From: Jiangella gansuensis DSM 44835
Lineage (GTDB): Bacteria > Actinomycetota > Actinomycetes > Jiangellales > Jiangellaceae
Reading direction: 5' to 3'
NCBI RefSeq assembly: GCF_000515395.1
Contig: NZ_KI911782.1
Span: 845,090 to 909,089, forward strand
Length of the DNA stretch: 64,000 bases
How positions within the stretch are numbered: position 1 is the first letter of the stretch; each line of letters starts with the position of its first letter. The notes below the pieces were generated by a model, which saw nothing but the letters and a program-made list of their open reading frames with translations, did no database searches and was not told where the DNA came from. The position numbers were made by a program, and so were the translations under genes. Of the stretch, positions 1 through 64,000 are shown in pieces.

Positions 1-232
1 CGTCCATGAACGGCGGGCCGGAGTGACGGCCCGGCTCGAGGCCGGCGGCGATGCGGAAGTTCGCGAGGCCGGGACTGACCTGCGGGTTCCGCAGCGACGC
101 CCAGATCTGGGGGATCGTCACATCGCGCGTACGGCCGCGGACCTCTCCCCAGAAGCCTCCCGTCCAGCGGGCGTTGTCGGCACCGAGCGGCCTCAGCCGG
201 GCGTGCGCCCGGAGCGCTGTCGTGGCAGGCAT
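1..232 (-). CDS. GH127-type beta-L-arabinofuranosidase (DUF1680), N-terminus only
   Basis: The minus-strand frame opens at an ATG (232-230) behind a GGAAGGA ribosome site and runs off the left edge. About 77 residues are visible. They read MPATTALRAHARLRPL, then a GFWGE segment and a stretch containing NFRIAAGLEPG. This is the N-terminal signature of DUF1680/GH127 enzymes, which remove beta-L-arabinofuranosyl residues from plant glycans or glycoproteins. The active-site Cys and Glu residues lie outside the window. The gene is divergent from the sugar ABC importer that follows, so the two probably share the control region 233-469. The family call rests on the N-terminus alone. Confidence 0.6.
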   Translation of the reverse strand, partial: MPATTALRAHARLRPLGADNARWTGGFWGEVRGRTRDVTIPQIWASLRNPQVSPGLANFRIAAGLEPGRHSGPPFMD

Positions 233-393
233 CGAGGGTTCCTTCCGAAAGGGCATCAGTCTCGTCGTGGGGTCGCTGAGCCGGCAACCAGGCGTGGTCC
301 TGCGGTCAGGTTACGGCCGCATGCAAGTTCTCGCAAGCCTGCATGGAAATGCAGAAAGCCGCGTTGAAATGAATAGAAATTCAAGATTGACTG

Positions 394-422
394 TTGACAC
401 ACCCGCATTCCGAGCTTACTGT
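394..422 (+). promoter_or_regulatory. Sigma-70-type promoter of the first sugar ABC operon
   Basis: TTGACA at 394-399 is followed after 17 bases by TACTGT at 417-422, a good housekeeping-type -35/-10 pair. The start of transcription would fall near 429, about 40 bases before the substrate-binding protein start. An imperfect TTGAA/TTCAA inverted arrangement lies just upstream (364-384) and could be an operator. The rest of 233-393 holds nothing else recognisable. Confidence 0.55.
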
Positions 423-469
423 CGTGCGTCGAACCCCGTAGCCGCGTGGTCGCCGTCAAGGAGGACGTC

Positions 470-1786
470 ATGGTCAGCCGCCGTAACCGCCGGAAGCCGA
501 CGGCAGCCGGTCTCGCACTCGTCACCGTCGTGACCCTCTCGGCCTGTGGTGGCGACGACGCCACCGACGGTGGTGCCGGCGGGGATCCCGAAGCGTTCAC
601 AGTACTGACGGCCAACGAGAACGCGACGCTCGAGGCGCAGCTCACGGCCCTCGCCGAGAACCAGTGCAAGGCCGAGAACGAGGCCCTGCCGATGGAACAC
701 CAGAAGACGGCGCAGGCCGACACCGTCCAGAAGGTCACGCTGCTGGCGAGCCAGGACTCGTTGCCGGCGCACTTCATCGCCGGTACCGCGATGGTCCGGC
801 CCGACGGCGACCTCGGCGCCGCGGGGAAGGTCGTCGACTACGAGGAACTGCTCACCGAGGCCGGGGCGTGGGACAACATCCTGCCCGCGGCCGCGTCGAC
901 GGTGGAGCACATCTACGGCGGCATGGTCTCGTTGCCGTACCAGTACAACCTCGAGGGCATCTGGTACAACAAAGCGATCTTCGCCGAGGTTGGGCTCTCC
1001 GAGCCGCAGACCTTCGACCAGCTGCTCGCCGCCGGCGAGGAACTCCTCGCGGCCGGCCACCAGCCGTTCGCGCAGGCAGGCGCAGCCGGATGGCCGCTGA
1101 CACGGATCATCGGGATGTACATCTTCCGCAACGTCGGCCCCGACGCCATGGAGAAGATCCGCGACGGCGAGGCATCCCTCACCGACCCGGAGTACCTCGC
1201 CGGTGCCGAGGCACTCCAGCAGATGGCCGAGAGCGGCTTCTTCGGCGAGGGATTCATCTCGCTCGAGCCCGATGCGGCGACGGCGGCGTTCCTCAGCGGC
1301 CGGGCGGCCATGAAGTACGACGGCACCTGGGCGCTGAGCAACATCAACGACGAAGAACAGAACCAGATCGGCCTCGAGAACGTCGGCTTCATGCCGTTCC
1401 CCGACGTCGAAGGCGGCGCGGGCAGCGTCGACCAGTGGCCCGCGAACGCCGGCGCGGCGATGGCGGCCAACCCGGACACCGCCGGACCCAAGGTCACCGC
1501 CTGGTTGGAGTGCATCGCCGAGAACTACGGAGAGCAGGCGCTGTCCGACGCCGGCGTCCTGTCGGGCTTCCGCGTCAACGGCGAGGTCACGGACATCCCG
1601 GAGACCACGAAGCTCGTGCAGGAGAAGATCGCGGAGATCGACGAGACCGTCGCCTGGTTCGAAGCCCTCTTCGACGCCAAGTCCAACTCGCTCGCGTCGA
1701 CGAACGTGACCCTGCTGACGACCGGTCAGATGACGCCCGAGCAGTACATGACCGAGCTCCAAGCGAGCATCGACGCCGCCCGCTGA
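470..1786 (+). CDS. ABC sugar transporter, extracellular substrate-binding lipoprotein (family 1)
   Basis: A 438-residue CUT1-type solute-binding protein. The ATG at 470 is chosen because AGGAGG sits seven bases upstream; the GTG at 446 has no such site. The N-terminus is basic (MVSRRNRRK), followed by a hydrophobic stretch and an LSACGG lipobox, so the mature protein should be lipid-anchored outside the membrane. The body has the family-1 fold with a KYDGTWAL segment in the ligand cleft region. It delivers a sugar or oligosaccharide to the two permeases that follow. No ATPase gene is linked, so a shared MsiK-type ATPase is inferred. The ligand cannot be read from sequence. Confidence 0.9.
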   Translation: MVSRRNRRKPTAAGLALVTVVTLSACGGDDATDGGAGGDPEAFTVLTANENATLEAQLTALAENQCKAENEALPMEHQKTAQADTVQKVTLLASQDSLPAHFIAGTAMVRPDGDLGAAGKVVDYEELLTEAGAWDNILPAAASTVEHIYGGMVSLPYQYNLEGIWYNKAIFAEVGLSEPQTFDQLLAAGEELLAAGHQPFAQAGAAGWPLTRIIGMYIFRNVGPDAMEKIRDGEASLTDPEYLAGAEALQQMAESGFFGEGFISLEPDAATAAFLSGRAAMKYDGTWALSNINDEEQNQIGLENVGFMPFPDVEGGAGSVDQWPANAGAAMAANPDTAGPKVTAWLECIAENYGEQALSDAGVLSGFRVNGEVTDIPETTKLVQEKIAEIDETVAWFEALFDAKSNSLASTNVTLLTTGQMTPEQYMTELQASIDAAR

Positions 1787-1824
1787 CCCGAGGAGCCGGA
1801 CCGCCCACCACGAAGGCCACCGCC

Positions 1825-2706
1825 ATGAATCGCGTATTCGGAGACCGCAAGACGATCCTGATCCTCTTGCTGCCGACGCTGGCGATCTACGTTCTCTTCA
1901 AGGTCGTACCCGTCGCGTGGTCCCTGGGCCTCTCGTTCTTCGAAGGCAACACCCTGCGCGGCTTCGAGTTCGTCGGCTTCGACAACTTCACGACGTTCTT
2001 CTCCGACGGGGCGGCGCTGCAGTCGCTGCGAGTCAGCGTCATGTTCGCGATCCTGGCCACGATCGGCCAGGTCACGTTCGGATACCTGCTGGCGCTGCTC
2101 TACGTCTTCGTGCTGCGCAAGGGTTCGGCGTTCCTGCGGACCGCGGTGTTCTTCCCGATGGTGCTCCCGACCGTCGCGGTGGCGCTGCTCTTCCGCAGCT
2201 TCGTCTCCGTCGGTGACACCCAGGGCCCGGTCAACGAGATCATCAACGCGGCGGGAGGCGAGAGCGTCGAGTTCATGGCGTCCACCTCGGGCACCATGGC
2301 CGTCGCGCTCGCGATGACGCTGTGGAGCTCCATGGGGTTCTACGCCGTCCTGCTGTACACGGGCCTCCTCGACATCCCCGACGAGGTGATCGAGTCCGGG
2401 CGGCTGGACGGTGCGAGCGGCCTGCGGCTGGTGCGCCACATCATCATCCCGCTGTCGCTGCCGATCCTGCTGTCCTCGATCATCTTCAGCCTGAACGCCA
2501 CCCTGAAGGTCTTCGACAGCCTCCTCGCGCTCAACAACGGCGGCCCGGGAACCTCCACGGCGCCGCTGACCCTGTACATGTACCGGACCGCTTTCGAATA
2601 CGCCGAGTACGGCTACGGCAGCACGATCGCACTCGTGCTGACCCTGCTGTGCCTCGTGTTCACGCTGACGGTCTTCCGGTCGTCCCGCCAGCGGGTGGAG
2701 GACTGA
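1825..2706 (+). CDS. ABC sugar transporter permease (MalF/UgpA type)
   Basis: A 293-residue integral membrane protein with about six hydrophobic segments. A cytoplasmic EAA loop near residues 190-215 (EVIESGRLDGASGLRL) contacts the ATPase. The ATG at 1825 follows the binding-protein stop by 38 bases. Upstream in-frame codons belong to a read-through of the preceding gene in another frame and are ignored. It is the first of two permeases for the importer and is co-transcribed with its neighbours. It is a member of the binding-protein-dependent transport inner-membrane family, used mainly by CUT1 sugar systems. Confidence 0.9.
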   Translation: MNRVFGDRKTILILLLPTLAIYVLFKVVPVAWSLGLSFFEGNTLRGFEFVGFDNFTTFFSDGAALQSLRVSVMFAILATIGQVTFGYLLALLYVFVLRKGSAFLRTAVFFPMVLPTVAVALLFRSFVSVGDTQGPVNEIINAAGGESVEFMASTSGTMAVALAMTLWSSMGFYAVLLYTGLLDIPDEVIESGRLDGASGLRLVRHIIIPLSLPILLSSIIFSLNATLKVFDSLLALNNGGPGTSTAPLTLYMYRTAFEYAEYGYGSTIALVLTLLCLVFTLTVFRSSRQRVED

Positions 2707-2707
2707 C

Positions 2708-3622
2708 ATGACCACCACGCCGAGCCTCACCGAGACCCTGCCGCCGGCCCCGGCACCGGGACTGCGGCCCCGGCAGCCGGCCCGCCGCCGGGCCCGGCGC
2801 GCGCTGCGTCGCGTTCCCGTCTGGGGCGCCGTCGCGCTGCTGCTCGTGATCGTGATGTACCCGATGGTGTGGATGATCTTCGGATCGTTCAAGACGCCCA
2901 CCGAGTTCTTCGAGAACCCCGCGTGGGCGCTGCCGGAGAGCCTCAGCTTCGACAACTACGTCACGGCGCTCACTCGCGGCAATGTCGCCATCAACTACCG
3001 CAACAGCATGCTGGTGACGCTCCCGTCGGTGTTCCTCATCATCATCCTCGGGGTGGCGGCGGGCTACGCGCTGGAGATCATGATCTGGAAGGGACGGCAC
3101 AACACCCTGCTGTTCGTCCTCGCCGGCATCATGGTGCCGGGGCAGATGATCCTCGTGCCGCTGTTCACGGTGTACTTCCAGATCGGGCTGACGAACACAC
3201 TGTGGCCGCTCATCCTCACGTACACGGCGATGGGCCTGCCGCTGACGACCTTCCTGATGGCCGCCTACTTCCGGTCGGTGCCACGGCAGATCTTCGAGGC
3301 GGCGACGGTGGACGGGGCCAGCCCGCTGCGGTCGTTCTTCCTGATCGGGCTGCCGCTCATGCGCAACGCGATGCTCACCGTCGGCCTGATCCAGTTCTTC
3401 AGCGTCTTCAACGACCTGCTCATCGCGCTGACGTTCACCACCGATCCGGAGCTGGCTACGATCCAGCTGGGCTTGCTGAGCCTGAGCGACGAGTACGGCT
3501 CCACGCAGTACGGTCCGCTGTTCGCCGCCATCAGTGTCAACATCGTGGTGCTGCTCATCGTGTTCGCGTTCCTGAACAAGAAGATCATGGCGGGCCTGGC
3601 CGCCGGTTCGTTGAAGGGGTGA
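2708..3622 (+). CDS. ABC sugar transporter permease (MalG/UgpE type)
   Basis: A 304-residue partner permease that starts one base after the stop of the first permease. A proline- and arginine-rich cytoplasmic N-terminus (about 35 residues) precedes six hydrophobic segments. The EAA loop QIFEAATVDGASPLRS lies near residues 195-212. The C-terminus KKIMAGLAAGSLKG is typical of MalG-type subunits. It forms the membrane channel with the preceding permease and needs an ATPase encoded elsewhere. Confidence 0.9.
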   Translation: MTTTPSLTETLPPAPAPGLRPRQPARRRARRALRRVPVWGAVALLLVIVMYPMVWMIFGSFKTPTEFFENPAWALPESLSFDNYVTALTRGNVAINYRNSMLVTLPSVFLIIILGVAAGYALEIMIWKGRHNTLLFVLAGIMVPGQMILVPLFTVYFQIGLTNTLWPLILTYTAMGLPLTTFLMAAYFRSVPRQIFEAATVDGASPLRSFFLIGLPLMRNAMLTVGLIQFFSVFNDLLIALTFTTDPELATIQLGLLSLSDEYGSTQYGPLFAAISVNIVVLLIVFAFLNKKIMAGLAAGSLKG

Positions 3623-3626
3623 CCGA

Positions 3627-4289
3627 GTGACCGAATCCGCACCGCGCGTCGCGTTCGTCCACACCGGGGCGGTGGTCATCCCGCCGGTGGCCGAGCTGGC
3701 GCGCCGGCACCTGCCCGCGGCCACGACGGTGAACTACCTCGACGACAAGATCGTTGCCGACCTCGGCGATCCGCAGCGGGCGACGTCCGTGCCCGCGCGG
3801 CTCGAAGCGCTGGTGAGCGCCGCCCGCGACGCCGGCGCGGACGTCGTCATGCTCACGTGTTCGTCCATCTCCGACCTGGCGGCTCCGACGGCGGCAGCCG
3901 CCGGCATCCCGGTGCTGCGGATCGACGAGGCGATGGCCGACGCCGCCGTCGCGACCGGTGAGCGCATCGCCGTCCTGGCCACCCTGCCGACTACCTGCGC
4001 ACCCACCACTGCACTCATCGAGGAGCGGGCCGCGCTCGCCGGCCGCTCCCCGGCCATCACGAGTGAGGTCGTCGACGGCGCCTTCGCCGCGGTGGCGGGT
4101 GGGGACCGCGGAACGCACGACCGTCTCGTCGCCGAAGCCATCGAGCGGGCCGCGCGTGACGCCGACGTGGTCGTCCTGGCTCAGGCGTCGATGGCGAGCG
4201 CCGCTGAGGGTGTCGTCGTCGACGTGCCGGTTCTGACCAGCCTGGAGCCCGGCATCCGCCGGCTGCGCGAGGCCGTCGACGCGTTGTGA
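3627..4289 (+). CDS. Asp/Glu/hydantoin-racemase-like protein lacking one catalytic Cys
   Basis: A 220-residue cytoplasmic protein starting five bases after the permease stop, so it is last in the importer operon. It has the two-domain racemase fold. The first-lobe motif MLTCSSISD near residue 75 carries the usual Cys. The matching second-lobe position reads VLAQASMAS near residue 190, with Ala where two-base racemases have Cys. Known relatives with a single Cys include arylmalonate decarboxylases, so decarboxylation or a one-sided reaction is possible, but no substrate can be assigned. Operon position suggests a role in processing the imported compound. Confidence 0.7.
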   Translation: MTESAPRVAFVHTGAVVIPPVAELARRHLPAATTVNYLDDKIVADLGDPQRATSVPARLEALVSAARDAGADVVMLTCSSISDLAAPTAAAAGIPVLRIDEAMADAAVATGERIAVLATLPTTCAPTTALIEERAALAGRSPAITSEVVDGAFAAVAGGDRGTHDRLVAEAIERAARDADVVVLAQASMASAAEGVVVDVPVLTSLEPGIRRLREAVDAL

Positions 4290-4334
4290 CGCCCGGCCGG
4301 TCGCGCCCGCCCCGGGGGGGTACCGCGGGCTGTC

Positions 4335-4499
4335 CACCTGATCGTCGATGTGTCGCCTGATCGGGCTCGCGACGACGATCAGGTGACGACAGCACCGGGG
4401 GCGGGGCGGATTTGGGCACCTGATCGTCTCCAGCATGTGGACACGAAACGATCAGACGACGTCCGCACAGCAATCGGGCGCAATCGGTCACCTGATCGT
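4335..4499. repeat. Cluster of six CACCTGATCGT-like 11-mers in a convergent intergenic region
   Basis: The 321-base gap between two converging genes holds CACCTGATCGT at 4335, 4417 and 4489, a variant CGCCTGATCGG at 4354, and inverted copies at 4375 (full) and 4448 (ACGATCAG). Copies at 4354/4375 and at 4417/4448 can pair as stem-loops. Both flanking genes end here, so this is not a promoter. Bidirectional termination, a protein-binding array or an expanded intergenic repeat are the options. No gene is seen in 4290-4610. Confidence 0.7.
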
Positions 4500-4610
4500 T
4501 CTCGCCCGGACCCGGCCTCGTCGGAACGCGGAAAACGGGCCGCGGACGTGACACAGACCCACGACGCGGCGTACACCCAACACCCCGACACCCGACGCGT
4601 AGCGGCAGGG

Positions 4611-5591
4611 TCAGGCGCGAGCCGTGAGTTCGTTCGCCGTGCGGAGGTCGGTGACCAGGGTCGTGACCCACCCGCCGCTCAGAGCGCCGTGGATGGCGTC
4701 GAGCTTGCGGCTCCCGCCGGCGATGCCGACGCGGCGGGGGATGCGGGTGAGGTCGTCGACGGGGATCGCGATGATCCGGTCGTCGAGGTCACCGTGGACG
4801 AGTGAGCCGTCCGCACGGAAGATGCGGTGGCAGATGTCGCCGACCGCACCGTCGTCGACGAGCGCGCGGCGTTCCTCCGCGGCGAACGCGTTGCCGCTGG
4901 TGGCCAGGACGTCGGACGGCTCGATGCTGCCGATGCCCATGATGCTCATGGTCAGCTCGCGCCAGTGCCGGGTGACCTCCTGCATGGACGGATCGGAGAG
5001 CAGGCTGTCGCGGATGGCGGGACTCGCGACCACGCCGGGAGCCTGGACGTAGACGGGTTCCGCGCCCAGCATGCGGGCGAGCTCGCCGAGGATGCGGTTC
5101 GAGTGGCTCTGCGCCTCGGGAGCGCCGATGCCGCCGAGCAGCTGGACGACCTCGGTGGCGCCGCGGACGGTGAACGGCCGGAGGCGGTCGACCATCGCGA
5201 GCACGGTCTGGCTCCAGGAGGACACCCCGATGCGGTCGCCGCCGGACAGGGTCGCCTCGAGATACGCGGCCGCGCCGGCTCCGATGGCGGCCAGCAGTTC
5301 GGCTTCGTCGGCGTCGGACTCGACGTCGACGACGACCGCCTCGGCGATGCCGTACTGCTCCTCCAGCCGCTCCTCGAGGTCCGCGTAGACACCGGGGGCG
5401 ACGGTGACGGTGGTGCGGACGATGCCGACGGCCTCGGCACGTTTGAGCAGCCGGGACACCTTCGCCTGTGAGATATTGAGCGCAGCCGCGATGTCCGCCT
5501 GGCGGACACCCCGCTCGTGATACATGCGGGCGACCTTCGTTAGCAGGCGCACTTGGCCGTCTTGGGGGCGCGAACTGCGCGCTTTGGACAC
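4611..5591 (-). CDS. SorC/DeoR-family sugar-responsive transcription regulator
   Basis: A 326-residue regulator. The N-terminal helix-turn-helix lies near residues 10-60 (RQADIAAALNISQAKVSRLL). It is followed by a sugar-phosphate-binding domain of the SorC family (VVQLLGGIG, GVVASPAIRDSLL, VGIAGGSRKLDAIHGAL). The GTG at 5591 is chosen because GGAG lies five bases upstream and the resulting length matches the family. An ATG at 5660 in the same frame is an alternative with a poor ribosome site. It lies downstream of the GH78 gene on the same strand and probably controls neighbouring uptake and hydrolase genes in response to a phosphorylated sugar. Confidence 0.85.
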   Translation of the reverse strand: MSKARSSRPQDGQVRLLTKVARMYHERGVRQADIAAALNISQAKVSRLLKRAEAVGIVRTTVTVAPGVYADLEERLEEQYGIAEAVVVDVESDADEAELLAAIGAGAAAYLEATLSGGDRIGVSSWSQTVLAMVDRLRPFTVRGATEVVQLLGGIGAPEAQSHSNRILGELARMLGAEPVYVQAPGVVASPAIRDSLLSDPSMQEVTRHWRELTMSIMGIGSIEPSDVLATSGNAFAAEERRALVDDGAVGDICHRIFRADGSLVHGDLDDRIIAIPVDDLTRIPRRVGIAGGSRKLDAIHGALSGGWVTTLVTDLRTANELTARA

Positions 5592-5713
5592 GTCGGCTCC
5601 GATCGTGGCGACGATCCCGCCGCGGATGGTATCGGGATTCGCTGACGAAAGGATATTCATCCTGGACGCAGGGGCCAAGTCGCCGAACCGGCCGGCGCCG
5701 GACCGGCGCAGGG

Positions 5714-8311
5714 TCAGCGCGGGAGGGTGACGGTTCTGGTGTGCGTTCCCGGCGGAAGGGTCTCCTCGTCGCGTCCCTCCAGTTCGAGGATCGCTTCGGT
5801 ACCGACCGGCACCACAGCCTCGACGTGCAGCACCGTCCCGTCGAGGCGCCACGAGATGGCCGCCTCGCCGTACGGGGTGAGGTGACGCGCGGAGGCCCAC
5901 GTCAGCCCGCCGCCGGGCCGGGGCGCGAGGCGCAGGCGCCGATAGCCGGGCTCCGCCGGGGCCAGGCCCGCGACGACGCGGTGCATCCAGTCGGCCACGG
6001 CGCCCAGCGCGTAGTGGTTGAACGACGTCATGGTGCCGGGGTTGACGGTGCCGTCGGGCAGCAGTGAGTCCCACCGCTCCCACACGGTGGTGGCGCCCAT
6101 CGCCACCTGGTACAGCCACGACGGGCACTCGCGCTCGAAGAGCAGGTCGTACGCGGTGTCGGTGCGGCCCGCGTCGCTCAACGCGTCGGTGACGAGCGGC
6201 GTGCCCACGAAACCGGTCGCGATGCGGTTGCCCGACTTGTGTACGAGCTCGGCCAGCCGGTTCGCCGCCGCGGACCGGCGGTTCTCGTCCGGGATCAGGT
6301 CGAACCGCAGCGCCAGGGCATACGCGGTCTGGGCGTCGCTGGTCATCGTGCCGTCGTCGAGAACGTACGCCGCCGCGAACGCCGCGGCGACCTCGTCGGC
6401 CAGAGCGTGGTAGTGCTCGGCCTCCGCACCGCGGCCGAGAGCCTCGGCCATCCGCGCGACCGTGCGCGCCGACCGCGCGAAGTACGCCGTCGCGACCAGG
6501 TAGCGGTCGGTGCGCGCGTCCGCCGGGTCTTCGGGAGGAGCGGCCGGGTCCAGCCAGTCGCCGAGCTGGTAGCCGGTGTCCCACAGTCGGGACGGACCGG
6601 ACAGGCACTCCATAAGGTCCACCCAGCGGCGGGCGCTGTCGAACTGCGCGTCGAGTACACCGAGGTCGCCGAACCGCTCGTAGAGGGTCCACGGAAGCAG
6701 GGTGGCGACATCGCCCCAGGCGGCACCCGGGCGCAGCGGCGTCCACTTGTCGCGCGCCGGGATGACGGGCACGTACCAGGGCACCGTCCCGTCGGGAAGC
6801 TGCTCGACCGCGACGTCGCGCAGCCAGCCCGACAACATGCCGGCCACGTCGAACAGGTACGACGCGGTGGGGCCGAAGACCTGGATGTCGCCGGTCCAGC
6901 CGACCCGTTCGTCGCGCTGCGGGCAGTCGGTCGGGAGGTCGACGAAGTTGCCCCTCATACCCCACACGACGTTGTCGTGCAGGCGGTTGAGCATGGGGTC
7001 GGACGTCTCGAACCACCCGGTGCGCTCGAGGTCGGTGTGGACGACTCGGGCGACGATCGCGCCGTCGCGCGCCGCGGCGTCGAGATCGCCCGGCCAGCCG
7101 GACACCTCGACGTATCGGAAGCCGTGGAACGTGAAGCGCGGCTCCCACGTCTCCCCGTCCGCGCGCCCGGCGAACGTGTAGGTGTCGGTGGAACGCGCGT
7201 CGCGCAGGGGCCGCGTGTACAGCTCGCCGTCCTGGAGCACTTCCGCGGTGCGCAGGGTCACCGACGAACCGGCCGAGCCCGTCGCACGGATGCGGACGCG
7301 GCCGACGAGGTTCTGGCCGAAATCGACGATGCGGCGGCCGCTGGGGCTCGTGAGCACCGCGACGGGTGTGACCTCCTCGGTGCAGCGGACCGGCGGGGCC
7401 GTCGGGGCCACGAGGGTCGCGGGGTCGCGGTGGCGCACCGAGACGCCCTCCCAGGTGCTGTCGTCGAAGCCGGGGCCGGACCACCCCGGCTGTTCCTCGC
7501 GGGCGTCGTAGTCCTCGCCGTCGTAGATGCCGCTGCGCAGGATAGGGCTGGGCGCGGCGCGCCAGGAGGGGTCGGTGGCGATCACCTCGCGGGTCCCGTC
7601 GTCGTACGTCAGCTCCAGCTGCCCGAGGAACGACAGGTCGTAGCCGTAGAGGTTCCGGAAGCCGCCGCGCCAGCCCAGCCGGCCGCGGTACCAGCCGTCG
7701 CCGAGCCACGCACCGACGGCGTTCGCGCCGGGCCGCACGAGCGCGGTGACGTCGTAGGTGTAGTAGCGCAGCCGTTCGCGGTAGACCGTCCACCCCGGCG
7801 AGAGAGTGTCGTCGCCGACCCGCTCGCCGTTGATCTCGGCCTCGTAGAGCCCGTGCGCCGTCGCGTACAGCCGGGCGCGCACCAGGCCGGCCCGCGCCTC
7901 GAACTCACGCCGGACGATCGACGGGCGGCGCTCGTCGGAGGCCGGGTCCTCGTTCCACAACGCGCCGACCGGCCGCGCGACCCAGTCGGACGGCTCGAGG
8001 AGGCCCGCCTCGAGGGTGGTCGGCTCCGACACCGCGGACCATGACCCGTCGTGGCCACGCACCGCGACCCGGACCGTCGCCGTCTCCCGCGACCGCAACG
8101 GTGCCGCCGGCCACGGAACCAGCACCTGCTCGGCCGACTCCACCTCGAACGAGTGGGTGGCGCCGTCGCGGCCGACGTCGATGCGGTACGCGGTCTGCGT
8201 CCAACCGGGCGGAGCCGACCGGACCCGCCACGACAGCCGCGGCGTGCGTTCGCCGATGCCCAGCGCTTCCCGGAGGTGCTCGATGCGGGGCGCGTCGACG
8301 ATGGCCGCCAT
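5714..8311 (-). CDS. GH78 alpha-L-rhamnosidase
   Basis: An 865-residue enzyme without a signal peptide, so probably cytoplasmic and acting on imported oligosaccharides. The N-terminal beta-sandwich domains (residues about 1-330) include the NGERVGDDTLSPGWTVY segment of the rhamnosidase N domain. The (alpha/alpha)6 barrel contains DCPQRDERVGWTGD, the GH78 active-site signature, and later TSFNHYALGAVADWM. A C-terminal beta-sandwich closes the protein. The ATG at 8311 has GGGAG upstream. It releases terminal alpha-L-rhamnose. Its setting beside apiose genes fits pectin rhamnogalacturonan or rhamnosyl/apiosyl glycosides. Confidence 0.93.
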   Translation of the reverse strand: MAAIVDAPRIEHLREALGIGERTPRLSWRVRSAPPGWTQTAYRIDVGRDGATHSFEVESAEQVLVPWPAAPLRSRETATVRVAVRGHDGSWSAVSEPTTLEAGLLEPSDWVARPVGALWNEDPASDERRPSIVRREFEARAGLVRARLYATAHGLYEAEINGERVGDDTLSPGWTVYRERLRYYTYDVTALVRPGANAVGAWLGDGWYRGRLGWRGGFRNLYGYDLSFLGQLELTYDDGTREVIATDPSWRAAPSPILRSGIYDGEDYDAREEQPGWSGPGFDDSTWEGVSVRHRDPATLVAPTAPPVRCTEEVTPVAVLTSPSGRRIVDFGQNLVGRVRIRATGSAGSSVTLRTAEVLQDGELYTRPLRDARSTDTYTFAGRADGETWEPRFTFHGFRYVEVSGWPGDLDAAARDGAIVARVVHTDLERTGWFETSDPMLNRLHDNVVWGMRGNFVDLPTDCPQRDERVGWTGDIQVFGPTASYLFDVAGMLSGWLRDVAVEQLPDGTVPWYVPVIPARDKWTPLRPGAAWGDVATLLPWTLYERFGDLGVLDAQFDSARRWVDLMECLSGPSRLWDTGYQLGDWLDPAAPPEDPADARTDRYLVATAYFARSARTVARMAEALGRGAEAEHYHALADEVAAAFAAAYVLDDGTMTSDAQTAYALALRFDLIPDENRRSAAANRLAELVHKSGNRIATGFVGTPLVTDALSDAGRTDTAYDLLFERECPSWLYQVAMGATTVWERWDSLLPDGTVNPGTMTSFNHYALGAVADWMHRVVAGLAPAEPGYRRLRLAPRPGGGLTWASARHLTPYGEAAISWRLDGTVLHVEAVVPVGTEAILELEGRDEETLPPGTHTRTVTLPR

Positions 8312-8331
8312 GCCGGTCTCCCTCGTGGATC

Positions 8332-8341
8332 GAAACGATTC
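8332..8341. promoter_or_regulatory. Candidate GAAACG-type operator between GH78 and SDR genes
   Basis: GAAACGATTC is a near-palindrome (GAA-W-CG-W-TTC) in the 113-base divergent gap. The same GAAACG half-site recurs at 10334-10347 and 16635-16662, each time between divergent carbohydrate genes. LacI-type regulators typically bind such sequences. No LacI gene is present in the window. Confidence 0.35.
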
Positions 8342-8424
8342 AAGATAGTCTAGAGGCCGCTGCCGTCGCCGTGCTGACCGGCGGCATGCGTCCCGTTCCA
8401 CAGGCGGCTGAACAGGAGTTTCAC

Positions 8425-9252
8425 GTGATCGGCGTCACCGGTAGCGGCGGCAAGCTCGGTCGTGCCACGGTCGCGCGTCTGCGGGCCGACGGCCTCGAGG
8501 TCATGGGCTTCGACCTGGCGGGCGCGCCGGGCGCAGGGTTCACCCGCGTCGACCTCACCGACTTCGGCCAGACGCTCGACGCGTTCCTGTCGGTCACCGC
8601 CCGCCACGACGGCCTCGACGCACTCGTGCACCTCGCCGCGATCCCCGTGAACGGGCTCGTGCCCGACGCCGCGACCTTCCACAACAACCTGACGGTCTCG
8701 TTCAACGCGCTCTTCGCCGCCCATCGTGCCGGCATCCGCACCATCGTCCTCGCGTCGAGCATCACGGCCATGGGGTTCCCGTTCGACGAGGCGCCGCCCG
8801 CTCTCCCCGTCGACGAGACGTACACCCGTGCCACCAACACCTACGGGCTGGGTAAGGTGGCCGAGGAGGCGATGGCGGCGCAGCTCGTCACGTGGGCGGA
8901 CGGTACCTCGATCACGGCCCTGCGGTTCACGAACGTCGTCGCCGAGGACGAGTACGCCACCTTCGACCGCGCCGGCGACCCGGGCTACCGCCGCGACCTG
9001 CTCGGTTCGTGGATCGACGCGCGCGACGGCGCCCAGGCCGTCGCGCTGGCACTCGCGGCGGCACAGCCGGGATTCGAGGTGTACAACGTGGCGGCGCCGG
9101 AGTCCGGTTCGCGCATTCCGTCCCGCCAGCTGGCCGCGCAGTGGTTCCCCGGGACGCCGGTCGCCGACGACCTCGGCGAGTTCGAGTCGCTCATGTCGAC
9201 CCGCAAGATCCGGGAGCGGCTCGGGTTCGCCGCCGTCCACGACTGGCGCTGA
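8425..9252 (+). CDS. NAD-dependent epimerase/dehydratase-type SDR, candidate aldose dehydrogenase
   Basis: A 275-residue extended SDR. The Rossmann motif GVTGSGGKLG is at the N-terminus, the DxxD-type nucleotide-binding region (RVDLTD) near residue 42, the catalytic Ser region (LASSITAMG) near residue 110 and YGLGK (Tyr and Lys) near residue 140. The GTG at 8425 is chosen for the AGGAG six bases upstream. Uronate and aldose dehydrogenases that form lactones belong to this superfamily. The locus has a putative apionate lactonase but no Gfo/Idh/MocA-type apiose dehydrogenase, so oxidation of apiose to apionolactone is a possible job. That assignment is inference. Confidence 0.75.
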   Translation: MIGVTGSGGKLGRATVARLRADGLEVMGFDLAGAPGAGFTRVDLTDFGQTLDAFLSVTARHDGLDALVHLAAIPVNGLVPDAATFHNNLTVSFNALFAAHRAGIRTIVLASSITAMGFPFDEAPPALPVDETYTRATNTYGLGKVAEEAMAAQLVTWADGTSITALRFTNVVAEDEYATFDRAGDPGYRRDLLGSWIDARDGAQAVALALAAAQPGFEVYNVAAPESGSRIPSRQLAAQWFPGTPVADDLGEFESLMSTRKIRERLGFAAVHDWR

Positions 9253-9277
9253 CGGCGACCCGCCAGTCGCCGCGCCG

Positions 9278-10276
9278 TCACAGCGACGACCACGCCACCG
9301 CGATGCCCCGGCGTTCGGGGAGCGCGTAGCCGCCGACGTCCACCGGTGCCTCCAGCCGGTGGACCGCGCAGTAATAGTGGTGCAGCCGGTCGTGGTGGCG
9401 GATCACCGCGGGCTTGTGGGCGTGCCAGTCGTCGATGCCGCCGGCAGCTCCCACGTCGACCAGCACATCGCCGGTCTTGGTCCACGTGAGGAGGTCGTCG
9501 GAGACGGCGGCCAGCTCGCGCGCGTGGCCGTCGCCGCCGAGTCCGAAGTAGAACATCACCCACGTGCCGTCGGGCGCCCGCAGCACGCACGGGTCGGAGG
9601 CGAACCGCTCGTCCGGAGTGCCCGGCCCGCCGTGCGGCAGCAGCGGCTCGTCGCTGACGCGCCGCCACCGCACCAGGTCGTCCGAGACCGCCGCGCCGGT
9701 CTGCTCGACCCAGCGGCCGTCGTCGCGGTCCTTGGCGTTGTAGAAGAGCCAGTACCGCCCGTCGTGGCGCAGCAGCCAGGACTTGTAGAGCCCGCCCCGC
9801 TCCCAGCCGGCGCCGTCCTCGGGCCGCAGCAGCTCGCCGTACTCCTCCCAGTGCCGCAGATCGCGGCTGCGCACGATGCCGATGACGGCCGAACCGTGCT
9901 CGTACCCCACCTGCGGGTAGGCGTGGTAGGTGCCGTAGTACCAGCCGTCGACGGTGAGCAGTTCGCCGTCACCGGTGAGGTCGTTGTCCCGCATGATCGA
10001 CGTCAGGGCGGTGTTGTAGCGGCGGTGCTCCGAGGCCGGGTCGCGGGGGAGGACGAGCTGGAGGCCCGACCACGCCTGGCCGTCGTGCCACGCCAGGCCG
10101 GTCTGGTAGCCGATGCCATCCCAGCCGACGACGGTCATGCCCAGCTTGCCGCCGCGGCGGAAGACGAACGGACAGTCGACGCCGTGGCTGTTCCAGTCGC
10201 CGGCTCGCCAGGTCGGGGCCAGGACCAGCTCCGCGGCGCGGTCCGTGGGTCTGACGTAGGGCGGCAAGACGGGCAT
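9278..10276 (-). CDS. GH43-like five-bladed beta-propeller glycosidase
   Basis: A 332-residue protein with no signal peptide. Repeated blade motifs are rich in aromatic and acidic residues (GMTVVGWDGIGYQTGLAWHD, WYLFYNAKD-like, WVMFYFGLGGDG, DDWHAHKPAVI), the pattern of the GH32/43/62 propeller clan. It contains several candidate catalytic acids (RYNTALTSIMRD, ERFASDP), but I cannot fix the family number or the substrate. The ATG at 10276 is preceded by GGAG about ten bases away. It is divergent from the six-hairpin glycosidase, with a shared control region at 10277-10346. Confidence 0.65.
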   Translation of the reverse strand: MPVLPPYVRPTDRAAELVLAPTWRAGDWNSHGVDCPFVFRRGGKLGMTVVGWDGIGYQTGLAWHDGQAWSGLQLVLPRDPASEHRRYNTALTSIMRDNDLTGDGELLTVDGWYYGTYHAYPQVGYEHGSAVIGIVRSRDLRHWEEYGELLRPEDGAGWERGGLYKSWLLRHDGRYWLFYNAKDRDDGRWVEQTGAAVSDDLVRWRRVSDEPLLPHGGPGTPDERFASDPCVLRAPDGTWVMFYFGLGGDGHARELAAVSDDLLTWTKTGDVLVDVGAAGGIDDWHAHKPAVIRHHDRLHHYYCAVHRLEAPVDVGGYALPERRGIAVAWSSL

Positions 10277-10305
10277 GAGGCACTGCTCCAGAGGTGGTGA
10301 GCGCG

Positions 10306-10347
10306 TTGACACGGCCGAGCGGATCTGATCGGATTGAAACGTGTCAA
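10306..10347 (+). promoter_or_regulatory. Promoter with overlapping TTGAAAC/GTGTCAA operator; probable leaderless start
   Basis: TTGACA at 10306-10311 and TCGGAT at 10329-10334 are 17 bases apart and would start transcription near 10341. A near-perfect palindrome, TTGAAACGTGTCAA, occupies 10334-10347 over the start point. The following gene opens at GTG 10341 or ATG 10347 with no ribosome-binding sequence, so the message is probably leaderless and directly repressible at this box. Confidence 0.5.
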
Positions 10348-12449
10348 TGCATGATAGCGGGCCGGCCATCGACCGCCGCGAGCTCGTCGGCCGACACCGC
10401 GTTCATCTGACCTCACCTGCACCAGAATCCCCGCTCAGCGTGGGCAACGGAGACTTCTGCTTCACCGCGGACTGCACCGGGCTGCAGACCTTCGCCGACT
10501 GGCACACCAGGGCCAGCGCGCGGCGCGACGGTCGCAGCGCGACACCGCTCGGCACGCAGTCGTCCTGGGCCTTCCACTGGGCGCCGAACCCGGACGGGGT
10601 CACGCTCGCCGACACCGAGCGTCCCTACGCCGCCCCGGGCGGCCGCGAGCTGCGCTTCCCGGTGGCCTACGAGTGGCGGCTTTCCGACGAGGAGGCCCGG
10701 CGAGTCCAGCCCGCGGGTTACTACTTCTGGACCAACCCGCAGCGGCTGCACCTGGGCCGGGTCGCCTACGTGCTGCGTTCACCGCACACGCGGGAGCCCT
10801 TGCTGACGCCGGAGCCCATCGACGCGGTCGACCAGACGCTCGACCTGTGGTCCGGCGCCCTGAACAGTGCCTTCTCGCTCGAAGGGCGTCGCACCACCAC
10901 CCGCACCGCCGTCCATCCGCACCGTGACGTCCTCGCCGTGCACGCCGCGTCCGAGCTGTTCGCCGCCGGGGATGCGCGGCTGCGGATCTCCTTCGGCGCG
11001 GTGGACGACACCTTCGAGGCCGAGGAGCGCCGCGACGACCCCGGGGCGCACGACAGCTTCGTCGAGATCAGCGACGACGGCCGGGCCGTGGTCGTCCGGC
11101 GGGCCGTCGACGACGCCCGCTACGCCGTGCGCGCACACGTCGCCGGCGCCAGGTTCGAGCACACCTCTCGCCACGCCATCGACATCGTGCCGGCGGCCGG
11201 CGACGTCCACCTGGTGGTCGAGTTCGCGCCGGAGCCCTCCTACAAGCCGCTCCCCAGCGCCGCGGCGGTGTTCGCGGCGTCCACGCAGCAGTGGGAGCGC
11301 TTCTGGACCTCCGGCGCCGTCGTCGACTTCAGTGGTAGCAGCGACCCTCGGGCGGCCGAGCTCGAACGCCGGGTGGTCCTGTCGCAGTACCTCACGGCCA
11401 TCCAGTGCGCGGGCGCGCTGCCGCCGCAGGAGAGCGGCCTGGTCTGCAACTCGTGGGCCGGCAAGTTCCACCTCGAGATGCACTGGTGGCATGCCGCCCA
11501 CTTCCCGATGTGGGGCCGGCCGGAACTGCTCGAACGAAGCCTGGAGTGGTACCGCGCCATCCTCCCGGCCGCGCGCCGCAACGCCGAACGTAACGGCTAC
11601 CGCGGGGCGCGCTGGCCGAAGCACGTCGGCCCGGAGGGCGTCGAGAGCCCCAACGACATCGGGCCACTCCTGGTCTGGCAGCAGCCGCACCCGGTGTACT
11701 TCGCCGAGCTCGTGTACCGCGCCCGCCGCGACGACCCGGCCGTGCTGGACACCTACGCCGACCTGGTCGACGAGACCGCGCACTTCCTCAGCTCGCTGCT
11801 GTGGTGGAGCGACGGCGAGGCGCATCTCGCCCCGCCGGTCATGCCCGCGCAGGAACGCTACGACGCCGCCACCACCTGGGACCCGACGTTCGAACTGGCC
11901 TACGTCGCGTGGGCGCTGCGGGTCGCCTGCGAGTGGCGCCGTCGGCGAGGCCAGGAGGTTCCCGACGCGTGGGTGCGTGCCACCGAGGGGATGACCTCGC
12001 TGCCCGTGACGGCGGACGGGCGCTACGAGGCCGTCCGCGGGCAGAGCGCCGTCATCGACCACCCGTCGCTGCTGGGGGCGCTCGGCTTCGTGCCGGCCTC
12101 GCCGCTGGTCGACCGCGACACCATGTCCGCGACGCTCGACTGGGTCCTCGAGGCCTGGGACTGGCAGACCACGTGGGGGTGGGACTTCCCGTTGATCGCC
12201 ATGTGCGCCCGCGAGCTCGGACGGCTCGACCTCGCGTTCGACATGCTGCTGTCGCCGCGGCCGCGCAACCGCTACCTCGCCAACGGGCACAACTTCCAAG
12301 TGCCGAATCGCCTCCCGCTGTACCTGCCGGGGAACGGCGGGCTGCTCGCGGCGATCGCCATGCTCGTCACCGACAAGACCGGCGCCGTCGCATCGGACCT
12401 GCCCGAGGGCTGGGCCATACGGGCCGAGGGTTTTCCCCCGCGCCCATAG
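10347..12449 (+). CDS. Six-hairpin glycosidase-like protein (GH65/GH95-type fold)
   Basis: A 700-residue cytoplasmic protein. The N-terminal part (to about residue 320) looks like a beta-sandwich with SVGNGDFCFTAD. The C-terminal part is an (alpha/alpha)6 barrel with GLVCNSWAGKFHLEMHWWHA and WDWQTTWGWDFPLIAM, which resemble the catalytic and substrate-binding helices of six-hairpin glycosidases and phosphorylases. I cannot assign a precise GH family or sugar. The start is uncertain: ATG 10347 is used, while GTG 10341 is equally possible because neither has a ribosome site. It is probably a glycoside hydrolase acting with the neighbouring GH78 and GH43-like enzymes. Confidence 0.65.
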   Translation: MHDSGPAIDRRELVGRHRVHLTSPAPESPLSVGNGDFCFTADCTGLQTFADWHTRASARRDGRSATPLGTQSSWAFHWAPNPDGVTLADTERPYAAPGGRELRFPVAYEWRLSDEEARRVQPAGYYFWTNPQRLHLGRVAYVLRSPHTREPLLTPEPIDAVDQTLDLWSGALNSAFSLEGRRTTTRTAVHPHRDVLAVHAASELFAAGDARLRISFGAVDDTFEAEERRDDPGAHDSFVEISDDGRAVVVRRAVDDARYAVRAHVAGARFEHTSRHAIDIVPAAGDVHLVVEFAPEPSYKPLPSAAAVFAASTQQWERFWTSGAVVDFSGSSDPRAAELERRVVLSQYLTAIQCAGALPPQESGLVCNSWAGKFHLEMHWWHAAHFPMWGRPELLERSLEWYRAILPAARRNAERNGYRGARWPKHVGPEGVESPNDIGPLLVWQQPHPVYFAELVYRARRDDPAVLDTYADLVDETAHFLSSLLWWSDGEAHLAPPVMPAQERYDAATTWDPTFELAYVAWALRVACEWRRRRGQEVPDAWVRATEGMTSLPVTADGRYEAVRGQSAVIDHPSLLGALGFVPASPLVDRDTMSATLDWVLEAWDWQTTWGWDFPLIAMCARELGRLDLAFDMLLSPRPRNRYLANGHNFQVPNRLPLYLPGNGGLLAAIAMLVTDKTGAVASDLPEGWAIRAEGFPPRP

Positions 12450-12464
12450 ACCCCCGGCCGCCCC

Positions 12465-12543
12465 GAAATGATCACGTCCACCATGGGTGTGTTCGCTGCA
12501 CCAGGCATGCTTGCCTGCCGAAGCGGGAGTTCGCCTGGGGTGG
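12465..12543 (+). repeat. Direct repeat R1 (79 bp)
   Basis: This 79-base segment aligns without gaps to 12778-12856, with about 63 of 79 positions identical. Shared blocks include GAAATGATCACGT, ACCATGGGTGT, CACCAGG and AAGCGGGA. It begins 15 bases after the stop of the six-hairpin gene. Nothing codes in 12450-12879, and the interval between the two copies shows no other feature. Confidence 0.75.
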
Positions 12544-12777
12544 CCCGGTGTGCCGACCGCGCACGGCGCCACCGTGAGTACCGGCATCAGCGGCCGCTGT
12601 CCGGGGCCGGGTTGGCCGGACTTTGATCGCAGCGTCCGACGTCGATAGCGCGCTCCGTGCCGGGAGGACGGAATCCGCCCGCCGTTGCGGTTGTGGCTAT
12701 TGAAGTCCGCGGCCCGCTATTGCGGTCAGCGCCCGCCGGACAGCACGGCGACCCCTAACCCCCGCCTCCGGCGAAAC

Positions 12778-12856
12778 GAAATGATCACGTGGACCATGGG
12801 TGTTCCCGCTCCACCAGGAATGCTCGCCGCGTGAAGCGGGACGGCGCCTGGTGTGG
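12778..12856 (+). repeat. Direct repeat R2 (79 bp)
   Basis: Second copy of the R1 repeat, same orientation, ending 23 bases before the low-coordinate end of the MazF-like toxin gene. Both copies lie in a convergent intergenic region, so they are 3'-flanking rather than promoter elements. Confidence 0.75.
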
Positions 12857-12879
12857 TGGCCGCTCCGCCAACACCAGTG

Positions 12880-13200
12880 TCATAGGCCGAGATAGTGCGC
12901 GACGGCGTGCTCCACCTCGGCGATCTCGTCGCGATCCAAGTAGGCGACCGGATCGCCATGAACGTAGGTGACGTCGATCGTGCGGATCTGATCGACCAGA
13001 AAACGTGTCTTCGTGCCCATGATTTCCAGCTCCGGGCGGAACACCGCAGGCTGGGCACCCGTCGACGTCGGCACCACCGTGACGACACTCCACGGCATCG
13101 AGCTGAGGCTCATCACCACCGCGTAGCGCCGCCTGCGCTGCTCGTGACCGCGCTTCGCGTCACCAAGATCCACCCGGTAGACCGCTCCGCGGATCACCAC
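12880..13200 (-). CDS. mazF: MazF/PemK-type endoribonuclease toxin
   Basis: A 106-residue toxin with the CcdB/PemK barrel signature: [14 protein letters not shown] at the N-terminus, then [19 protein letters not shown] and [12 protein letters not shown]. Family members cut mRNA at short motifs and arrest growth. It starts at 13200, overlapping the antitoxin stop by seven bases, so the pair is translationally coupled in the order antitoxin then toxin. It lies 3' of the second ABC permease gene on the same strand, but a palindrome separates them and probably gives the pair its own control. Confidence 0.88.
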
Positions 13201-13394
13201 GCATCCTGTTCGGCGGTGAGATCTTCATCGCTGAGCCGCTCGGCGTCGGCACGAGCCTGCTTGACCCAGACCTCCCGTTCCAGCAGCCGCAAAGCGCGTC
13301 GGATCACGTCGCTCTTGCGCTCACCGCTGCGCATCGCGGCCCGGATGATCTGGTCATCCTCTTCCGTAGGTCTGAAGCCGATCGTTGCCGCCAT
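13194..13394 (-). CDS. mazE: Ribbon-helix-helix antitoxin partner of MazF
   Basis: A 66-residue protein with a ribbon-helix-helix N-terminal half ([20 protein letters not shown], then [17 protein letters not shown]). Its acidic C-terminal tail is of the kind that wraps the toxin. Overlap with the downstream toxin gene supports the pairing. It should bind the palindrome at 13415-13443 and repress the pair, the usual autoregulation for this class. Confidence 0.82.
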
Positions 13395-13414
13395 GCGACC
13401 AGACTAATCCTCAC

Positions 13415-13443
13415 GTGCAACAAGAGTCGAGCAATTGTTGCAC
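13415..13443. promoter_or_regulatory. Perfect 9-bp inverted repeat upstream of the MazEF-like pair
   Basis: GTGCAACAA at 13415-13423 and TTGTTGCAC at 13435-13443 are perfect complements separated by 11 bases, and lie 21 bases upstream of the antitoxin ATG. This is most likely the autoregulatory operator. It may also help terminate transcription from the preceding ABC operon, although no T-run follows. Confidence 0.6.
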
Positions 13444-13452
13444 AGCCGGAAG

Positions 13453-14340
13453 TCAGCCCTTGACGGCTCCCGACGTCACGCTGCTCATCACCATGCGGCG
13501 GAAGAACAGGAAGAGCACGATCAGCGGGATGGTCGCGAGCAGTGTCGCCGTCATGACGACCGGGTAGTCGCTGGTGCCATGGCTGCCGTTGAGCTGCTGC
13601 AGCGCCACCGGCAGCGTGTACTTGGCGGAGTCGTTGAGCACCAGCAGCGGCCACAGGTACTCGTTCCAGTTCCACATGAACTGGAACACCGTGAAGCCCG
13701 CGATGGCCGGCCGTAGCGCCGGTGCGCCGACGTGCCAGAACACCCGGAGGAACCCGGCGCCGTCGACCCGGGCGGCCTCGATGACCTCGTCCGACACCGC
13801 TTCGCGGGCGGCCTGGCGCATCCAGAAGATCCCGAACGCACTGGCCGCCCCGGGGACGATCAGCGGGAGGTAGGTGTTGATCCAGCCGAGTTCGACGTAG
13901 ATCTGGAACATCGGTACCAGCATGACCCCGGTGGGAAGGGTCATCGTCACCAGCAGGATGGCGAACAGCCAGTCGCGGCCGGGGAACCGGAACTTCGCGA
14001 ACACGAAGCCGGAGAGCGCCGCGATGGCGACGGTGACGGTCGTGGCCACGACGGAGACGAAGACGGAGTTGAGGAACGCCTGGTGGAAGTTGACGCTGCC
14101 GAACAGCCGGCCCATGTTCTCGAACAGCTGGCTGCCGGGGATGAGCCGGGGCGGGCTGCCGAAGATCTCCGACGTCCGGCTCGTCGACATCACGACCAGC
14201 CAGTAGAAGGGGAACGCGAAGAGTGCCGCGGCCGGGATCAGCACGACGTGCTGGACCCACATCCGCTGCCGCGGCCGCCGGGGACGGAGCTTCTCGGCGC
14301 GCGTCTGCGGAGGACGCGTTCTCACGGGGAGCGACGTCAC
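13453..14340 (-). CDS. ABC sugar transporter permease (MalG type), second importer
   Basis: A 295-residue membrane protein with a basic cytoplasmic N-terminus, six hydrophobic segments, the EAA loop DEVIEAARVDGAGFLRVF near residues 190-208 and a C-terminal SGAVKG. GTG 14340 is the start; it overlaps the TGA of the upstream permease by four bases (GTGA). It is the third gene of the binding protein, permease, permease operon. No ATPase is linked. Confidence 0.9.
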   Translation of the reverse strand: MTSLPVRTRPPQTRAEKLRPRRPRQRMWVQHVVLIPAAALFAFPFYWLVVMSTSRTSEIFGSPPRLIPGSQLFENMGRLFGSVNFHQAFLNSVFVSVVATTVTVAIAALSGFVFAKFRFPGRDWLFAILLVTMTLPTGVMLVPMFQIYVELGWINTYLPLIVPGAASAFGIFWMRQAAREAVSDEVIEAARVDGAGFLRVFWHVGAPALRPAIAGFTVFQFMWNWNEYLWPLLVLNDSAKYTLPVALQQLNGSHGTSDYPVVMTATLLATIPLIVLFLFFRRMVMSSVTSGAVKG

Positions 14341-15290
14341 GACAGCTCCTTCCGGCGCTTGGCGATCACCCGGGCGTTGAGGACGGCGAGCAGGATGAGC
14401 ACCACGAAGATGCCCCAGCCGATGGCGGTGGCGAACCCGAGATCGGTCGGCACTGTCTGCAGCGTCGCGCCCATGTACCGCACCTGCAGGAACATCATGG
14501 TGACGACGGAGTCGTTCGGCCCGCCCAGGCCGTTGGTCAGCACCTGGGGCTCGGTGAAGATCTGGAACCCGCTGATGGTGCCGGTGACGGCGACGAAAGC
14601 GACCGTGGGCAGGATCATCGGGACGGTGATGGAGCGCAGGATCCGCCAGGAACCGGCGCCGTCGAGCCGGGCCGCCTCGTAAAGCGACGGCGGGATCGAG
14701 GAGATGCCGGCCAGGAAGATGACGACGAAGTAGCCGAAGCTGCGCCAGAAGATCATCAGGGAGACGACGAAGCGCACCCCCCACTCGGTGGTCATCCAGG
14801 GCACCGACGCCAGCCCGATCCACTCGAGGAACGTGTTGATGATGCCGTACTCGTTGGAGAACAGCGACTGGAACACGATCGCCACGGCGACGATGGACGT
14901 CACCTGCGGCAGGAAGAACATGGTCTGGTACCAGCCGCGGGCGCGCAGCTTCGGCGAGCTGAGCAGGGCCGCGGCGCCCAGAGACGCCAGGATCACGGGG
15001 ATCTGCGCGCTCAGGAAGATGATGACCGTGTTGCCGAGAGCCTTGGTGAACTCGCCGGAGCTGAACAGCCTGGTGAACTGGTCGGCGCCGACCCACTCGA
15101 TGTCGCCGAGGCCGTCCCACGACACCATCGAGAGGTAGACGGCGAACCCGAGGGGGAACAGCCCGAACGCCGCGAAGAGGATGTAGAACGGCGAGATCGC
15201 GAGGTATTCGCGCCAGTAGCGCAGCAGCGTCTTCTTGCGTCGACGGGTCGGGGTCGCCCCGGCGCGGCGCGGCGTTGCGGTCTGCGTCAT
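14337..15290 (-). CDS. ABC sugar transporter permease (MalF type), second importer
   Basis: A 317-residue membrane protein. The N-terminal 25 residues are strongly basic (RRRKKTLLRYWREY). Hydrophobic segments follow, with the EAA loop PSLYEAARLDGAGSWRIL near residues 215-235. The ATG at 15290 has GGAGGGG six bases upstream. It lies 58 bases after the binding-protein stop and overlaps the next permease by four bases, so the three genes form one operon. Confidence 0.9.
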   Translation of the reverse strand: MTQTATPRRAGATPTRRRKKTLLRYWREYLAISPFYILFAAFGLFPLGFAVYLSMVSWDGLGDIEWVGADQFTRLFSSGEFTKALGNTVIIFLSAQIPVILASLGAAALLSSPKLRARGWYQTMFFLPQVTSIVAVAIVFQSLFSNEYGIINTFLEWIGLASVPWMTTEWGVRFVVSLMIFWRSFGYFVVIFLAGISSIPPSLYEAARLDGAGSWRILRSITVPMILPTVAFVAVTGTISGFQIFTEPQVLTNGLGGPNDSVVTMMFLQVRYMGATLQTVPTDLGFATAIGWGIFVVLILLAVLNARVIAKRRKELS

Positions 15291-15348
15291 GAGCCCCTCC
15301 GCGGCGACGGAGCCGGAATCGGCCCCGTCGCCGTCCGCGAGTGTCGGA

Positions 15349-16587
15349 TCACAGTTCGGCGTTCGCCTCGACGAGCGACTCGTAGACCTCCGCGGGGTCG
15401 TTGTTCGAGCTCGCCAGGTCGTTGAGCGCCACGAAGAACGCGGCCGCGATCGTCCCGCTGTTGGGGGCCTGGTAGACCAGCGGCGCGTCGGTGGCCGTCT
15501 GGGCGAGGACGCCGAGGGTGTCCTGCCCGCCGTAGAATTCCTGCGGCGTCGCGACGTCGGGGTCGGAGTGGACACCCGTCGACGCCGGGAACAGCCCCTT
15601 GTCGAGGTAGCCCGCCTTCTGGAACTCCGCACCGCCGATGTACGCGGCGAGCTCACGCGCCTCGTCCGGGTGGTCGCTCGCGGCGAGGGCTGCGACGTAC
15701 GAGCCGCCGGTGGCGACCGGGCCGCCGGGCACCGTGGTGACGCGCCAGCTGCCGGCCTGCTGCTCGCCGGCCGACTGCAGGATGCCGTCCTCCCACGCGG
15801 GTCCGACGAAGCCGACGATGTCGTCCTGCGTCATGGCCGCGTTCCACTCCGGCGTGTACGGCTCGGTATTCGTGCACAGGCCGTCCTGGGCGAGAGCTGC
15901 GGACTCGACGAAGGCCTCGCGCGAGATGGGCGAGTCGACGGCGTTCACGGCCTCACCGTCCTGCTGTTCGAAGTACGCGTAGCCGTGCTGCCCGAGCCGG
16001 GCCTGGTAGTTCTGGCCGGCGTGGTCGCAGACGTACTGGCCGGCGGCGGCCGCGGCCTCGGCGAGCTCGCGGTACGCCTCCCAGGAGTTGACCTGCTCGG
16101 CGACGGCTTCGGGCTCGGACGGGTAGCCGAGTGCTTCCAGCGCCTCCGCGTTGTAGAAGAAGCCCCACGGGCCGATGTCGGTGGGCAGGGTGAGCTGCTT
16201 GCCGTCTGGGGTCTGCCCGAGCTCGAGCGCCCAGTCGATCGCGTCGCTGTCGGCCGCCTCGTCGGCCAGGTCCAGGAACTGGTCGGAGACGGTGAAGAAG
16301 GACGGCAGGTTCCCGCCCATGACGACGACGTCGGGCAGGCCGCTCTGCGACCGGATCGCCGCACGCAGCTTGTCCTCGATGTCCGGGATGTCTTGGAACG
16401 TGATGTCGTAGTCGGGGAACTGCTGGTCGAGCAGCTGTTGGACGTCGTCGGGCACCGAGTTGCTGCGGGCCCAGAGCGTCAGCTCGACCTGGCCGCCGGA
16501 GGCTTGGTCGTCGCCGCCGCATCCGGCCAGGGCGCCGGCCGCCGCGAGGGCGGCTGTTCCGGCGGCGAGCATGCGAGAGAGTCTCAT
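15349..16587 (-). CDS. ABC sugar transporter, substrate-binding lipoprotein, second importer
   Basis: A 412-residue family-1 binding protein. The signal peptide reads MRLSRMLAAGTAALAAAGALAGCGG, split here only for description: a basic start, a hydrophobic core, then an LAGC lipobox near residue 22. The ATG at 16587 is preceded by GGAG. The mature protein carries the usual two-lobe architecture (VELTLWARSNS, VVMGGNLPSFF, VGPAWEDGIL). It is divergent from the apiosidase-like gene, and the inverted GAAACGT boxes between them suggest joint control. The ligand is unknown but is likely an oligosaccharide handled by the neighbouring glycosidases. Confidence 0.9.
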   Translation of the reverse strand: MRLSRMLAAGTAALAAAGALAGCGGDDQASGGQVELTLWARSNSVPDDVQQLLDQQFPDYDITFQDIPDIEDKLRAAIRSQSGLPDVVVMGGNLPSFFTVSDQFLDLADEAADSDAIDWALELGQTPDGKQLTLPTDIGPWGFFYNAEALEALGYPSEPEAVAEQVNSWEAYRELAEAAAAAGQYVCDHAGQNYQARLGQHGYAYFEQQDGEAVNAVDSPISREAFVESAALAQDGLCTNTEPYTPEWNAAMTQDDIVGFVGPAWEDGILQSAGEQQAGSWRVTTVPGGPVATGGSYVAALAASDHPDEARELAAYIGGAEFQKAGYLDKGLFPASTGVHSDPDVATPQEFYGGQDTLGVLAQTATDAPLVYQAPNSGTIAAAFFVALNDLASSNNDPAEVYESLVEANAEL

Positions 16588-16634
16588 CGTCGTCTCCAGT
16601 CGTGATGAACAACGGCGTCCGTCGCGGATCTGTA

Positions 16635-16662
16635 ACGTTTCAGTGACGCGGACTCGAAACGT
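16635..16662. promoter_or_regulatory. Inverted ACGTTTC/GAAACGT boxes between divergent sugar genes
   Basis: ACGTTTC at 16635-16641 and GAAACGT at 16656-16662 are perfect complements with 14 bases between. They sit in the divergent gap between the binding-protein gene and the apiosidase-like gene. A TGCTATGGT sequence at 16671-16679 resembles an extended -10 element for the rightward genes. The boxes share the GAAACG core with 8332 and 10334. Confidence 0.45.
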
Positions 16663-16746
16663 GCGGCCGATGCTATGGTGCATGAACATTCACGTCAACA
16701 GGATTATGCACATCAGTGTGTCAGAGTCCGACAGGGAGGCCGCCCC

Positions 16747-18252
16747 ATGCCCCATGAGCGCTACCGACCGATCGAGCTGTCCTTCGAGGGAGACGCCGTC
16801 ATCCCGGCGGACCGCACGCCCCTGACAGTCCGGTTCACGCACGAAACCGCCGGTGAGGTCGTGGTCCCGGGGTTCTGGGACGGGGAGCAGATCTATCGGG
16901 TCAGGTTCGCGCCCGAGGCGGTGGGCACCTGGACCTGGCGCAGCGAGAGTTCCGAGGGCCGCTCGCTCGCCGGTTCCGAGGGAACGTTCGACGTCGTCGC
17001 GGGGCCAGACCACGGCCCGGTCCGGGTCGCCAGCCGCTTCCACTTCGCCCACGCCGACGGCACACCGTTCCGGCCGGTCGGCACCACCGCCTACAACTGG
17101 CTGCACCAGGACGAACCGCTGTTCTCCCAGACCGTGGACGCCGTCGCCGACGCGGGCTTCAACAAACTGCGCTTCATGGTCTTCCCGCAGGCCGGCGGCT
17201 ACATCGAGCACACGCCCGAGCTGTTCCCGTTCGAGCGGCCGGACGGACGGTGGGACGTCACCCGGCCGGTGATCCCGTTCTTCCGGCGCCTGGATGCCGC
17301 GGTCGGGTCGCTCGGGAAGCGCGGCGTCCAGGCGGACGTCCTGATCTTCAACGCCTACGACCGCGGCTACTTCGGGCTCAACGAGCTCACCGAGGACGAA
17401 GACGAGGTCTACCTGCGCTATCTGGTGGCGCGCCTGAGTGCATACCCGCACGTGTGGTGGTCGCTGTGCAACGAGTTCGACCAGCTCCAGCGGCCGGCGC
17501 AGCGGTGGGACCGGGCCGGCAGCCGGCTCGCCGAGCTCGACCCGCACGCGCACCTGCGCTCGATCCACAACTGGGTCGAGCTGTACGACAACAACCAGCC
17601 GTGGGTCACGCACGCGTCACTGCAGAACGGGTCCGCCACGACCGACTTCGGCCGCGCGAACCTGTACCGCGACGTCTACGGCAAGCCGGTGGTGCTGGAC
17701 GAGATCAAGTACGAGGGTGACATCCCCGAGCGCTGGGGCCACCTGACGGCGCGGCAGCTCGTGCACCAGTTCTGGATCACCACCGTCTCCGGGTGCTACG
17801 CGTCGCACGGAGAGAGCTTCGTGACCGAGAGCGGCAGCCTCCACATGGTGGAAGGCGGCCCGTTCCGCGGCGAGTCGCCGGCGCGGCTGCGGTTCCTGCG
17901 CGAGATCCTCGAGGACCTCACCGTCCCCGGCCTCGACCCGATCGACAAGTGGGACGACCCCGCGCACGTGGCCGGCGTGTCTCGCCGTCAGTACGTGCAG
18001 TACCTGGGCGAGTCCGCGCCGCCGGCCTGGGCGTTCCGCCTTCCGGTGAGCTTCCCCAGCGAGCGGCCGGAGGTCGGCGACGTCTTCGAGGTCGACGTCA
18101 TCGACACGTGGAACATGACGGTGACACCGGCGGGCCGCCGGTTCACCCTCACGGAGGTATTGCGCAACGACGCCTACGACCGTGACTCCGCGCCGCTGGA
18201 GCTCCCGGAAGGCGAGGCGATCGCGCTGCGGATCACCCGGGTCGAGGACTGA
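16747..18252 (+). CDS. DUF5060/apiosidase-like (GH140-related) glycoside hydrolase
   Basis: A 501-residue cytoplasmic protein. Residues about 1-95 form a DUF5060 Ig-like domain (VVPGFWDGEQIYRVRF). Residues about 100-400 form a (beta/alpha)8 barrel of the DUF4038 apiosidase-like type, with GTTAYNW at its start. The acid/base Glu is in VWWSLCNEFDQ near residue 244 and the nucleophile candidate Glu is in VVLDEIKYEG near residue 320. A DUF5605-like beta domain ends the protein. The ATG at 16747 has GGGAGG eight bases upstream. GH140 enzymes cleave apiose from rhamnogalacturonan II. With the apionate pathway nearby, apiose release is a sound but unproven guess. Confidence 0.72.
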   Translation: MPHERYRPIELSFEGDAVIPADRTPLTVRFTHETAGEVVVPGFWDGEQIYRVRFAPEAVGTWTWRSESSEGRSLAGSEGTFDVVAGPDHGPVRVASRFHFAHADGTPFRPVGTTAYNWLHQDEPLFSQTVDAVADAGFNKLRFMVFPQAGGYIEHTPELFPFERPDGRWDVTRPVIPFFRRLDAAVGSLGKRGVQADVLIFNAYDRGYFGLNELTEDEDEVYLRYLVARLSAYPHVWWSLCNEFDQLQRPAQRWDRAGSRLAELDPHAHLRSIHNWVELYDNNQPWVTHASLQNGSATTDFGRANLYRDVYGKPVVLDEIKYEGDIPERWGHLTARQLVHQFWITTVSGCYASHGESFVTESGSLHMVEGGPFRGESPARLRFLREILEDLTVPGLDPIDKWDDPAHVAGVSRRQYVQYLGESAPPAWAFRLPVSFPSERPEVGDVFEVDVIDTWNMTVTPAGRRFTLTEVLRNDAYDRDSAPLELPEGEAIALRITRVED

Positions 18253-18253
18253 C

Positions 18254-20347
18254 GTGACCTCGACCCCGGTGGATCGCGCCCGAGCCTGGCGGGCCGGCCC
18301 GCGGCTCGGCACCGCGTACTACAACGAGTACCTGCCCGACCCGGGGCGGCTGGCGGACGACCTGTCGTTGATGCGTGACGCCGGGATCAGCTGCATCCGC
18401 GTCGGTGAATCCGTGTGGTCCACGTGGGAGCCGGCCGACGGCCGGTTCGACCTCGACTGGCTCACGCCTGTCCTCGACGGCGCCGCCGGCCACGGCATCG
18501 ACGTGATCCTGGGGACGCCCACGTACGCGGTGCCGCCGTGGCTGAGCCGGAAGCATCCCGAGCTCGCCGTCGTCCGGGCCGACGGGCGCGCGGTGCGGTG
18601 GGGCGCGCGACAGGAGGTGGACTACACCTCCGAGCTCTTCCGCGGCTACGCCGAGCGGGTGATCCGGGCGGTGCTGGGGCGGCACGGCCGGCACCCCGCC
18701 GTCGTCGGCGTGCAGCTCGACAACGAGCCGGGCCTGCACCTGATCCACAACGACCACGTCGTCGTGCGCTTCCGCCGGTGGCTCGCCGACCGGTACGGCG
18801 ACGTCGACACCCTCAACCGGGCCTGGGGGCTCGCCTATTGGTCGCACCGGCTGTCGGAGTGGGACGACCTGTGGGAGCCGGGCGGCAACACCACGCCGGC
18901 GTACGACCTCGCGTGGCGGCGCTTCCAGGCCGAGCTCACGGCGGAGTTCATCGGCTGGCAGGCGGGAATCGCGCGCGAGCTCGTCGAGCCGGGGACGTTC
19001 CTCACGACGTGCATGGCCTACCAGCGCCCGGCCATGGACGACGTCGCCGTCGGCTCCGAACTCGACATCGCCAGCGGCAACGCGTACTACCTGGCCCAGG
19101 ACGCCCTGCACGGGGCCCGCGACGGTGCCGGCGGCCAGTGGTACGCCGACGACGTCGCGCAGCTGGTGCTGCTGGCCGACCGGATGCGGGCCACGCGCGA
19201 CGACGGGTTCCTGGTGACCGAGACCGGGGCCGCCTCGATCGGGCCGGCGCACCTGACCCGGCCGCCGTACGACGGTCAGCTCGCCCAGGCGGCGTGGCTG
19301 CTCGTCGCGCGCGGCGCCCGGCTCGTGTCGTACTGGCACTGGCACACGCTGCACTCCGGGGCCGAGGTGCACTGGGGCGGAATCCTCGGGCACGGCCTGA
19401 AACCGGGTCGCATCCACGAGCAGATCGCCGGTATCGGCCGTCAGTTCGCCGCCGCCGCGCCGTGGCTGGCCGACGCCGAGCCCGAGGCGGGCGTCGGCAT
19501 CGTCTATGCGCACGACAGCGAGTGGATGATGGCCTTCGAGCCGCCGCTGGCCGGGCCGGGGGGTGCCGCCGACAGGGGCTCGTATGCGCGCATCGTGGGC
19601 GCGTTCGGCCGTGCGGCGCTCGACGCGGGCCACCAGGTGGGGTTCGTCAACGAGCGCCGGCTCACCGATGCCGGTGACCTGGTGCGCCGCTACCCGGTGC
19701 TGATCGCGGCCGGTTTGATCGCGGCCTCGGACCACACGCTGGCGCTGCTCGCCGACTACGTCGAGGCGGGCGGGCGCCTCGTCGTCGGGCCGCGTACCGG
19801 GTACGGCGACGACGTCGGCCGGATGCGGCCGACCGCACCGGCCCCGGCGGTGCTGCACCGACTCGCCGGCGCGGGCTACGAGGAGTTCGCGGCGCTGCCC
19901 GAGCCGGTTCCGGTCGCGGGGGTCGGCGAGTCCGGTCACGCACGCGGGTGGATGGACGCGCTCGTCGCCGGGGACGCCGAGGTCGTGGCACGGTATCGGC
20001 ACCCCCACTTCGGCCGTTGGGCGGCGGTCACCCGGCGCCGGGTCGGTCGCGGGACGGTGACCATGGTGGGCACCCTGCTCGACCGGACGCTGCTGGCCCG
20101 GATCGTCGCCGAGGCGGCCGGTGCCGTGACGCCGACGCCACCGGTCTCGGTGCGGCCGCTCGAGGTGACGGCGCACTCGCTCGCGGGGCCGCACGGGCGG
20201 ATCTGGGTGGTGCACAACTGGTCGCCCGAGTCTCGGACCGTGCACCTGGACCAGGCCGTGGCCTCCGTCGTCGACGACTCCCGCCATGACGCGGGCACGC
20301 CGGTCAGTCTCGGGCCGTGGGCCGTCCGGGTGTGGCGGGTGCAGTGA
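18254..20347 (+). CDS. GH42 beta-galactosidase-type enzyme
   Basis: A 697-residue protein with the three-domain GH42 layout: the catalytic barrel (residues 1-390), a trimerisation flavodoxin-like domain (about 400-600) and a C-terminal beta domain. The barrel begins LGTAYYNEYLP, has the acid/base Glu in VQLDNEPGLH near residue 158 and the nucleophile Glu in FLVTETGAAS near residue 320. GTG 18254 starts one base after the stop of the apiosidase-like gene, so the two are co-transcribed. GH42 members act on beta-galactosides or alpha-L-arabinopyranosides. Its 3' end overlaps the convergent apnL gene by 44 bases. Confidence 0.9.
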   Translation: MTSTPVDRARAWRAGPRLGTAYYNEYLPDPGRLADDLSLMRDAGISCIRVGESVWSTWEPADGRFDLDWLTPVLDGAAGHGIDVILGTPTYAVPPWLSRKHPELAVVRADGRAVRWGARQEVDYTSELFRGYAERVIRAVLGRHGRHPAVVGVQLDNEPGLHLIHNDHVVVRFRRWLADRYGDVDTLNRAWGLAYWSHRLSEWDDLWEPGGNTTPAYDLAWRRFQAELTAEFIGWQAGIARELVEPGTFLTTCMAYQRPAMDDVAVGSELDIASGNAYYLAQDALHGARDGAGGQWYADDVAQLVLLADRMRATRDDGFLVTETGAASIGPAHLTRPPYDGQLAQAAWLLVARGARLVSYWHWHTLHSGAEVHWGGILGHGLKPGRIHEQIAGIGRQFAAAAPWLADAEPEAGVGIVYAHDSEWMMAFEPPLAGPGGAADRGSYARIVGAFGRAALDAGHQVGFVNERRLTDAGDLVRRYPVLIAAGLIAASDHTLALLADYVEAGGRLVVGPRTGYGDDVGRMRPTAPAPAVLHRLAGAGYEEFAALPEPVPVAGVGESGHARGWMDALVAGDAEVVARYRHPHFGRWAAVTRRRVGRGTVTMVGTLLDRTLLARIVAEAAGAVTPTPPVSVRPLEVTAHSLAGPHGRIWVVHNWSPESRTVHLDQAVASVVDDSRHDAGTPVSLGPWAVRVWRVQ

Positions 20348-22073
20348 CCCGCAGGGCCTGCCACGACAGGGCCGGGACGACCACCCGTCGCACCACCCGG
20401 TCCAGGGCCACCGCGACCGTCCGCGCCGAGGTGTCGAGGTTGGACATGAACACGACGTCGTGATCCCACTGCCGGGCGCCGACAGCCCAGACGAATCCGT
20501 CCGGGCTCTCGCCGCCGAGCAACGTCGCTGCGTCCACCCGGGCCAGCGCGGTGATCGCCGCGGCGACGGGGTACGGCGCGCCGGAGGCCGAGCGGATGCC
20601 CCGTGGGCCCCACTCCTCGAAGTAGGTCAGTCCCGCCACCCCCGGCACCGCGAGGGCGGCCGCGCCGGCGATCGTCCAGGCGGCCAGTTCCGGCGCCTGC
20701 TGACGCGGGTCGACGGCACCGGTGAACTCCGCGCCGTAGCCCTCGGTGAGGTCGGAGCGGGCCGGCCCGGCCGCGGCGGAGGCCGCCGCGTCGTTGAACC
20801 GCGGGCGCAGGGTGATGGGGCCGATGTGCACGGGCACGTCGCCGGCGTACGAGACCGCCTGCCGGGCGACGAGCCGCTGCATCGCGACCGACTCGACCAG
20901 TTGGGCGGTGCCGAGCTCATGGAACAGCGGTGTCATGGCCACGGTGACGCCGGCCAGGTCGCCGGGGAGCTGGCCGAGCCGGCGGTTCAACTCCGTGAAG
21001 TGCGACCGCGAGCCGCCCACGACGGGATGCGTCACCCCTGCCCTGGCCATGGCGTCGCGCAGCGCCGTCACGACGTCCTTCTCGGACACGTGCGAGGCGG
21101 GGTCGAAGACCGCGACGCGCTCGACGGCGAGGGGGCGCAGCCGCTCGGTGAGATCGCGCAGCAGGCTCGGCTCCGGCGGCGTCGGGAGCACGACCCGTAC
21201 ATCGAGCGGCAGCCCGCGCTCAGCGGCCCGGACGAGCGCGGCCGGCCAGTTCGGCGTCGCGAGGTCGAGCTCCACCAGCATCGACCGGCCGACTCGCGGC
21301 AGTCCGCGCGGTTCCGGGTCGGGCGCGGTCGAGGCGGCGACACCGATGGCGGGGAACCGGCCACCGGGCGTCAGCTCGATGCGGTCCGAGACCCTGCCGG
21401 CCGTGCCGGACGGTCTTCCGGTGACGCGCACCGTCACGCTCTGGCGAACCTGCTCGCCCGCGGCCAGCCGATAGGGAAACGGCAGCGCGAGCGGGCGGCT
21501 GTAGGTCTTGAACGAGGCGTCGGTCCAGTTGCGCTGGTCCTCCATCTCGAAGACGTCGCCGGCGAGGTCGGCCCGGATCCGCATCCCGGCGTCGTTCCAC
21601 GCCAGTGCGGCGATGTCGGAGACGGGCTGATGCGGGCTGATGGTAAGCGGGAACCGCGTCGTCTCGCGCGTCCCGTCGGGGTGGGTGACGACGAGGTCCG
21701 CACCGGCCAGCCGGGGTGGATGCAGCACGACCAGGCCGGTGCGGTTGGTGTCGAACTCCCCGCCCGACACCGCGACGAACTCGACCGACAGGGTGTCGCC
21801 CCGGGCCAGCACGCGGATGGTGCCGGTCAGGTCGGCGCCGAAGCTGCGTGAGCGGACCGGCACCTCGATGCCGTCGTCGCTTTCGGCCACGGCGCCGACG
21901 GTCCATTCACCGGTCCGCCAGTCGCGATCCCGGACGACGGCACGGACGCCGCGCAGCACCGTCCGCTCGTTCCACGCCACCTGGGCCAGTTCGTCGCCAC
22001 GCAGGACGAGCGACCACGGCCCGCTGCGCCAGCGGCGGGACGGCCCGCGCGACGACTCCCACGCGGTCGGCAC
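20304..22073 (-). CDS. apnL: D-apionate lactonase candidate
   Basis: A 589-residue protein without signal peptide. It has no classic hydrolase motif that I can see. The middle segment FEMEDQRNWTDASFKTYS near residues 177-194 and the overall length match what I recall of the D-apionate lactonase (ApnL) family from the D-apiose catabolic work. The immediate neighbours are the next enzymes of that pathway. It would open D-apionolactone to D-apionate. GTG 22073 starts four bases after the apnO stop. It is the last gene of the six-gene operon. Conservation of the segment plus context gives moderate confidence; a generic hypothetical annotation would be the fallback. Confidence 0.72.
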   Translation of the reverse strand: MPTAWESSRGPSRRWRSGPWSLVLRGDELAQVAWNERTVLRGVRAVVRDRDWRTGEWTVGAVAESDDGIEVPVRSRSFGADLTGTIRVLARGDTLSVEFVAVSGGEFDTNRTGLVVLHPPRLAGADLVVTHPDGTRETTRFPLTISPHQPVSDIAALAWNDAGMRIRADLAGDVFEMEDQRNWTDASFKTYSRPLALPFPYRLAAGEQVRQSVTVRVTGRPSGTAGRVSDRIELTPGGRFPAIGVAASTAPDPEPRGLPRVGRSMLVELDLATPNWPAALVRAAERGLPLDVRVVLPTPPEPSLLRDLTERLRPLAVERVAVFDPASHVSEKDVVTALRDAMARAGVTHPVVGGSRSHFTELNRRLGQLPGDLAGVTVAMTPLFHELGTAQLVESVAMQRLVARQAVSYAGDVPVHIGPITLRPRFNDAAASAAAGPARSDLTEGYGAEFTGAVDPRQQAPELAAWTIAGAAALAVPGVAGLTYFEEWGPRGIRSASGAPYPVAAAITALARVDAATLLGGESPDGFVWAVGARQWDHDVVFMSNLDTSARTVAVALDRVVRRVVVPALSWQALRVTAPATPGRPTARD

Positions 22074-22077
22074 GGCC

Positions 22078-22968
22078 CTACCGTTCGATGGCGTCGAGGT
22101 GCAGCATGCGGGCGAGGTTCTTGTCGAGCTCGTCGTCGCGGAAGACCTTCTTCCAGTCCTCCCTGACGATGCTCTCCCGGCCGTAGTCCATCGCGATGAG
22201 GCACGCGTCGCTGAACGGGTTGTCGCCGCGCAGGCCGTTCGCGAGCGCCACCTGGGTGTGGCCGAGCAGGATGCTGCGGGCCGCGGGCTCGGGAACGCCC
22301 ATCGTGTTCACGGCCTCGTCGAGAGCCTCCTTCAGCAGCGCGCCGACCATGCATGCGATCGTCTCGACCAGCGTCGGCTCCAGCTGGGCGAGCTGCTTGA
22401 CCGTGACCCAGTGGACGTCGACCACCGGCGCGTAGATGGCCCGCACGGTGGCCTCGACGATCCGCGCGGCCGCCGGGTCGTCCGACTCGACCGCGGCGAT
22501 CGCGTCCTGCGGTGCCGCGATGCCGCCGAAGGTGTCGGCGTACTCCTCGGGCGTCGTGCGCTGAAGGAAGATCGACGGGTGGCACGGGTGAGCGACCGCC
22601 TGCGTGACGTCGGGCCGGGTGGTGAGCAGCCCCGCGTACGCGGCCGCGGGATCGAGCGTCAGCGCGATGGAGCCGGGCCGCATCCGCGGCACCAGGTCGG
22701 CCGTGACCGTCCGGAGCGCGAGGTCCGGCACCGCGAACACCACGATGTCGGCGTCGGCCACGGCGCTCGAGGCGTCCGTGAGCTCGCGGCCCGCGTCGAG
22801 CGTGCGCTGCTGCCCGGTGGGGGAGTTCTCGACGTAGCGGACGCGGTGGGGTGTCTTCACGAGGTTGTTCGAGATGCGCATGCCCATCTTGCCGCCAGCT
22901 CCGATGACGGCGATGGTGTAGACGTCGGTGAACGGGGTCGGTGGGGTCGTGGGGGTCGTGGAGGTCAC
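22078..22968 (-). CDS. apnO: D-apionate oxidoisomerase candidate
   Basis: A 296-residue NAD(P)-binding dehydrogenase. The Rossmann motif VIGAGGKMGMRI lies near residue 20. The body resembles phosphogluconate/hydroxyisobutyrate-type dehydrogenases (DIVVFAVPD, AHPCHPSIFLQR), and the helical C-terminal domain has LGHTQVALANGLRGDNPFSDA. ApnO converts D-apionate to 3-oxo-isoapionate. GTG 22968 overlaps the upstream oiaC stop by four bases, with AGGAG upstream. The gene lies between the putative lactonase and decarboxylase in pathway order, which supports the assignment. Confidence 0.75.
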   Translation of the reverse strand: MTSTTPTTPPTPFTDVYTIAVIGAGGKMGMRISNNLVKTPHRVRYVENSPTGQQRTLDAGRELTDASSAVADADIVVFAVPDLALRTVTADLVPRMRPGSIALTLDPAAAYAGLLTTRPDVTQAVAHPCHPSIFLQRTTPEEYADTFGGIAAPQDAIAAVESDDPAAARIVEATVRAIYAPVVDVHWVTVKQLAQLEPTLVETIACMVGALLKEALDEAVNTMGVPEPAARSILLGHTQVALANGLRGDNPFSDACLIAMDYGRESIVREDWKKVFRDDELDKNLARMLHLDAIER

Positions 22969-23759
22969 AGCGTGCTCCTGAGGTAGTCGACGGTGATGCG
23001 GGTCCAGTCCCGCTCGGTCCGGACGGTGGTCTGGGCGTCGCCCTGCCAGGGCAGCCAGTGCTCGACGATCTCGTTGACGTCGCGTTCGCGCGGCCGGACC
23101 GTGTCGAGCAGGTGCGGGTAGTCGTGCAGGCCGCTGCCCATGGGCGCGCCGCCGTAGGTGAAGCCCACCCAGCCCGGCTGCCGGGCGAAGGCGAAGTCCT
23201 TGACGTGCACGTTGACCACCCGGCCGGCCGTCAGCTCCACGGCGTCGCGGGGCCGCTCCAGCCGGGCGACGACGTTGCCGGGGTCGAGGCAGATCCCGAG
23301 GCTCTGCTCGGCGAACGACGACACCAGCGTCATCAGGTCAGCGGTCGCGACCTGCTCGTACGTCTCCAGGGCGAGCGTGACACCGGCCGCTTCGTACGCC
23401 GGCAGCGCGGTGCGCAGCCAGTGCTCCGCCTCGGCAAGGGTCGGGCGGGTGTCCGGTCCGTACAGCATGCTGCGCACCAGGGACGCACCGAAGACGTCGG
23501 CGAGCTGGAGGAACCGGTCGAGCCGGCCGGGCTCGATGCCCTTGGTGCCCAGCTCGATGGTCAGGCCCAGGTCGCGCGCGGCCGCCGCGGCGTGCCGCAG
23601 CTCGCCGTCGCCCATCGACTCCAGCGGCGGGTAGTCGCAGATCTGGAACAGCTCCACGCCCAGTTCGCGGGTCGCCTCGAACGCGCCGACGAGCGACAGC
23701 GGATCGTCGACCCGGTCGGAGTGCTGCCAGAAGAACGCGTAGGTGCCGAGCCCGATCAT
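22965..23759 (-). CDS. oiaC: 3-oxo-isoapionate decarboxylase candidate (xylose-isomerase-like TIM barrel)
   Basis: A 264-residue AP-endonuclease-2/xylose-isomerase-like TIM barrel. Candidate metal ligands are in IELGTKG (Glu near 88), LALETYEQV (Glu near 151), ICLDPGN (Asp near 178) and VNVHVKD (His near 207). OiaC of the D-apiose pathways belongs to this superfamily and decarboxylates 3-oxo-isoapionate to L-erythrulose. A plain sugar-phosphate isomerase is the alternative from sequence alone. The next genes phosphorylate and isomerise erythrulose, which favours the decarboxylase reading. The ATG at 23759 overlaps the upstream stop (ATGA). Confidence 0.72.
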   Translation of the reverse strand: MIGLGTYAFFWQHSDRVDDPLSLVGAFEATRELGVELFQICDYPPLESMGDGELRHAAAAARDLGLTIELGTKGIEPGRLDRFLQLADVFGASLVRSMLYGPDTRPTLAEAEHWLRTALPAYEAAGVTLALETYEQVATADLMTLVSSFAEQSLGICLDPGNVVARLERPRDAVELTAGRVVNVHVKDFAFARQPGWVGFTYGGAPMGSGLHDYPHLLDTVRPRERDVNEIVEHWLPWQGDAQTTVRTERDWTRITVDYLRSTL

Positions 23760-24550
23760 GCGGGGTCCGGGGCTGGAGCGCGGCCGGCGGCGAGCGCGGC
23801 CGCCTCGTCCAGGACGGCGGCGAGCGCGCCGGGCTGGTGGGCGAACCGGCCGAGGAACAGGCCGTCGACGGCACCGTCGACGGCGGTGAGCTCGGTGAGC
23901 AGCCCGGGGCCGGCGGACCCGCCGTAGACGACGGCGCTGCCGGCGCGCTCGGCCAGCCCGTCCAGCGCGGCGCGCAGCGCCCGCCCCACCGCGGCGATGT
24001 GTGGTGCCGGTGCGGGCTCGGCAGCGCCGATCGCCCACACCGGTTCGTAGGCGACGATCACCGTGCCGGGCGGAGCGCCGTCGAGCCCGCCGCGCAGTTG
24101 CGCGACGGTGGCGGCGGCCGCGGCGTCCGGGGCGAGCCGCTCGGTCTCACCGACGCACAGCACGGGCGTGAGCCCCTGGCGCAGCGCCGCGGCGGACTTG
24201 GCCGCGACGTCGACGTCCGTCTCGCCGAACAGCCGGCGCCGTTCGGCATGCCCCACCTCGGCCAGCTCGGCGCCGACCTCGGCGAGCTCGGCGGCGCTCA
24301 CCTCGCCGGTGAAGGCGCCGGGGTCGTGGCCGGCGACGTCCTGGGCGCCGACCCGCACGGTCGTGTCGGCGAAGGCACGCAGCGCCGGCAGGATCTGCAG
24401 ATAGGTGGGCAGGACGAACAGGTCCACGTCGCCCGAGGCGACAGCGTGATGCGAACGGGCCAGTTCGGCGACCCGCTCGCACCACCCGGCGGCCTGGCGG
24501 TGTCCGAAGTACGTCTTCAGGCTCACGCCCACCGTGACCGTCGCGGTCAT
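23756..24550 (-). CDS. lerI: Triosephosphate-isomerase-like L-erythrulose-1-phosphate isomerase candidate
   Basis: A 264-residue TIM homologue. The catalytic Lys is in SLKTYFG near residue 10, where ordinary TIM has NxK; the Asn is replaced by Ser as in EryH-like enzymes. The His is in VGHAERRRLFGE and the catalytic Glu in VIVAYEPVWAIG near residue 175. The phosphate loop VVYGGSAGPG lies near 215. The changed first motif and the operon context point to a tetrulose-phosphate isomerase rather than glycolytic TIM. It would convert L-erythrulose 1-phosphate to D-erythrulose 4-phosphate. Its start overlaps the preceding derI stop by one base. Confidence 0.75.
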   Translation of the reverse strand: MTATVTVGVSLKTYFGHRQAAGWCERVAELARSHHAVASGDVDLFVLPTYLQILPALRAFADTTVRVGAQDVAGHDPGAFTGEVSAAELAEVGAELAEVGHAERRRLFGETDVDVAAKSAAALRQGLTPVLCVGETERLAPDAAAAATVAQLRGGLDGAPPGTVIVAYEPVWAIGAAEPAPAPHIAAVGRALRAALDGLAERAGSAVVYGGSAGPGLLTELTAVDGAVDGLFLGRFAHQPGALAAVLDEAAALAAGRAPAPDPA

Positions 24551-25020
24551 CAGCAGGAGCCCGTGGTTTCGAACTCGTCGAGGACCGCGACCTTCGCCGC
24601 CGACGCCGACGCGGGGTCGAAGCGGTAGGAGAGCCACTCCTTGACCAACCGGCGTGCCAGTTCGATGCCGATGACGCGCTGGCCCATGGTCAGCACCTGG
24701 GCGTCGTTGGAGAGTACGGAGCGCTCCACCGAGAAGCTGTCGTGCGCCGTCACGGCGCGGATGCCGGGCACCTTGTTCGCGGAGATCGCGACACCGAGCC
24801 CGGTGCCGCAGATCAGGAGCGCGCGGTCGGCGTCCCCGGCGGCGACCTGCTGGGCAGCCGCGATCGCGACCTTCGGGTACGGGGTGTGCCCGTCGGCGTC
24901 CACGCCCATGTCCACGACCGATGCGACACCGGGGTGCTGCTCGAGGTCGCGCTTGAGGGTCTCCTTGTAGTCGTACCCGGCGTCGTCGCTGCCGACGACG
25001 ATGCGCAGAGGCTGGAGCAC
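24550..25020 (-). CDS. derI: RpiB-type D-erythrulose-4-phosphate isomerase candidate
   Basis: A 156-residue RpiB/LacAB-family isomerase. Motifs are [15 protein letters not shown] at the N-terminus, [14 protein letters not shown] near residue 45, [23 protein letters not shown] (active-site Cys in ICGTG near residue 70) and ANDAQ-like [15 protein letters not shown] near residue 105. EryI/DerI relatives convert D-erythrulose 4-phosphate to D-erythrose 4-phosphate, which enters the pentose phosphate pathway. GTG 25020 starts one base after the kinase stop. Ribose-5-phosphate isomerase B is the alternative by sequence; context decides. Confidence 0.76.
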
Positions 25021-25021
25021 G

Positions 25022-26770
25022 TCAGTTCCTTCCGGTGTCGTCGAGCACGCCCGCCACGGCGGTGACCACGAGGGCGAGGGAGTGGGCGCCGGGGTCGGGG
25101 GTGCCCAGGCTCTTCTGCGCGTGCGGCCGGGCGCGGCCCACCCGCGGCAGCAGGTCCGCGGTGGCGGCGGCCGCTCTGGTGGCGGCGGCCGCAGCGTCGG
25201 TCCATGCCGCCGGGAGCGACGCCCCGGCCTCGACGGCCCTGGTCAGCTCGGTGCTGAACGGGACGAGCGCATCGACGAGCGTCTTGTCGCCGACCGCCGC
25301 CTTGCCGTAGGCGGCGACATCCCGGGACGCGGAGGCGACGCCCGCGGCGACGTCGACGGCGGACGGCTTCCCCGTGTCGCCGAGCCGGTCGGCGACGGCG
25401 GCGAGCATGACGCCCCACAGCGCGCCCGAGGTGCCGCCGGCACGTTCGGCCCACGCGTCGGCGGCGCGTCGCAGCGTTGTCCGGGCGCCCGCTTCAGCCT
25501 GGATCGCCTCGGTGGCCGCGGCGACGGCGGCCTGGGCGCCGCGCCGCATCCCGATGCCGTGGTCGCCGTCCCCGGCGACCTGATCGAGCCGGCCCAGGTG
25601 CTCCGCGTGTGCGTCCATCGTCTCGGCGATGGTGCGCAGCGCCGTGTGAACGATGGCGGCGACGGCGCGGGCGTCCTCGTCCGACGGCGGAACCGCGCCC
25701 GGGCCGTCGCCGGTGGCCTGGCCGGCGCCGGGTGAGGTCGTCTCCTGCCGGGCGGCCGGGGCGACGGTGCCGCGCCGGTAGGCGGGCGTGTCGACGGGGG
25801 CGTACCACAGCCGCTCCAGCTCGTCGTCGAGCCAGAACAGCGTCAGCGAGGTGCCGGCCATGTCGAAGCTGGTGCAGTACTCACCCACGTGCGGGTCGAC
25901 GACCTGGAGCTGTGCCTCGGTGAGCAGGTGGGCGATGCGCCGGTAGACGACGAACATCTCCTCGTACTTCAGTGACCCGAGTCCGTTCAGGATCGGCACC
26001 ACCCGCGCACCGGCAGCCGCCGGCACACCGTCCGGGAGTTCGTCGAGCAGGCGGGCGACCAGCATCTCGGCCAGGCCGTCCGCGGTGGGCACCTCGGTCT
26101 CCTCGATGCCGGGCTCACCGTGGATGCCCAGCCCCACCGCCATCCGCCCCTCCGGGACGGTGAACAACGGCCGGCCGGCGCCCGGCAGGGTGCAGCCGCT
26201 GAAGGCGACACCGAACGAGCGGGTTCGCTCGTTCGCCCGCCGCGCGACCTCGACCACGCCGGCGAGGTCGTACCCGGCCTCCGCGGCGGCCGCCGCCGTG
26301 CGGAACACGGTGAGGTCACCGGCGATGCCGCGACGCTTGTGCTTCTCGGCCGGTGGCGCACTGAAGATGTCGTCGGTGACCACGACCGTCTCGCAGGCGA
26401 TGTCGTCGGCACGCAGCTTCTCCTGTGCGGCGTCGAAGTTGAGCACGTCGCCGGCGTAGTTGCCGTAGCTGAGCAGAACTCCGCCGCCGCGGTGCGCCGC
26501 CGCGGCCACCGAGTACACCTGAGCGGCCGCGGGGGAGGCGAACAGGTTGCCCATCGCCGCCCCGTGCGCGAGGCCCTGACCCACCAGGCCGGCGAAGGCG
26601 GGATAGTGCCCCGATCCGCCGCCGACGACCACCGCGACCTGGCCGTCCGGGCTCGTGGTGCTCCGTACGACGCCACCGGGCACGCGCCGCACGTATCGCT
26701 CGTGTGCCGCGACGAACCCCGCCGTCATCTCGTCGGCGAAGTCGGCCGGGTCGTTCCACAGCCTGGTCAT
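25022..26770 (-). CDS. lerK: Dihydroxyacetone-kinase-family L-erythrulose kinase candidate
   Basis: A 582-residue single-chain DhaK-DhaL fusion. The DhaK half (residues 1-330) has [17 protein letters not shown] and the substrate-binding His in [15 protein letters not shown] near residue 225. A proline/alanine linker covers about 345-380. The DhaL half has the Mg-ATP loop [14 protein letters not shown] near residue 415 and GGTSGALWG near residue 470. It uses ATP. Glycerone kinase is the generic name; with the neighbouring tetrulose-phosphate isomerases it should phosphorylate L-erythrulose. The ATG at 26770 has GGAGG upstream. It is the first gene of the operon, facing the FadR-type regulator. 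Confidence 0.82.
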
Positions 26771-26813
26771 CAAGCCTCCTCCGACGGGTGGGTGCGTGGG
26801 AGTCCATACTGGC

Positions 26814-26831
26814 AAACCGGTTGACCGGTTT
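26814..26831. promoter_or_regulatory. Perfect palindromic operator AAACCGGT-TG-ACCGGTTT
   Basis: An 18-base perfect inverted repeat with a two-base centre, in the 94-base gap between lerK (leftward) and the FadR-type regulator (rightward). The GT-TG-AC core matches the general half-site style of FadR-subfamily GntR proteins. It is well placed to control both genes. Confidence 0.72.
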
Positions 26832-26864
26832 CAAGGTGACTGGGCGGCCAGATATGTTGGTGCG

Positions 26865-27605
26865 GTGCCCGCGTTCCGCACCGACCCGTCGTCCGAGATC
26901 ACGGCCGCGCTCGGCACGCTCCCTGCCGCCACGCCCGTGTCGGAGGTCGCCCGGCGGCTGCTCGACCTGTTCACCAGCGGCGCGGTCGCTCCGGGCACGC
27001 GGCTACCCCCGGAACGGCAGCTGGCGGCCGCGCTGGGCGTCGGGCGCTCCGCGATCCGCGAGGCGCTCGCCGCGCTGGAGATCCTCGGCATCGTCGACGT
27101 CCGGCCAGGCTCGGGCACCTACCTGCGCGGCGCGGTCAGCGACCTGCTGCCGCAGACGCTGCGCTGGGGCCTGCTCGTCGGCGAGCGCAACACCGCCGAG
27201 CTGCTCGAACTGCGTTCCGGGCTCGAGATCTACGTCGTGCGGCTGGCCGCGCGGCGGGCCGTTGCATCGCAGCTCGACGTCATCGGCGGCCATCTCGAGC
27301 GCATGCGTGCCTCCACCGGCGAGCTCCCCGAGTTCGCCCGCGCCGACCGCGACTTCCACCAGGCCCTCGCCGACGCCGCTGCCAACGCCACGCTGATCGA
27401 CCTGCTGCACGTCGTGCGGTCCCTGCTCCAGGTCTACGCCGACCGCGCGGTGCACGACCACGAGCAGGCGGTGGTCGCGCTGCACGAACACGAAGCCGTC
27501 TTCCGCGCCCTCCGCGACGGCGACGAGGACGCCGCCGCCTCGGCCATGGCCGTCCACATGGCCACCGCCTCGGCCCGCCTGGTCGCCGAAGCCGACTCCC
27601 CCTGA
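26865..27605 (+). CDS. GntR/FadR-family regulator of the apionate operon
   Basis: A 246-residue regulator. The winged helix-turn-helix near residues 20-90 has PGTRLPPERQLAAALGVGRSAIREAL. The all-helical FCD ligand-binding domain is near 95-235, with a metal/ligand set in ARADRDFHQALADAA and later His residues (HDHEQAVVALHEHEAVF). GTG 26865 lacks a ribosome site. A -10 like TATGTT at 26853-26858 with a weak -35 TTCAAG at 26830 would start transcription at the GTG itself, so it may be leaderless. It probably represses the divergent apionate operon and itself through the palindrome at 26814, with a pathway intermediate as inducer. Confidence 0.85.
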   Translation: MPAFRTDPSSEITAALGTLPAATPVSEVARRLLDLFTSGAVAPGTRLPPERQLAAALGVGRSAIREALAALEILGIVDVRPGSGTYLRGAVSDLLPQTLRWGLLVGERNTAELLELRSGLEIYVVRLAARRAVASQLDVIGGHLERMRASTGELPEFARADRDFHQALADAAANATLIDLLHVVRSLLQVYADRAVHDHEQAVVALHEHEAVFRALRDGDEDAAASAMAVHMATASARLVAEADSP

Positions 27606-27686
27606 CCGCAGCGATGAGTTCTCCCGGTGCCACTGGTCTACCCGGACAGCGAGCACGGTCAGGCAGCAGGACACCGAGGAGACGAC

Positions 27687-28277
27687 ATGAGCACCGTGAT
27701 CATGCACAACGTGGTGTCGGTCGACGGCTTCATCGCCGACAACCACGACGAGGTCGGGCCGCTGTTCGAGTGGTACTTCAACGGTGAGGTCCCGCTCGAT
27801 TCGGCCGGCAGGATGACGATCTCGCGCACGTCGGCCGAATACGTCAAGCCGGTGTGGGCGAACATCGGCTCGATGGTGATCGGGCGGCGCCTGTTCGACA
27901 TCACGAACGGCTGGGAAGGGTCGCCGCCTGCGGGGGAGCACGTGGTCGTGGTGTCGCATCGGCCGAAGCCCGCCGGCTGGCATCCGGAAGCGCGCTACCA
28001 CTTCGTCGACGACGTGGCGCGGGCGGTCGGGCTGGCCAAGGAGCTGGCCGGGGAGGATCGCACCGTCGCCGTGGCGGCGGGCGACGCCGGCGGGCAGGCG
28101 TTCGGTCTCGGCCTGGTCGACGAGGTGGCGATGGACGTGGTGCCCGTGGTGTTCGGCTCGGGCAAGCGGTACTTCGGGCCGGTCGACGCCCAGCACCTGC
28201 TGGAGGATCCGCACACGGTGATCCAGGGCGACCGTGTGCTGCACCTGGCGTACCGAGTCCGTCGTCCGGCGTCGTGA
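27687..28277 (+). CDS. Dihydrofolate-reductase-like (RibD C-terminal type) protein
   Basis: A 196-residue protein of the RibD C-terminal/YyaP family common in actinobacteria. The N-terminal strand is MSTVIMHNVVSVDGFIAD, the nucleotide-binding region contains GSMVIGRRLFDITNGW, and the C-terminal part has DEVAMDVVPVVFGSGKRYFG. It is NAD(P)H-dependent by family inference; the natural substrate is unknown. The ATG at 27687 has GAGGAG upstream. It follows the regulator by 81 bases and appears unrelated to the apiose locus. Confidence 0.85.
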   Translation: MSTVIMHNVVSVDGFIADNHDEVGPLFEWYFNGEVPLDSAGRMTISRTSAEYVKPVWANIGSMVIGRRLFDITNGWEGSPPAGEHVVVVSHRPKPAGWHPEARYHFVDDVARAVGLAKELAGEDRTVAVAAGDAGGQAFGLGLVDEVAMDVVPVVFGSGKRYFGPVDAQHLLEDPHTVIQGDRVLHLAYRVRRPAS

Positions 28278-28384
28278 CCGCTCGTTGCTTTCGCCTTGGT
28301 AGGCGATATCACCGCTGAGGTCGGACATTTCAGTCAGCCCAGTGTGGATCGCGTGCCAAGGCCGCAAGGCAGATGCCGGACGCG

Positions 28385-29380
28385 TCACCCCACGAGGTAG
28401 AGCAGAACGGGCCCGCCGATGAGGAGACAGATGATGGTTCCGTGCAGGACCTTGTGCTCGGCGAAAAGCGCGACGAACTCCCGCAGGAACGCGTTCGGTA
28501 CGTAGTAGCGGGCGGTCGTGGCACCGGCGACCTGGGCCGGGAGGCGCAGCCGCCGGGACTGGATGGCGGCGCGTAGCGCGTGGTAGCTGCTGGTGACGAC
28601 GAGCAGCCGGCCGTCGGCGGCACGTTCGGCGAGCAACTCCCGGCTCAACGTCAGGTTCTCCCGGGTGGAGGTGGAGCGGTCCTCCTCGATCAGGACATCG
28701 CGTGGGACACCGTGCTCCTGCAGGTACGCGGCCATGGCGTGGGCTTCGGAGACCGGCTCATCGGGTCCCTGCCCGCCGGAGGCGACGACGAACGGCGTGT
28801 AGCCGGCGGCGCGCTCTCGGTGGTAGAGCTGGATGGCCTTGTCCAGACGGCTGGCCAGCAGCGGCGGCACGGTGCCGCGCGCCACGCTCGCGCCGAGCAC
28901 CACGATCGCGCTGTGCCCGGGCCGGGGCGTGAAGCGAGAGTAGACGACGGCGTAGAGGGTGACGAGGGTGAACACGAACCCGATGTAGCCGGCCACTGCC
29001 AGCAGGGCGAACAGGAGCGGGAAGAGGATCGTGGCGTCCTGCTGGCGGTAGGCGATCAGGTACCCGACGGGGACGATCACGACGACGGCGACGATCGCGG
29101 TTCCGGCCAGCAGGGACATGGCGTTGGACAGTCGCAGCCGTTCGCGGCGCAGCACGGTGATGCCGTTGGCGATGAGCAGGACCGCCAGGCCGATGACGAG
29201 CAGCGGCGAAATGGCCACCAGGATCACCATCAGCACCTGGGCGAAGTCGCCCAGCAATCCGACCAGCAGGAAGCCCGCTCCGAACACCAGGAGGAGCACG
29301 TTGCTCAGCCGGCGGGGTTCCCGCTGGAAGCGGTAGGCGAAGGCGGCGAGCAGGGCTCCGCCGACGGCGAGCGACGTCAT
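28385..29380 (-). CDS. Membrane protein with C-terminal DUF218 (YdcF/SanA-like) domain
   Basis: A 331-residue protein. About five hydrophobic segments fill residues 1-160. Residues about 165-300 form a DUF218 domain with AIVVLGASVARGTVPPLLASRLD and ENLTLSRELL, ending in another hydrophobic segment (TIICLLIGGPVLLYLVG). DUF218 proteins are linked to envelope metabolism and vancomycin sensitivity, with poorly known chemistry. The ATG inside the frame at 29380 is preferred to an upstream GTG because the membrane segment begins immediately after it. The 298 bases to its right hold only gene remnants. Confidence 0.82.
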   Translation of the reverse strand: MTSLAVGGALLAAFAYRFQREPRRLSNVLLLVFGAGFLLVGLLGDFAQVLMVILVAISPLLVIGLAVLLIANGITVLRRERLRLSNAMSLLAGTAIVAVVVIVPVGYLIAYRQQDATILFPLLFALLAVAGYIGFVFTLVTLYAVVYSRFTPRPGHSAIVVLGASVARGTVPPLLASRLDKAIQLYHRERAAGYTPFVVASGGQGPDEPVSEAHAMAAYLQEHGVPRDVLIEEDRSTSTRENLTLSRELLAERAADGRLLVVTSSYHALRAAIQSRRLRLPAQVAGATTARYYVPNAFLREFVALFAEHKVLHGTIICLLIGGPVLLYLVG

Positions 29381-29550
29381 GCGCGCACAGTAACCATGCG
29401 CCCGGGCGGCTCGCTGGGGGTTTCGGGCGACCCGCTGACGACGAACGGTCGTTCCCGAGGAATTCGTCGGCGGTAGGGTCACCGTTCCCGACGTCCTCCA
29501 GAGTGATCGAGAAGTCGTTCCTGGAGCCCGCCAGCTCGCCGTCGAGGTGT

Positions 29551-29643
29551 GTGTCCGGCTGGCCGGCGCCGCCTGTCCGGGAGCTCGGTTCGTTCGGACT
29601 GGACGACTTCACCGAGCTGACGACGATCATCGCGGAACTCTGA
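29551..29643 (+). pseudogene. 3' remnant of an unidentified gene
   Basis: A short plus-strand frame ends with a coding-like string (LGSFGLDDFTELTTIIAEL then TGA at 29641-29643). The upstream sequence looks coding in a different frame (VPDVLQSDREVV), which would imply a frameshift near 29555-29580. There is no start or recognisable domain. It looks like the tail of a decayed gene. Confidence 0.3.
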
Positions 29644-29678
29644 CACACCCGCACACCGGTCCGAGGGGAACGACGCCC

Positions 29679-29800
29679 ATGCCCAGCAGCACCGTCCAGC
29701 TCCTGCGCGGGCGCACCGTCGAGCAGAAGCGGGCCGTCGCCGCCGCCGTCACCGATGCCGCCGTCGAGGCACTGGGGGCACGCCCCGGCGGTGCCTGGCG
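29679..29800 (+). pseudogene. Truncated 4-oxalocrotonate-tautomerase-like gene
   Basis: From ATG 29679 the frame reads MPSSTVQLLRGR, then TVEQKRAVAAAVTDAAVEAL. This is the N-terminal half of small tautomerases with the usual Pro2 nucleophile. Similarity stops near 29800 and the frame runs antisense into the aldo/keto reductase, so the C-terminal half is missing. It has probably been non-functional since a rearrangement. Confidence 0.5.
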
Positions 29801-29812
29801 GGCGCTTCGCGG

Positions 29813-30748
29813 TCAGGGCACCCGGTACCCGGCGGCGCGGAACAGTTCGTACCACTCCGGCCGGGTCAACGGGAGGTCGGAGCCCCGCGTGGCGCCCGCC
29901 ACGCGTTCCGGTGTGGTGGTGCCCAGCACGACCTGCATGCGGGCGGGGTGACGGGTGATCCAGGCCACGGCGATCGCGATCGGCGGCACGTCGTACTTCG
30001 CGGCCAGCCGGTCGATGACGGCGTTGAGCTCGGGGTAGCGGGGCGAACCGAGGAAGACGCCGTTGAAGAAGCCCGCCTGGAACGGCGACCACGCCTGCAC
30101 GGTGATGTCCTGCAGGCGGCAGTAGTCGAGGACGCCGCCGCCGTCGAGCGTGACCGACTGGTCCTCGCCGTGCATGTTCGCTGCCACGCCCTGCGCCACG
30201 ATGGGCGCATGGGTGATCGACAATTGCAGCTGGTTGGCCACGATCGGCTGCCGCACCGAACGCTTCAGCAGCTCGATCTGCCGCGGCGTGTGGTTCGACA
30301 CGCCGAACGCCCGCACCTTGCCCGACGACTCCAGCTCGTCGAAGGCGCGGGCCACCTCGTCCGGCTCGACCAGCGCGTCCGGGCGGTGCAGCAGCAACAC
30401 GTCGACGTAGTCGGTGTCGAGGGCGCGCAGCGAACCCTCGACGGACTCGATCAGATGCTCGTACGAGAAGTCGAAGTACGGGCCCTCACGCACGATGCCC
30501 GCCTTGGTCTGGATGGTGAACTCCGCGCGCTGCGACGGCGTCAGCTTCATCGCCTCGGCGAAACGGCGCTCGCACGCGTGCAGCTCGCCGCCGTACACGT
30601 CGGCGTGGTCGACGAAGTCCACGCCCGCGTCACGCGCCGTGCGCACCAGCTCAAGCACGGCGTCGTCGTCCAGCTCGCCGATGCGCATCAGGCCGAGCAC
30701 GACGTTCGGCACCTGACGGCCGGTGGCACCCAAGGGGACAGTCTTCAT
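29813..30748 (-). CDS. Aldo/keto reductase
   Basis: A 311-residue NADPH-dependent oxidoreductase of the AKR (beta/alpha)8 family. Asp and Tyr of the catalytic tetrad are in VDFVDHADVYGG near residue 45, Lys in TIQTKAG near 80 and His in VLLLHRPD near 112. The C-terminal cofactor-binding segment is VVLGTTTPERVAGA. The ATG at 30748 has GAGGAG upstream. It resembles the YdhF-type group of AKRs. Substrate unknown. Confidence 0.88.
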   Translation of the reverse strand: MKTVPLGATGRQVPNVVLGLMRIGELDDDAVLELVRTARDAGVDFVDHADVYGGELHACERRFAEAMKLTPSQRAEFTIQTKAGIVREGPYFDFSYEHLIESVEGSLRALDTDYVDVLLLHRPDALVEPDEVARAFDELESSGKVRAFGVSNHTPRQIELLKRSVRQPIVANQLQLSITHAPIVAQGVAANMHGEDQSVTLDGGGVLDYCRLQDITVQAWSPFQAGFFNGVFLGSPRYPELNAVIDRLAAKYDVPPIAIAVAWITRHPARMQVVLGTTTPERVAGATRGSDLPLTRPEWYELFRAAGYRVP

Positions 30749-30813
30749 GCGGATTCTCCTCGTCGAAGGGTCAGGGTGCGGCGGGGGCACCGAGCAGGAA
30801 CGACACCTACTTG

Positions 30814-31263
30814 TCAGGGTGCGTCGCGCAGCTCGGCGAGGATCTTGTCGACGCGGCGCTGGCGGGTCTCCTCCGCCTTGGCGCCGTCGATCGCCAGCGC
30901 GTGGGCGCGCTGCTTGCTGTAGGAGAGCCTGGACCAGGCCTCAGCCGCCTTCGGGTCGGACGCGAACGCCCTGGCGAGGGCCTCGGGAGTCTCGACCGTG
31001 CGCGGCGCGTCGTCGACTTCGAGGGTGACCTCGACCTCGTCGCCGGCTCCACGGCCGGTCGCCGCGCGGGTCTCGGCGTTGAACGAGATCAGGTACTGCC
31101 CACCCATGGACGCGATGGTGTTCCGGTAGGTGTAGGCGCCATCGATCGTGACGGTGACCGGCACCCGCTTCCCGCGTCCGAACGACAGCACGACCTCCTC
31201 CGGCACGACGATCCCGACGTTGTTGCCGCCGCTGGCCCAGAGCGTGGTGTGAAAAGTGACCAT
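30814..31263 (-). CDS. YdeI/OmpD-associated protein with DUF1905 domain
   Basis: A 149-residue cytoplasmic protein. Residues about 1-85 form the DUF1905 beta-barrel-like domain (FHTTLWASGGNNVGIVVPEEV, stated only in part here). The C-terminal helices (DPKAAEAWSRLSYSKQRAHA) are the YdeI/OmpD-associated motif. Function is unknown across the family. The ATG at 31263 is preceded by the argS 3' end 26 bases away, so the two may be co-transcribed. Confidence 0.82.
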   Translation of the reverse strand: MVTFHTTLWASGGNNVGIVVPEEVVLSFGRGKRVPVTVTIDGAYTYRNTIASMGGQYLISFNAETRAATGRGAGDEVEVTLEVDDAPRTVETPEALARAFASDPKAAEAWSRLSYSKQRAHALAIDGAKAEETRQRRVDKILAELRDAP

Positions 31264-31289
31264 GCCGCACACGGTACGCAGGTTTTCCG

Positions 31290-33047
31290 TCACATCCGTT
31301 CTGGCGCCGCGATGCCGAGGAGACCGAGGCCGTGTTCGAGCGTGCGAGCCGTGAGCCGGCACAGCGCCAGCCGGTTGCCACGGACGGGTTCGCCGGCGCT
31401 GAGTACGTGGCAGGCCTCATAGAAGACCGTGAAGTCGCGGGCAAGGTCGTAGAGGTACCCGCAGAGGCGGTGCGGCTCGAGGGTGTCGGCCACCTCGGCA
31501 AGGGTGGTGCCGTAGGCGTCGAGCTCCAGGGCGAGGGCGCGCTCGGCCGGCTCGAGCGGGATGCTCGGGTCGACGGTGTCCCCGGCGTCGCCGGCCTTGC
31601 GGAGGATGGACCGGATGCGCGTGTGTGCGTACTGCAGGTAGACGCCGGTGTCGCCGGTGAACGACACCATGCGATCCACGTCGAAGGCGTAGTCCTTGAC
31701 CCTGGACGTGGACAGGTCCGCGTACTTGACGGCGCCGATTCCGGCGTCCTCGGCGATCCGGTCGAGCTCCGCCGCGTCCCGGCCGGGATCGCGCTCCGCG
31801 ACCACCGCACGAGCCCGCGCCACCGCGTCGTCCAGGAGATCCATCAGCCGCACGGTGCCGCCGGCGCGGGTCTTGAAGGGACGACCGTCCGGGCCGAGGA
31901 CGGTGCCGTAGGCGACGTGTTCGGCATCGACGGCGTCGGCGAGCCATCCGGCGCGGCGCGCTGCCTCGAAGATCAACCGGAAGTGCAGGGCCTGGCGGGA
32001 GTCGGTGACGTACAGCAGCCGTTGCGCCTCGAGATCGCGGATGCGGTAGCGGATCGTGGCCAGGTCGGTGGTGTCGTAGCCGTAGCCGCCGTCACGCTTG
32101 CGCACCATGAGCGGAACCGGGTCGCCGTCGGGTCCGGTGACCTCCTCGGAGAAGATGACCAGGGCGCCGTCGCTCTCCACGGCGATGCCGGCGGCGACGA
32201 GCTCGTCGATGGTGCCGGCCAGCATCGGGTCGTAGAACGATTCGCCGACGGAGTCCTCCGGCGTGATCAGCACGCCGAGCCGGTCGTAGATGTCGCGGAA
32301 GGAGGTCTCGGACTCGGCGACGATCTCCTTCCACCGGGCGATGGTGGCGGGGTCGCCGGACTGGAGTGCGACCACCCGCGACCGGGAACGGTCGGCGAAG
32401 GCCGGATCGGCGTCGAACTCCTTGCGCGCGGCCTTGTACAGCTCGTCCAGGGCGGAAACGGCAGAGGTGTTGCCGGTGAGCTCGTCGTGGTGCCAGGTCG
32501 CCTCCGGATGCTCGTCCAGGTACTGGATCAGCATGCCGAACTGGGTGCCCCAGTCGCCGAGATGGTTCTGCCGGATCACGTCGGCGCCGAGGAAGTCGAG
32601 GACGCGGGCGAGGCTGTCGCCGATGATGGTGGTGCGGAGGTGGCCGACGTGCATCTCTTTGGCGATGTTGGGCGCGGAGTAGTCGACGACCGTCCGCACG
32701 CCGTCCTGTGGCGCCGTGACACCGAGCCGAGGGCTGGCCAGCCGTGCGGACACCTGCTCCCAGACCGCATGGTCGGGCACCTTGATGTTGAGGAAGCCCG
32801 GACCGGACAGCTCCACAGAACCGACCCGGTCGCCGCCGAGGGTGGTGCGCAGCTGGGCCGCGAGGTCGGCAGGCTTCGTGCCCGCGCGCTTGGCGAGAGC
32901 GAGCGCGGCGTTGGACTGGAAGTCGGCATGCTCGGATCGGCGCACCACGGGGTCGGCGCCTGCCAGGTCAGGGCGGGCGCGGTCGATGGCCGCGGACACG
33001 GCAGTAGCGACGTGGCCCAGCAGCGGCGGCACCTCGTGGTCACTCAC
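31290..33047 (-). CDS. argS: Arginyl-tRNA synthetase
   Basis: A 585-residue class I aminoacyl-tRNA synthetase charging tRNA-Arg. The N-terminal Arg-tRNA-synthetase domain (to about residue 90) recognises the tRNA. The HIGH signature is HVGHLRTTIIGDSLAR near residue 130, and the KMSKS-equivalent is PFKTRAGGTVRL near 375. The DALR anticodon-binding domain covers the last 130 residues. GTG 33047 is preferred over the more upstream GTG at 33092 because the latter lies inside a perfect hairpin. Either start leaves all motifs intact. Confidence 0.93.
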   Translation of the reverse strand: MSDHEVPPLLGHVATAVSAAIDRARPDLAGADPVVRRSEHADFQSNAALALAKRAGTKPADLAAQLRTTLGGDRVGSVELSGPGFLNIKVPDHAVWEQVSARLASPRLGVTAPQDGVRTVVDYSAPNIAKEMHVGHLRTTIIGDSLARVLDFLGADVIRQNHLGDWGTQFGMLIQYLDEHPEATWHHDELTGNTSAVSALDELYKAARKEFDADPAFADRSRSRVVALQSGDPATIARWKEIVAESETSFRDIYDRLGVLITPEDSVGESFYDPMLAGTIDELVAAGIAVESDGALVIFSEEVTGPDGDPVPLMVRKRDGGYGYDTTDLATIRYRIRDLEAQRLLYVTDSRQALHFRLIFEAARRAGWLADAVDAEHVAYGTVLGPDGRPFKTRAGGTVRLMDLLDDAVARARAVVAERDPGRDAAELDRIAEDAGIGAVKYADLSTSRVKDYAFDVDRMVSFTGDTGVYLQYAHTRIRSILRKAGDAGDTVDPSIPLEPAERALALELDAYGTTLAEVADTLEPHRLCGYLYDLARDFTVFYEACHVLSAGEPVRGNRLALCRLTARTLEHGLGLLGIAAPERM

Positions 33048-33061
33048 GGACGTAAGTCCAC

Positions 33062-33115
33062 CATGATCATCAACGGTTTGGTGTGCTATCACGCACCAAA
33101 CCGTTGATGATCATG
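33062..33115. repeat. Perfect 22-bp inverted repeat (hairpin) between argS and an SDR gene
   Basis: Arms at 33062-33083 and 33094-33115 are perfect complements (outer end CATGATCATC, inner end GGTTTGGTG) around a 10-base loop. It lies between the SDR stop and the argS start, both on the minus strand. It could terminate the SDR transcript, although no T-run follows, or act in the argS leader. Arms this long and exact also suit a miniature mobile or REP-like repeat. Confidence 0.8.
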
Positions 33116-33140
33116 CCAGTGCTCGCCGCCGAGCCGGGTC

Positions 33141-33881
33141 TCAGGCCGCACCGCCGTTGACGAAGATCGTCTGGCCGTTGACCCAGCGGGCTGGCCCGGC
33201 CAGGAACGCCACCGCCTCGGCGATGTCCTCCGGCGTGCCCAGGCGCTGGAACGGGTTGTTGTCCGCGATTCGGTCGATCAGCTCTTGGCTCTTTCCTTCG
33301 AAGAACAGCGGCGTGGCGGTGGGGCCGGGGGCGACCGCGTTGACGGTGATGTCGCGGCCACGCAGCTCGCGCGCGAGGATCAAGGTGATCGCCTCGACCG
33401 CACCCTTGGACGCGGCGTAGGCGCCGTAGGCGGGTGCCTGGAGCCGGGTGATCGAGGTGGAGAAGTTGATGATCGCACCGCCGGCGCGCATCCGCTGGGC
33501 GGCGAGTTTGTCGACGACGAAGGTGCCGCGGACGTTCACGCGCTGGATGCGGTCGAAGTCCTCCAGGTCGAGTTGCGCGATCGGCGACAGCGGCATGATG
33601 CCGGCGGTGTGCACGAGCACGTCGATACCGCCCAACTCGCGTTCGGCGGTATCGAACAGGGCTGTCGCCGCGGTCTCGTCGGCGATGTCGCCGCCAGCGG
33701 CGACGGCCCGCCCGCCGGTCTCCGTAATCGCTTTCACCGTCTCTTCGGCGGGGGCCTTGTTGCTGTTGAAGTGCACCACCACGGCGATGCCCTCGCGCGC
33801 GAGGCGCAATGCGCTGGCCCGGCCGATGCCGCCCGAACCCCCGGTGACGATCGCGACCCGATCGGTGGTGTTGCTGGTCAT
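33141..33881 (-). CDS. Short-chain dehydrogenase/reductase
   Basis: A 246-residue classical SDR: TGGSGGIGRASAL near residue 14 binds the cofactor, VHTAGIMPL stands in the NAG position, the Ser is in INFSTSITR, and YGAYAASKGA near residue 150 gives Tyr and Lys. It is probably NADP-dependent. The gene is divergent from a TetR regulator with a palindrome between, a common arrangement in which the regulator represses the reductase. Substrate unknown. Confidence 0.9.
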   Translation of the reverse strand: MTSNTTDRVAIVTGGSGGIGRASALRLAREGIAVVVHFNSNKAPAEETVKAITETGGRAVAAGGDIADETAATALFDTAERELGGIDVLVHTAGIMPLSPIAQLDLEDFDRIQRVNVRGTFVVDKLAAQRMRAGGAIINFSTSITRLQAPAYGAYAASKGAVEAITLILARELRGRDITVNAVAPGPTATPLFFEGKSQELIDRIADNNPFQRLGTPEDIAEAVAFLAGPARWVNGQTIFVNGGAA

Positions 33882-33912
33882 GAGCGCGCCTCCGTAACTA
33901 TGTGGACAGCAA

Positions 33913-33942
33913 GTACATTACGACCCGCATGGCTAAATGTAC
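33913..33942. promoter_or_regulatory. Inverted GTACATT/AATGTAC operator between SDR and TetR genes
   Basis: GTACATT at 33913-33919 and AATGTAC at 33936-33942 are perfect complements with 16 bases between, in the 101-base divergent gap. Symmetry and position suit TetR-dimer binding and control of both genes. Confidence 0.6.
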
Positions 33943-33982
33943 AAGCGGTCCAGATATGGTGGTGCCGGGAGAGGAGGTACCG

Positions 33983-34591
33983 ATGTCCGAGCAACCCACG
34001 ACCGTCCGGCGGGGACGCGGCCGCAGGCCCGCTGCCGAGGTGCGGGCAGGAGTGCTGGCTGCGGCGGCCCGGGTCCTGCTGCGGGACGGGTTGTCCGCGG
34101 TGACGTTCGACCGGGTGGCCAAGGAGGCAGGGTCGAGCAAGATGACCCTGTACAAGTGGTGGCCCTCGCCGGGCGCTCTTGCCGCGGAGGCCTACTTCGC
34201 CCAGAGCGCGCCGGTGCTGGCGTTCCCCGAGACCGGCGATGTGCGGGCCGACCTGATCTCGCAGCTGACCTCGTTCGTTCGGTGGCTGACTCGCGACGGC
34301 GCGGCCACGCCGGTGTCCGAGTTGGTCGGCGCCGCGCAGATGGACCCTCAAGTGGCGCACGCGTGGGCGGAACGGTACGCACGTCCGCGCCGCGAGCTCG
34401 CGTGCGAACGGCTGCGTACGGCCCAGCGGCAGGGGCAATTGCGCGGAGACGCCGATCTCGAAGTGATCGCCGACCAGCTCTGGGGCGCCTGCTACCACCG
34501 GCTGCTCGTGCTCAAGGTGCCCTTCGACGAGTCTCTCGTTCCACGCCTGGTCGACCAGGCGCTCTACGGGGCGGCCCGAGTCGAGCGGTGA
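33983..34591 (+). CDS. TetR-family transcription regulator
   Basis: A 202-residue regulator. The N-terminal helix-turn-helix near residues 20-65 reads VLAAAARVLLRDG, then TFDRVAKEAGSSKMTLYKWW. The C-terminal helical domain is of the TetR_C type found in many actinobacterial regulators. The ATG at 33983 has GAGGAGG eight bases upstream. It probably represses the divergent SDR gene. Confidence 0.88.
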   Translation: MSEQPTTVRRGRGRRPAAEVRAGVLAAAARVLLRDGLSAVTFDRVAKEAGSSKMTLYKWWPSPGALAAEAYFAQSAPVLAFPETGDVRADLISQLTSFVRWLTRDGAATPVSELVGAAQMDPQVAHAWAERYARPRRELACERLRTAQRQGQLRGDADLEVIADQLWGACYHRLLVLKVPFDESLVPRLVDQALYGAARVER

Positions 34592-34847
34592 CTCGCCGTC
34601 ACTCGATGATCCAGAAATGTCGTCGTCGGTCAGCTGCGCCGCTCACGGAAACTACCGCACGAACCGGCCCTGACCTGCGCTTCCGAACCACCGAGCATGC
34701 GCCTATGGGCAGCTGAGGCGCGGCGCGTTGCGGTCACCTCCCGACGCCCGACGCTCGCCGAGCGTTCACCGTCCCGACAACCTGCCTCCACGCAGCGCCC
34801 CTAGGTTGATTTGGCTCATCATGTCCCTTTAGTCAGAGAGACGACCC
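34592..34847. other. Intergenic region before the secreted phosphoesterase
   Basis: These 256 bases show no convincing gene, repeat or strong hairpin. A promoter for the following gene is expected near 34800-34830 but no good -35/-10 pair stands out. Confidence 0.4.
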
Positions 34848-37800
34848 TTGCGCAGATCGCTCACGGGGAGCCTCGGCGCCGTGCTCGCCGCGGCCGTGGC
34901 CGGCTCCACACTCCTTGCCGGCCCGGCATTCGCCGCCACCCAGCCGACTCCGACGCCGATTCCCACGCCTTCGCCGACCGCGACGCCCGAACCCAGGGAA
35001 CCGCTCCCCGACGGCCTTCCGCTCCTGGTCACCGAGATCGCGCCCGACAACGGCGGCTACGACCACTTCGAGTTCGTCGAGATCACCAACACCAGCGAGA
35101 CCGATATCGACCTGCTGGCCGCCGGCGTGGGAATCCAGTACACCTACGTGGACACCGCCGACGGCGACGACCGCAACCGGCCGCTCGTCATCACCGAGGA
35201 GTCGGCGACCGTCGCCGCCGGCGACAGCGCTCTGTTCTGGCTGCAGTACACCTCCAGCACCGTCGACAGCTTCGCGCACACCGACGACGAGTTCCGCGCC
35301 GCCGTCGGCGCGGCGGCTGACGTCCCGGTCTTTCACCTCACCGGCCAGGCCGGGATGGCCAACGGCGGCAACCGGGGCATCCGGCTCACCGATGCCGGCG
35401 GTGCCACGCTGACCTGGTCCTACTACCCGGCCCGGACGTCGACTGCCGACGCCTCCACCCACTTCGGCGTCCCCAGCGACGACGGCGGCCCGCGCGCCCG
35501 GGTCCACGCCGACGTGGCGCCGTTCACCGCCGGTACCGTCGAGCCGGCTCAACTCGAGGCGCCCGACTCCGGTGAGCCCACGCCCACGCCGACTCCCACC
35601 GACCCGCAGGTGCCCGAGCCGGAACCGGTCCCGCCGGCCGACCCGGCGCTGGACGCGCCGATTCTGCAGGTCACCGAGGTCGCGCCGGACACGTCCAACA
35701 CCGGCGGCGCGGACGCGTACGAGTTCATCGAGGTCTACAACGGCTCCGACGCTCCGGTCGCCTTCGCCGACTTCACGATCAACTACCTCTACATCAACGC
35801 CGACCACGACGTCACCAACAGCACGCTGTGGCCCGCCCAGCCGGCCGACCCGGTGATCCAGCCCGGCCGCACGCTGGTGCTGTGGATCAAGAACGCGCAG
35901 AACCAGGCGCTGACCGCCGCCGACTTCAACGCCCACTTCGGCAGCCGCCTCACCGCCGGCGTCGACCTGGTCGAGATCCACACCGGCGGGATGGCCAACG
36001 GCGGCCTGCGCGGCATCCAGGTCGAGACCAACACCGGCCACAAGGTCAACCGCGCCGACTACATGAACAACGAGCAGACGGTGCCGGACGAGCCGATCCA
36101 GTACCGCTGGGAGGCCGGCACCGAGCAGACCCTCGTCGGGACCGGCGTCGCCACCCCCGGCTACGCCGCGCCCGATCAGGTGCCCGCCGGCCTCGTCGTC
36201 ACGCCGGCCGACGACACCGCGCCGGTCGTCACCGACCTGACCGGCAGCACCGACGCGCCGGACACCGACGGCCTCGCCCTCGACTTCGAGGTGACCGACG
36301 ACCGCCAGGTGCGCACCGTCGAGCTGACCATCGACTCCGACGTCGACGAGCCGTCCACGCGGCTGCTCCGGTTCGACGCGCCCAACCGTTACGGCTACGT
36401 CATCCCCGCCGTCGACCTGTTCGGCAAGGCGTGGGTGGAATACACCGTCCGTGCCACTGACGGCAGCAACGAGACGGACCTCGGTCCGGTGCGCCGGGTG
36501 CTGCAAGAAGGCGACCCGGATCCGGTCCGCCTCGACCTGACCGAAGGCCAGTACGTCGCCGAGACCACCCGGATCACCGCCACCACCGAGGGCGACCCGG
36601 CCGGCCTGGCGGTCGACATCGACGGCACCGCCGTGACCGACACCGTGCCGTCGCTGGAGACCTCGCCCATCTTCGCCTTCGAGGCGACGAACACCGACGC
36701 GTTCTTCCGCAACGGCGTCCGCCTCGGCGACGAGGTCCTGCACATCTTCGACGAGGGCTTCTACAGCCGCATCGAGACGGTGGCCACCGAGCTGCCGGTC
36801 GACGCCGTCATCAAGGGCGAGCAGCTCACCGTCGGCATCTACGCCGGAACAAAGGCCTGGCCACAGCCGGACCCGAACGAGAACAACGACGACTTCGCCG
36901 CGTTCAACGTCCGGCTGGCCCTGCCCGACGGCCGCATCCTGCGCCCGAGCGTCTGCCGGACCGCCGCCGAGGGGACCGAGGAGGCCGAGGTCGCCTGCCC
37001 CGATCCGAGCGACAGGATCGGCTTCAGCGACGCCAACCTGGTCTACTTCCTGGCCACGTTCGACCTTCCCGACGACGCGTTCACGTCGATCGCTCACTTG
37101 TGGGACACGACCGCGGCGGCCGATGGCGAGCACCAGGTCCGGGCCACCGCGGGCACCGAGAGCGCGACCCGGACGGTCACCGTCGACAACACCGCGCCGA
37201 GCATCGAGCTGACCGGCCTGAGCGACGGCGAGCTGGTCCGCGGCGAGGTCACCGTGGACGCCTCGGCCACCGACACGGGCGCCGGCGTGAGCGACAGCGG
37301 GCTATCGGCCACGCTCGACGGCGAGCCCGTGACACTGCCCTATTCGCTCTCGGCCCTCGAGCTCACCCCGGGGGCGCACGAGCTGGTCGTCACCGCCGAC
37401 GACGCGGTCGGCAACACCGCCACCCGGGCCGTCGCCTTCACCACAGCCGACGAACAGCCGGAGGTCCTGCTCGGCGGGCCGGAGGACGGCGCCGAGGTGC
37501 CGGCCGGCGACGTCGAACTGTCCGCCACGGTCGACTCCGCTGAGGACGACCCGCTCACGGTCCGCTTCCGCGAGGGGCAGACCTTCGTCCCGGCCGACGA
37601 GGAAGTCGTCGTCGCCGCCGGGGAGACCGGGACCGCCATCAGCACCGACCGCAGCGACGCCGTCGTGCTCGACGACGCGCAGCTCACCGCGATCAGCAAC
37701 ACCGACGGGGTGACCCACGAGGTCTCCTCGGACACCGCCTTCCCCTACCAGCTGTTCACCGTCGCGGTTCCCGACGACGCCGGGGAGGACGCCCGGGTCC

Positions 37801-39446
37801 GCGTCGCCTGGGACGGAACAGCCAACAGCAGCGCCAAAGTGCTGATGTACGTCAAGGACACCGCCGACGGCACCTGGGAGGAGGTGGACCGGCACGTCGC
37901 GACGGAAGGCGGCTCGTTCACGCTCGACGCCCTCGTCCCCGCGGCCGGCCACACGTCGTCCACCGACGGCGGTGCGGGCGAGTTGACGGTGCTCGTCCAG
38001 CACTCGGAGGGCTTCGCCGGCGAGGTGCTCTCGACGCGCGACTCGGACGTCACGCCGTACCACCCGGACGCGACACCGCGCTCGGCGTACGACTTCACCG
38101 TCGCGTGGGAGTCGGACACGCAGTACTACAACGAGACCGACAACTTCTACCCGCACCAGCTGGCGATCCACGAGTTCCTGCTGGACCAGCGCGACGAGCT
38201 CAACCTGCAGTACCTCATGCACACCGGCGACGTGGTCAACGTCTCCACCGAGGAGCACCAGTGGGTGAAGGCCGACGCGGCGTACCAGCTGCTCGACGAT
38301 GCCGGCCTCCCGTACGGGGTCCTCGCCGGCAACCACGACGTCGGCGGCCACGACAACGACTACACGCACTTCTCACGGTGGTTCGGCGCGTCCCGCTACC
38401 AGGACAACCCCTGGTGGGGCGGCGACTACCTGGACAACCGCGGTCACTACGACCTCATCACCGCGGGCGGCATCGACCTGCTGTTCCTCTCGATGGGGTG
38501 GGCGCCGGGCGACGACGAGATCGCCTGGATGAACGAGGTGATCGCTAAGTACCCGGAGCGCAAGGTCGTCGTCGAACTGCACGAGTTCATGCTCACCACC
38601 GGCGGGCTCGGCCCGATCCCGCAACGGATCATGGACGAGGTCGTCGCGCCCAACCCGAACGTGTTCGCCGTCGTGTCGGGCCACTACCACGATGCCTACA
38701 CCCGCGTCGACGACTTCGACGACGACGGCGACGGCACCGCGGACCGGCAGGTCTACTCGATGCTGTTCGACTACCAGGGCCTGCCCGAGGGAGGCCAGGG
38801 GTACCTGCGGCTGCTGCACTTCGACAACGACGGCGAGAAGATCCTCGTCCGGACCTACTCGCCGTCGCTGGACGACTTCGACTCCGACGACGCCGCCCTC
38901 AACAACCCGGCGGGCATGCAGGAGTTCGAGATCCCCTACGCCGCGGCCGGGATCGCACCGGCGACCAAGACACTGGCCACCGATTCGTTCCGCGCCGACG
39001 TCCTGACCGACCGCGACATCGCCGTGCTGACCGAGGTGCCGTCCGGCTCCACCGCCACCGCGACCTGGCCGGGCCTCGAGGCCGGCGAGCACGGCTGGTA
39101 CGTCGACGTCACCGGCCCGTACGGCGGCGAGCGCATCTCCGAGGTCCGCACCGTCGTCGTGATGGACGACGAGACGCCCGTCCCACAGATCCACGGCAAG
39201 GTCGAGGTGGGCTCGACCGTCGTGGCCATGCCAGGGCGATGGGAACCCGGCACCAGGCTCTCCATCCAATGGATGGTGAACGGCGAACCGATCGAGGGCG
39301 CCACTAGGCGCACGTTCAGGATCACCGACGACCTCCTCGGCCAGCAGCTCGCCGTGAGGGTCACCGGTTCACGTGACGGCGAGGACGTGGTGGCGACCTC
39401 GGACCCCGTCGTCGTCGAGCCAGGTAGAGCGAGACCGCGGAGATAG
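34848..39446 (+). CDS. Very large secreted metallophosphoesterase with lamin-tail domains
   Basis: A 1532-residue exported protein from TTG 34848. A Sec signal peptide (residues 1-30, ending AGPAFAA) is followed by a Thr/Pro linker. Two lamin-tail (LTD) domains lie near residues 58-220 and 270-440 (VTEIAPDNGGYDHFEFVEI, VTEVAPDT). Ig-like domains occupy 470-1070. The calcineurin-like catalytic domain lies near 1080-1320, with ligands in ESDTQYYN, HTGDVVN, AGNHDVGGH, ELHEF and SGHYHDAY. A C-terminal Ig-like domain ends at GRARPRR. No anchor is seen. It probably frees phosphate from extracellular phosphoesters. A strong hairpin follows the stop. Confidence 0.9.
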   Translation: MRRSLTGSLGAVLAAAVAGSTLLAGPAFAATQPTPTPIPTPSPTATPEPREPLPDGLPLLVTEIAPDNGGYDHFEFVEITNTSETDIDLLAAGVGIQYTYVDTADGDDRNRPLVITEESATVAAGDSALFWLQYTSSTVDSFAHTDDEFRAAVGAAADVPVFHLTGQAGMANGGNRGIRLTDAGGATLTWSYYPARTSTADASTHFGVPSDDGGPRARVHADVAPFTAGTVEPAQLEAPDSGEPTPTPTPTDPQVPEPEPVPPADPALDAPILQVTEVAPDTSNTGGADAYEFIEVYNGSDAPVAFADFTINYLYINADHDVTNSTLWPAQPADPVIQPGRTLVLWIKNAQNQALTAADFNAHFGSRLTAGVDLVEIHTGGMANGGLRGIQVETNTGHKVNRADYMNNEQTVPDEPIQYRWEAGTEQTLVGTGVATPGYAAPDQVPAGLVVTPADDTAPVVTDLTGSTDAPDTDGLALDFEVTDDRQVRTVELTIDSDVDEPSTRLLRFDAPNRYGYVIPAVDLFGKAWVEYTVRATDGSNETDLGPVRRVLQEGDPDPVRLDLTEGQYVAETTRITATTEGDPAGLAVDIDGTAVTDTVPSLETSPIFAFEATNTDAFFRNGVRLGDEVLHIFDEGFYSRIETVATELPVDAVIKGEQLTVGIYAGTKAWPQPDPNENNDDFAAFNVRLALPDGRILRPSVCRTAAEGTEEAEVACPDPSDRIGFSDANLVYFLATFDLPDDAFTSIAHLWDTTAAADGEHQVRATAGTESATRTVTVDNTAPSIELTGLSDGELVRGEVTVDASATDTGAGVSDSGLSATLDGEPVTLPYSLSALELTPGAHELVVTADDAVGNTATRAVAFTTADEQPEVLLGGPEDGAEVPAGDVELSATVDSAEDDPLTVRFREGQTFVPADEEVVVAAGETGTAISTDRSDAVVLDDAQLTAISNTDGVTHEVSSDTAFPYQLFTVAVPDDAGEDARVRVAWDGTANSSAKVLMYVKDTADGTWEEVDRHVATEGGSFTLDALVPAAGHTSSTDGGAGELTVLVQHSEGFAGEVLSTRDSDVTPYHPDATPRSAYDFTVAWESDTQYYNETDNFYPHQLAIHEFLLDQRDELNLQYLMHTGDVVNVSTEEHQWVKADAAYQLLDDAGLPYGVLAGNHDVGGHDNDYTHFSRWFGASRYQDNPWWGGDYLDNRGHYDLITAGGIDLLFLSMGWAPGDDEIAWMNEVIAKYPERKVVVELHEFMLTTGGLGPIPQRIMDEVVAPNPNVFAVVSGHYHDAYTRVDDFDDDGDGTADRQVYSMLFDYQGLPEGGQGYLRLLHFDNDGEKILVRTYSPSLDDFDSDDAALNNPAGMQEFEIPYAAAGIAPATKTLATDSFRADVLTDRDIAVLTEVPSGSTATATWPGLEAGEHGWYVDVTGPYGGERISEVRTVVVMDDETPVPQIHGKVEVGSTVVAMPGRWEPGTRLSIQWMVNGEPIEGATRRTFRITDDLLGQQLAVRVTGSRDGEDVVATSDPVVVEPGRARPRR

Positions 39447-39460
39447 CCCGTAACCGCACC

Positions 39461-39497
39461 GGCGGCGCCTTCACCTTTCGAAGGTGAGGGCGCCGCC
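39461..39497 (+). terminator. GC-rich hairpin terminator after the phosphoesterase gene
   Basis: The left arm GGCGGCGCCTTCACCTT (39461-39477) pairs with the right arm 39481-39497 apart from one weak position, leaving a three-base loop. It lies 14 bases after the stop. No T-run follows, as is usual for actinobacterial terminators. Confidence 0.75.
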
Positions 39498-39543
39498 GCC
39501 GTCGCGGGTGGTACCAGGCCGAATCGCCTGCTAGCATGCATGC

Positions 39544-39840
39544 ATGAGTCAGATCACGTGGCGTGCACCCGACGAGCTGGTCGAGCGGGTACGGCGTACC
39601 GCTACGCGCGAAGGACGCAGCCTCAACGAGTACCTCACCCGGCTTGCGCGGGCGGCCACGGATCCGGAGTTCGCCGGAAGCGACGTGGAGCGGCTGCGCG
39701 AACGGCTCAGTCAGGCTGGCCTGATTGCTCCGGCAGGCGCCATTCGGCGGCGGCCGGACCCGGAGGAGGCTCGCCGTGCCCGGCGCGAAGCCGGCCACGG
39801 AACATCGCTCTCGGATCTCGTCGCTCGGGAACGCGGGTGA
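39544..39840 (+). CDS. vapB: VapB-like ribbon-helix-helix antitoxin
   Basis: A 98-residue antitoxin. The N-terminal ribbon-helix-helix (ITWRAPDELVERVRRTA, then RSLNEYLTRLARAA) binds DNA; the Arg-rich C-terminus (EEARRARREAG) should wrap the PIN toxin. There is no ribosome site. A TAGCAT -10-like element at 39532-39537 and a GCATGCATGC palindrome at 39534-39543 lie directly against the ATG, so the transcript is probably leaderless and self-repressed. The toxin gene starts two bases after the stop. Confidence 0.82.
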   Translation: MSQITWRAPDELVERVRRTATREGRSLNEYLTRLARAATDPEFAGSDVERLRERLSQAGLIAPAGAIRRRPDPEEARRARREAGHGTSLSDLVARERG

Positions 39841-39842
39841 GT

Positions 39843-40292
39843 ATGACGGCCTTCGCCGACTCGTCGGCGCTGGTCAAGCTCTACGCCGATGAGTCCGGCG
39901 CCGATGCCGTGCGACGGCTTGAGCTGATCGTGGTGTCGGAGCTGGCGCGCGTCGAAGTGCCGGCCGCCGTGTGGAAGAAGCACCGGCTGGGCGAGATCTC
40001 CGCTCACCACGCCGCGATTCTTGTCGCGGAGTTCGAAGCCGACTATTTCGGAACCGACGATGAACCGGCACGATTCGTCGTCATCACCGCCACTCCTCAG
40101 GTTCTCGACGAAGCTGCTCGCTTGACCGCCAGGCATGGACTGCGTGCCTATGACGCGGTCCAGCTCGCATGTGCCGGAGCGACGCGTGATGCCGCCGCGG
40201 AGCGCATCGCGTTCGCCGCCTTCGACAAGGCGCTGCTCGAAGCCGCGGCGGCCGAAGGGCACGATCTTCTCCCCGGCGACACCTCCGCCTAG
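39843..40292 (+). CDS. vapC: VapC-like PIN-domain ribonuclease toxin
   Basis: A 149-residue PIN-domain protein. The conserved acids are in FADSSALVKLYADE (Asp6 region), SELARVEVPAA (Glu near residue 39), LRAYDAVQLA (Asp near 100) and FAAFDKALLEAA (Asp near 125). These four acids bind Mg for RNA cleavage, typically of tRNA or rRNA. It pairs with the preceding antitoxin. Its last four bases overlap the 3' end of a convergent methyltransferase gene. Confidence 0.86.
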   Translation: MTAFADSSALVKLYADESGADAVRRLELIVVSELARVEVPAAVWKKHRLGEISAHHAAILVAEFEADYFGTDDEPARFVVITATPQVLDEAARLTARHGLRAYDAVQLACAGATRDAAAERIAFAAFDKALLEAAAAEGHDLLPGDTSA

Positions 40293-41044
40293 GGTCGGCG
40301 GGCCTCGACGAGGTGGCGGGTCGAGTGGGCGACGAACGGGCCCTCGGCCTGGATGAGGTCGTGCAGATCGCGGAGACGGTCTCGGTACTTCTCGACGGAG
40401 AATCCCGGAACCCACCAGATCACCTTGCGCAGCAGGTAGACCACAGCGGCGACGTCATGGATCTCCATGCGCAGCTTCGCCGTCCGGAGGTCGACGATCT
40501 CGAGGCCTGCCGCCTCGGCCGCAGCCGCCTCGTCATCGGGATGCCGCCCTCGGCGTGCTTCGGGCTGCGGGCCGAGGAAGAACTCAATCAGTTCGAACAC
40601 GCTCGCCGGGCCGACGTGCTGGGCGAAGTACGTGCCACCAGGGCGTAGCACGCGGGCGATCTCGTCCCACCAGATCGTCGCCGGGTGCCTGCTGGTGACC
40701 AGGTCGAATGCTTCGTTCCCGAACGGCAGTGGCGGTTCGTCCGGGTCAGCGATCACGACCACCCCGCGCGGATGGAGCAGCCGGGTCGCGTGGGCCACGT
40801 TCGGCGGCCACGATTCCGTCGCCACCGCCGTCGGCGGGAACGTCGCCGCTTCGGCCAGCACCTCCCCGCCACCGGTTTGAATGTCCAGCGACGCGGAGGC
40901 TGTGCCCAGCCGGGTAGCGAGCTGGCGGGCGTAGCCCCACGGCGGGCGTTCCTCGGTCGCCCGGCCCTCCAGCCAGGAGAAGTCCCACCCGGACACGTCC
41001 GCGGAAGACCCTGCCTCGATCAGCTCGTCGAACCCGCCGGTCAT
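40289..41044 (-). CDS. SAM-dependent methyltransferase (class I)
   Basis: A 251-residue protein with a class I Rossmann methyltransferase domain. Motif I is degenerate (SLDIQTGGGEVLAEAA near residue 55). DEPPLPFGNEAFDLVTSRH near 105 and VLRPGGTYFAQHVGP near 137 are the typical later motifs. No substrate can be assigned. It overlaps the vapC 3' end by four bases in convergent orientation. Confidence 0.82.
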   Translation of the reverse strand: MTGGFDELIEAGSSADVSGWDFSWLEGRATEERPPWGYARQLATRLGTASASLDIQTGGGEVLAEAATFPPTAVATESWPPNVAHATRLLHPRGVVVIADPDEPPLPFGNEAFDLVTSRHPATIWWDEIARVLRPGGTYFAQHVGPASVFELIEFFLGPQPEARRGRHPDDEAAAAEAAGLEIVDLRTAKLRMEIHDVAAVVYLLRKVIWWVPGFSVEKYRDRLRDLHDLIQAEGPFVAHSTRHLVEARRP

Positions 41045-41134
41045 CCTCAGCTTCTCCCATGGCCCCGTCGTCGTGGGTCACCACGATAGTAGATCCGGGA
41101 CAGGCGCCGACGGCGGCGGGTTGGTGCGCGAAAA

Positions 41135-41171
41135 GGGCTGCCGGCAGCTCGTGGAGAGTTGCCGGCAGCCC
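41135..41171 (-). terminator. Rho-independent terminator of the NAGPA-phosphoesterase gene
   Basis: Perfect 12-base arms GGGCTGCCGGCA (41135-41146) and TGCCGGCAGCCC (41160-41171). Read on the minus strand the hairpin is followed by TTTT, giving a classical intrinsic terminator 56 bases after the phosphoesterase stop. This is the clearest terminator in the window. Confidence 0.85.
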
Positions 41172-41226
41172 TCGTCGGGGGCCTCTCAGCCCTGATTCGC
41201 CGTTGCTGTGCGTGCCACGTCGACGA

Positions 41227-44200
41227 TCAGTCGCGTGTCACGGTGAGCTCGAGGCTGCTGGTGATGCCACCCGTGGTCACCGAGATCGTCGTAGTGCCTG
41301 CCCGGACGGCGGTGACCTCACCCGTCACCGGGTCGATCGTGGCGACCTGCTCGTCCGAACTCGCCCAGACGTGCGACATCGGGTCGGCCACCGGCATCGT
41401 GGGTGGATTGCTGATGTCGCTACCGCCGGTGTTCACCGCCGTGGCGGTGAACTGCTTCGTCTCGCCGGCCACGAGAGTGTCGCTGCGTGGCGAGGCTGCA
41501 TCGTCACCTGCGCTGCCCTGATCGATGGTCACCGACTGGAGCATCGGCTCGACGGTGTACTGAACCGTCCCGTCCTCGTTGACGTGGAAGAGCGCGAAGT
41601 GGAAGAAGCCACCTTGGTCGGGGGCCACGTACGGCTGGGTACCGATGTCGGCGATCGTGAACTGGGGGATGCCCGTCGTCGCATCGGCTGGGTTGCCCTG
41701 CGGATCGGTGAGCTGGTTGGCGAACCCGCGCGAATGGCCGTACATCACGACCACGTGCTTCTCCGGATGCGCCAGGCGGTAGTTCTGGATGATCTGGAGG
41801 AACTGCTCGGCCTCCCAGCGGCTCGTGAACTGGTTCGTCTTGCTCGGCGCGTGGTCGTAGGCCGGCCAGTGCAGGCCGACGAACACGACCGGCGTGTCCG
41901 CCTCGTCCAACTGTTCCACGAGCCATGGGTACTGCGGCTCGGCCGGCACCTGGAAGGGGTCCGAGTTCACGATCGAGCCGCTGGAGTTGTCCAGGCCGAT
42001 GAACGTCGCATCTCCCTGCTCGAACGAGAAGTGCGTGTCCTGGCCGAAGACGTCGAAGAAGTTCCCGTTCTGCGGGTACGCGCCCTGACTGATCTCGTGA
42101 TTGCCGACGACGTCGTACAAGGGCACGTCGAACTGTTCCCAGACGGCCTTCGCGAACGCGAGGTCCTCCGGCAGACCGGTGTCGGAGATGTCGCCGAGAC
42201 TCACCGCCACCTCGGGGCGGGCCTCGTCCGGCAGCGGCGCGACCGTCTGGCCGGACGCGGTCTGGTAGGCCTCGCCCTGCGTCCGCCTGACCATGTCGCG
42301 GACGTTGATCGCGCTCGCCGAGGTCGGGTTCGACGCCACGAGGTGGCCGTCGTCACCGAGGACGAACGTCTGACCGCCGGGCTTGAACTCGGAGGCGTCC
42401 TGCACGTATTCCAGCCAGGACGGGTTGTTCGGGTTGATCGGCTCGTACGGCGTCTCCTGGGTCGGAGTGCCGACGTCGTAGCTCACGTCCATCCCGGCGA
42501 AGGTGAACGTGCCCTGGTCGGCGCCGGTCGCGAACTGGCCGACCAGGCTGATGTCCTGGATCGTGAGCGGGTAGGACGTGAACACACCGCGGTTGATGCT
42601 CTTGCTCATCGTGTTCCAGCGGTTGTAGTCGTCCGGCGACAGCGCGGTCCACAGGCCGAGGAGGTTCCCTTCCGCGTCCGAGACGTTGAGGACGATCCAC
42701 GACTGCTGGGGAGTAGGACTGTCGATCTTGAACGTGAAGTACGCGTCCTGCGGCTTCTGCCCGAGTTCGTTCAAGTGGACCTGGACGCCCGCGCCGTTGT
42801 TGGGGCCGAGCCGCACCCGGTGCTGGTTGAGATCGTTCGGGAACGTGTATTCGACCTGCAACGACCGCTCCTGGTCGGACCCCGGCGGTACGTCGGTGGT
42901 CTCGGCGAGGCGGTCGGCGGGCACCGTGGTGGCACCGCCCTCGGCCCGCAACTGCCAGTCGGCGGCACTGTCGGCGGTGATGAGCGGCTCGATCACGGAC
43001 CCGACGCTCAGTGTCGCTGTCGCTGTGCGCCCGCCGGCGGACGCGCTGACGGTGACCTCGCCGTTGCCGGAAGCGGCCGCGGTGAATACGCCGGTGGCCG
43101 GGTCGATCGTGCCCAGATCGCTGCGATCGAGCTGCCAGTCCACCGAGTCCGGCTCAACGGTGGCCGCCGGACCCGTGCGGCTCGTGCCCCGCACGGTGAA
43201 CTGCTGCGTACCGCCGTTGGGCAGTCCCTGCTGGGCCGGCGAGATGCTCAACTCGTCGAACACCGCCGACACCCTCACCTGCAGCGGCTCGACGACGCGG
43301 CCCGACCGGACGATCAAGACACCCGAACCGGACGAGCCGCCGGTGAACCTGCCGTTCTCCCAGGTGCCCAGCCTGCTGGGCTGGACCGTCACCTGGACGT
43401 CGTCGGAGCTGGGATTGCCCGCGGAATCGGTCGCGAAGGCGTCGACCTGCGAGACGACGCCGGTGGCTGTGGACAGCGACTCGCCGCCGTTGACCGAAAT
43501 GCTCGTCGCGGGCCCGGGCTCGGTCGCCGTCGAATAGACGAACAGACCGTTCGCGACGGGTCGTTCGGCCAGGTCCGAGGGCGTGTTCACCACGGAGGCC
43601 TCGGTGTCGCCCGGCCGCCGGACCACCATGTCGGTCGACCCGCCGCCGTCGAGCAGGACCGCATCGGTCACCCCGAGCGAGCGCATGTACGAGGCCACCT
43701 GCTCCCACCCGACGCCCAACGCGACGTCGGCCGTCTTCTGACCGTCGAACGCCGCCATGACGAGCTCGCCGTCGGCGGTGCTGCCGACCACCGACTCCGG
43801 GTGCAGGCCGCTGGGCATCTGGTTGATCGGGTCGTCGAACACCGCGCCGTCCTTGAGGATGCGACCCGGGCCCTGGATCAGCTGCGCGATGTCGTTGTTC
43901 GGGCTGATCTGCTGTGTCGTGGTCAGGACCGTCCCGACTTCGACGTTCTCCTGGATCCACCGGCCGCCCGCGCTGCCGGCGTCGCCGCCGATGAGGCCGT
44001 AGTGCTCACCCGAGATCGAGTCGCCGACGGTCACGTCGGTGATGGTGATCGTCGCGCCGTCGTCGTCGGACGTACCCAGCGCCATCACGCGCGTCCCGCC
44101 GAACCAGGTGCTCGACACGTCGCCGAGTCGCGGCGTGACCGCCGTGATGCCGTCTCCGCTGGCGTCGTCCAGCCGGTTCACCGACGTGAGCGCGCGACTC

Positions 44201-44811
44201 GGCCCGCCCTCCACGGCGACCGTGCCGCTGAACTCCTGCTTCCCGTACACCACCGAGCCGTCACGGAGCACCGACACCGTGCCTTCGTGATTCGCCGTCG
44301 GGCTCTTCCAGATCTCCCCGTCGACGATCTCGCCGTGATCCGCCTGTCCGGAGGCGTTGAAATCGAAGTAACCGCCGTTGATCCCGGCGACGGCTCCCGT
44401 CCGGTTCGCCATCGACGACACCGTCTCGTTCTCCGGATCGACCACGGAATCGTTGGACACGACCGCGCCGAGACGGACGTTGTCGTCCCGGGTATCCGCG
44501 GTCACGACGTGGATCGGCACGTTGCCGTCGATCGACGCGATCGACTCGGTCTCGTACGTCACCCCGTTCGTCACCGGCTCCGGCGCGGTCGTGGTGCGCT
44601 GGGTGATAATCGACCACGAGTCGAGCTGCTGGGGATACCACGACTCACCCGGCGCGGCCTGTGCGCCCGGCGCCGCCTGGGCGCTCGGGGTCGGCGGCGT
44701 CGACAGGCCTGCGAGGACGAGGGCAAGCGTGGCGACGATGACCGCCGCCATCCCACGACGGCGAACGACACGGGCGCGTTCGTTGTGAGGTGATATGCGC
44801 GAAATGGGCAT
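41227..44811 (-). CDS. Secreted phosphodiester glycosidase (NAGPA-like) fused to a metallophosphoesterase
   Basis: A 1194-residue exported protein. The signal peptide lies near residues 20-50 (VIVATLALVLAGLS, ending AQAA). A NAGPA/DUF2233 domain spans about 100-440, with INGGYFDFNASGQ near the start and the hallmark LLDGGGSTDMVVRR near residue 385. Ig/Big2-like domains follow (to about 620) and a galactose-binding-like segment (to about 790). The calcineurin-like domain has SLGDISDTG, VGNHEISQG, GLHWPAYDH and MYGHSRG near 865-1030. A C-terminal Big2 domain ends the protein. It probably strips sugar-phosphodiesters and then phosphate outside the cell. The ATG at 44811 has only a weak ribosome site. 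Confidence 0.88.
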   Translation of the reverse strand: MPISRISPHNERARVVRRRGMAAVIVATLALVLAGLSTPPTPSAQAAPGAQAAPGESWYPQQLDSWSIITQRTTTAPEPVTNGVTYETESIASIDGNVPIHVVTADTRDDNVRLGAVVSNDSVVDPENETVSSMANRTGAVAGINGGYFDFNASGQADHGEIVDGEIWKSPTANHEGTVSVLRDGSVVYGKQEFSGTVAVEGGPSRALTSVNRLDDASGDGITAVTPRLGDVSSTWFGGTRVMALGTSDDDGATITITDVTVGDSISGEHYGLIGGDAGSAGGRWIQENVEVGTVLTTTQQISPNNDIAQLIQGPGRILKDGAVFDDPINQMPSGLHPESVVGSTADGELVMAAFDGQKTADVALGVGWEQVASYMRSLGVTDAVLLDGGGSTDMVVRRPGDTEASVVNTPSDLAERPVANGLFVYSTATEPGPATSISVNGGESLSTATGVVSQVDAFATDSAGNPSSDDVQVTVQPSRLGTWENGRFTGGSSGSGVLIVRSGRVVEPLQVRVSAVFDELSISPAQQGLPNGGTQQFTVRGTSRTGPAATVEPDSVDWQLDRSDLGTIDPATGVFTAAASGNGEVTVSASAGGRTATATLSVGSVIEPLITADSAADWQLRAEGGATTVPADRLAETTDVPPGSDQERSLQVEYTFPNDLNQHRVRLGPNNGAGVQVHLNELGQKPQDAYFTFKIDSPTPQQSWIVLNVSDAEGNLLGLWTALSPDDYNRWNTMSKSINRGVFTSYPLTIQDISLVGQFATGADQGTFTFAGMDVSYDVGTPTQETPYEPINPNNPSWLEYVQDASEFKPGGQTFVLGDDGHLVASNPTSASAINVRDMVRRTQGEAYQTASGQTVAPLPDEARPEVAVSLGDISDTGLPEDLAFAKAVWEQFDVPLYDVVGNHEISQGAYPQNGNFFDVFGQDTHFSFEQGDATFIGLDNSSGSIVNSDPFQVPAEPQYPWLVEQLDEADTPVVFVGLHWPAYDHAPSKTNQFTSRWEAEQFLQIIQNYRLAHPEKHVVVMYGHSRGFANQLTDPQGNPADATTGIPQFTIADIGTQPYVAPDQGGFFHFALFHVNEDGTVQYTVEPMLQSVTIDQGSAGDDAASPRSDTLVAGETKQFTATAVNTGGSDISNPPTMPVADPMSHVWASSDEQVATIDPVTGEVTAVRAGTTTISVTTGGITSSLELTVTRD

Positions 44812-45117
44812 AACTGCCAGCCAACCCGCGCGCGCTGAACGCTGAATCCTCCCGGGGGCGAGCAGCGGCCATCGAGTTGATGAACGTCGGGCGCTTCGAT
44901 GGGAAGCCGGATGCCTCAACGCCGACCTCCGCGCCTGGATCCACACGTGAAACGAAACCCCTGGCCGTACCTGAGGACCAAGACCGCTGATCAGATCCGG
45001 TCAGTGGCGGTGGGATCGGCTCGTTGAGGCGTTCGATTGCGATGGGTTGCCGTAGGACGCCACCCAGATGGCCACCCGAGCATGGGGCCGCGAACACCTC
45101 CTGCCGGGACAGGTGAC
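44812..45117. other. Intergenic region between MFS and phosphoesterase genes
   Basis: These 306 bases follow the MFS stop and precede the phosphoesterase start on the same strand. A minus-strand frame stays open through much of it but has no domain, ribosome site or convincing codon pattern. I see no repeat or strong hairpin. The phosphoesterase promoter should lie in its left part. Confidence 0.4.
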
Positions 45118-46344
45118 TCAGCTCGCGCGCTGAAATCTCGTCGCTGTCCCGATCGCGACCACGGCGGCGGCACCGGCGATCGCGGTGAGCACGGTGAACA
45201 TGGCCGGATAGGAGCCGAGGGTGGACGCGATGGCGCTGCCGGCCCAGGGTGCGATGGCCATGGCGACGGTGGTCGGGGCGTTGAGGATGCCGTAGAGGGT
45301 GCCGAAGCCGGCGATGCCCCAGCGGTCGCTGACCGCGGTGGACTGCAGCAGGGTGAAGGCGCCGCGGGCGATGCCGAGGATGATGCTGGCGGCGACTAGG
45401 GCTGCGGCGGGTCCGGGGAGCAGGCCGACGGCGGCGACGGTGGCCGCGACGCCGGTGAGGATGAGAACGGAGCGGAAGCGTGGGGTGGTGCGCCGCGACA
45501 GCGGCGCGTAGCCGATGCGGCCGAGCAACTGCCCGGCGCCGGAGAGGCCGAGCGCCCAGGCGGCGAGCGTCATGGACAGGCCGCGGTCGGTGAGCATCGG
45601 GATGAGGTGGATGGTCGCGGCGAACATCGCGAACGCGGTCAGCGCCGAGGCAACGGTGAGGCACACGAACGCGCGGCTGGTTGCGACGGCGTGGACGTGG
45701 CCGTTGCGCATCCGGGTGTGTGCCGCGTGGTCGGTGGCCGGCCAGTTCGCGTTCAGGCCGAAGGCGTGGCCCGGGATGGTGGTGACGGCCAGCATGACGG
45801 CGAGCGCGACGTAGGTCTGCCTCCAGGAGAGGTAGTCGAGCAGGGCGGCGGTGGCTGGGGCGAAGATGGTGCTTGACAGGCCGGCGACGAGGGTCAGGAC
45901 GGTCAGTGCGCGGATCCGGGCGGGCCCGTACCAGCGGGTGAGCGCCGTGAATGCGGGCGCGTAGAGCGTTGAGGCCTGGGCGATCCCGGCGACCACCCAG
46001 GCGGCGGCGAACCAGCCGACGCTCGGTGCGGACGCGACGGCGAGAGTCGCGGCGACGCCGATGACCGACCCGAGCGTCATCACCCAGCGTGGGCCGTGCC
46101 GGTCGATGATGCGGCCGACGGCGATGCCGGCGACTGCGGCGACGAGGAGGGCGGCGGAGAACGCGGCCGTCGTCGACGACTCGGACCAGCCGGTGTCGGT
46201 GGTGATGGCGGGCAGCGCGACCGGGAACGAGTAGTACAGGACGCCCCAGCCGATGATCTGGGTCAGGCACAGTGCGGCCAGGACGCCGCGGGGACCAGCG
46301 CGCTGGGTGTTGCGCTGGTCCCCGGTCGGGTGGGCTGGTCTCAC
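45118..46344 (-). CDS. MFS transporter in ArsR-controlled operon
   Basis: A 408-residue major facilitator with about 12 hydrophobic segments. It has the loop 2-3 motif GRIIDRHGPRWVM near residue 70 and a second-half counterpart GRIGYAPLSRR near 280. GTG 46344 overlaps the oxidoreductase stop by four bases, so the two are co-translated. The order ArsR, FAD oxidoreductase, MFS is met in actinobacterial arsenic-type loci, so efflux of arsenite or an organoarsenical is plausible. No substrate can be read from the sequence. Confidence 0.85.
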   Translation of the reverse strand: MRPAHPTGDQRNTQRAGPRGVLAALCLTQIIGWGVLYYSFPVALPAITTDTGWSESSTTAAFSAALLVAAVAGIAVGRIIDRHGPRWVMTLGSVIGVAATLAVASAPSVGWFAAAWVVAGIAQASTLYAPAFTALTRWYGPARIRALTVLTLVAGLSSTIFAPATAALLDYLSWRQTYVALAVMLAVTTIPGHAFGLNANWPATDHAAHTRMRNGHVHAVATSRAFVCLTVASALTAFAMFAATIHLIPMLTDRGLSMTLAAWALGLSGAGQLLGRIGYAPLSRRTTPRFRSVLILTGVAATVAAVGLLPGPAAALVAASIILGIARGAFTLLQSTAVSDRWGIAGFGTLYGILNAPTTVAMAIAPWAGSAIASTLGSYPAMFTVLTAIAGAAAVVAIGTATRFQRAS

Positions 46345-47423
46345 AGGCCGATGGTGGCGGGTGCCTGCTGGACGTGGGCGGCCAGTGGTTGTACGACGTG
46401 TTCGGCGTCGCGACTGACTCCGCGGACGGTGTTGGAGGAGAAGGAGCGCTGGAACTCCAGGCCGAGGTAGGCCAGTCCGGGGTGGGTGGTGGAGATTCCG
46501 TCGGCGTGGAGGGGTAGGCCGTCGTCGTCGAGGGCGCCGAGTGGTCGCAGGTAGTCGACGTCGGGCCGGTAGCCGGTGGCGAAGATGACGGTGTCGACGG
46601 GTTCGCGCCGGCCGTCGGGCCACACGACGGTGTCGCCGTCGAAGGCGGTGAACATTGCCCGTCGGTGGATGCGGCCGGTCTCGATGCTCTCGCGGTAGCG
46701 GCCGGTGTCCAGCACGAGCGGTTTTCGCACGATGTGGCGCAGCCAGGCTGCGGGCAGGTGGTCGAAGCGGGTGACGTCGAGCCAGTGGTGCAGGTCGTGG
46801 CCGCGGGTGATCTGGGGGAGGAAGGAGATCGGCGCGAGGGTGGCGAGGGTGAGGTCGGCGACGTTCGTGAGCTCGTCGGCGATCTGGACGCCGGAGTTGC
46901 CGCCGCCGACGACGATGACGCGTTTCCCGGCGTACGGGGCGGGGGTGCGGTAGCCGGCGACGTGCAGCAGTTCGCCGGTGAAGGTGTCCTGGCCGGGCAG
47001 GTTCGGGACGGTGGGGTTGCCGAATGACCCGGATGCCGCGATGAGTCCCGCGGCGCGCAGGCTGCCGCCGTCGGCGGTGTGCACGATGAACGTGGCGCCA
47101 TCGGCTTCCACGGCCGTGACTCTCGTGTGGGTGCGGATGTCGACGCCGAGGTGTTGGGCGTAGCGGTCGAGGTAGTCGGCGAGCTCGTTGCGGGTGGGGT
47201 AGCGGTCGGGGTCGCCGTCCAGCGGGAGGTCGGGCATGGCGCTGTAGCGGGCGGGAGAGAACAGCCGCAGGCTGTCGTAGTAGTGGGGCCAGGAGCCCGA
47301 CGGCCGGTCGCCGGCCTCGAGAACGATGGGCTGTAGGCCGGCGTCGCGGCAGGCGCGGGCTGCGGCGAGGCCGGACTGGCCGGCGCCGACGACGATCACG
47401 GGGTGCTCTGGTGTGGTCACCAC
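46341..47423 (-). CDS. FAD/NAD(P)-binding flavin monooxygenase-like oxidoreductase
   Basis: A 360-residue two-dinucleotide-fold flavoprotein. The FAD motif VIVVGAGQSGLAAARA is at residues 9-24. The FMO-like segment SGSWPHYYDSLRLFSP lies near 42-58. The NADP motif VIVVGGGNSGVQIADEL is near 165-182, and the late ATGYRPDVDYLR motif near 290. The start is one of two adjacent GTG codons (47423 or 47420). Relatives linked to ArsR and transporter genes are named ArsO in arsenic loci; the reaction is unproven. It is divergent from arsR, with shared operator sequences between. Confidence 0.84.
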   Translation of the reverse strand: MVTTPEHPVIVVGAGQSGLAAARACRDAGLQPIVLEAGDRPSGSWPHYYDSLRLFSPARYSAMPDLPLDGDPDRYPTRNELADYLDRYAQHLGVDIRTHTRVTAVEADGATFIVHTADGGSLRAAGLIAASGSFGNPTVPNLPGQDTFTGELLHVAGYRTPAPYAGKRVIVVGGGNSGVQIADELTNVADLTLATLAPISFLPQITRGHDLHHWLDVTRFDHLPAAWLRHIVRKPLVLDTGRYRESIETGRIHRRAMFTAFDGDTVVWPDGRREPVDTVIFATGYRPDVDYLRPLGALDDDGLPLHADGISTTHPGLAYLGLEFQRSFSSNTVRGVSRDAEHVVQPLAAHVQQAPATIGL

Positions 47424-47430
47424 AACAACG

Positions 47431-47475
47431 TATCGTCAAATCGCGATATGTCAAAGTGGCGATATGTTGCGTATG
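47431..47475. promoter_or_regulatory. ArsR-type operator region with repeated GCGATATGT
   Basis: GCGATATGT occurs twice in the same direction (47443-47451 and 47459-47467). TATCG at 47431-47435 pairs with CGATA at 47444-47448. On the minus strand TTGACA (complement of 47448-47453) sits 16 bases from a TACGTT-like -10, giving a promoter that would start close to the GTG of the oxidoreductase gene. The repeats overlap both promoters, as expected for derepression by ArsR. Confidence 0.55.
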
Positions 47476-47484
47476 CTCGGTGGC

Positions 47485-47829
47485 GTGAGCGAGGTCGTGA
47501 CGGCGGGGGAGCGCAGGTCGCTGCCGCTGGTGGCCGACGATCTGGTGGAGCTGAGCGACGCCACGCTTGAGTTCCTCAAGGCGCTGGCCAGTCCGGCCCG
47601 GCAGAAGATCCTGCTGTTGTTCGCTCGTGGTGCGGAGCTTTCGGTGGGTGAGGTGGCGGAGCTGGCCGGGGTCGGTCAGTCCACGGCGTCGGAGCAGTTG
47701 AAGCTCCTGCGCCGCGGCGGCATCGTCACCTCCCGTCGCGACGGCAAGGCCGTCTACTACCGCGCCGACAAGACCGGCATGGCGCGGGCCCTAGCGGACC
47801 TGCAGGCCTACCTCGAAGTCTGCTGCTGA
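47485..47829 (+). CDS. ArsR-family repressor
   Basis: A 114-residue winged-helix repressor. The recognition helix region is ELSVGEVAELAGVGQSTASEQLKLL, preceded by ALASPARQKILLLF. The usual metal-binding CVC motif in the recognition-helix region is absent; the only Cys residues are the terminal YLEVCC pair. Sensing through that pair or of a non-metal ligand is therefore possible. GTG 47485 is preferred because it lies clear of the operator; in-frame ATGs at 47464 and 47473 are alternatives. Confidence 0.82.
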   Translation: MSEVVTAGERRSLPLVADDLVELSDATLEFLKALASPARQKILLLFARGAELSVGEVAELAGVGQSTASEQLKLLRRGGIVTSRRDGKAVYYRADKTGMARALADLQAYLEVCC

Positions 47830-47839
47830 GGCGCCGCGG

Positions 47840-48136
47840 ATAAATCGCTCTCACGTCACCGCCGCGGAGCTGGAGCCGAAGCTGGACAAGGCGCCGCCGT
47901 GGCTGCTGGTGTCGAACCTCGACGGCACACTCGTCGGTGTCGTCTGGCCGGACGACGTCCGCAACGCTGCCGCCGCCGAAGAGGCCGGATTCGAGCTGGC
48001 CGGCATCTCCGACCGCTACCACCCGTGGTCACCCGGCGAGGAGTCAGAGGCGCCGCGGCGGGTACGGCGCTCATCAAGATGCCCCGGCGACGGTCCGTGG
48101 CAGGCCGGTCGCGCCCGGGACGAGCGAAGGGCGTAG
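47840..48136 (+). pseudogene. CBS-domain-like fragment before nuoD
   Basis: An open plus-strand frame reads [20 protein letters not shown], then [23 protein letters not shown]. This resembles the second half of a CBS domain. It has no clear start: the first candidate is GTG 47909, inside the motif. Its TAG at 48134-48136 shares a base with the nuoD GTG, so it may still be read into nuoD. It is treated as a remnant because the N-terminal part and start are missing. Confidence 0.4.
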
Positions 48137-49509
48137 TGACAGTGAGCAGTGATGACGACGTGAGGTTCACCCCCGCCGGCGACGACAGCGCCGACGACCC
48201 GTACGCGGGCGTCCGTGAGACCACCGAGGGCCCGGTGTACACCGTCACCGGCGAGGACTGGGACGACGTGGTGAACGCCGCGGTGGTGGGTGAGGAGCGC
48301 ATCGTGGTCAACATGGGCCCGCAGCACCCGTCCACGCACGGTGTGCTCCGGCTGATCCTCGAGCTCGACGGCGAGACCGTCACCGAGGCGCGGTGCGGCA
48401 TCGGCTACCTGCACACTGGCATCGAGAAGAACATGGAGTATCGGACGTGGACCCAGGGGGTCACGTTCGTGACCCGCATGGACTACCTGTCCCCGTTCTT
48501 CAACGAGGCCGCCTACGTGCTGGGTGTCGAGAAGCTGCTCGGCATCACCGACCAGGTCCCGGACCGGGCGACGGTGCTGCGGGTGATGTTGATGGAGCTC
48601 AACCGGGTCTCCTCGCATCTGGTGGCGCTCGCGACCGCGGGGATGGAGATGGGCGCGTTGACGATCATGACGATGGGGTTCCGTGAGCGTGAGCGGACGT
48701 TGGATGTGTTCGAGTTGATCACCGGTCTGCGGATGAACCACGGGTACTTCCGGCCCGGCGGGGTGGCGCAGGATCTGCCGCCCGGTGCGGTGGAGGCCGT
48801 CCGTGAGTATCTGGGGTGGATGTGGGACCACCTTGGGCAGTACGAGGCGCTGTTGAACGAGAACCAGATCTTCAAGGGCCGCACAGTCGGGATCGGCTAC
48901 CTGGACCTGCAGGCGTGTATGGCGCTGGGTGTCACGGGCCCGGTGCTGCGCTCGACGGGCCTGCCGTGGGATCTGCGCAAGTCGCAGCCGTACTGCGGCT
49001 ACGAGACCTACGAGTTCGACGTCCCGACGCGTGACACGTGTGACGCCTATGGGCGTTATCGCATCCGCATCGAGGAGATGAAGGAGTCGTTGAAGATCGT
49101 CGAGCAGTGCCTGGACCGGCTGGAACCGGGGCCGGTGATGGTCGGTGACAAGAAGATCGCGTGGCCGGCTCAGCTGGCCATCGGCAGCGACGGTCTCGGG
49201 AATTCGCTGGACCACATCCGGCACATCATGGGTGAGTCGATGGAGGCGCTGATCCACCACTTCAAGCTGGTCACCGAGGGCTTCCGGGTCCCGGCCGGCG
49301 AGGTGTACGTGCCGGTGGAGTCGCCGCGCGGGGAGCTGGGCGCGCACGTGGTGTCCGACGGCGGTACCCGGCCGTGGCGGGTGCATGTTCGCGACCCGTC
49401 GTTCAACAACCTGCAGGCGGTGCCGGCGATGTGTGAAGGCGGCATGATCGCCGACGTCATCGTGGCCGTCGCGAGCATCGACCCGGTGATGGGCGGGTGC
49501 GACCGGTGA
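48136..49509 (+). CDS. nuoD: NADH-quinone oxidoreductase subunit D, stand-alone copy
   Basis: A 457-residue full-length 49-kDa-type subunit of respiratory complex I. Conserved strings include [61 protein letters not shown], and the C-terminal SFNNLQAVP and DPVMGGCDR. These line the quinone site between peripheral and membrane arms. GTG 48136 has GAAGGG upstream. No other nuo gene lies in the window, although complex I genes are normally one operon, so this is an orphan or paralogous copy. All conserved blocks look intact. Confidence 0.93.
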
Positions 49510-49775
49510 CCCAGGACGGCGAGCCGCGGCCGCTGGATCCCAGTGACCATGAGCCGACCGGCACCGAGCCGGTCCAGGCGCGGTCGGCCTACCGTCTGAG
49601 GCTCGCCTTCGCGGCGGTCGGTTTCGCGCTCGGCATCGCCGGGATCATCGGGTTCGGCCGGCTGATGACGGATGACCGGGACCCGTCGGTGATGTGGTTG
49701 CTGGTCCTCAGTGCCCTGGTCGTCGTGACCGCGGCACTGGACATCGCCGTCATCCTCCGCCGGCGCATTCCGTAG
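49506..49775 (+). CDS. DUF6343-type small membrane protein
   Basis: An 89-residue protein that overlaps the nuoD stop by four bases (GTGA). A polar N-terminus and [19 protein letters not shown] lead into two hydrophobic segments (residues about 40-58 and 66-82), with a basic end RRRIP. This layout matches the DUF6343 family of actinobacteria, whose function is unknown. Co-translation with nuoD is notable. Confidence 0.72.
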
Positions 49776-49780
49776 CCACC

Positions 49781-50170
49781 ACTTTCTGTACTCCGTCAAG
49801 GCGGCTCGCAAGCTCGCCGCAGCCGCGTGCGGCCTAGCGGCCGTTCCGGGCGACCGGACGGCGGCACGAGAAGGGCCGGTGACGGCGTGAGAGTCATTCT
49901 CACCGTCACCGGCCTGGTGATGCACATGCAGCACGACGACACCATCACGGACCACGACACCAGATCGGCCGGCCGGAACGACGAACGGCACGATCCAGCA
50001 CCGCCGAACGCGAACCGTGGCCCGGCTGCGTGATCTCCCCATCCCCCTCATGTCTGGACGATCGGCCACCACTCCGCGAGTCAAGGGCACTCCTCTGCGC
50101 TCCGTGTCGCTTCGCGATCTACGACCCTTGACACGCTCCACTCCGGCCTTGAGGCGGCAGTTATGAGGAG
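49781..50170. repeat. Modular noncoding repeat, copy A (outside the integrated element)
   Basis: Two blocks are shared with copy B at 60813-61146. Block 1 starts at 49781 and includes CTCCGTCAAGGCGGCTCGC. Block 2 starts at 50075 and includes GCGAGTCAAGGGCACT, CGCTCCGTGTCGCT and GCGGCAGTTA. A strong stem-loop sits between them in both copies. Within block 2, GTCAAGGG and CCCTTGAC are complementary. No protein-coding frame is shared. The interval 49776-50302 holds no gene. Confidence 0.72.
49874..49913 (+). terminator. Strong stem-loop after the nuoD-DUF6343 genes
   Basis: GGCCGGTGACGG, then GTGAGA, pairs with TCTCAC, then CGTCACCGGCC, around a short loop, with one small bulge: about 17 base pairs in all. 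It lies about 100 bases after the DUF6343 stop inside copy A of the modular repeat. It would serve as a terminator, although its counterpart in copy B suggests it is part of the repeat. Confidence 0.6.
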
Positions 50171-50271
50171 GCCGGGGCGGAGTAGGCGCACGGGCGAGCG
50201 CGACGGCGGTCGTGCAACATACGTGCAACTTGCGGCGGCGATTCCCGGTCGGAACCGGTCTCTCACGGTCA

Positions 50272-50296
50272 ACCAGCGTCGGACGTTCGCGCTGGT
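50272..50296 (-). terminator. Ancestral tRNA-Arg terminator hairpin at the left att site
   Basis: ACCAGCG (50272-50278) and CGCTGGT (50290-50296) are complementary and lie just beyond the left att core. The same arms occur beyond the intact tRNA at 62949-62973 with a different loop. This copy is the original downstream terminator, now cut off from the tRNA by the insertion. Confidence 0.55.
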
Positions 50297-50302
50297 CAGA
50301 GA

Positions 50303-50345
50303 GTGCCCCCGGCAGGATTCGAACCTGCGACCCTCCGCTTAGGAG
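50303..50345. repeat. att core, left copy
   Basis: Identical over 43 bases to 62980-63022, covering the anticodon-loop-to-3'-end part of tRNA-Arg(CCT). Just left of the core the two ends remain similar with one mismatch (CTGGTCAGAG shared). The 5' half of a tRNA is missing here, so this is the displaced chromosomal half-site. Confidence 0.92.
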
Positions 50346-50366
50346 ACGCATCCGAAACCGCAGGTA

Positions 50367-50388
50367 GATGACCATGATCAGGGTCATC
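50367..50388 (-). terminator. Palindrome at the integrase 3' end
   Basis: GATGACC (50367-50373) and GGTCATC (50382-50388) are complementary with an eight-base loop. The palindrome lies between the integrase stop and the att core. It may terminate the integrase transcript or serve as an arm site for the recombinase. Confidence 0.4.
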
Positions 50389-50404
50389 GCGCCCTTCGCA
50401 TGAC

Positions 50405-51529
50405 TCACGATGCTTGATCCTCCGGGGCGTCCTCGCTGCTCGCTGCCCGTCGAGCAAGGTCGCTCAGGGCCTTGGCGACTTCGGCGTCACGACCGTCCAG
50501 AGCGTGAAGGTACCGGTTGGCGGCCGCCGTCGACGAGTGACCGAGCCGCTTCTTCAGATCCGCGAGCGTGGCGCCGGCAGCCGCCGCGAGACTCTGCCCG
50601 GTGTGGCGTAGGTCGTGGAAGGCGATGTCGACGCCGACCTTGGTGCGGGCACGCTTGAACGCCTGGTACACGGCGTTTCCGCGCATCCGCGAACCGTCGC
50701 GGCCGACGAAGAAGAACTCAGGGCCGGCCCACTTCTCGGCGTGCTCGATCAGGAACGTCAGCACATGCGGGGGCACCGAGATCTCGCGCTTGCCGGCCTC
50801 GGTCTTGGGATCCTTGTCGTAGCGGACCCGCGATTCCAGCAGCTCGACATGGTTGTTGCGCACCCACACCGTGCCCTTCTCCAAGTCGACGTCCTCTCGG
50901 CGCAGGCCGCAGACCTCACCGCGCCGCAGCGCACACCAGGCAGCGAGCACGACGGCGGCGCGGTAGCGCTCCGGGGTGATCGTCGTGATGAGCTCGGCCA
51001 CCTGCTGGGGCGTGGCGATCTTGCGTTCACGTGCCTTGACCGACCCCGCGCCGGGGATCATGCAGGGGTTCCGAACGATGGCCTCGTCTCGGACAGCGGC
51101 GTTCATGACCGTACGAAGGAACCGGTACGACTGCGCGATCGAGGTCTTGCCGCCGGTACCTCGGAGGGCTTCGGCGTACCACGACCGCACGACCGGCGGC
51201 GTGATCGCGACCAACGGCACGTCGAGCAGCGACGTCAGGTGCAGTCGCATGTTTCGCCGGCACGTCTCTGCCCAGCGTCGCCCGACGTCCGGGTTCTCGT
51301 CGAGGTAGCTCTCGGCGTACTCACCGAACGTTTGCCGGCCAAGGTGATGATCCAGCCAGGTACCGCGGCTGAGATCCGCCTCGACTCGTGCCAACCACTG
51401 GCCGGCATCGGTCTTCGTTCGGAACGTGTCGGGCGCGTTCTGTCGGCGGCCGTTCGGGCCGATGAACGACGCCTGGTAGCGACCGGACGGCAGCTTGCGG
51501 ATCTTGCCGAACCGGCGACGGCCAGCCAT
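50405..51529 (-). CDS. int: Tyrosine recombinase (integrase) of the element
   Basis: A 374-residue site-specific recombinase. The N-terminal AP2-like/arm-binding part (KLPSGRYQASFIGPNGRR) is followed by a SAM-like core-binding domain and the catalytic domain. The first Arg is in AWCALRRGEVCGLR near residue 195, the HxxR in AFHDLRHTGQSLA near 315, the second His in KRLGHSSTAAANRY near 340, and the Tyr in NRYLHALD. It lies 60 bases from the left att core, the usual position. Its ATG overlaps the excisionase stop. It integrates at the tRNA-Arg site. Confidence 0.93.
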   Translation of the reverse strand: MAGRRRFGKIRKLPSGRYQASFIGPNGRRQNAPDTFRTKTDAGQWLARVEADLSRGTWLDHHLGRQTFGEYAESYLDENPDVGRRWAETCRRNMRLHLTSLLDVPLVAITPPVVRSWYAEALRGTGGKTSIAQSYRFLRTVMNAAVRDEAIVRNPCMIPGAGSVKARERKIATPQQVAELITTITPERYRAAVVLAAWCALRRGEVCGLRREDVDLEKGTVWVRNNHVELLESRVRYDKDPKTEAGKREISVPPHVLTFLIEHAEKWAGPEFFFVGRDGSRMRGNAVYQAFKRARTKVGVDIAFHDLRHTGQSLAAAAGATLADLKKRLGHSSTAAANRYLHALDGRDAEVAKALSDLARRAASSEDAPEDQAS

Positions 51530-51738
51530 CAGCGCACCACCCGGCCGCCGTGCCAGCGAACCTCCATCGGCTCGACAGTGGAGTCGGCGATGAACGCGGC
51601 GAGCACGGATGAGGGAATCCGGACGTGCCGGCCGACCTTGACGAAGCGGATGCGCCGTTCGGCGATCAGCCGCCGGGGAAACCTGGATGTGGTGCCGAGA
51701 ACTTCGGCGGCCTCATCGACGGTCAACAGCCGATCCAT
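51529..51738 (-). CDS. xis: Excisionase (helix-turn-helix, MerR/AlpA-like)
   Basis: A 69-residue DNA-binding protein: LLTVDEAAEVLGTTSRFPRRL forms the winged helix, and HVRIPSSVLAAFIAD ends the domain. It overlaps the integrase start by one base and is translated with it. This is the standard Xis partner of AICE integrases; it directs excision and may bend att DNA. Confidence 0.85.
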   Translation of the reverse strand: MDRLLTVDEAAEVLGTTSRFPRRLIAERRIRFVKVGRHVRIPSSVLAAFIADSTVEPMEVRWHGGRVVR

Positions 51739-51793
51739 GAGTGTGTGTCCTTTCGTGAGACTGCGGATCTCTTGCTTGGCGGCGTGGCCTCGC

Positions 51794-53221
51794 TCATGCC
51801 GACGAGGCCGCGTCGGCGCGACGGATACGGGCGAGGTTGGCCGAGCGGGTGGCGTTAGCTGCGGCAGCGGTGTCGAGGTAGCCGCGTCCGGCGTAGCGCC
51901 AGTCGCCGATGACGAGGAGCGTGGTGGCGTCGTCGGTGTCGGCCTGGTCGACGTCGAGGACGTCCCGCACGTCGGCGTCAGCGGGGAGCTGGGCGCGACG
52001 CTGCCGCCAATGCCGGCGGGCGGTGCGGAGCGCGCCGAAGGTAACGCTGTAGGCGCGGCTCTTGGTGATGGGGTGGCCGCGGTAGCCGAGGGTGGCGTAG
52101 CGGTCCTTGAGCCGGGCGTAGTCGTCGTTGACGGGGACGAGCTGCTGTGCGGCCTTGATGAGCCGGACGGCGTGCGGGGTCGCGCCGTGCTTGGCAGCGT
52201 GCCCGGCGCTGTACAGCTTCCCGGAGACAGGGAGCCCGAAGTCCTCGGTGCTCTTCGTCAAGTACTTGGCGAGGTAGGCGGCGACCTGGTGCGGGTGCGC
52301 TGACCCTTCTCGGTTGTCGCGGCCGGCGCCGGGGGTGATGCTGCGCAGGTCGAGCTGCCGGCCCCACCGAAGCCTGAGTGTCTGCCCGCCGGGGAGGGGC
52401 ACGTCCTTGTGCGCGTGGGCGGCGGCGTGCCGAACGGCGTCCTCGAGGTGCGTCACCGTGAGGTCCAGTTGCGGCGGGGTGGTGGGGCCGTCGGGTCCGT
52501 CGAGGCGGATGACGACGTGGAAGTGCACGACACCGCGCGCCTGAAACTCCACCACCCGCGTGTAGGAGACCTTGGCCGCGCTCGTGAACGTCTTCATCGA
52601 CATGCCGGCGGTGCGGGCGAGGCGGCGGCGTAGCGCCATGGTGAAGTACCGCCACAGTTGCGGTGCCCACCACTGCCAGGCGGCGTGGGCGGTGTAGTCG
52701 TAGCACTCGAAGCACAGCGGCTGACCGACCTGTGGGTCGTCGGCGTCGTGCCGGCGCACACACGAGAGCGGGCGGCCGTGCGGGCAGCGCGGCTTGTCCC
52801 GCCTGGCCCGGCACGGGGCGGTCTTCCCGTTGGTGGGTCGGGTGTGGCGGTGCACGGCCCCGAACGACGGCGCGGTGAAGGTCGCGAACGTCGCCGGATG
52901 CTCGGCGACCGTGTCGGGGATGGTCTTGCCGCCGGCCAGGCCGCAGGACAGCAGGTGCCACGCGTCGCCCTTGTACTCACGTGAGCAGGACGGGCAGACG
53001 GCGGCGCGGCGGTTGCCGCAGCGCACGTAGGTGTGCCCGTCCGGTTCGTCGTCGGAGGAGTAGGTGCGCACGACCTCACCCGTGGCCGCGTGGACGGTGG
53101 TCGATGAGCCGGTGAGCCGGATCGGGTTGACGCAGCCGCGGGCCTGCTCCCCGGCCCGGGAGCGCGAGAGCGACGCCAGCTGGAACACCAGCTCCGTATG
53201 GGACAGCTCGCGTGTGCTCAC
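51794..53221 (-). CDS. repSA: Replication initiator (RepSA type, rolling circle)
   Basis: A 475-residue initiator. A Cys cluster near residues 68-81 (CGNRRAAVCPSC) and a second near 144-172 (CRARRDKPRCPHG, CFECYDY) form zinc-binding sites. The HUH-type metal motif is in GVVHFHVVIRLDG near residue 235, and the segment HQVAAYLAKYLTKSTED near 315 holds the candidate nicking Tyr. It replicates the excised element. GTG 53221 overlaps the traB stop by four bases. Confidence 0.88.
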   Translation of the reverse strand: MSTRELSHTELVFQLASLSRSRAGEQARGCVNPIRLTGSSTTVHAATGEVVRTYSSDDEPDGHTYVRCGNRRAAVCPSCSREYKGDAWHLLSCGLAGGKTIPDTVAEHPATFATFTAPSFGAVHRHTRPTNGKTAPCRARRDKPRCPHGRPLSCVRRHDADDPQVGQPLCFECYDYTAHAAWQWWAPQLWRYFTMALRRRLARTAGMSMKTFTSAAKVSYTRVVEFQARGVVHFHVVIRLDGPDGPTTPPQLDLTVTHLEDAVRHAAAHAHKDVPLPGGQTLRLRWGRQLDLRSITPGAGRDNREGSAHPHQVAAYLAKYLTKSTEDFGLPVSGKLYSAGHAAKHGATPHAVRLIKAAQQLVPVNDDYARLKDRYATLGYRGHPITKSRAYSVTFGALRTARRHWRQRRAQLPADADVRDVLDVDQADTDDATTLLVIGDWRYAGRGYLDTAAAANATRSANLARIRRADAASSA

Positions 53222-54693
53222 GCGACCGCCCCCGTGTCGTCGTCCTGGTCGTCGTCGGTGACGACGGTGAAGCCGTGGCGCGGTGGTGCCGGCGGCGCGG
53301 CGGGGAACTGCTGGGCCATGGCGCGGATGTCGTCGTCGGTGACCCAGGTGAACCGGACCCGGACCGGAGCGGGGTCGCCGTCGACGAGCACGTACCCGGT
53401 GCCCGGCTGCGACTCGGGGATCGACTCAGCGTGTGCGCCGCGTTCCCAGGCGTCCTTGCCGAGGACCATCTCGACCTCGGACGCGGTGTCCAGCCGGAGT
53501 GCGACCTTGGTGGGGAACAGGTTGCGGGCGTCGACGACGGACTTGCGGGGGTCCTGGACGAACGCCAGCACCGACACCCCGGCCGCGCGGCCCTGAGACA
53601 GGACGACCTTGAGCGCCTTGTTGAACTGGTGCTTGAGTTTGGTGTCGTCCTGGTAGTCCGACAGGAACGCCAGCTCGTCGATGATCAGCACCACGAACGG
53701 CTCCACCGCAGTCGGGACGTGTTTACGACTCTGGCCGCGCAGCCGCTTCGACCGTGCCCGCACCAGCTCGGCGGCCTCGGTGACGAGGTCGACCATGTCG
53801 CCGGGCTCGTCGTCGGCGGCGAACCGGGTGAACAGTGCCCGGCCCATCGCCAGCTCGATGCCGCCCTTCGGGTCCGCGCCCCACAACTGCACCAGCCCGG
53901 ACGGGACAGCTGGCGCGAGCGCGCGGACGGTCGACCACAGCGCGGAGCCCTTCCCGGACCCGGTCGCGCCGACGGTCAGGACGTGGCTGTAGAGCAGCCG
54001 CAGCCGATACGGGGAGCCGTCCTCGGTGAACCCGACTGGTAGCGCTTCGAAGTCGACGTCCGGTGCGTCGAGCGTCATCGCGGGGATGGGGTCGGTGAGC
54101 ATGTCGCCGGTGCTGAACAGCAACGTCACCGTGCCCGGCTGATCACTCCGGACGCGGACCTGTGCGGAGCCGAACGCGTGCGCCAAGGCGTCGGCCCGGT
54201 CGGCGTAGTCGGCGGGCGATTGGCCGGCCAACATCCGCACCATGACGGCGTCGGCGGCAGGGTGGGCGGTCACGCCGATCAGCTCGGGCGCGACCTGGCG
54301 GCCGAACGGACCGGCCACGGTGAGGCCGCAGCCGGCGGCGACGGTCGGCCAGTGCTTGCGGTAGATCCGCCGGTAGCGCCACCGGCCCCGCACACTGGCG
54401 GCGACCTGGTCGGCGGATTCGGGGTGGGCGAGCCGCCACACCACCCATCCGACGGCCGGGAGCACGAGGAGCAGGACCAGGCCGCCGCCGCCGAGGACGG
54501 AGTAGGCGAGCAGCAGCACGGCCCCGGCGGCGAACACCTGCGGGAGTTTGCGCAGCAGCATCAGCGGCGTCAGCGTCACCCAGGCCAGGCCGCGCAGCAG
54601 CTGCCGGATCAGCGAGTCGTGGTCGAAGAGGTTCTGGATGAACGTCGCGAGGGTCTTGATGGTCTTCGGGGTCAGTACGGGTCGGGGGCTCAT
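53218..54693 (-). CDS. traB: FtsK/SpoIIIE-type DNA translocase (TraB-like transfer protein)
   Basis: A 491-residue protein. The N-terminal region has two hydrophobic segments (residues about 37-82: LRGLAWVTLTPLMLL, AGAVLLLAYSVLGGGG). The motor domain has Walker A VGATGSGKGSA near residue 245 and Walker B VVLIIDELAFLSD near 335. AICE elements use one such protein to pump double-stranded DNA between mycelia. It is shorter than chromosomal FtsK and has no obvious gamma domain. The ATG at 54693 overlaps the upstream 52-residue gene (ATGA). Confidence 0.9.
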   Translation of the reverse strand: MSPRPVLTPKTIKTLATFIQNLFDHDSLIRQLLRGLAWVTLTPLMLLRKLPQVFAAGAVLLLAYSVLGGGGLVLLLVLPAVGWVVWRLAHPESADQVAASVRGRWRYRRIYRKHWPTVAAGCGLTVAGPFGRQVAPELIGVTAHPAADAVMVRMLAGQSPADYADRADALAHAFGSAQVRVRSDQPGTVTLLFSTGDMLTDPIPAMTLDAPDVDFEALPVGFTEDGSPYRLRLLYSHVLTVGATGSGKGSALWSTVRALAPAVPSGLVQLWGADPKGGIELAMGRALFTRFAADDEPGDMVDLVTEAAELVRARSKRLRGQSRKHVPTAVEPFVVLIIDELAFLSDYQDDTKLKHQFNKALKVVLSQGRAAGVSVLAFVQDPRKSVVDARNLFPTKVALRLDTASEVEMVLGKDAWERGAHAESIPESQPGTGYVLVDGDPAPVRVRFTWVTDDDIRAMAQQFPAAPPAPPRHGFTVVTDDDQDDDTGAVA

Positions 54694-54848
54694 CGGAGCA
54701 GTCCTTCGGGGGCTGTCAGGGCCGCGTGCCGGGCGTGGGCGGCGGCGTGGCAGGAGTCGCAGACGGTGTCGCCGGTGCCGGGGTGGAACCACGCCTTGAC
54801 GGCGTCCACGGGGCGGCCACACTCGGAGCAGGTCACGAGGGCCGACAT
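54690..54848 (-). CDS. Small zinc-ribbon protein, 52 residues
   Basis: Translation from ATG 54848 gives MSALVTCSECGRPVDAV and, near the middle, GDTVCDSCHAAAHARHA. Two CxxC pairs and nearby His residues suggest one zinc site. It overlaps traB by four bases and the preceding 64-residue gene by one base, so it is clearly part of the transfer operon. Function unknown. Confidence 0.68.
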   Translation of the reverse strand: MSALVTCSECGRPVDAVKAWFHPGTGDTVCDSCHAAAHARHAALTAPEGLLR

Positions 54849-55042
54849 CAGGCCGCCGCCTTGCGAGGCCGGCGACGCGTCGCCTTCTTCGGCTTGGCCG
54901 GCGGCGCAGCTGGGGTGCAGGAGTCGCACACGATGCCGGGCTGCGGCGAGCTGGTTCGGCCGCACGCCGTGCACGGGAACGAGTACGCGGCCGCGCTGGT
55001 GTCGAACGGCAGCATGCCGAACAGGACCGGCTGCCCGTTCAC
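54848..55042 (-). CDS. Small Cys-rich basic protein, 64 residues
   Basis: From GTG 55042 it reads MNGQPVLFGMLPFDTS, then two CxxC-type pairs (PCTACGRT and VCDSCTPA), then a Lys/Arg/Ala tail (KPKKATRRRPRKAAA). It is probably a zinc-binding, DNA-contacting accessory protein. Its start overlaps the stop of the 54-residue membrane-protein gene (GTGA) and its stop overlaps the next gene's ATG. Confidence 0.66.
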   Translation of the reverse strand: MNGQPVLFGMLPFDTSAAAYSFPCTACGRTSSPQPGIVCDSCTPAAPPAKPKKATRRRPRKAAA

Positions 55043-55203
55043 GGCCGATCACCGCAGCGCGTCACCGCGGCGTCGCGGACCGTGTCGGAGCGTTCGGCCT
55101 GGACCTCGTCGGCGCTGACCATGAGGACGACGACGGTCAACAGCTGGGCGAGGACGATGCCGAGGGCGGCGACGGGGAGTCGCCAGGTCGTAGGCTTGGA
55201 CAC
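55039..55203 (-). CDS. Single-pass small membrane protein, 54 residues
   Basis: From GTG 55203, with GGAGGGG seven bases upstream, the frame reads MSKPTTWRLPVAALGIVLAQ, continues hydrophobic to about residue 30, then an acidic/polar tail ending TRCGDRP. It overlaps the next gene by four bases. A good ribosome site and coupling on one side support it as real. It is short enough to be missed by routine gene calling. Likely an accessory of the TraB transfer apparatus. Confidence 0.6.
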   Translation of the reverse strand: MSKPTTWRLPVAALGIVLAQLLTVVVLMVSADEVQAERSDTVRDAAVTRCGDRP

Positions 55204-55237
55204 ACCAATCCCCTCCATTCGGGGGTGTTGATTGGGG

Positions 55238-55286
55238 CCACCGGGGACGGGGTTGGTTTCCTAGGCCTGTCACCCGTCCCCGGTGG
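55238..55286 (-). terminator. Perfect 14-bp hairpin inside the element operon
   Basis: CCACCGGGGACGGG (55238-55251) and CCCGTCCCCGGTGG (55273-55286) are perfect complements around a 21-base loop. It stands between the 175-residue gene and the small-protein/traB chain on the minus strand. It should reduce read-through into transfer genes, which may have a separate promoter near 55204-55237. Confidence 0.7.
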
Positions 55287-55290
55287 GGTC

Positions 55291-55818
55291 TCATCGCGAG
55301 ACGGCAGGGGGTCCTTCGCCGTTCGTCGCGTCGCTCACCGCGGCCAGCCGCACCACCAGTGCGTCATCCGACGCGGCCGGGTACATCCAGGCAGGCAATC
55401 GGGCGTGCACGATGGCCAGCCAGTCCGCGAGCACGGCAGCGCCGCGCTGGTCGAACGACACATCGTGCGGCGACCACGCCACCCGGCCACCGAGGGTTGC
55501 GACCAGCCGGACGAGGTTCTTCTCCCCGCTGGACATGACCCCGAACGCCTGCACCTCGTGCGAGGCCTGTGGGCCGCGTGCGTGCCACTCCCAGAACGCC
55601 GCGTCGTCGTCTGGAGCTGGGTGGCGGGCTTCGTACGCCTCCCACGCGGCCGCGTCCGCCAGCTGGCCGTTGACCGCCTGGGTGACGACGTCCAGCCAGC
55701 CTGGGTGTTCGTCGATGGGGCCGGCGATCCGCTCGGCCAGCTGCCGCACCCACGGATGCCGGACCGCCAGCCAGTCAGCCGCGGCGTACGCGTCGGTTGG
55801 GATCTCGATGACGGTCAT
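55291..55818 (-). CDS. AICE hypothetical protein, 175 residues
   Basis: From ATG 55818 the protein starts MTVIEIPTDAYAAADWL. It has Trp-rich helices (HPGWLDVVTQAVNGQL, AAFWEWHARGP) and an Ala-rich C-terminal half. No known domain is recognised. It starts two bases after the previous stop, so it belongs to the same operon as the 131-residue gene. Position between regulators and transfer genes suggests a replication or transfer accessory role. Confidence 0.65.
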   Translation of the reverse strand: MTVIEIPTDAYAAADWLAVRHPWVRQLAERIAGPIDEHPGWLDVVTQAVNGQLADAAAWEAYEARHPAPDDDAAFWEWHARGPQASHEVQAFGVMSSGEKNLVRLVATLGGRVAWSPHDVSFDQRGAAVLADWLAIVHARLPAWMYPAASDDALVVRLAAVSDATNGEGPPAVSR

Positions 55819-55820
55819 CC

Positions 55821-56216
55821 TCAGGCCGCCTTGTCGCCGGACGTGCCCTTGCCGGTGTCCTTGCGCGGGGTGTGCGACGCGATCCCTCCGGCCCGCCACG
55901 ACTCGACCAGCTGGCCCGTCTTGGTCACCCGTGCCGACGCCACCAGGTCGCCGAACTCGATGGGGGAGTAGTCCGCGATCTCCGGTCTCAACGGTGCTGG
56001 GACCGTCACCTGCGCCCGCGCCGTCAACTCGCGGTCGAACGACACCGTCCGGTAATTGACCTCGACCGCCCACAACGGCAGCCGCGTCTCCTCGTCGACC
56101 GCCTGCCGCTCCGACTGCCGACGTCCCTCCGGGGTGTCCTCCCACTCGTGCACCGAGTTCACGACCCCGGTCGCCGTCATCATCTGCCGCTTGCTGTCCA
56201 CTGCATAGGTCGCCAT
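55821..56216 (-). CDS. AICE hypothetical protein, 131 residues
   Basis: From ATG 56216, with GGAGAGG close upstream, the protein starts MATYAVDSKRQMMTATGVVN and continues as mixed beta/alpha sequence to a Lys-rich end (PRKDTGKGTSGDKAA). No domain is recognised. It is the first gene of the leftward element operon, facing the GntR regulator across a 203-base control region with strong palindromes. Confidence 0.66.
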   Translation of the reverse strand: MATYAVDSKRQMMTATGVVNSVHEWEDTPEGRRQSERQAVDEETRLPLWAVEVNYRTVSFDRELTARAQVTVPAPLRPEIADYSPIEFGDLVASARVTKTGQLVESWRAGGIASHTPRKDTGKGTSGDKAA

Positions 56217-56287
56217 GACCTCTCCTTCCGTTCGGGGACCTTCCCCGGCTCCGCGCTCGTGACGATGAGGCGAAGCACGACCATCCT

Positions 56288-56307
56288 GCACTATGTCCAC
56301 ATAGTGC
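56288..56307. promoter_or_regulatory. Palindromic operator GCACTATGT-CC-ACATAGTGC
   Basis: A perfect 20-base palindrome with two central bases, in the divergent region between the leftward operon and the GntR gene. A related short palindrome lies at 56374-56384. CCAATTGG/CAATTGG repeats at 56327-56342 add further symmetry. It suits a KorSA-like GntR repressor. Confidence 0.72.
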
Positions 56308-56373
56308 GTCAAGTTGCCTCAAGGGCCAATTGGCAATTGGCAAGAGCCTCGTTACGGTTGTCGCCAACGCCCT

Positions 56374-56384
56374 GCACTTAGTGC
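56374..56384. promoter_or_regulatory. Second GCACT-T-AGTGC half-operator before the GntR gene
   Basis: GCACTTAGTGC repeats the outer half-sites (GCACT/AGTGC) of the 56288 palindrome with a one-base centre, 36 bases before the GntR start. It is a second candidate binding site for the same regulator. Confidence 0.5.
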
Positions 56385-56419
56385 GGCAACAGGTGCCGCG
56401 CATGAGGAGGAGGCTGGCG

Positions 56420-56749
56420 ATGTCGACTGCACCGGCGTTCCGACAGCTCGCGGCTGATCTGCGAGCGCGGATCGCGGCGGGGGAGTTATCGCCAGGAAGC
56501 CAGCTCCCATCCATGGCACAACTCCGCGAGCAGCACCGCGTGTCCAGCACCGTCGTCCGGGATGCGCTCAACGAGCTGCGCCGCGACGGCCTGATCGTCG
56601 GACGCCAGGGCAAGGGCGTTTTCGTCGCCGACGACGTGAGCGGTGCGGATCGTCGGCCCGACGACACCCAGGTCCGGCTGGACCGCCTTGAAGAGGCCGT
56701 GCGCACCTTGACCGAGCGCGTCAACGACCTCGCCGCCGGCCAGGAATGA
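56420..56749 (+). CDS. GntR-family regulator (KorSA-like, short form)
   Basis: A 109-residue regulator. The winged helix (residues 5-72) includes RIAAGELSPGSQLPSMAQL, then VSSTVVRDALNELRRDGLI. The C-terminus is a short predicted coiled coil (DTQVRLDRLEEAVRTLTERV) instead of a ligand domain, as in KorSA/YtrA-like repressors. The ATG at 56420 has GAGGAGGAGG upstream. It probably represses transfer and replication genes through the palindromes at 56288 and 56374. Confidence 0.85.
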   Translation: MSTAPAFRQLAADLRARIAAGELSPGSQLPSMAQLREQHRVSSTVVRDALNELRRDGLIVGRQGKGVFVADDVSGADRRPDDTQVRLDRLEEAVRTLTERVNDLAAGQE

Positions 56750-56822
56750 CCATGGGCAGGCGTGCTTCGTCGGATGCTGCGGGCTGTCACGCCACCAGCA
56801 AAACCCGGCCTGCAAGTGCATG

Positions 56823-56841
56823 CCCGGACAAACTGTCCGGG
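56823..56841. promoter_or_regulatory. Palindrome CCCGGACA-AAC-TGTCCGGG before the XRE gene
   Basis: A perfect 8-base inverted repeat with three central bases, centred 44 bases before the ATG of the XRE regulator. A weak TATCGT -10 at 56863-56868 follows. It is a probable binding site for the XRE protein itself. Confidence 0.6.
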
Positions 56842-56875
56842 TACCTGACTGGCCTGCTGACCTATCGTTGAGACC

Positions 56876-58090
56876 ATGCGTGGAGCAGGGGACACCCTCA
56901 GCATCGGTGAGCGCATCGCGTTCTACCGAGTGCGGCGCGGCCTGACCCAATCCGTGCTCGCGAACCTCGTGGGCCGCTCCGAGGATTGGCTCAGCAAGAT
57001 CGAGCGCGGTGAGCGCGACATCCGGCGACTCGACGTCCTCACCGAGCTCGCACGCGCTCTGCGCGTCACTCTCGGCGACCTGATCGGTCAACCCGTCTTG
57101 GTCGAGGACGATCGTGCCGGCGACGACGTGCCGGCCATCCGTGATGCACTGATGAGTCCACGTCGGCTCTCCCAGCTGCTGTTCCAGCAGACCGCCGTCG
57201 AACAGATCGACGTCACGCACACCGAGCGGCTGACCGTGAGCGCCTGGGACGACTACCAGAACGGCGGACTCGGCCGCGCCATCGCCGTCCTGCCTCAGCT
57301 ACTGGCATCTGCTCAAGCGCTCGAAGCGGAAGGGACCCGCGCCGGTTGGCGGGTGTCCGCCCGAGCGCACCACCTGGCGGCCACGACGCTCAGCAAGATC
57401 GGTGAGGTCGACCTCGCCTGGATCGCCGCCGAGCGCGCCATGAGCGCGGCCGGCCAGTCCGACGATCCGCTTGCCCTCGCCTCAGCCGCCCGCGCCGGCA
57501 CTCACGCGCTCCTGTCCGTCGGCCGCTACGACGACGCACTTCAGGTCGGGGACGCGGCCCGCAGCTGGTTGGCAGGCACGGTCCGAGCTGGCGAACCCGA
57601 AGCGCTCAGTCTGCTCGGCATGCTCGATCTACGCATGGCCGTGGCCGCTGCCCGCCGACAGGACCGTGCCACTACGACGACGCTCCTCGACCGAGCAACC
57701 GTGGCAGCGGACCGGCTGGGTCACGACGCGAACCACTGGCAGACCGCGTTCGGCCCGACCAACGTCCACGTGCATCGCGTCTCGACTGCTCTGGACCTCG
57801 GCGACGTCGCCTACGTGGCTGAGCACGGCCCGCTGATCGACCCGAGCCCGCTACCCATCGAGCGCCAGGTCTGTCACCGCATCGACGTGGCCCGCGCCTA
57901 CAGCCACCTTGCCCAGGACGATGAAGCCGTCGACGCCCTGTTGACGGCCGAACAGCAGGCGCCCCAGTTCGTTCGTCACAACCCCGCCGTCCGCGAGACG
58001 GTGCGCGCCATCTACCGCCGCTCGCCCGTCACCATGGGCGGCCGGCAGTCCGTCGTCATGCAGCTCGCCGAACGCTGCCGAGCCGTATGA
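56876..58090 (+). CDS. XRE helix-turn-helix regulator with TPR-like C-terminal domain
   Basis: A 404-residue protein. The N-terminal XRE domain (residues 8-65) reads GERIAFYRVRRGLTQSVLAN, then GRSEDWLSKIERGERDIRRL. The remaining 330 residues are Ala-rich paired helices of TPR-like repeats (AHHLAATTLSKIGEVDLAW, ASAARAGTHALLSVGRYDDAL). There is no ribosome site before ATG 56876, and the stop overlaps the flavoprotein start (ATGA). This pair recurs in streptomycete mobile elements. It may sense a small molecule made or used by the flavoprotein. Confidence 0.85.
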   Translation: MRGAGDTLSIGERIAFYRVRRGLTQSVLANLVGRSEDWLSKIERGERDIRRLDVLTELARALRVTLGDLIGQPVLVEDDRAGDDVPAIRDALMSPRRLSQLLFQQTAVEQIDVTHTERLTVSAWDDYQNGGLGRAIAVLPQLLASAQALEAEGTRAGWRVSARAHHLAATTLSKIGEVDLAWIAAERAMSAAGQSDDPLALASAARAGTHALLSVGRYDDALQVGDAARSWLAGTVRAGEPEALSLLGMLDLRMAVAAARRQDRATTTTLLDRATVAADRLGHDANHWQTAFGPTNVHVHRVSTALDLGDVAYVAEHGPLIDPSPLPIERQVCHRIDVARAYSHLAQDDEAVDALLTAEQQAPQFVRHNPAVRETVRAIYRRSPVTMGGRQSVVMQLAERCRAV

Positions 58091-58650
58091 CCAGGCCCGT
58101 CCTCGGACTCGTCGCCTGCGCAGCCGGCGGCCTCGAAGACCTCCGAACGCAGCTGATCGAACCCATGCAGGCCGACGGCTGGACCGTCGCCGTCACTGTC
58201 ACGCCGACGGCGGCGACCTGGCTGCGCGCCTCGGGGGAGTTCGACAAGATCCAGAAGACCACCGGTCTGCCCGTGCGCGACCATGCCCGCCTGCCAAGCG
58301 AGACGAGCCCTCATCCAAAGGTCGACTGCTACGCCGTAGTACCTGCGACGGCCAATACGGTGGCGAAACTTGCGCTCGGAGTCGCCGATAACCACGCGCT
58401 CACAGCCTTGTGCGAGGCAATTGGGTACCGGCAACCGCCAATCGTGGTTTTCCCTCGAATCAACGCCGCGCACGCTGCCCACCCAGCTTGGCAGGGACAA
58501 GTGGATGTGCTAAGCAGCGCGGGCGTCCACCTCATCATCGGAGATGACGTCTGGCCATTGCACCAGCCGCGCACCATTCCTGGCAGGCCGTTGCCGTGGT
58601 CCACCATACGCGCATCCATCACTTCCGCCGCTGGGGGCCGTGCACTCTGA
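58087..58650 (+). CDS. Flavoprotein (HFCD/Dfp-like)
   Basis: A 187-residue protein of the phosphopantothenoylcysteine-decarboxylase-like flavoprotein family. The N-terminal strand-loop RPVLGLVACAAGGLEDL binds flavin, VDCYAVVPATANTVAKLALGVADN is the signature region (given in part), and RQPPIVVFPRIN is the following strand. The His/Asn catalytic pair of true decarboxylases is not obvious. It is translationally coupled to the XRE gene. Substrate unknown. Confidence 0.8.
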   Translation: MTRPVLGLVACAAGGLEDLRTQLIEPMQADGWTVAVTVTPTAATWLRASGEFDKIQKTTGLPVRDHARLPSETSPHPKVDCYAVVPATANTVAKLALGVADNHALTALCEAIGYRQPPIVVFPRINAAHAAHPAWQGQVDVLSSAGVHLIIGDDVWPLHQPRTIPGRPLPWSTIRASITSAAGGRAL

Positions 58651-58685
58651 CGGCTCGATATGATGGTCGCCTAACAGAGCTGGCC

Positions 58686-60134
58686 TTAAGAAGTACCATC
58701 GTCTTCGTCTGCTGCGGATTTTTCTTCAATGATGTCCTTAATGTCGTCCGTTCCAAGGGCACTCTCCGCTTGACCGCTCGCGGCAACTTTTAGCCATTCA
58801 TCCAACGCCCCTGCTTCGCGCATCCACGAAAAGAGTGGCCAACTGTACAGGTCATAGAGGGTCCACCGGTCAGCGGCAATCAGACCTCTAATGCCGTCCT
58901 GCGCAGCAGAAACATCATCAAGGAGAACGAGTTTCGCGACCCTGTAATCCTCAACCGAGGCAGATACGTCCCATCGCTGAACTTCAAGACGAATTGACTC
59001 CAGTCCTAAGCGCTTGGCTTTAGCGATCCAGGCGTTCACCTTGCTGGGCATGCGAATCGATTCGCTTGCGCCGATAGCCGCTGTGCGCCTGGCGAAGTCT
59101 TCGGCGACCTCGAACCGCCCCAGGTCGATTAGTTCTAGGTGATATTCCGTCAGCTGATCGCAGAATTCCTCGAAGTGTTCATTGGACAGGATCTTTCGAG
59201 CGACGCAGAGCGAAGCTGCGATCCCGAATGCAAACAATTGGTCCAATGCGCTGAGCAGATACTCCTCAGTGACGCGCAAGACGTCACCAACGGACACGTC
59301 GGCCCGTGATTGCGTGGGTACGTCCCTTATGTACTGCTCACTAACAACACAATCGGTATGAACTACAAGATTTCGCCGCGCGAAAATCTCCCGGACAATC
59401 GGCAGATCCAGTGCAAGTTCTTTGAACTCCACCGAGTATTGCTTCTTGAACCACTTCTCCCAATCGTCCATGCTTTCGCGCATGAGCGAGTCTATAAACC
59501 TATCCGTCACACGTGAGTAGAGGTTCTCGATATCGCTCGCAGTAAGTATATCAGCTGCTTTCAGGTCAACCGTGCTGTTTCCAATAGACTCCGGATATCT
59601 CCAAATGTGCGTCTGTATCAGGCGCGCAATTAGTACCTCGAAGGCACTGACGGCGATAGTCAGTTGTGATCGAAAGAGAAGGCTTGCTTGATCATGGCTT
59701 AGTCCCAGATGTCGCTGGATATCATAAAGCGTAAACGCGACTGCGCGTTTCAGTTCCGACGACGCGTTGGTGCCAAAGACGTGGAAAACTCCGCCATCCC
59801 GCCAAACATTTAGCCTAAGATCTGATCTGAACTCGGGGTCCTTGCTGAAATCTGCCTCGCCCGCCATCACATCCCTCGGAGCGGATCGGCCTTCGTCGGT
59901 AAATGCATATAGGCCCTGAACTACGCCGTCGTTATAAACCAGTCGTTCTTCGGTGGAAAGAAACTGACCGCGTGACTTCATAATGGTGAAGAGCCACCCA
60001 TGACTGTCTAGGAGTCTGGGGAACTTCGGCGAGATCTCGCTTGCAACTTTGTAGAACGCCAGGAACTGGCCATAGAAGCCGGTAAAGTTGCGCCGCATGC
60101 CAACCATTGCACGCTTTTCAATGTCCGAAACCAC
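58686..60134 (-). CDS. HEPN-like cargo protein of unknown function, AT-richer than its surroundings
   Basis: A 482-residue cytoplasmic protein with no domain I can name outright. Mainly helical. A string EIFARRNLVVHTD near residues 248-260 matches the R-x(4-6)-H core of HEPN ribonuclease domains, and RSQLTIAVSAFEVLIARLI near 160-178 looks like the helix that precedes such cores. Codon use is clearly less GC-rich than any neighbour, so it was acquired recently. HEPN proteins on mobile elements often act in phage defence, which is a hypothesis here. It is convergent with the flavoprotein gene. Confidence 0.68.
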   Translation of the reverse strand: MVSDIEKRAMVGMRRNFTGFYGQFLAFYKVASEISPKFPRLLDSHGWLFTIMKSRGQFLSTEERLVYNDGVVQGLYAFTDEGRSAPRDVMAGEADFSKDPEFRSDLRLNVWRDGGVFHVFGTNASSELKRAVAFTLYDIQRHLGLSHDQASLLFRSQLTIAVSAFEVLIARLIQTHIWRYPESIGNSTVDLKAADILTASDIENLYSRVTDRFIDSLMRESMDDWEKWFKKQYSVEFKELALDLPIVREIFARRNLVVHTDCVVSEQYIRDVPTQSRADVSVGDVLRVTEEYLLSALDQLFAFGIAASLCVARKILSNEHFEEFCDQLTEYHLELIDLGRFEVAEDFARRTAAIGASESIRMPSKVNAWIAKAKRLGLESIRLEVQRWDVSASVEDYRVAKLVLLDDVSAAQDGIRGLIAADRWTLYDLYSWPLFSWMREAGALDEWLKVAASGQAESALGTDDIKDIIEEKSAADEDDGTS

Positions 60135-60250
60135 GTTCCCCCTCCACGGTCGCTAGATCTAGGGATGGTAGTGCAATCTGGACGTCACCGGAAGAACTTC
60201 GTGTCCGATCCCATAGTGCACGTTGTCCTATTGTCTTGAGGCGGTTGATG

Positions 60251-60273
60251 CTTGACGGATCTGTGTCGGCTGA
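60251..60273 (+). repeat. Left 23-bp terminal inverted repeat of a small cassette
   Basis: Starts CTTGACGGATC and ends GTCGGCTGA. It is a perfect inverted match over 23 bases to 60745-60767. With its partner it brackets the zinc-ribbon gene at 60339-60629. No target-site duplication is visible beside it. Confidence 0.9.
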
Positions 60274-60338
60274 CGCTGGACAACTGGGCTGGCTCTCACA
60301 GGGTTCAGGTCCCCTGCTCTCAGTGAGAGGCTGTCTCC

Positions 60339-60629
60339 GTGGGCGTCGATACAACTAGTCGCATCCGGTACACCTGCCCGGTCTGTCGACGTACGGGGCT
60401 GACCGTTCGCCCGTACGCGACGTGGCCGCCACCAGAGGGCGTCCAGCTGAGCCCGCCGTACGAGAACATGCTTGGTCGTCCCTCATACGAGGTGTGCCCA
60501 CGTTGCGGGTTCGAGTTCGGCAACGACGACAACCCTGGCACGGCGGAGCCCGTGTCCTTCGAGGACTACCGACGAGAGTGGGAGAACGACGGGCGTCCGT
60601 GGTTCGACCAGAGCGCCGGACGAGCCTAG
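60339..60629 (+). CDS. CPCC-type cysteine-rich small protein
   Basis: A 96-residue protein from GTG 60339 with a GAGAGG-like site upstream. RYTCPVCRRTGLT near residue 10 and YEVCPRCGFEFGNDD near residue 50 form two CxxC pairs, i.e. one zinc ribbon of the Cys_rich_CPCC family. FEDYRREWENDGRPWF follows, as in that family. Function is unknown; homologues occur in immunity and mobile gene neighbourhoods. It lies alone between perfect 23-base inverted repeats. Confidence 0.78.
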   Translation: MGVDTTSRIRYTCPVCRRTGLTVRPYATWPPPEGVQLSPPYENMLGRPSYEVCPRCGFEFGNDDNPGTAEPVSFEDYRREWENDGRPWFDQSAGRA

Positions 60630-60744
60630 ACCGTCGTCGTCGTCCTGTGTCGGGCTGGCGTAGACGAGGTTGTCCTTCCCGGCCGTTGGGCTCGTTGCAC
60701 CCCGCGGCACTGCTGCCATCAGGCGCGGTTCCGAGTGTCAATCA

Positions 60745-60767
60745 TCAGCCGACACAGATCCGTCAAG
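60745..60767 (-). repeat. Right 23-bp terminal inverted repeat of a small cassette
   Basis: Exact inverted copy of 60251-60273. ATCAGCCGA occurs at the inner end and again just outside (60769-60777), and TGTCAAT lies just inside. Repeated short motifs of this kind are seen at the ends of some insertion sequences such as IS21-like ones. No transposase gene is present. Confidence 0.9.
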
Positions 60768-60812
60768 TATCAGCCGAGGCGGGACACCGATGACGCTGGG
60801 GGCGTGGTGAGA

Positions 60813-61146
60813 ACTTTCTCTACTCCGTCAAGGCGGCTCGCTGCGCTCGCCGCGCGGTCCGCCGGCTGCGGGCCGGGTCGGGCATGCGGCCTGGCGGCCG
60901 GTCCCTCCCGCGGCCCGGCCGGCGGCCGCCGGACATGCAGAAGGCCGGCGACGGTGAGTTGTTCCACCATCGCCGGCCAACCGTGAACCGGGTCTGCCTG
61001 TCAGGGGGCGTCCCCCTCACGCCGCCATCATCCGGCCTGCACTGCGCGAGTCAAGGGCACTTCGCTGCGCTCCGTGTCGCTGCGCGATCGACTACGTCGA
61101 CCCTGGACACGCTTCGCTTCGGCCTCAGGGCGGCAGTTACGAGGGC
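60813..61146. repeat. Modular noncoding repeat, copy B (inside the integrated element)
   Basis: Shares block 1 (from 60813, TACTCCGTCAAGGCGGCTCG) and block 2 (from 61041, GCGAGTCAAGGGCACTTCG and GCGGCAGTTA) with copy A at 49781-50170. The middle differs in sequence but again contains a strong GGCCGG hairpin. The interval 60630-61183 has no protein gene; it holds only the right cassette repeat and this copy. Confidence 0.72.
60942..60980. other. GGCCGG stem-loop within repeat copy B
   Basis: GGCCGGCGA, then CGGTG, pairs with CACC and TCGCCGGCC across a short loop and one unpaired base, about 13 base pairs. It holds the same relative place between blocks 1 and 2 as the stem-loop at 49874 in copy A, despite a different sequence. 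Confidence 0.55.
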
Positions 61147-61183
61147 GACGCCGGGGAGTGGGCACGACCCGAGCCAGCCGCAG

Positions 61184-61507
61184 CTATGCGGCGGGGTCCC
61201 GGTCGATGAAGCGGCGCAGCTCGTCGGCATCGGAGATGAGCCGGTTCACCGCGTCCTTCAACGTCGCGTTCTCCCGAGCCGCCAGGCTGTTGAGCACCCA
61301 TCCACGGATCAGCGCCGACACCGGGAGCTCGGCCTCACGGGCGATCTGCTCGATCTTGGCGAACTCCGCCGCCGGCAACCGCACCGACTGCACCACTGAC
61401 CCGGCCAGGTTCGGCTGGGTGAACTTCGTCCCCTCCGGATACGGCTCGTCCCTGGTCGCCTCGGACTCGGCCTGGATCTCCTTGATCTTGTCCTCGATCC
61501 GGCTCAT
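61184..61507 (-). CDS. BrnA-like antitoxin
   Basis: A 107-residue protein. The helical N-terminus (MSRIEDKIKEIQAESEATRD) is followed by a ribbon-helix-helix-like segment (SVVQSVRLPAAEFAKIEQIA, LPVSALIRGWVLNSL) and an acidic C-terminal helix (LISDADELRRFID). Its ATG overlaps the toxin stop by four bases. The toxin-first order matches BrnT/BrnA systems, in which the antitoxin binds the operator with the toxin. Confidence 0.72.
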   Translation of the reverse strand: MSRIEDKIKEIQAESEATRDEPYPEGTKFTQPNLAGSVVQSVRLPAAEFAKIEQIAREAELPVSALIRGWVLNSLAARENATLKDAVNRLISDADELRRFIDRDPAA

Positions 61508-61791
61508 CTCCTGCTCCTCTTCATGTACTCGCGCCGGTCGGTGCTGTTCGACACCCAGCCGTTCGCGCCCCACAACCACGACACCCGCGGATCGCGAACC
61601 AGGATCACTGTCAACAGCTCCTCCCTCGACCGGCACAACCCGATGACCCGGATGCTCTTCCCGGACTTGCTCTTGGTGTCCGGATCGAGCACCGCGGCCT
61701 GCGGGTCGGCCAGTGCTTCGTTCGCCTCCTGCTCGGTCACCCGGTGCTGCTCCCACATGTGCGCGGCACCGTGCGTCCAGTCCACATTCAT
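61504..61791 (-). CDS. brnT: BrnT-like ribonuclease toxin
   Basis: A 95-residue protein with the BrnT order of motifs: VDWTHGAAHMWEQHRVTEQEANEAL at the N-terminus (given in part), SGKSIRVIGLCRSREELLTVIL in the middle and a short basic C-terminus (NSTDRREYMKRSRR). BrnT toxins have a RelE-like fold and stop translation by RNA cleavage. It precedes and overlaps its antitoxin. A CTACT/AGTAG palindrome lies just upstream. Confidence 0.76.
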   Translation of the reverse strand: MNVDWTHGAAHMWEQHRVTEQEANEALADPQAAVLDPDTKSKSGKSIRVIGLCRSREELLTVILVRDPRVSWLWGANGWVSNSTDRREYMKRSRR

Positions 61792-61802
61792 CTACTACAA
61801 CC

Positions 61803-61815
61803 CTACTACGAGTAG
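61803..61815. promoter_or_regulatory. CTACT-ACG-AGTAG palindrome before the BrnT/BrnA-like pair
   Basis: A perfect 5-base inverted repeat, with another CTACTAC half-site at 61794-61800, immediately upstream of the toxin ATG at 61791. It is a probable autoregulatory operator overlapping the promoter. Confidence 0.5.
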
Positions 61816-61850
61816 TGACAGTCGTCATCGGTCGTTCCTGTCGGCCGGCC

Positions 61851-62144
61851 TCATCCCAGTTCCGTGGCTCGTTCGGCGGCCTCGGTCAGCGCCGTCGCGA
61901 TGTCTGGCACGGAAGCGGCGGCGAGCAGGTAGCCGGCGGTCGCCGCCCACGGGGTGGTCACCGTCAGCTCGACGCACACCGTCGCCTGCGGCTGGATGCG
62001 TTGCGCGAGGTTGACGCCGACCAGGCCGGCTCCGTTGATCCCGCCCTTGACTGATGCGAGGTACTTGCGGTGCACCGTGTGCGTGCCGGTCTCGTCACAC
62101 CACTTCACCGAGCACGCCGCATTGCGATCCTCGGCCGCGGTCAC
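61851..62144 (-). CDS. Element hypothetical protein, 97 residues
   Basis: From GTG 62144 the protein starts MTAAEDRNAACSVKWCDETG. It has a CxxxxC-like pair and an Ala-rich second half (AATAGYLLAAASVPDIATALTEA, in part). It overlaps the stop of the 183-residue gene by four bases, so the two form an operon. No domain is recognised. Similar short proteins with beta-rich cores and alanine-rich tails occur in AICE accessory regions. Confidence 0.6.
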   Translation of the reverse strand: MTAAEDRNAACSVKWCDETGTHTVHRKYLASVKGGINGAGLVGVNLAQRIQPQATVCVELTVTTPWAATAGYLLAAASVPDIATALTEAAERATELG

Positions 62145-62692
62145 AGCTGACGCTCCTGCTCCGCGACGTACATCTGCCTGACCTCGTCCAGCGAGGAACG
62201 CAGCTCGCCCAGCCGGTCGGCCAGCTCCGGGACTCCGGACAGCCTCTCGGCGTGCTCCTCGACCAGCGCGGCCGAGCGTTCCAGCGTCTCGATGTGGACC
62301 TCGACCGCGAGTGCGCGGGCGGCGGCACGATCCAGCCTGCCGCGGAACCCGATCACGAGGCCGCCCCAGCGGCGGTAGAGCCGGTCCAGGCGTTCGATGA
62401 TCTGCTCGTCGGTCATGCCCGGCAGGTACTCCCGAGCATCGGTGAGGATGGTCGGTGTCCAGCCGGCCCGCTGAACGATGGTGCCGATGCGGTGCAGCTC
62501 GTCGGCCAGCTGGTGCGCGTCGATCGCGGTGAGGGCGAAGTGCGCGTAGTCCTCGCTGCCTTCCGGGCGGATCGTCACATCGATGGTCGGGCCCTCCTCG
62601 TCATGGAAGGCGACGATCTCGCCGATGTCGGGATGCACGAACGGAGCGCGGGTGATGATCTCTCGCTTCTTCGGCTTCGGTACGGTGACCAT
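62141..62692 (-). CDS. Element hypothetical protein, 183 residues
   Basis: From ATG 62692, with AGGAGG nearby, the protein begins MVTVPKPKKREIITRAPFV. A beta-rich first half (DEEGPTIDVTIRPEGSEDY) is followed by long helices with coiled-coil character (ETLERSAALVEEHAERLSG, ELRSSLDEVRQMYVAEQ). No domain is recognised. It is the first gene inside the tRNA-side end of the element and leads the two-gene operon. Confidence 0.64.
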   Translation of the reverse strand: MVTVPKPKKREIITRAPFVHPDIGEIVAFHDEEGPTIDVTIRPEGSEDYAHFALTAIDAHQLADELHRIGTIVQRAGWTPTILTDAREYLPGMTDEQIIERLDRLYRRWGGLVIGFRGRLDRAAARALAVEVHIETLERSAALVEEHAERLSGVPELADRLGELRSSLDEVRQMYVAEQERQL

Positions 62693-62728
62693 GGGTCTCC
62701 TCCTGGCTTGAACAGGGTGGGATCAAGT

Positions 62729-62760
62729 CCCCGGACCGGTGTTCACAGCACCGGCCGGGG
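62729..62760. other. GC-rich hairpin upstream of the 183-residue gene
   Basis: CCCCGGACCGGTG pairs with CACCGGCCGGGG through a single bulge, around a seven-base loop. It lies 37 bases before the ATG at 62692, in the leader or promoter. The rest of 62693-62948 shows no gene or other repeat. Confidence 0.5.
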
Positions 62761-62948
62761 GCGACTAAGGGATGAGGTCAATCCCGGCTCCAGGAGGGCC
62801 ACGCGCCCGGCGCATCAAGACCGCGATACGGCGTGACCCGCAGACGAGGCCAGCGCGCCGATACAGGCGTCGCGACCAGTGCAATCGCCGTGCACTCCGC
62901 GTGACCCAGGCATTCGAGCCGAAAGGGAAGTCACGGTCGACGACGGCA

Positions 62949-62973
62949 ACCAGCGGATGAGATTCACGCTGGT
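62949..62973 (-). terminator. tRNA-Arg terminator hairpin supplied by the element
   Basis: ACCAGCG (62949-62955) and CGCTGGT (62967-62973) pair just downstream of the tRNA 3' end. The arms match those at 50272-50296 but the loop differs, so the element brings its own version of the tRNA terminator as well as the tRNA 3' half. Confidence 0.6.
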
Positions 62974-62979
62974 CAGAGC

Positions 62980-63022
62980 GTGCCCCCGGCAGGATTCGAA
63001 CCTGCGACCCTCCGCTTAGGAG
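62980..63022. repeat. att core, tRNA-side copy
   Basis: Identical over 43 bases to 50303-50345. It covers tRNA-Arg from the anticodon loop to the 3' end plus one flanking base. The element therefore restores a complete tRNA on insertion. Confidence 0.92.
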
Positions 63023-63053
63023 GCGGATGCTCTATCCCCTGAGCTACGAGGGC
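62981..63053 (-). tRNA. tRNA-Arg (anticodon CCT)
   Basis: A 73-base cloverleaf on the minus strand. It starts GCCCTCGTAGCTCAGGGG, has the anticodon loop CTCCTAA (anticodon CCT, reading AGG) and the T-arm GGTTCGAATCC, and ends with acceptor CGGGGGC plus discriminator A. The acceptor pairs fully apart from one G-U. CCA is not encoded. Its 3' 42 bases form the integration site of the element. Confidence 0.95.
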
Positions 63054-63124
63054 GGGCTGCGCCAGCATACCGGCCCCTGCCGGGCACCGGTCGAGGCGGT
63101 TGATTCAAGTCTAGGCTCGGCGGT

Positions 63125-64000
63125 GTGAGCAATCTCGATGCCCGCCCGGCGGAGACGGCGTGCCGGGCGAGTGAGCAGGATGGACCCACCGCTTACCTTC
63201 TCCAGCCGCGTGACGTGCCGTTGGGCGGGATCCGGGCGATGCGGGTGAGCCGTACGCTGCCGCACCGTGAGGTGCCGACGGTCGGGGCATGGTGCTTCCT
63301 CGATCAGTTCGGGCCGGAGCGCACGGACATGCGGGTGCTGCCGCATCCGCACACCGGGTTGCAGACGGTCACGTGGCCGTTGGCGGGTGAGATCCGGCAC
63401 CGCGACAGTGTGGGCAGCGACGTCGTGGTGCGGCCGGGGCAGCTCAACCTGATGACCAGCGGCCCGGGGATCGCGCATTCGGAGATCTCGTTGGGCGAGG
63501 CGCCGCGCCTGCACGGGTTGCAGCTGTGGGTCGCGCTACCAGCAGACGCGGCGACGAGCACGGCACTGGCGTTCGAGCAGCACACCGAGCTGCCCCGGTA
63601 CACGGCACCCGGCCTCACCGCCACCGTCGTCGTCGGGGAGCTGGGCGAGGCCATGTCGCCGGCGACGACGTACAGCCCGCTGCTGGGTGCCCAGCTGGAC
63701 CTCGACGCGGGCGCGTCCGTGAGCATCCCGCTGCGGCCGGACTTCGAGCACGCGGTCCTGGTGCTCGACGGCCGGGCGGCGGTCGCCGGGCACGAGGACC
63801 TCGCGACCGGCCCGCTGCTGTATCTGGGGACCGGCCGCGACGAGCTCCGGCTCACCGCGGGCAGCGACGCGGACGCCACGCTGTTCCTGCTCGGCGGCGA
63901 GCCGTTCCCCGACGACCTCGTCATGTGGTGGAACTTCGTCGGCCGCAGCCACGAGGACATCGTCGCCGCGCGGGAGGAGTGGGAACGGGCCGGCCAGCAG
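63125..64000 (+). CDS. Pirin-family protein, C-terminus beyond the window
   Basis: An open frame from GTG 63125 to the right edge (292 codons, no stop). The N-terminal cupin has the pirin metal-site pattern: PHPHTGLQTVTWPLAGEI gives two His, HRDSVG a third ligand region, and GPGIAHSEIS His and Glu. The second cupin contains HAVLVLDGRAAVAGHEDL. Pirins bind iron and act as quercetinases or transcription cofactors; the bacterial role is usually unknown. The gene lies 71 bases upstream of the tRNA in the divergent direction. Confidence 0.88.
   Translation, partial: MSNLDARPAETACRASEQDGPTAYLLQPRDVPLGGIRAMRVSRTLPHREVPTVGAWCFLDQFGPERTDMRVLPHPHTGLQTVTWPLAGEIRHRDSVGSDVVVRPGQLNLMTSGPGIAHSEISLGEAPRLHGLQLWVALPADAATSTALAFEQHTELPRYTAPGLTATVVVGELGEAMSPATTYSPLLGAQLDLDAGASVSIPLRPDFEHAVLVLDGRAAVAGHEDLATGPLLYLGTGRDELRLTAGSDADATLFLLGGEPFPDDLVMWWNFVGRSHEDIVAAREEWERAGQQ

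Follow-up and report, generated by a model that had tools for sequence, protein, structure and literature searches.

A Jiangella gansuensis operon with a predicted gene set leading from D-apionolactone to D-erythrose 4-phosphate

A decarboxylating pathway for D-apionate with OiaC was reportedly described by Carter et al. in 2018, and the reactions given below for ApnL, ApnO and OiaC are those said to come from that work. The pRL12 cluster of Rhizobium johnstonii 3841 (L098) represents the OiaK/OiaX route, with a four-carbon acid sugar kinase and the RuBisCO-like OiaX in place of OiaC. It is an independent anchor, as its ApnL scores above the curated NCBIfam cut-off and its record names OiaX. 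Two plasmid-borne clusters, on pPAT9B04 of Pantoea sp. At-9b and in Erwinia sp. E602 (L096 and L097), have the gene order LerK-LerI-OiaC-ApnO with rpiB near by. LerK, LerI and DerI convert L-erythrulose in three steps into erythrose 4-phosphate and form a tetritol catabolism module used in Escherichia coli, where EltD supplies it with L-erythrulose made from erythritol or L-threitol (PMC10733421).

A related locus is present in a stretch of 64,000 nucleotides from Jiangella gansuensis DSM 44835 (hereafter called the window). By homology and gene order, it has ApnL, ApnO, OiaC and the erythrulose branch in common with the decarboxylating pathway, but its ApnL belongs to a branch that scores below the curated cut-off, no apiose dehydrogenase was recognised in the genome, and genes for an apiosidase-like protein and other glycosidases are close by. 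With the pRL12 cluster, it shares ApnL, an ApnO homologue, ABC transporters and a single protein with the domain set DUF5060-Apiosidase-DUF5605, whereas the Rhizobium cluster has a Gfo/Idh/MocA oxidoreductase gene before ApnL, and DhaK and DhaL encoded separately. The Pantoea and Erwinia clusters differ in starting with an MFS transporter gene and in having a sugar-binding regulator rather than a GntR protein, and neither ApnL nor an apiosidase is annotated in the stretches shown. Unlike the E. coli module, the erythrulose branch in Jiangella would be fed by OiaC.

As an earlier note on this DNA had claimed, six minus-strand reading frames lie at positions 20304-26770 in the order described there (start codons were checked). 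They are separated by small overlaps or gaps, i.e., in the direction of transcription, a 1-base gap, a 1-base overlap (TGATG), two 4-base overlaps and a 4-base gap. The proposed superfamilies were likewise recovered with Pfam: Dak1 plus Dak2, LacAB_rpiB, TIM, AP_endonuc_2, and PGDH_C with an NAD-binding domain, with the ApnL-like protein standing outside any Pfam family. Such names are indeed generic when taken singly, related genes being annotated as TIM barrel protein, phosphogluconate dehydrogenase C-terminal domain protein or hypothetical protein. With a GC3 of 0.88-0.96, codon-position GC backs five of the six frames; for LerI, this selection retained an overlapping plus-strand frame (23837-24628) instead. 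The minus-strand frame was accepted because of homology (Pfam TIM, 1e-49; homologous ORFs in other loci, 40 in number). The operon's opposite strand also has ORFs, but homology and, for five of the genes, codon-position GC led to their being set aside.

The last gene of the operon (20304-22073, minus strand) encodes an ApnL-like protein, a putative D-apionolactone lactonase of a divergent branch. It matches the NCBIfam model NF049900 for D-apionate lactonase (3.3e-67) with 227.4 bits, which is below the equivalog cut-off of 750 bits; a homologue from Microbacterium rhizomatis scores 241.2 bits and the Rhizobium ApnL 1060.9 bits. The Jiangella and Rhizobium proteins are 30% identical end to end over 544 aligned positions. 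Conservation was assessed in an alignment (A2) of 51 out of 66 ApnL rows that are 520-680 residues long, including the window protein, in which columns were considered conserved when they were at least 94% conserved across the 51 rows; 53 of the 61 such columns are identical in the Rhizobium ApnL that passes the cut-off. Glu361, Asn363 and His385 belong to the shared residues, whereas Glu486 is predicted to be dispensable. From another alignment (A1), a homologue spread over more than one frame (that of G300, L008) was left out, and the row of G290 is incomplete at its start. By sequence, the ApnL-like protein matched neither a Pfam entry nor a solved structure, and an AlphaFold2 model (mean pLDDT 95.6) predicts a glycosidase-like barrel. 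The fold matches listed, which count against the assignment, were mainly glycosidases and mutarotases, not lactonases; a fold in common does not establish function.

The next gene upstream (22078-22968, minus strand) encodes the ApnO-like protein, which combines the C-terminal domain PF16896 (1.6e-56) with an N-terminal NAD-binding domain and is encoded beside ApnL and OiaC. It is 57-58% identical to the Pantoea and Erwinia proteins and about 42% to those of Rhizobium and Sinorhizobium, with conserved blocks in common with the Rhizobium ApnO homologue. Context and homology thus support its assignment as a predicted D-apionate oxidoisomerase. Adjacent to it, the OiaC-like protein (22965-23759, minus strand), a putative decarboxylase with a xylose-isomerase-like barrel (AP_endonuc_2, 2.9e-15), is 51% identical to Pantoea and Erwinia proteins whose genes adjoin ApnO. 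Models for ApnL and DerI were matched, both below their cut-offs, but none of the NCBIfam matches was a curated model for OiaC, ApnO, LerK or LerI, and the assignments of these four therefore rest on context and homology.

The first gene (25022-26770, minus strand; ATG at 26770, longest ORF to 26815) encodes a single-chain DhaK-DhaL fusion (Dak1, 4.2e-111; Dak2, 7.3e-45). All its model matches are to general DhaK/DhaL kinases, including NF011049 (739.1 bits, cut-off 492), and it is a putative L-erythrulose kinase, LerK. The DerI-like isomerase (24550-25020, minus strand) passes TIGR02133, an actinobacterial RpiB-type family, with 202 bits (cut-off 168.2), and reaches 152.6 bits against the DerI model NF051858, below the cut-off of 240 (Pantoea rpiB, 179.2). 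The LerI-like protein (23756-24550, minus strand; ATG at 24550) is of the TIM family; its fourth match among solved structures is PDB 11ef, named L-erythrulose-1-phosphate isomerase (8.5e-35), and the three above it are named triosephosphate isomerase or putative triosephosphate isomerase. The change of NxK to SxK that had been noted in this protein is real (SLK), and its Ser is found in 39 of the 40 LerI homologues from other loci (the pattern used did not parse the remaining one), as well as in the LerI proteins of Pantoea and Erwinia. We infer that SxK is a marker of the LerI family. The genome contains one further TIM copy (2326786-2327532; 306.5 bits versus 170) and one further RpiB copy (1626487-1626903; 156.7 bits versus 152.2). 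That LerI and DerI are second copies was counted in favor of a role in an apiose pathway.

Upstream of the operon, a divergent gene (26865-27605, plus strand; start inferred at GTG 26865, longest ORF from 26655) encodes a regulator of the GntR/FCD family (GntR, 3.3e-18; FCD, 3e-24). Between the two lies a palindrome, AAACCGG-TTGA-CCGGTTT (26814-26831), that is probably the operator of the operon. It is kept in Jiangella asiatica, where the adjoining non-coding bases have diverged, and it reappears in front of related operons and of some SDR-ApnL pairs that are split off. When up to two mismatches were allowed, 97 of the 128 sites clustered around the start of a GntR, SDR or MFS gene, in regions that make up 3.2% of the bases; 100 shuffled half-sites gave 1.1 sites there on average and never more than 6. 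The palindrome was found before GntR genes in 45 of 50 regions, before MFS genes in all 28, and before LerK, SDR and ApnL genes in 18/48, 19/64 and 9/81, respectively. Where the SDR-ApnL pair is split from ApnO (21 loci), it precedes the SDR gene in 12 loci and is absent there in 9; in the other loci with an SDR gene, it does so in 7 out of 43. Genome-wide, the same tolerance gave 11 matches at eight places, including the operon's own, and none for the reversed pattern. Of the seven other places, three were examined: two fall inside reading frames, and the third is an intergenic site ahead of a pectate-lyase-like gene at contig position 4995734. The pattern TNGTMNKACNA, a FadR-type consensus, had a single match, away from the operon and within chance.

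On the other side of the operon, an apiosidase-like protein is encoded (16675-18252, plus strand). It contains the domains DUF5060, Apiosidase and DUF5605 and exceeds the gathering score of PF13204 (68.6 bits, cut-off 26.5; 9.5e-19). It is the only PF13204 match found in the 5.59 Mb genome and lies 2 kb from the operon; arithmetically, the chance that a random gene is within 5 kb of it is ~0.3%. The proximity of this gene is independent evidence for apiose as the substrate. Such genes were found in just 18 of 80 ApnL loci within the fetched flanks, and thus apionate genes often occur without one inside these flanks. Between it and the operon is a GH42 glycosidase gene (18182-20347, plus strand; Glyco_hydro_42, 1.1e-77; longest ORF, true start probably later), whose product is 84% identical in J. 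asiatica. Further away on the minus strand are genes for a sugar ABC transporter, i.e., a binding protein (15349-16689; SBP_bac_8, 3.6e-21; longest ORF, true start probably inside) and, with approximate starts, UgpA-like (14337-15254; BPD_transp_1, 8.6e-15 on the longer ORF 14337-15656) and UgpE-like permeases (13453-14304; 1.6e-18 on the longer ORF 13453-15120). Minus-strand ORFs at 18233-20287, 17617-18312 and 16690-17613 had no matches, and the plus-strand GH42 and apiosidase genes were taken as real.

For the oxidation of apiose, no close homologue of either reference protein, a Gfo/Idh/MocA oxidoreductase and an SDR, was found in the J. gansuensis genome. The Gfo/Idh/MocA protein of Rhizobium has 20 weak matches there, of which the one ranked best by E-value is 30% identical, and the Microbacterium SDR has 41 matches, the best being 38-40% identical. 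In 64 of 80 related loci, ApnL has an SDR gene beside it; neither of the two Jiangella genomes with ApnL contains a close homologue of this SDR. The SDR of Microbacterium rhizomatis (L017, 9217-9975) is a candidate for a new apiose dehydrogenase. Apiose oxidation in J. gansuensis may depend on a different or distant enzyme. The SDR encoded in the window at 33141-33881 was rejected for this role: it is 37% identical to the ApnL-linked SDR, and the genome holds a better match to the latter. The J. asiatica stretches that were fetched extend only ~4 kb beyond the GntR gene and contain no match to an AKR (29813-30790). A weak candidate for the missing dehydrogenase is an extended-SDR oxidoreductase, Epim (8416-9252, plus strand; Pfam Epimerase, 6.3e-17 on the ORF from 8041). 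It is 93% identical in J. asiatica, where it is encoded on the contig of the cluster, and homologues at 67-68% are present in 5 of 10 Jiangella genomes that lack ApnL. Among the 55 loci with OiaC and ApnO, it was found in 3 of 8 without and 12 of 47 with an SDR gene, numbers too small to separate the two groups; J. asiatica is one of the 8, and its Epim gene is just beyond the fetched flank.

Together, gene order, homology, conserved context and the recurring palindrome form the observed basis for considering the operon, with a probability of about 0.82, as the intracellular half of an apiose-utilization locus. Homology and context, with Rhizobium, Pantoea and Erwinia as anchors and the apiosidase-family gene close by, argue for the earlier proposal that it leads from D-apionate to D-erythrose 4-phosphate. 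By the same evidence, the gene set is complete from D-apionolactone onwards but not from apiose, as no gene for apiose oxidation was recognised. The operon could instead serve for another pentonolactone (e.g., a linear pentonate), which 3-oxidation and decarboxylation would turn into erythrulose, with relatives of ApnL, ApnO and OiaC that have shifted in substrate. The distance of its ApnL from the curated branch (227 of 750 bits), the about 42% identity of ApnO to the rhizobial proteins and the lack of an identifiable apiose dehydrogenase in the genome would fit this, but the single apiosidase-family gene detected in the genome is close to the operon, 53 of the 61 conserved ApnL columns are common to the Rhizobium protein, and the Rhizobium cluster encodes a protein sharing all three domains of the apiosidase-like one, which makes such a shift unlikely.

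DthD is a threitol dehydrogenase, and the ApnL-linked SDR of related loci matches the GolD/DthD family, among many SDR models and below the cut-off (163.5 of 286). Together with the use of LerK, LerI and DerI for tetritols (PMC10733421), this could mean that the operon serves mainly for erythritol, threitol or L-erythrulose, with ApnL, ApnO and OiaC as accessories. However, none of the neighboring window genes scanned passes a tetritol dehydrogenase model, and OiaC, always accompanied by ApnO, is found in 55 of 80 ApnL loci, 13 of which lack at least one of LerK, LerI and DerI within the flanks retrieved; a tetritol operon is thus highly improbable. Since TIM, RpiB, Dak and PF01261 are large, generic families, the six enzymes might also have unrelated roles and merely belong to the same superfamilies as the apionate enzymes, but the gene order is kept across genera and phyla and the palindrome recurs, and hardly any credence is left for such a coincidence.

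In the preferred apiose pathway, the ABC transporter would import apiosides, from which the apiosidase would release apiose, wherever in or outside the cell it may act. A further enzyme would oxidize apiose to D-apionolactone, which ApnL would open to D-apionate. ApnO would then oxidize and rearrange D-apionate to 3-oxo-isoapionate, and OiaC would decarboxylate the latter to L-erythrulose. Presumably, LerK phosphorylates L-erythrulose to L-erythrulose 1-phosphate, LerI isomerizes this to D-erythrulose 4-phosphate, and the DerI-like isomerase produces D-erythrose 4-phosphate, whilst the divergent GntR/FCD protein probably controls the operon via the palindrome. Each of these reactions and their order in Jiangella, like the import and the role of the regulator, is predicted from sequence.

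The earlier description of the pathway as rare holds for the family, where 2 of 22 genomes carry it (J. gansuensis included), and for a sample of the phylum (5 of 396, again including J. gansuensis, with three first-look candidates scored per genome), but not for Microbacterium and relatives, in which the genes are widespread. Among 80 ApnL loci, LerK was found in 48, OiaC in 55, ApnO in 57 and a GntR homologue in 49, and 42 have ApnL and all five other enzymes together. It is conceivable, at somewhat less than even odds, that Actinobacteria possess an apiose regulon of their own, in which a GntR/FCD protein and a ATTGGTCAACCGGT-like palindrome govern the OiaC operon and, in loci where it is separate, the SDR-ApnL pair. 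The SDR would then represent another type of D-apiose 1-dehydrogenase, unrelated to the first, in whose place Jiangella has a different enzyme again. ApnL would be a lactonase that combines a mutarotase-like sandwich with a barrel of the glycosidase type and does not require the residue at the glycosidase nucleophile position, which is Glu in most of the actinobacterial branch and Ala in Rhizobium.

The chemistry of the decarboxylating route is already known from other bacteria, and the Jiangella operon is a well-supported new example of which the first step is missing. Behind generic annotations, Microbacterium and its relatives carry a hidden pathway for a branched sugar. The model of ApnL supplies a predicted fold for a family that lacks sequence matches to Pfam or solved structures, and the recurring palindrome and the ApnL-adjacent SDR are leads toward the regulator and the apiose dehydrogenase.

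The window lies at 845090-909089 of a single-contig genome of 5.59 Mb. All six minus-strand genes described in the earlier note are present at 20304-26770 as stated; neighbouring genes overlap by 1 or 4 bases or stand 1 or 4 bases apart. Profile matches bear out the superfamilies proposed for their products. The change of NxK to SxK in the TIM-type isomerase was likewise confirmed, as the LerI-like protein carries SLK. Ser occupies this position in 39 of 40 LerI homologues from other loci and also in the LerI proteins of Pantoea and Erwinia. The protein retains Lys, His and Glu in the motifs that contain the catalytic residues of TIM. In this genome, LerI and DerI each represent a second copy. 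Whereas the claim of a complete pathway is well supported by homology and context from D-apionolactone onward, the apiose dehydrogenase step is missing. The reading gains strength from an apiosidase-like gene and a palindrome discussed below. Since the chemistry of this apionate pathway is already known, the locus is a further example of a known pathway; the open points specific to it are the missing dehydrogenase, an SDR linked to ApnL elsewhere, and the divergent ApnL.

Among 22 genomes of the family, an ApnL homologue was found in 2, and among 396 of a phylum sample in 5 (own genome counted in both); the closest named relative found for the window protein is that of Jiangella asiatica (72%). 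When named genomes were scanned with alignment A1, at least 591 stretches matched, 555 of which were relatives, and the best 80 of these 555 loci were kept. They derive largely from Microbacterium and other Microbacteriaceae, also from Arthrobacter and some other Actinobacteria; a few are from Chloroflexota and one is from a Gemmatimonadota bin. In a tblastn search under cut-offs for identity and length, with truncated loci left in the denominators, ApnO was found in 57/80, OiaC in 55/80, LerK in 48/80, DerI in 46/80, LerI in 45/80, GntR in 49/80, MFS in 28/80, the apiosidase-like gene in 18/80, OiaX in 2/80 and OiaK in 1/80 loci. In a quick ApnL tree, the two Jiangella sequences cluster with M. 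rhizomatis (SH-aLRT 95) within a 25-row clade in which Microbacterium accounts for 17 rows; this placement would fit, but does not prove, horizontal transfer.

The window ApnL-like protein scores 227.4 bits against the curated model NF049900, below its cut-off of 750, which the ApnL of Rhizobium johnstonii pRL12 passes (1060.9 bits). Nevertheless, the two proteins align end to end (30% identity over 544 positions) and have 53 of 61 strongly conserved columns in common, including the blocks FEMEDQRNW-DAS-KTY and FTELNR. An AlphaFold2 model of the window protein, based on 51 aligned sequences, has a mean pLDDT of 95.6. Its residues 226-580, on which the comparison bore almost wholly, superpose on glycosidases of clan GH-A, namely Burkholderia heparanase 7pr9 (Z 23.7, 320 residues, 3.7 A), an Acidobacterium beta-glucuronidase, GH30 xylanases and GH51 arabinofuranosidases. 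Foldseek ranked GH36 and GH97 enzymes highest, at low TM-scores, and also matched aldose-1-epimerases and mutarotases; the latter matches are taken to represent the N-terminal sandwich of the model, the Foldseek table giving no residue ranges. By our count, Glu486 would end the seventh barrel strand, the site of the nucleophile in such glycosidases. It is 96% conserved in the ApnL set, but is Ala in Rhizobium ApnL. Therefore, the common lactonase chemistry probably resides in the conserved block of the sandwich, with Glu361, Asn363, His385 and Asp455.

Like the window, pRL12 combines ApnL with an ApnO homologue and an apiosidase-like protein, together with OiaX (780.2 bits; cut-off 700) and a Gfo/Idh/MocA oxidoreductase. 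In this cluster (10883-20237 of the pRL12 stretch), separate dhaK and dhaL genes also adjoin ApnL, in what would be an OiaK/OiaX route. According to one report, D-apiose alone sufficed as carbon source for growth of a Rhodobacteraceae strain annotated with ApnL, apiose dehydrogenase, ApnO, 3-oxoisoapionate kinase and OiaX, which supports the gene names, albeit for the OiaX route (PMC11747546).

As for the missing dehydrogenase, an SDR adjoins ApnL in 64 of the 80 loci (within 300 bases in 61 of the 64), with 61-100% identity to that of M. rhizomatis (9217-9975 of its stretch). It is the natural candidate for a D-apiose 1-dehydrogenase, possibly of a new kind; among the NCBIfam matches listed, there were only generic SDR models, all under cut-off, the GolD/DthD model being one. 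The two ApnL-carrying Jiangella genomes contain no close homologue (best 38-41%). The Rhizobium Gfo/Idh/MocA protein had no homologue in the 80 loci by the same tblastn search and 20 weak matches in the window genome (best 30%). One of these, or one of the many SDRs, could oxidize apiose in Jiangella; the extended-SDR gene at 8416-9252 (+) is a weak candidate.

Convergent with the operon, on the plus strand, lie genes for a GH42 glycosidase and a DUF5060-Apiosidase-DUF5605 protein. The latter is the sole PF13204 match in the genome and matched one solved structure, 4n0r, a 'putative glycoside hydrolase'. Sugar ABC transporter genes follow and, farther from the operon, a block at 5714-12449 with a GH78 rhamnosidase, the extended SDR, a GH32/GH43-like gene and a 702-aa protein that matched no Pfam family; parts of this block are also next to the operon in J. 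asiatica and some Microbacterium. In both J. asiatica and Microbacterium sp. B35-30, the operon is likewise accompanied by much of this neighbourhood as a whole, from the GH42 gene outward. Elsewhere, the window contains a 1532-aa ORF on the plus strand (34848-39446), whose GC3 is coding-like and opposite which a minus-strand ORF (34833-37133) matched no family, and a tRNA-Arg (CCT) gene at 62980-63053 (-).

The stretch that separates the operon from the divergent GntR/FCD gene (26865-27605, +) contains the palindrome AAACCGGTTGACCGGTTT (26814-26831), whose first 17 bases are unchanged in J. asiatica; the window holds no second copy at up to three mismatches. In a census of the window and the 80 loci, allowing two mismatches to the 14-base core, 97 of 128 sites lay close to where a GntR, SDR or MFS gene starts. 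These regions comprise 3.2% of the bases, were picked once the motif had been seen and come from related, non-independent loci; overlapping sites were counted separately. In the same regions, 100 shuffled half-sites averaged 1.1 sites and never exceeded 6; of the 5 sites of the reversed pattern, none fell there. A site stands near the gene start in 53 of 56 sequences carrying a GntR, MFS or LerK gene. Where SDR-ApnL is split from ApnO, the palindrome precedes the SDR in 12 of 21 loci and is absent in 9. Another copy in the Jiangella genome, with one mismatch in 16 (4995577-4995592; position 4578 of the retrieved stretch), lies ~140 bases upstream of a gene (4735-7155 of that stretch) for a pectate-lyase-like protein, which matches the pectate lyase structure 9buj at 2e-53 and has a Tat-like signal as read from its sequence. 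This position hints that pectin degradation may share the regulon of the operon.
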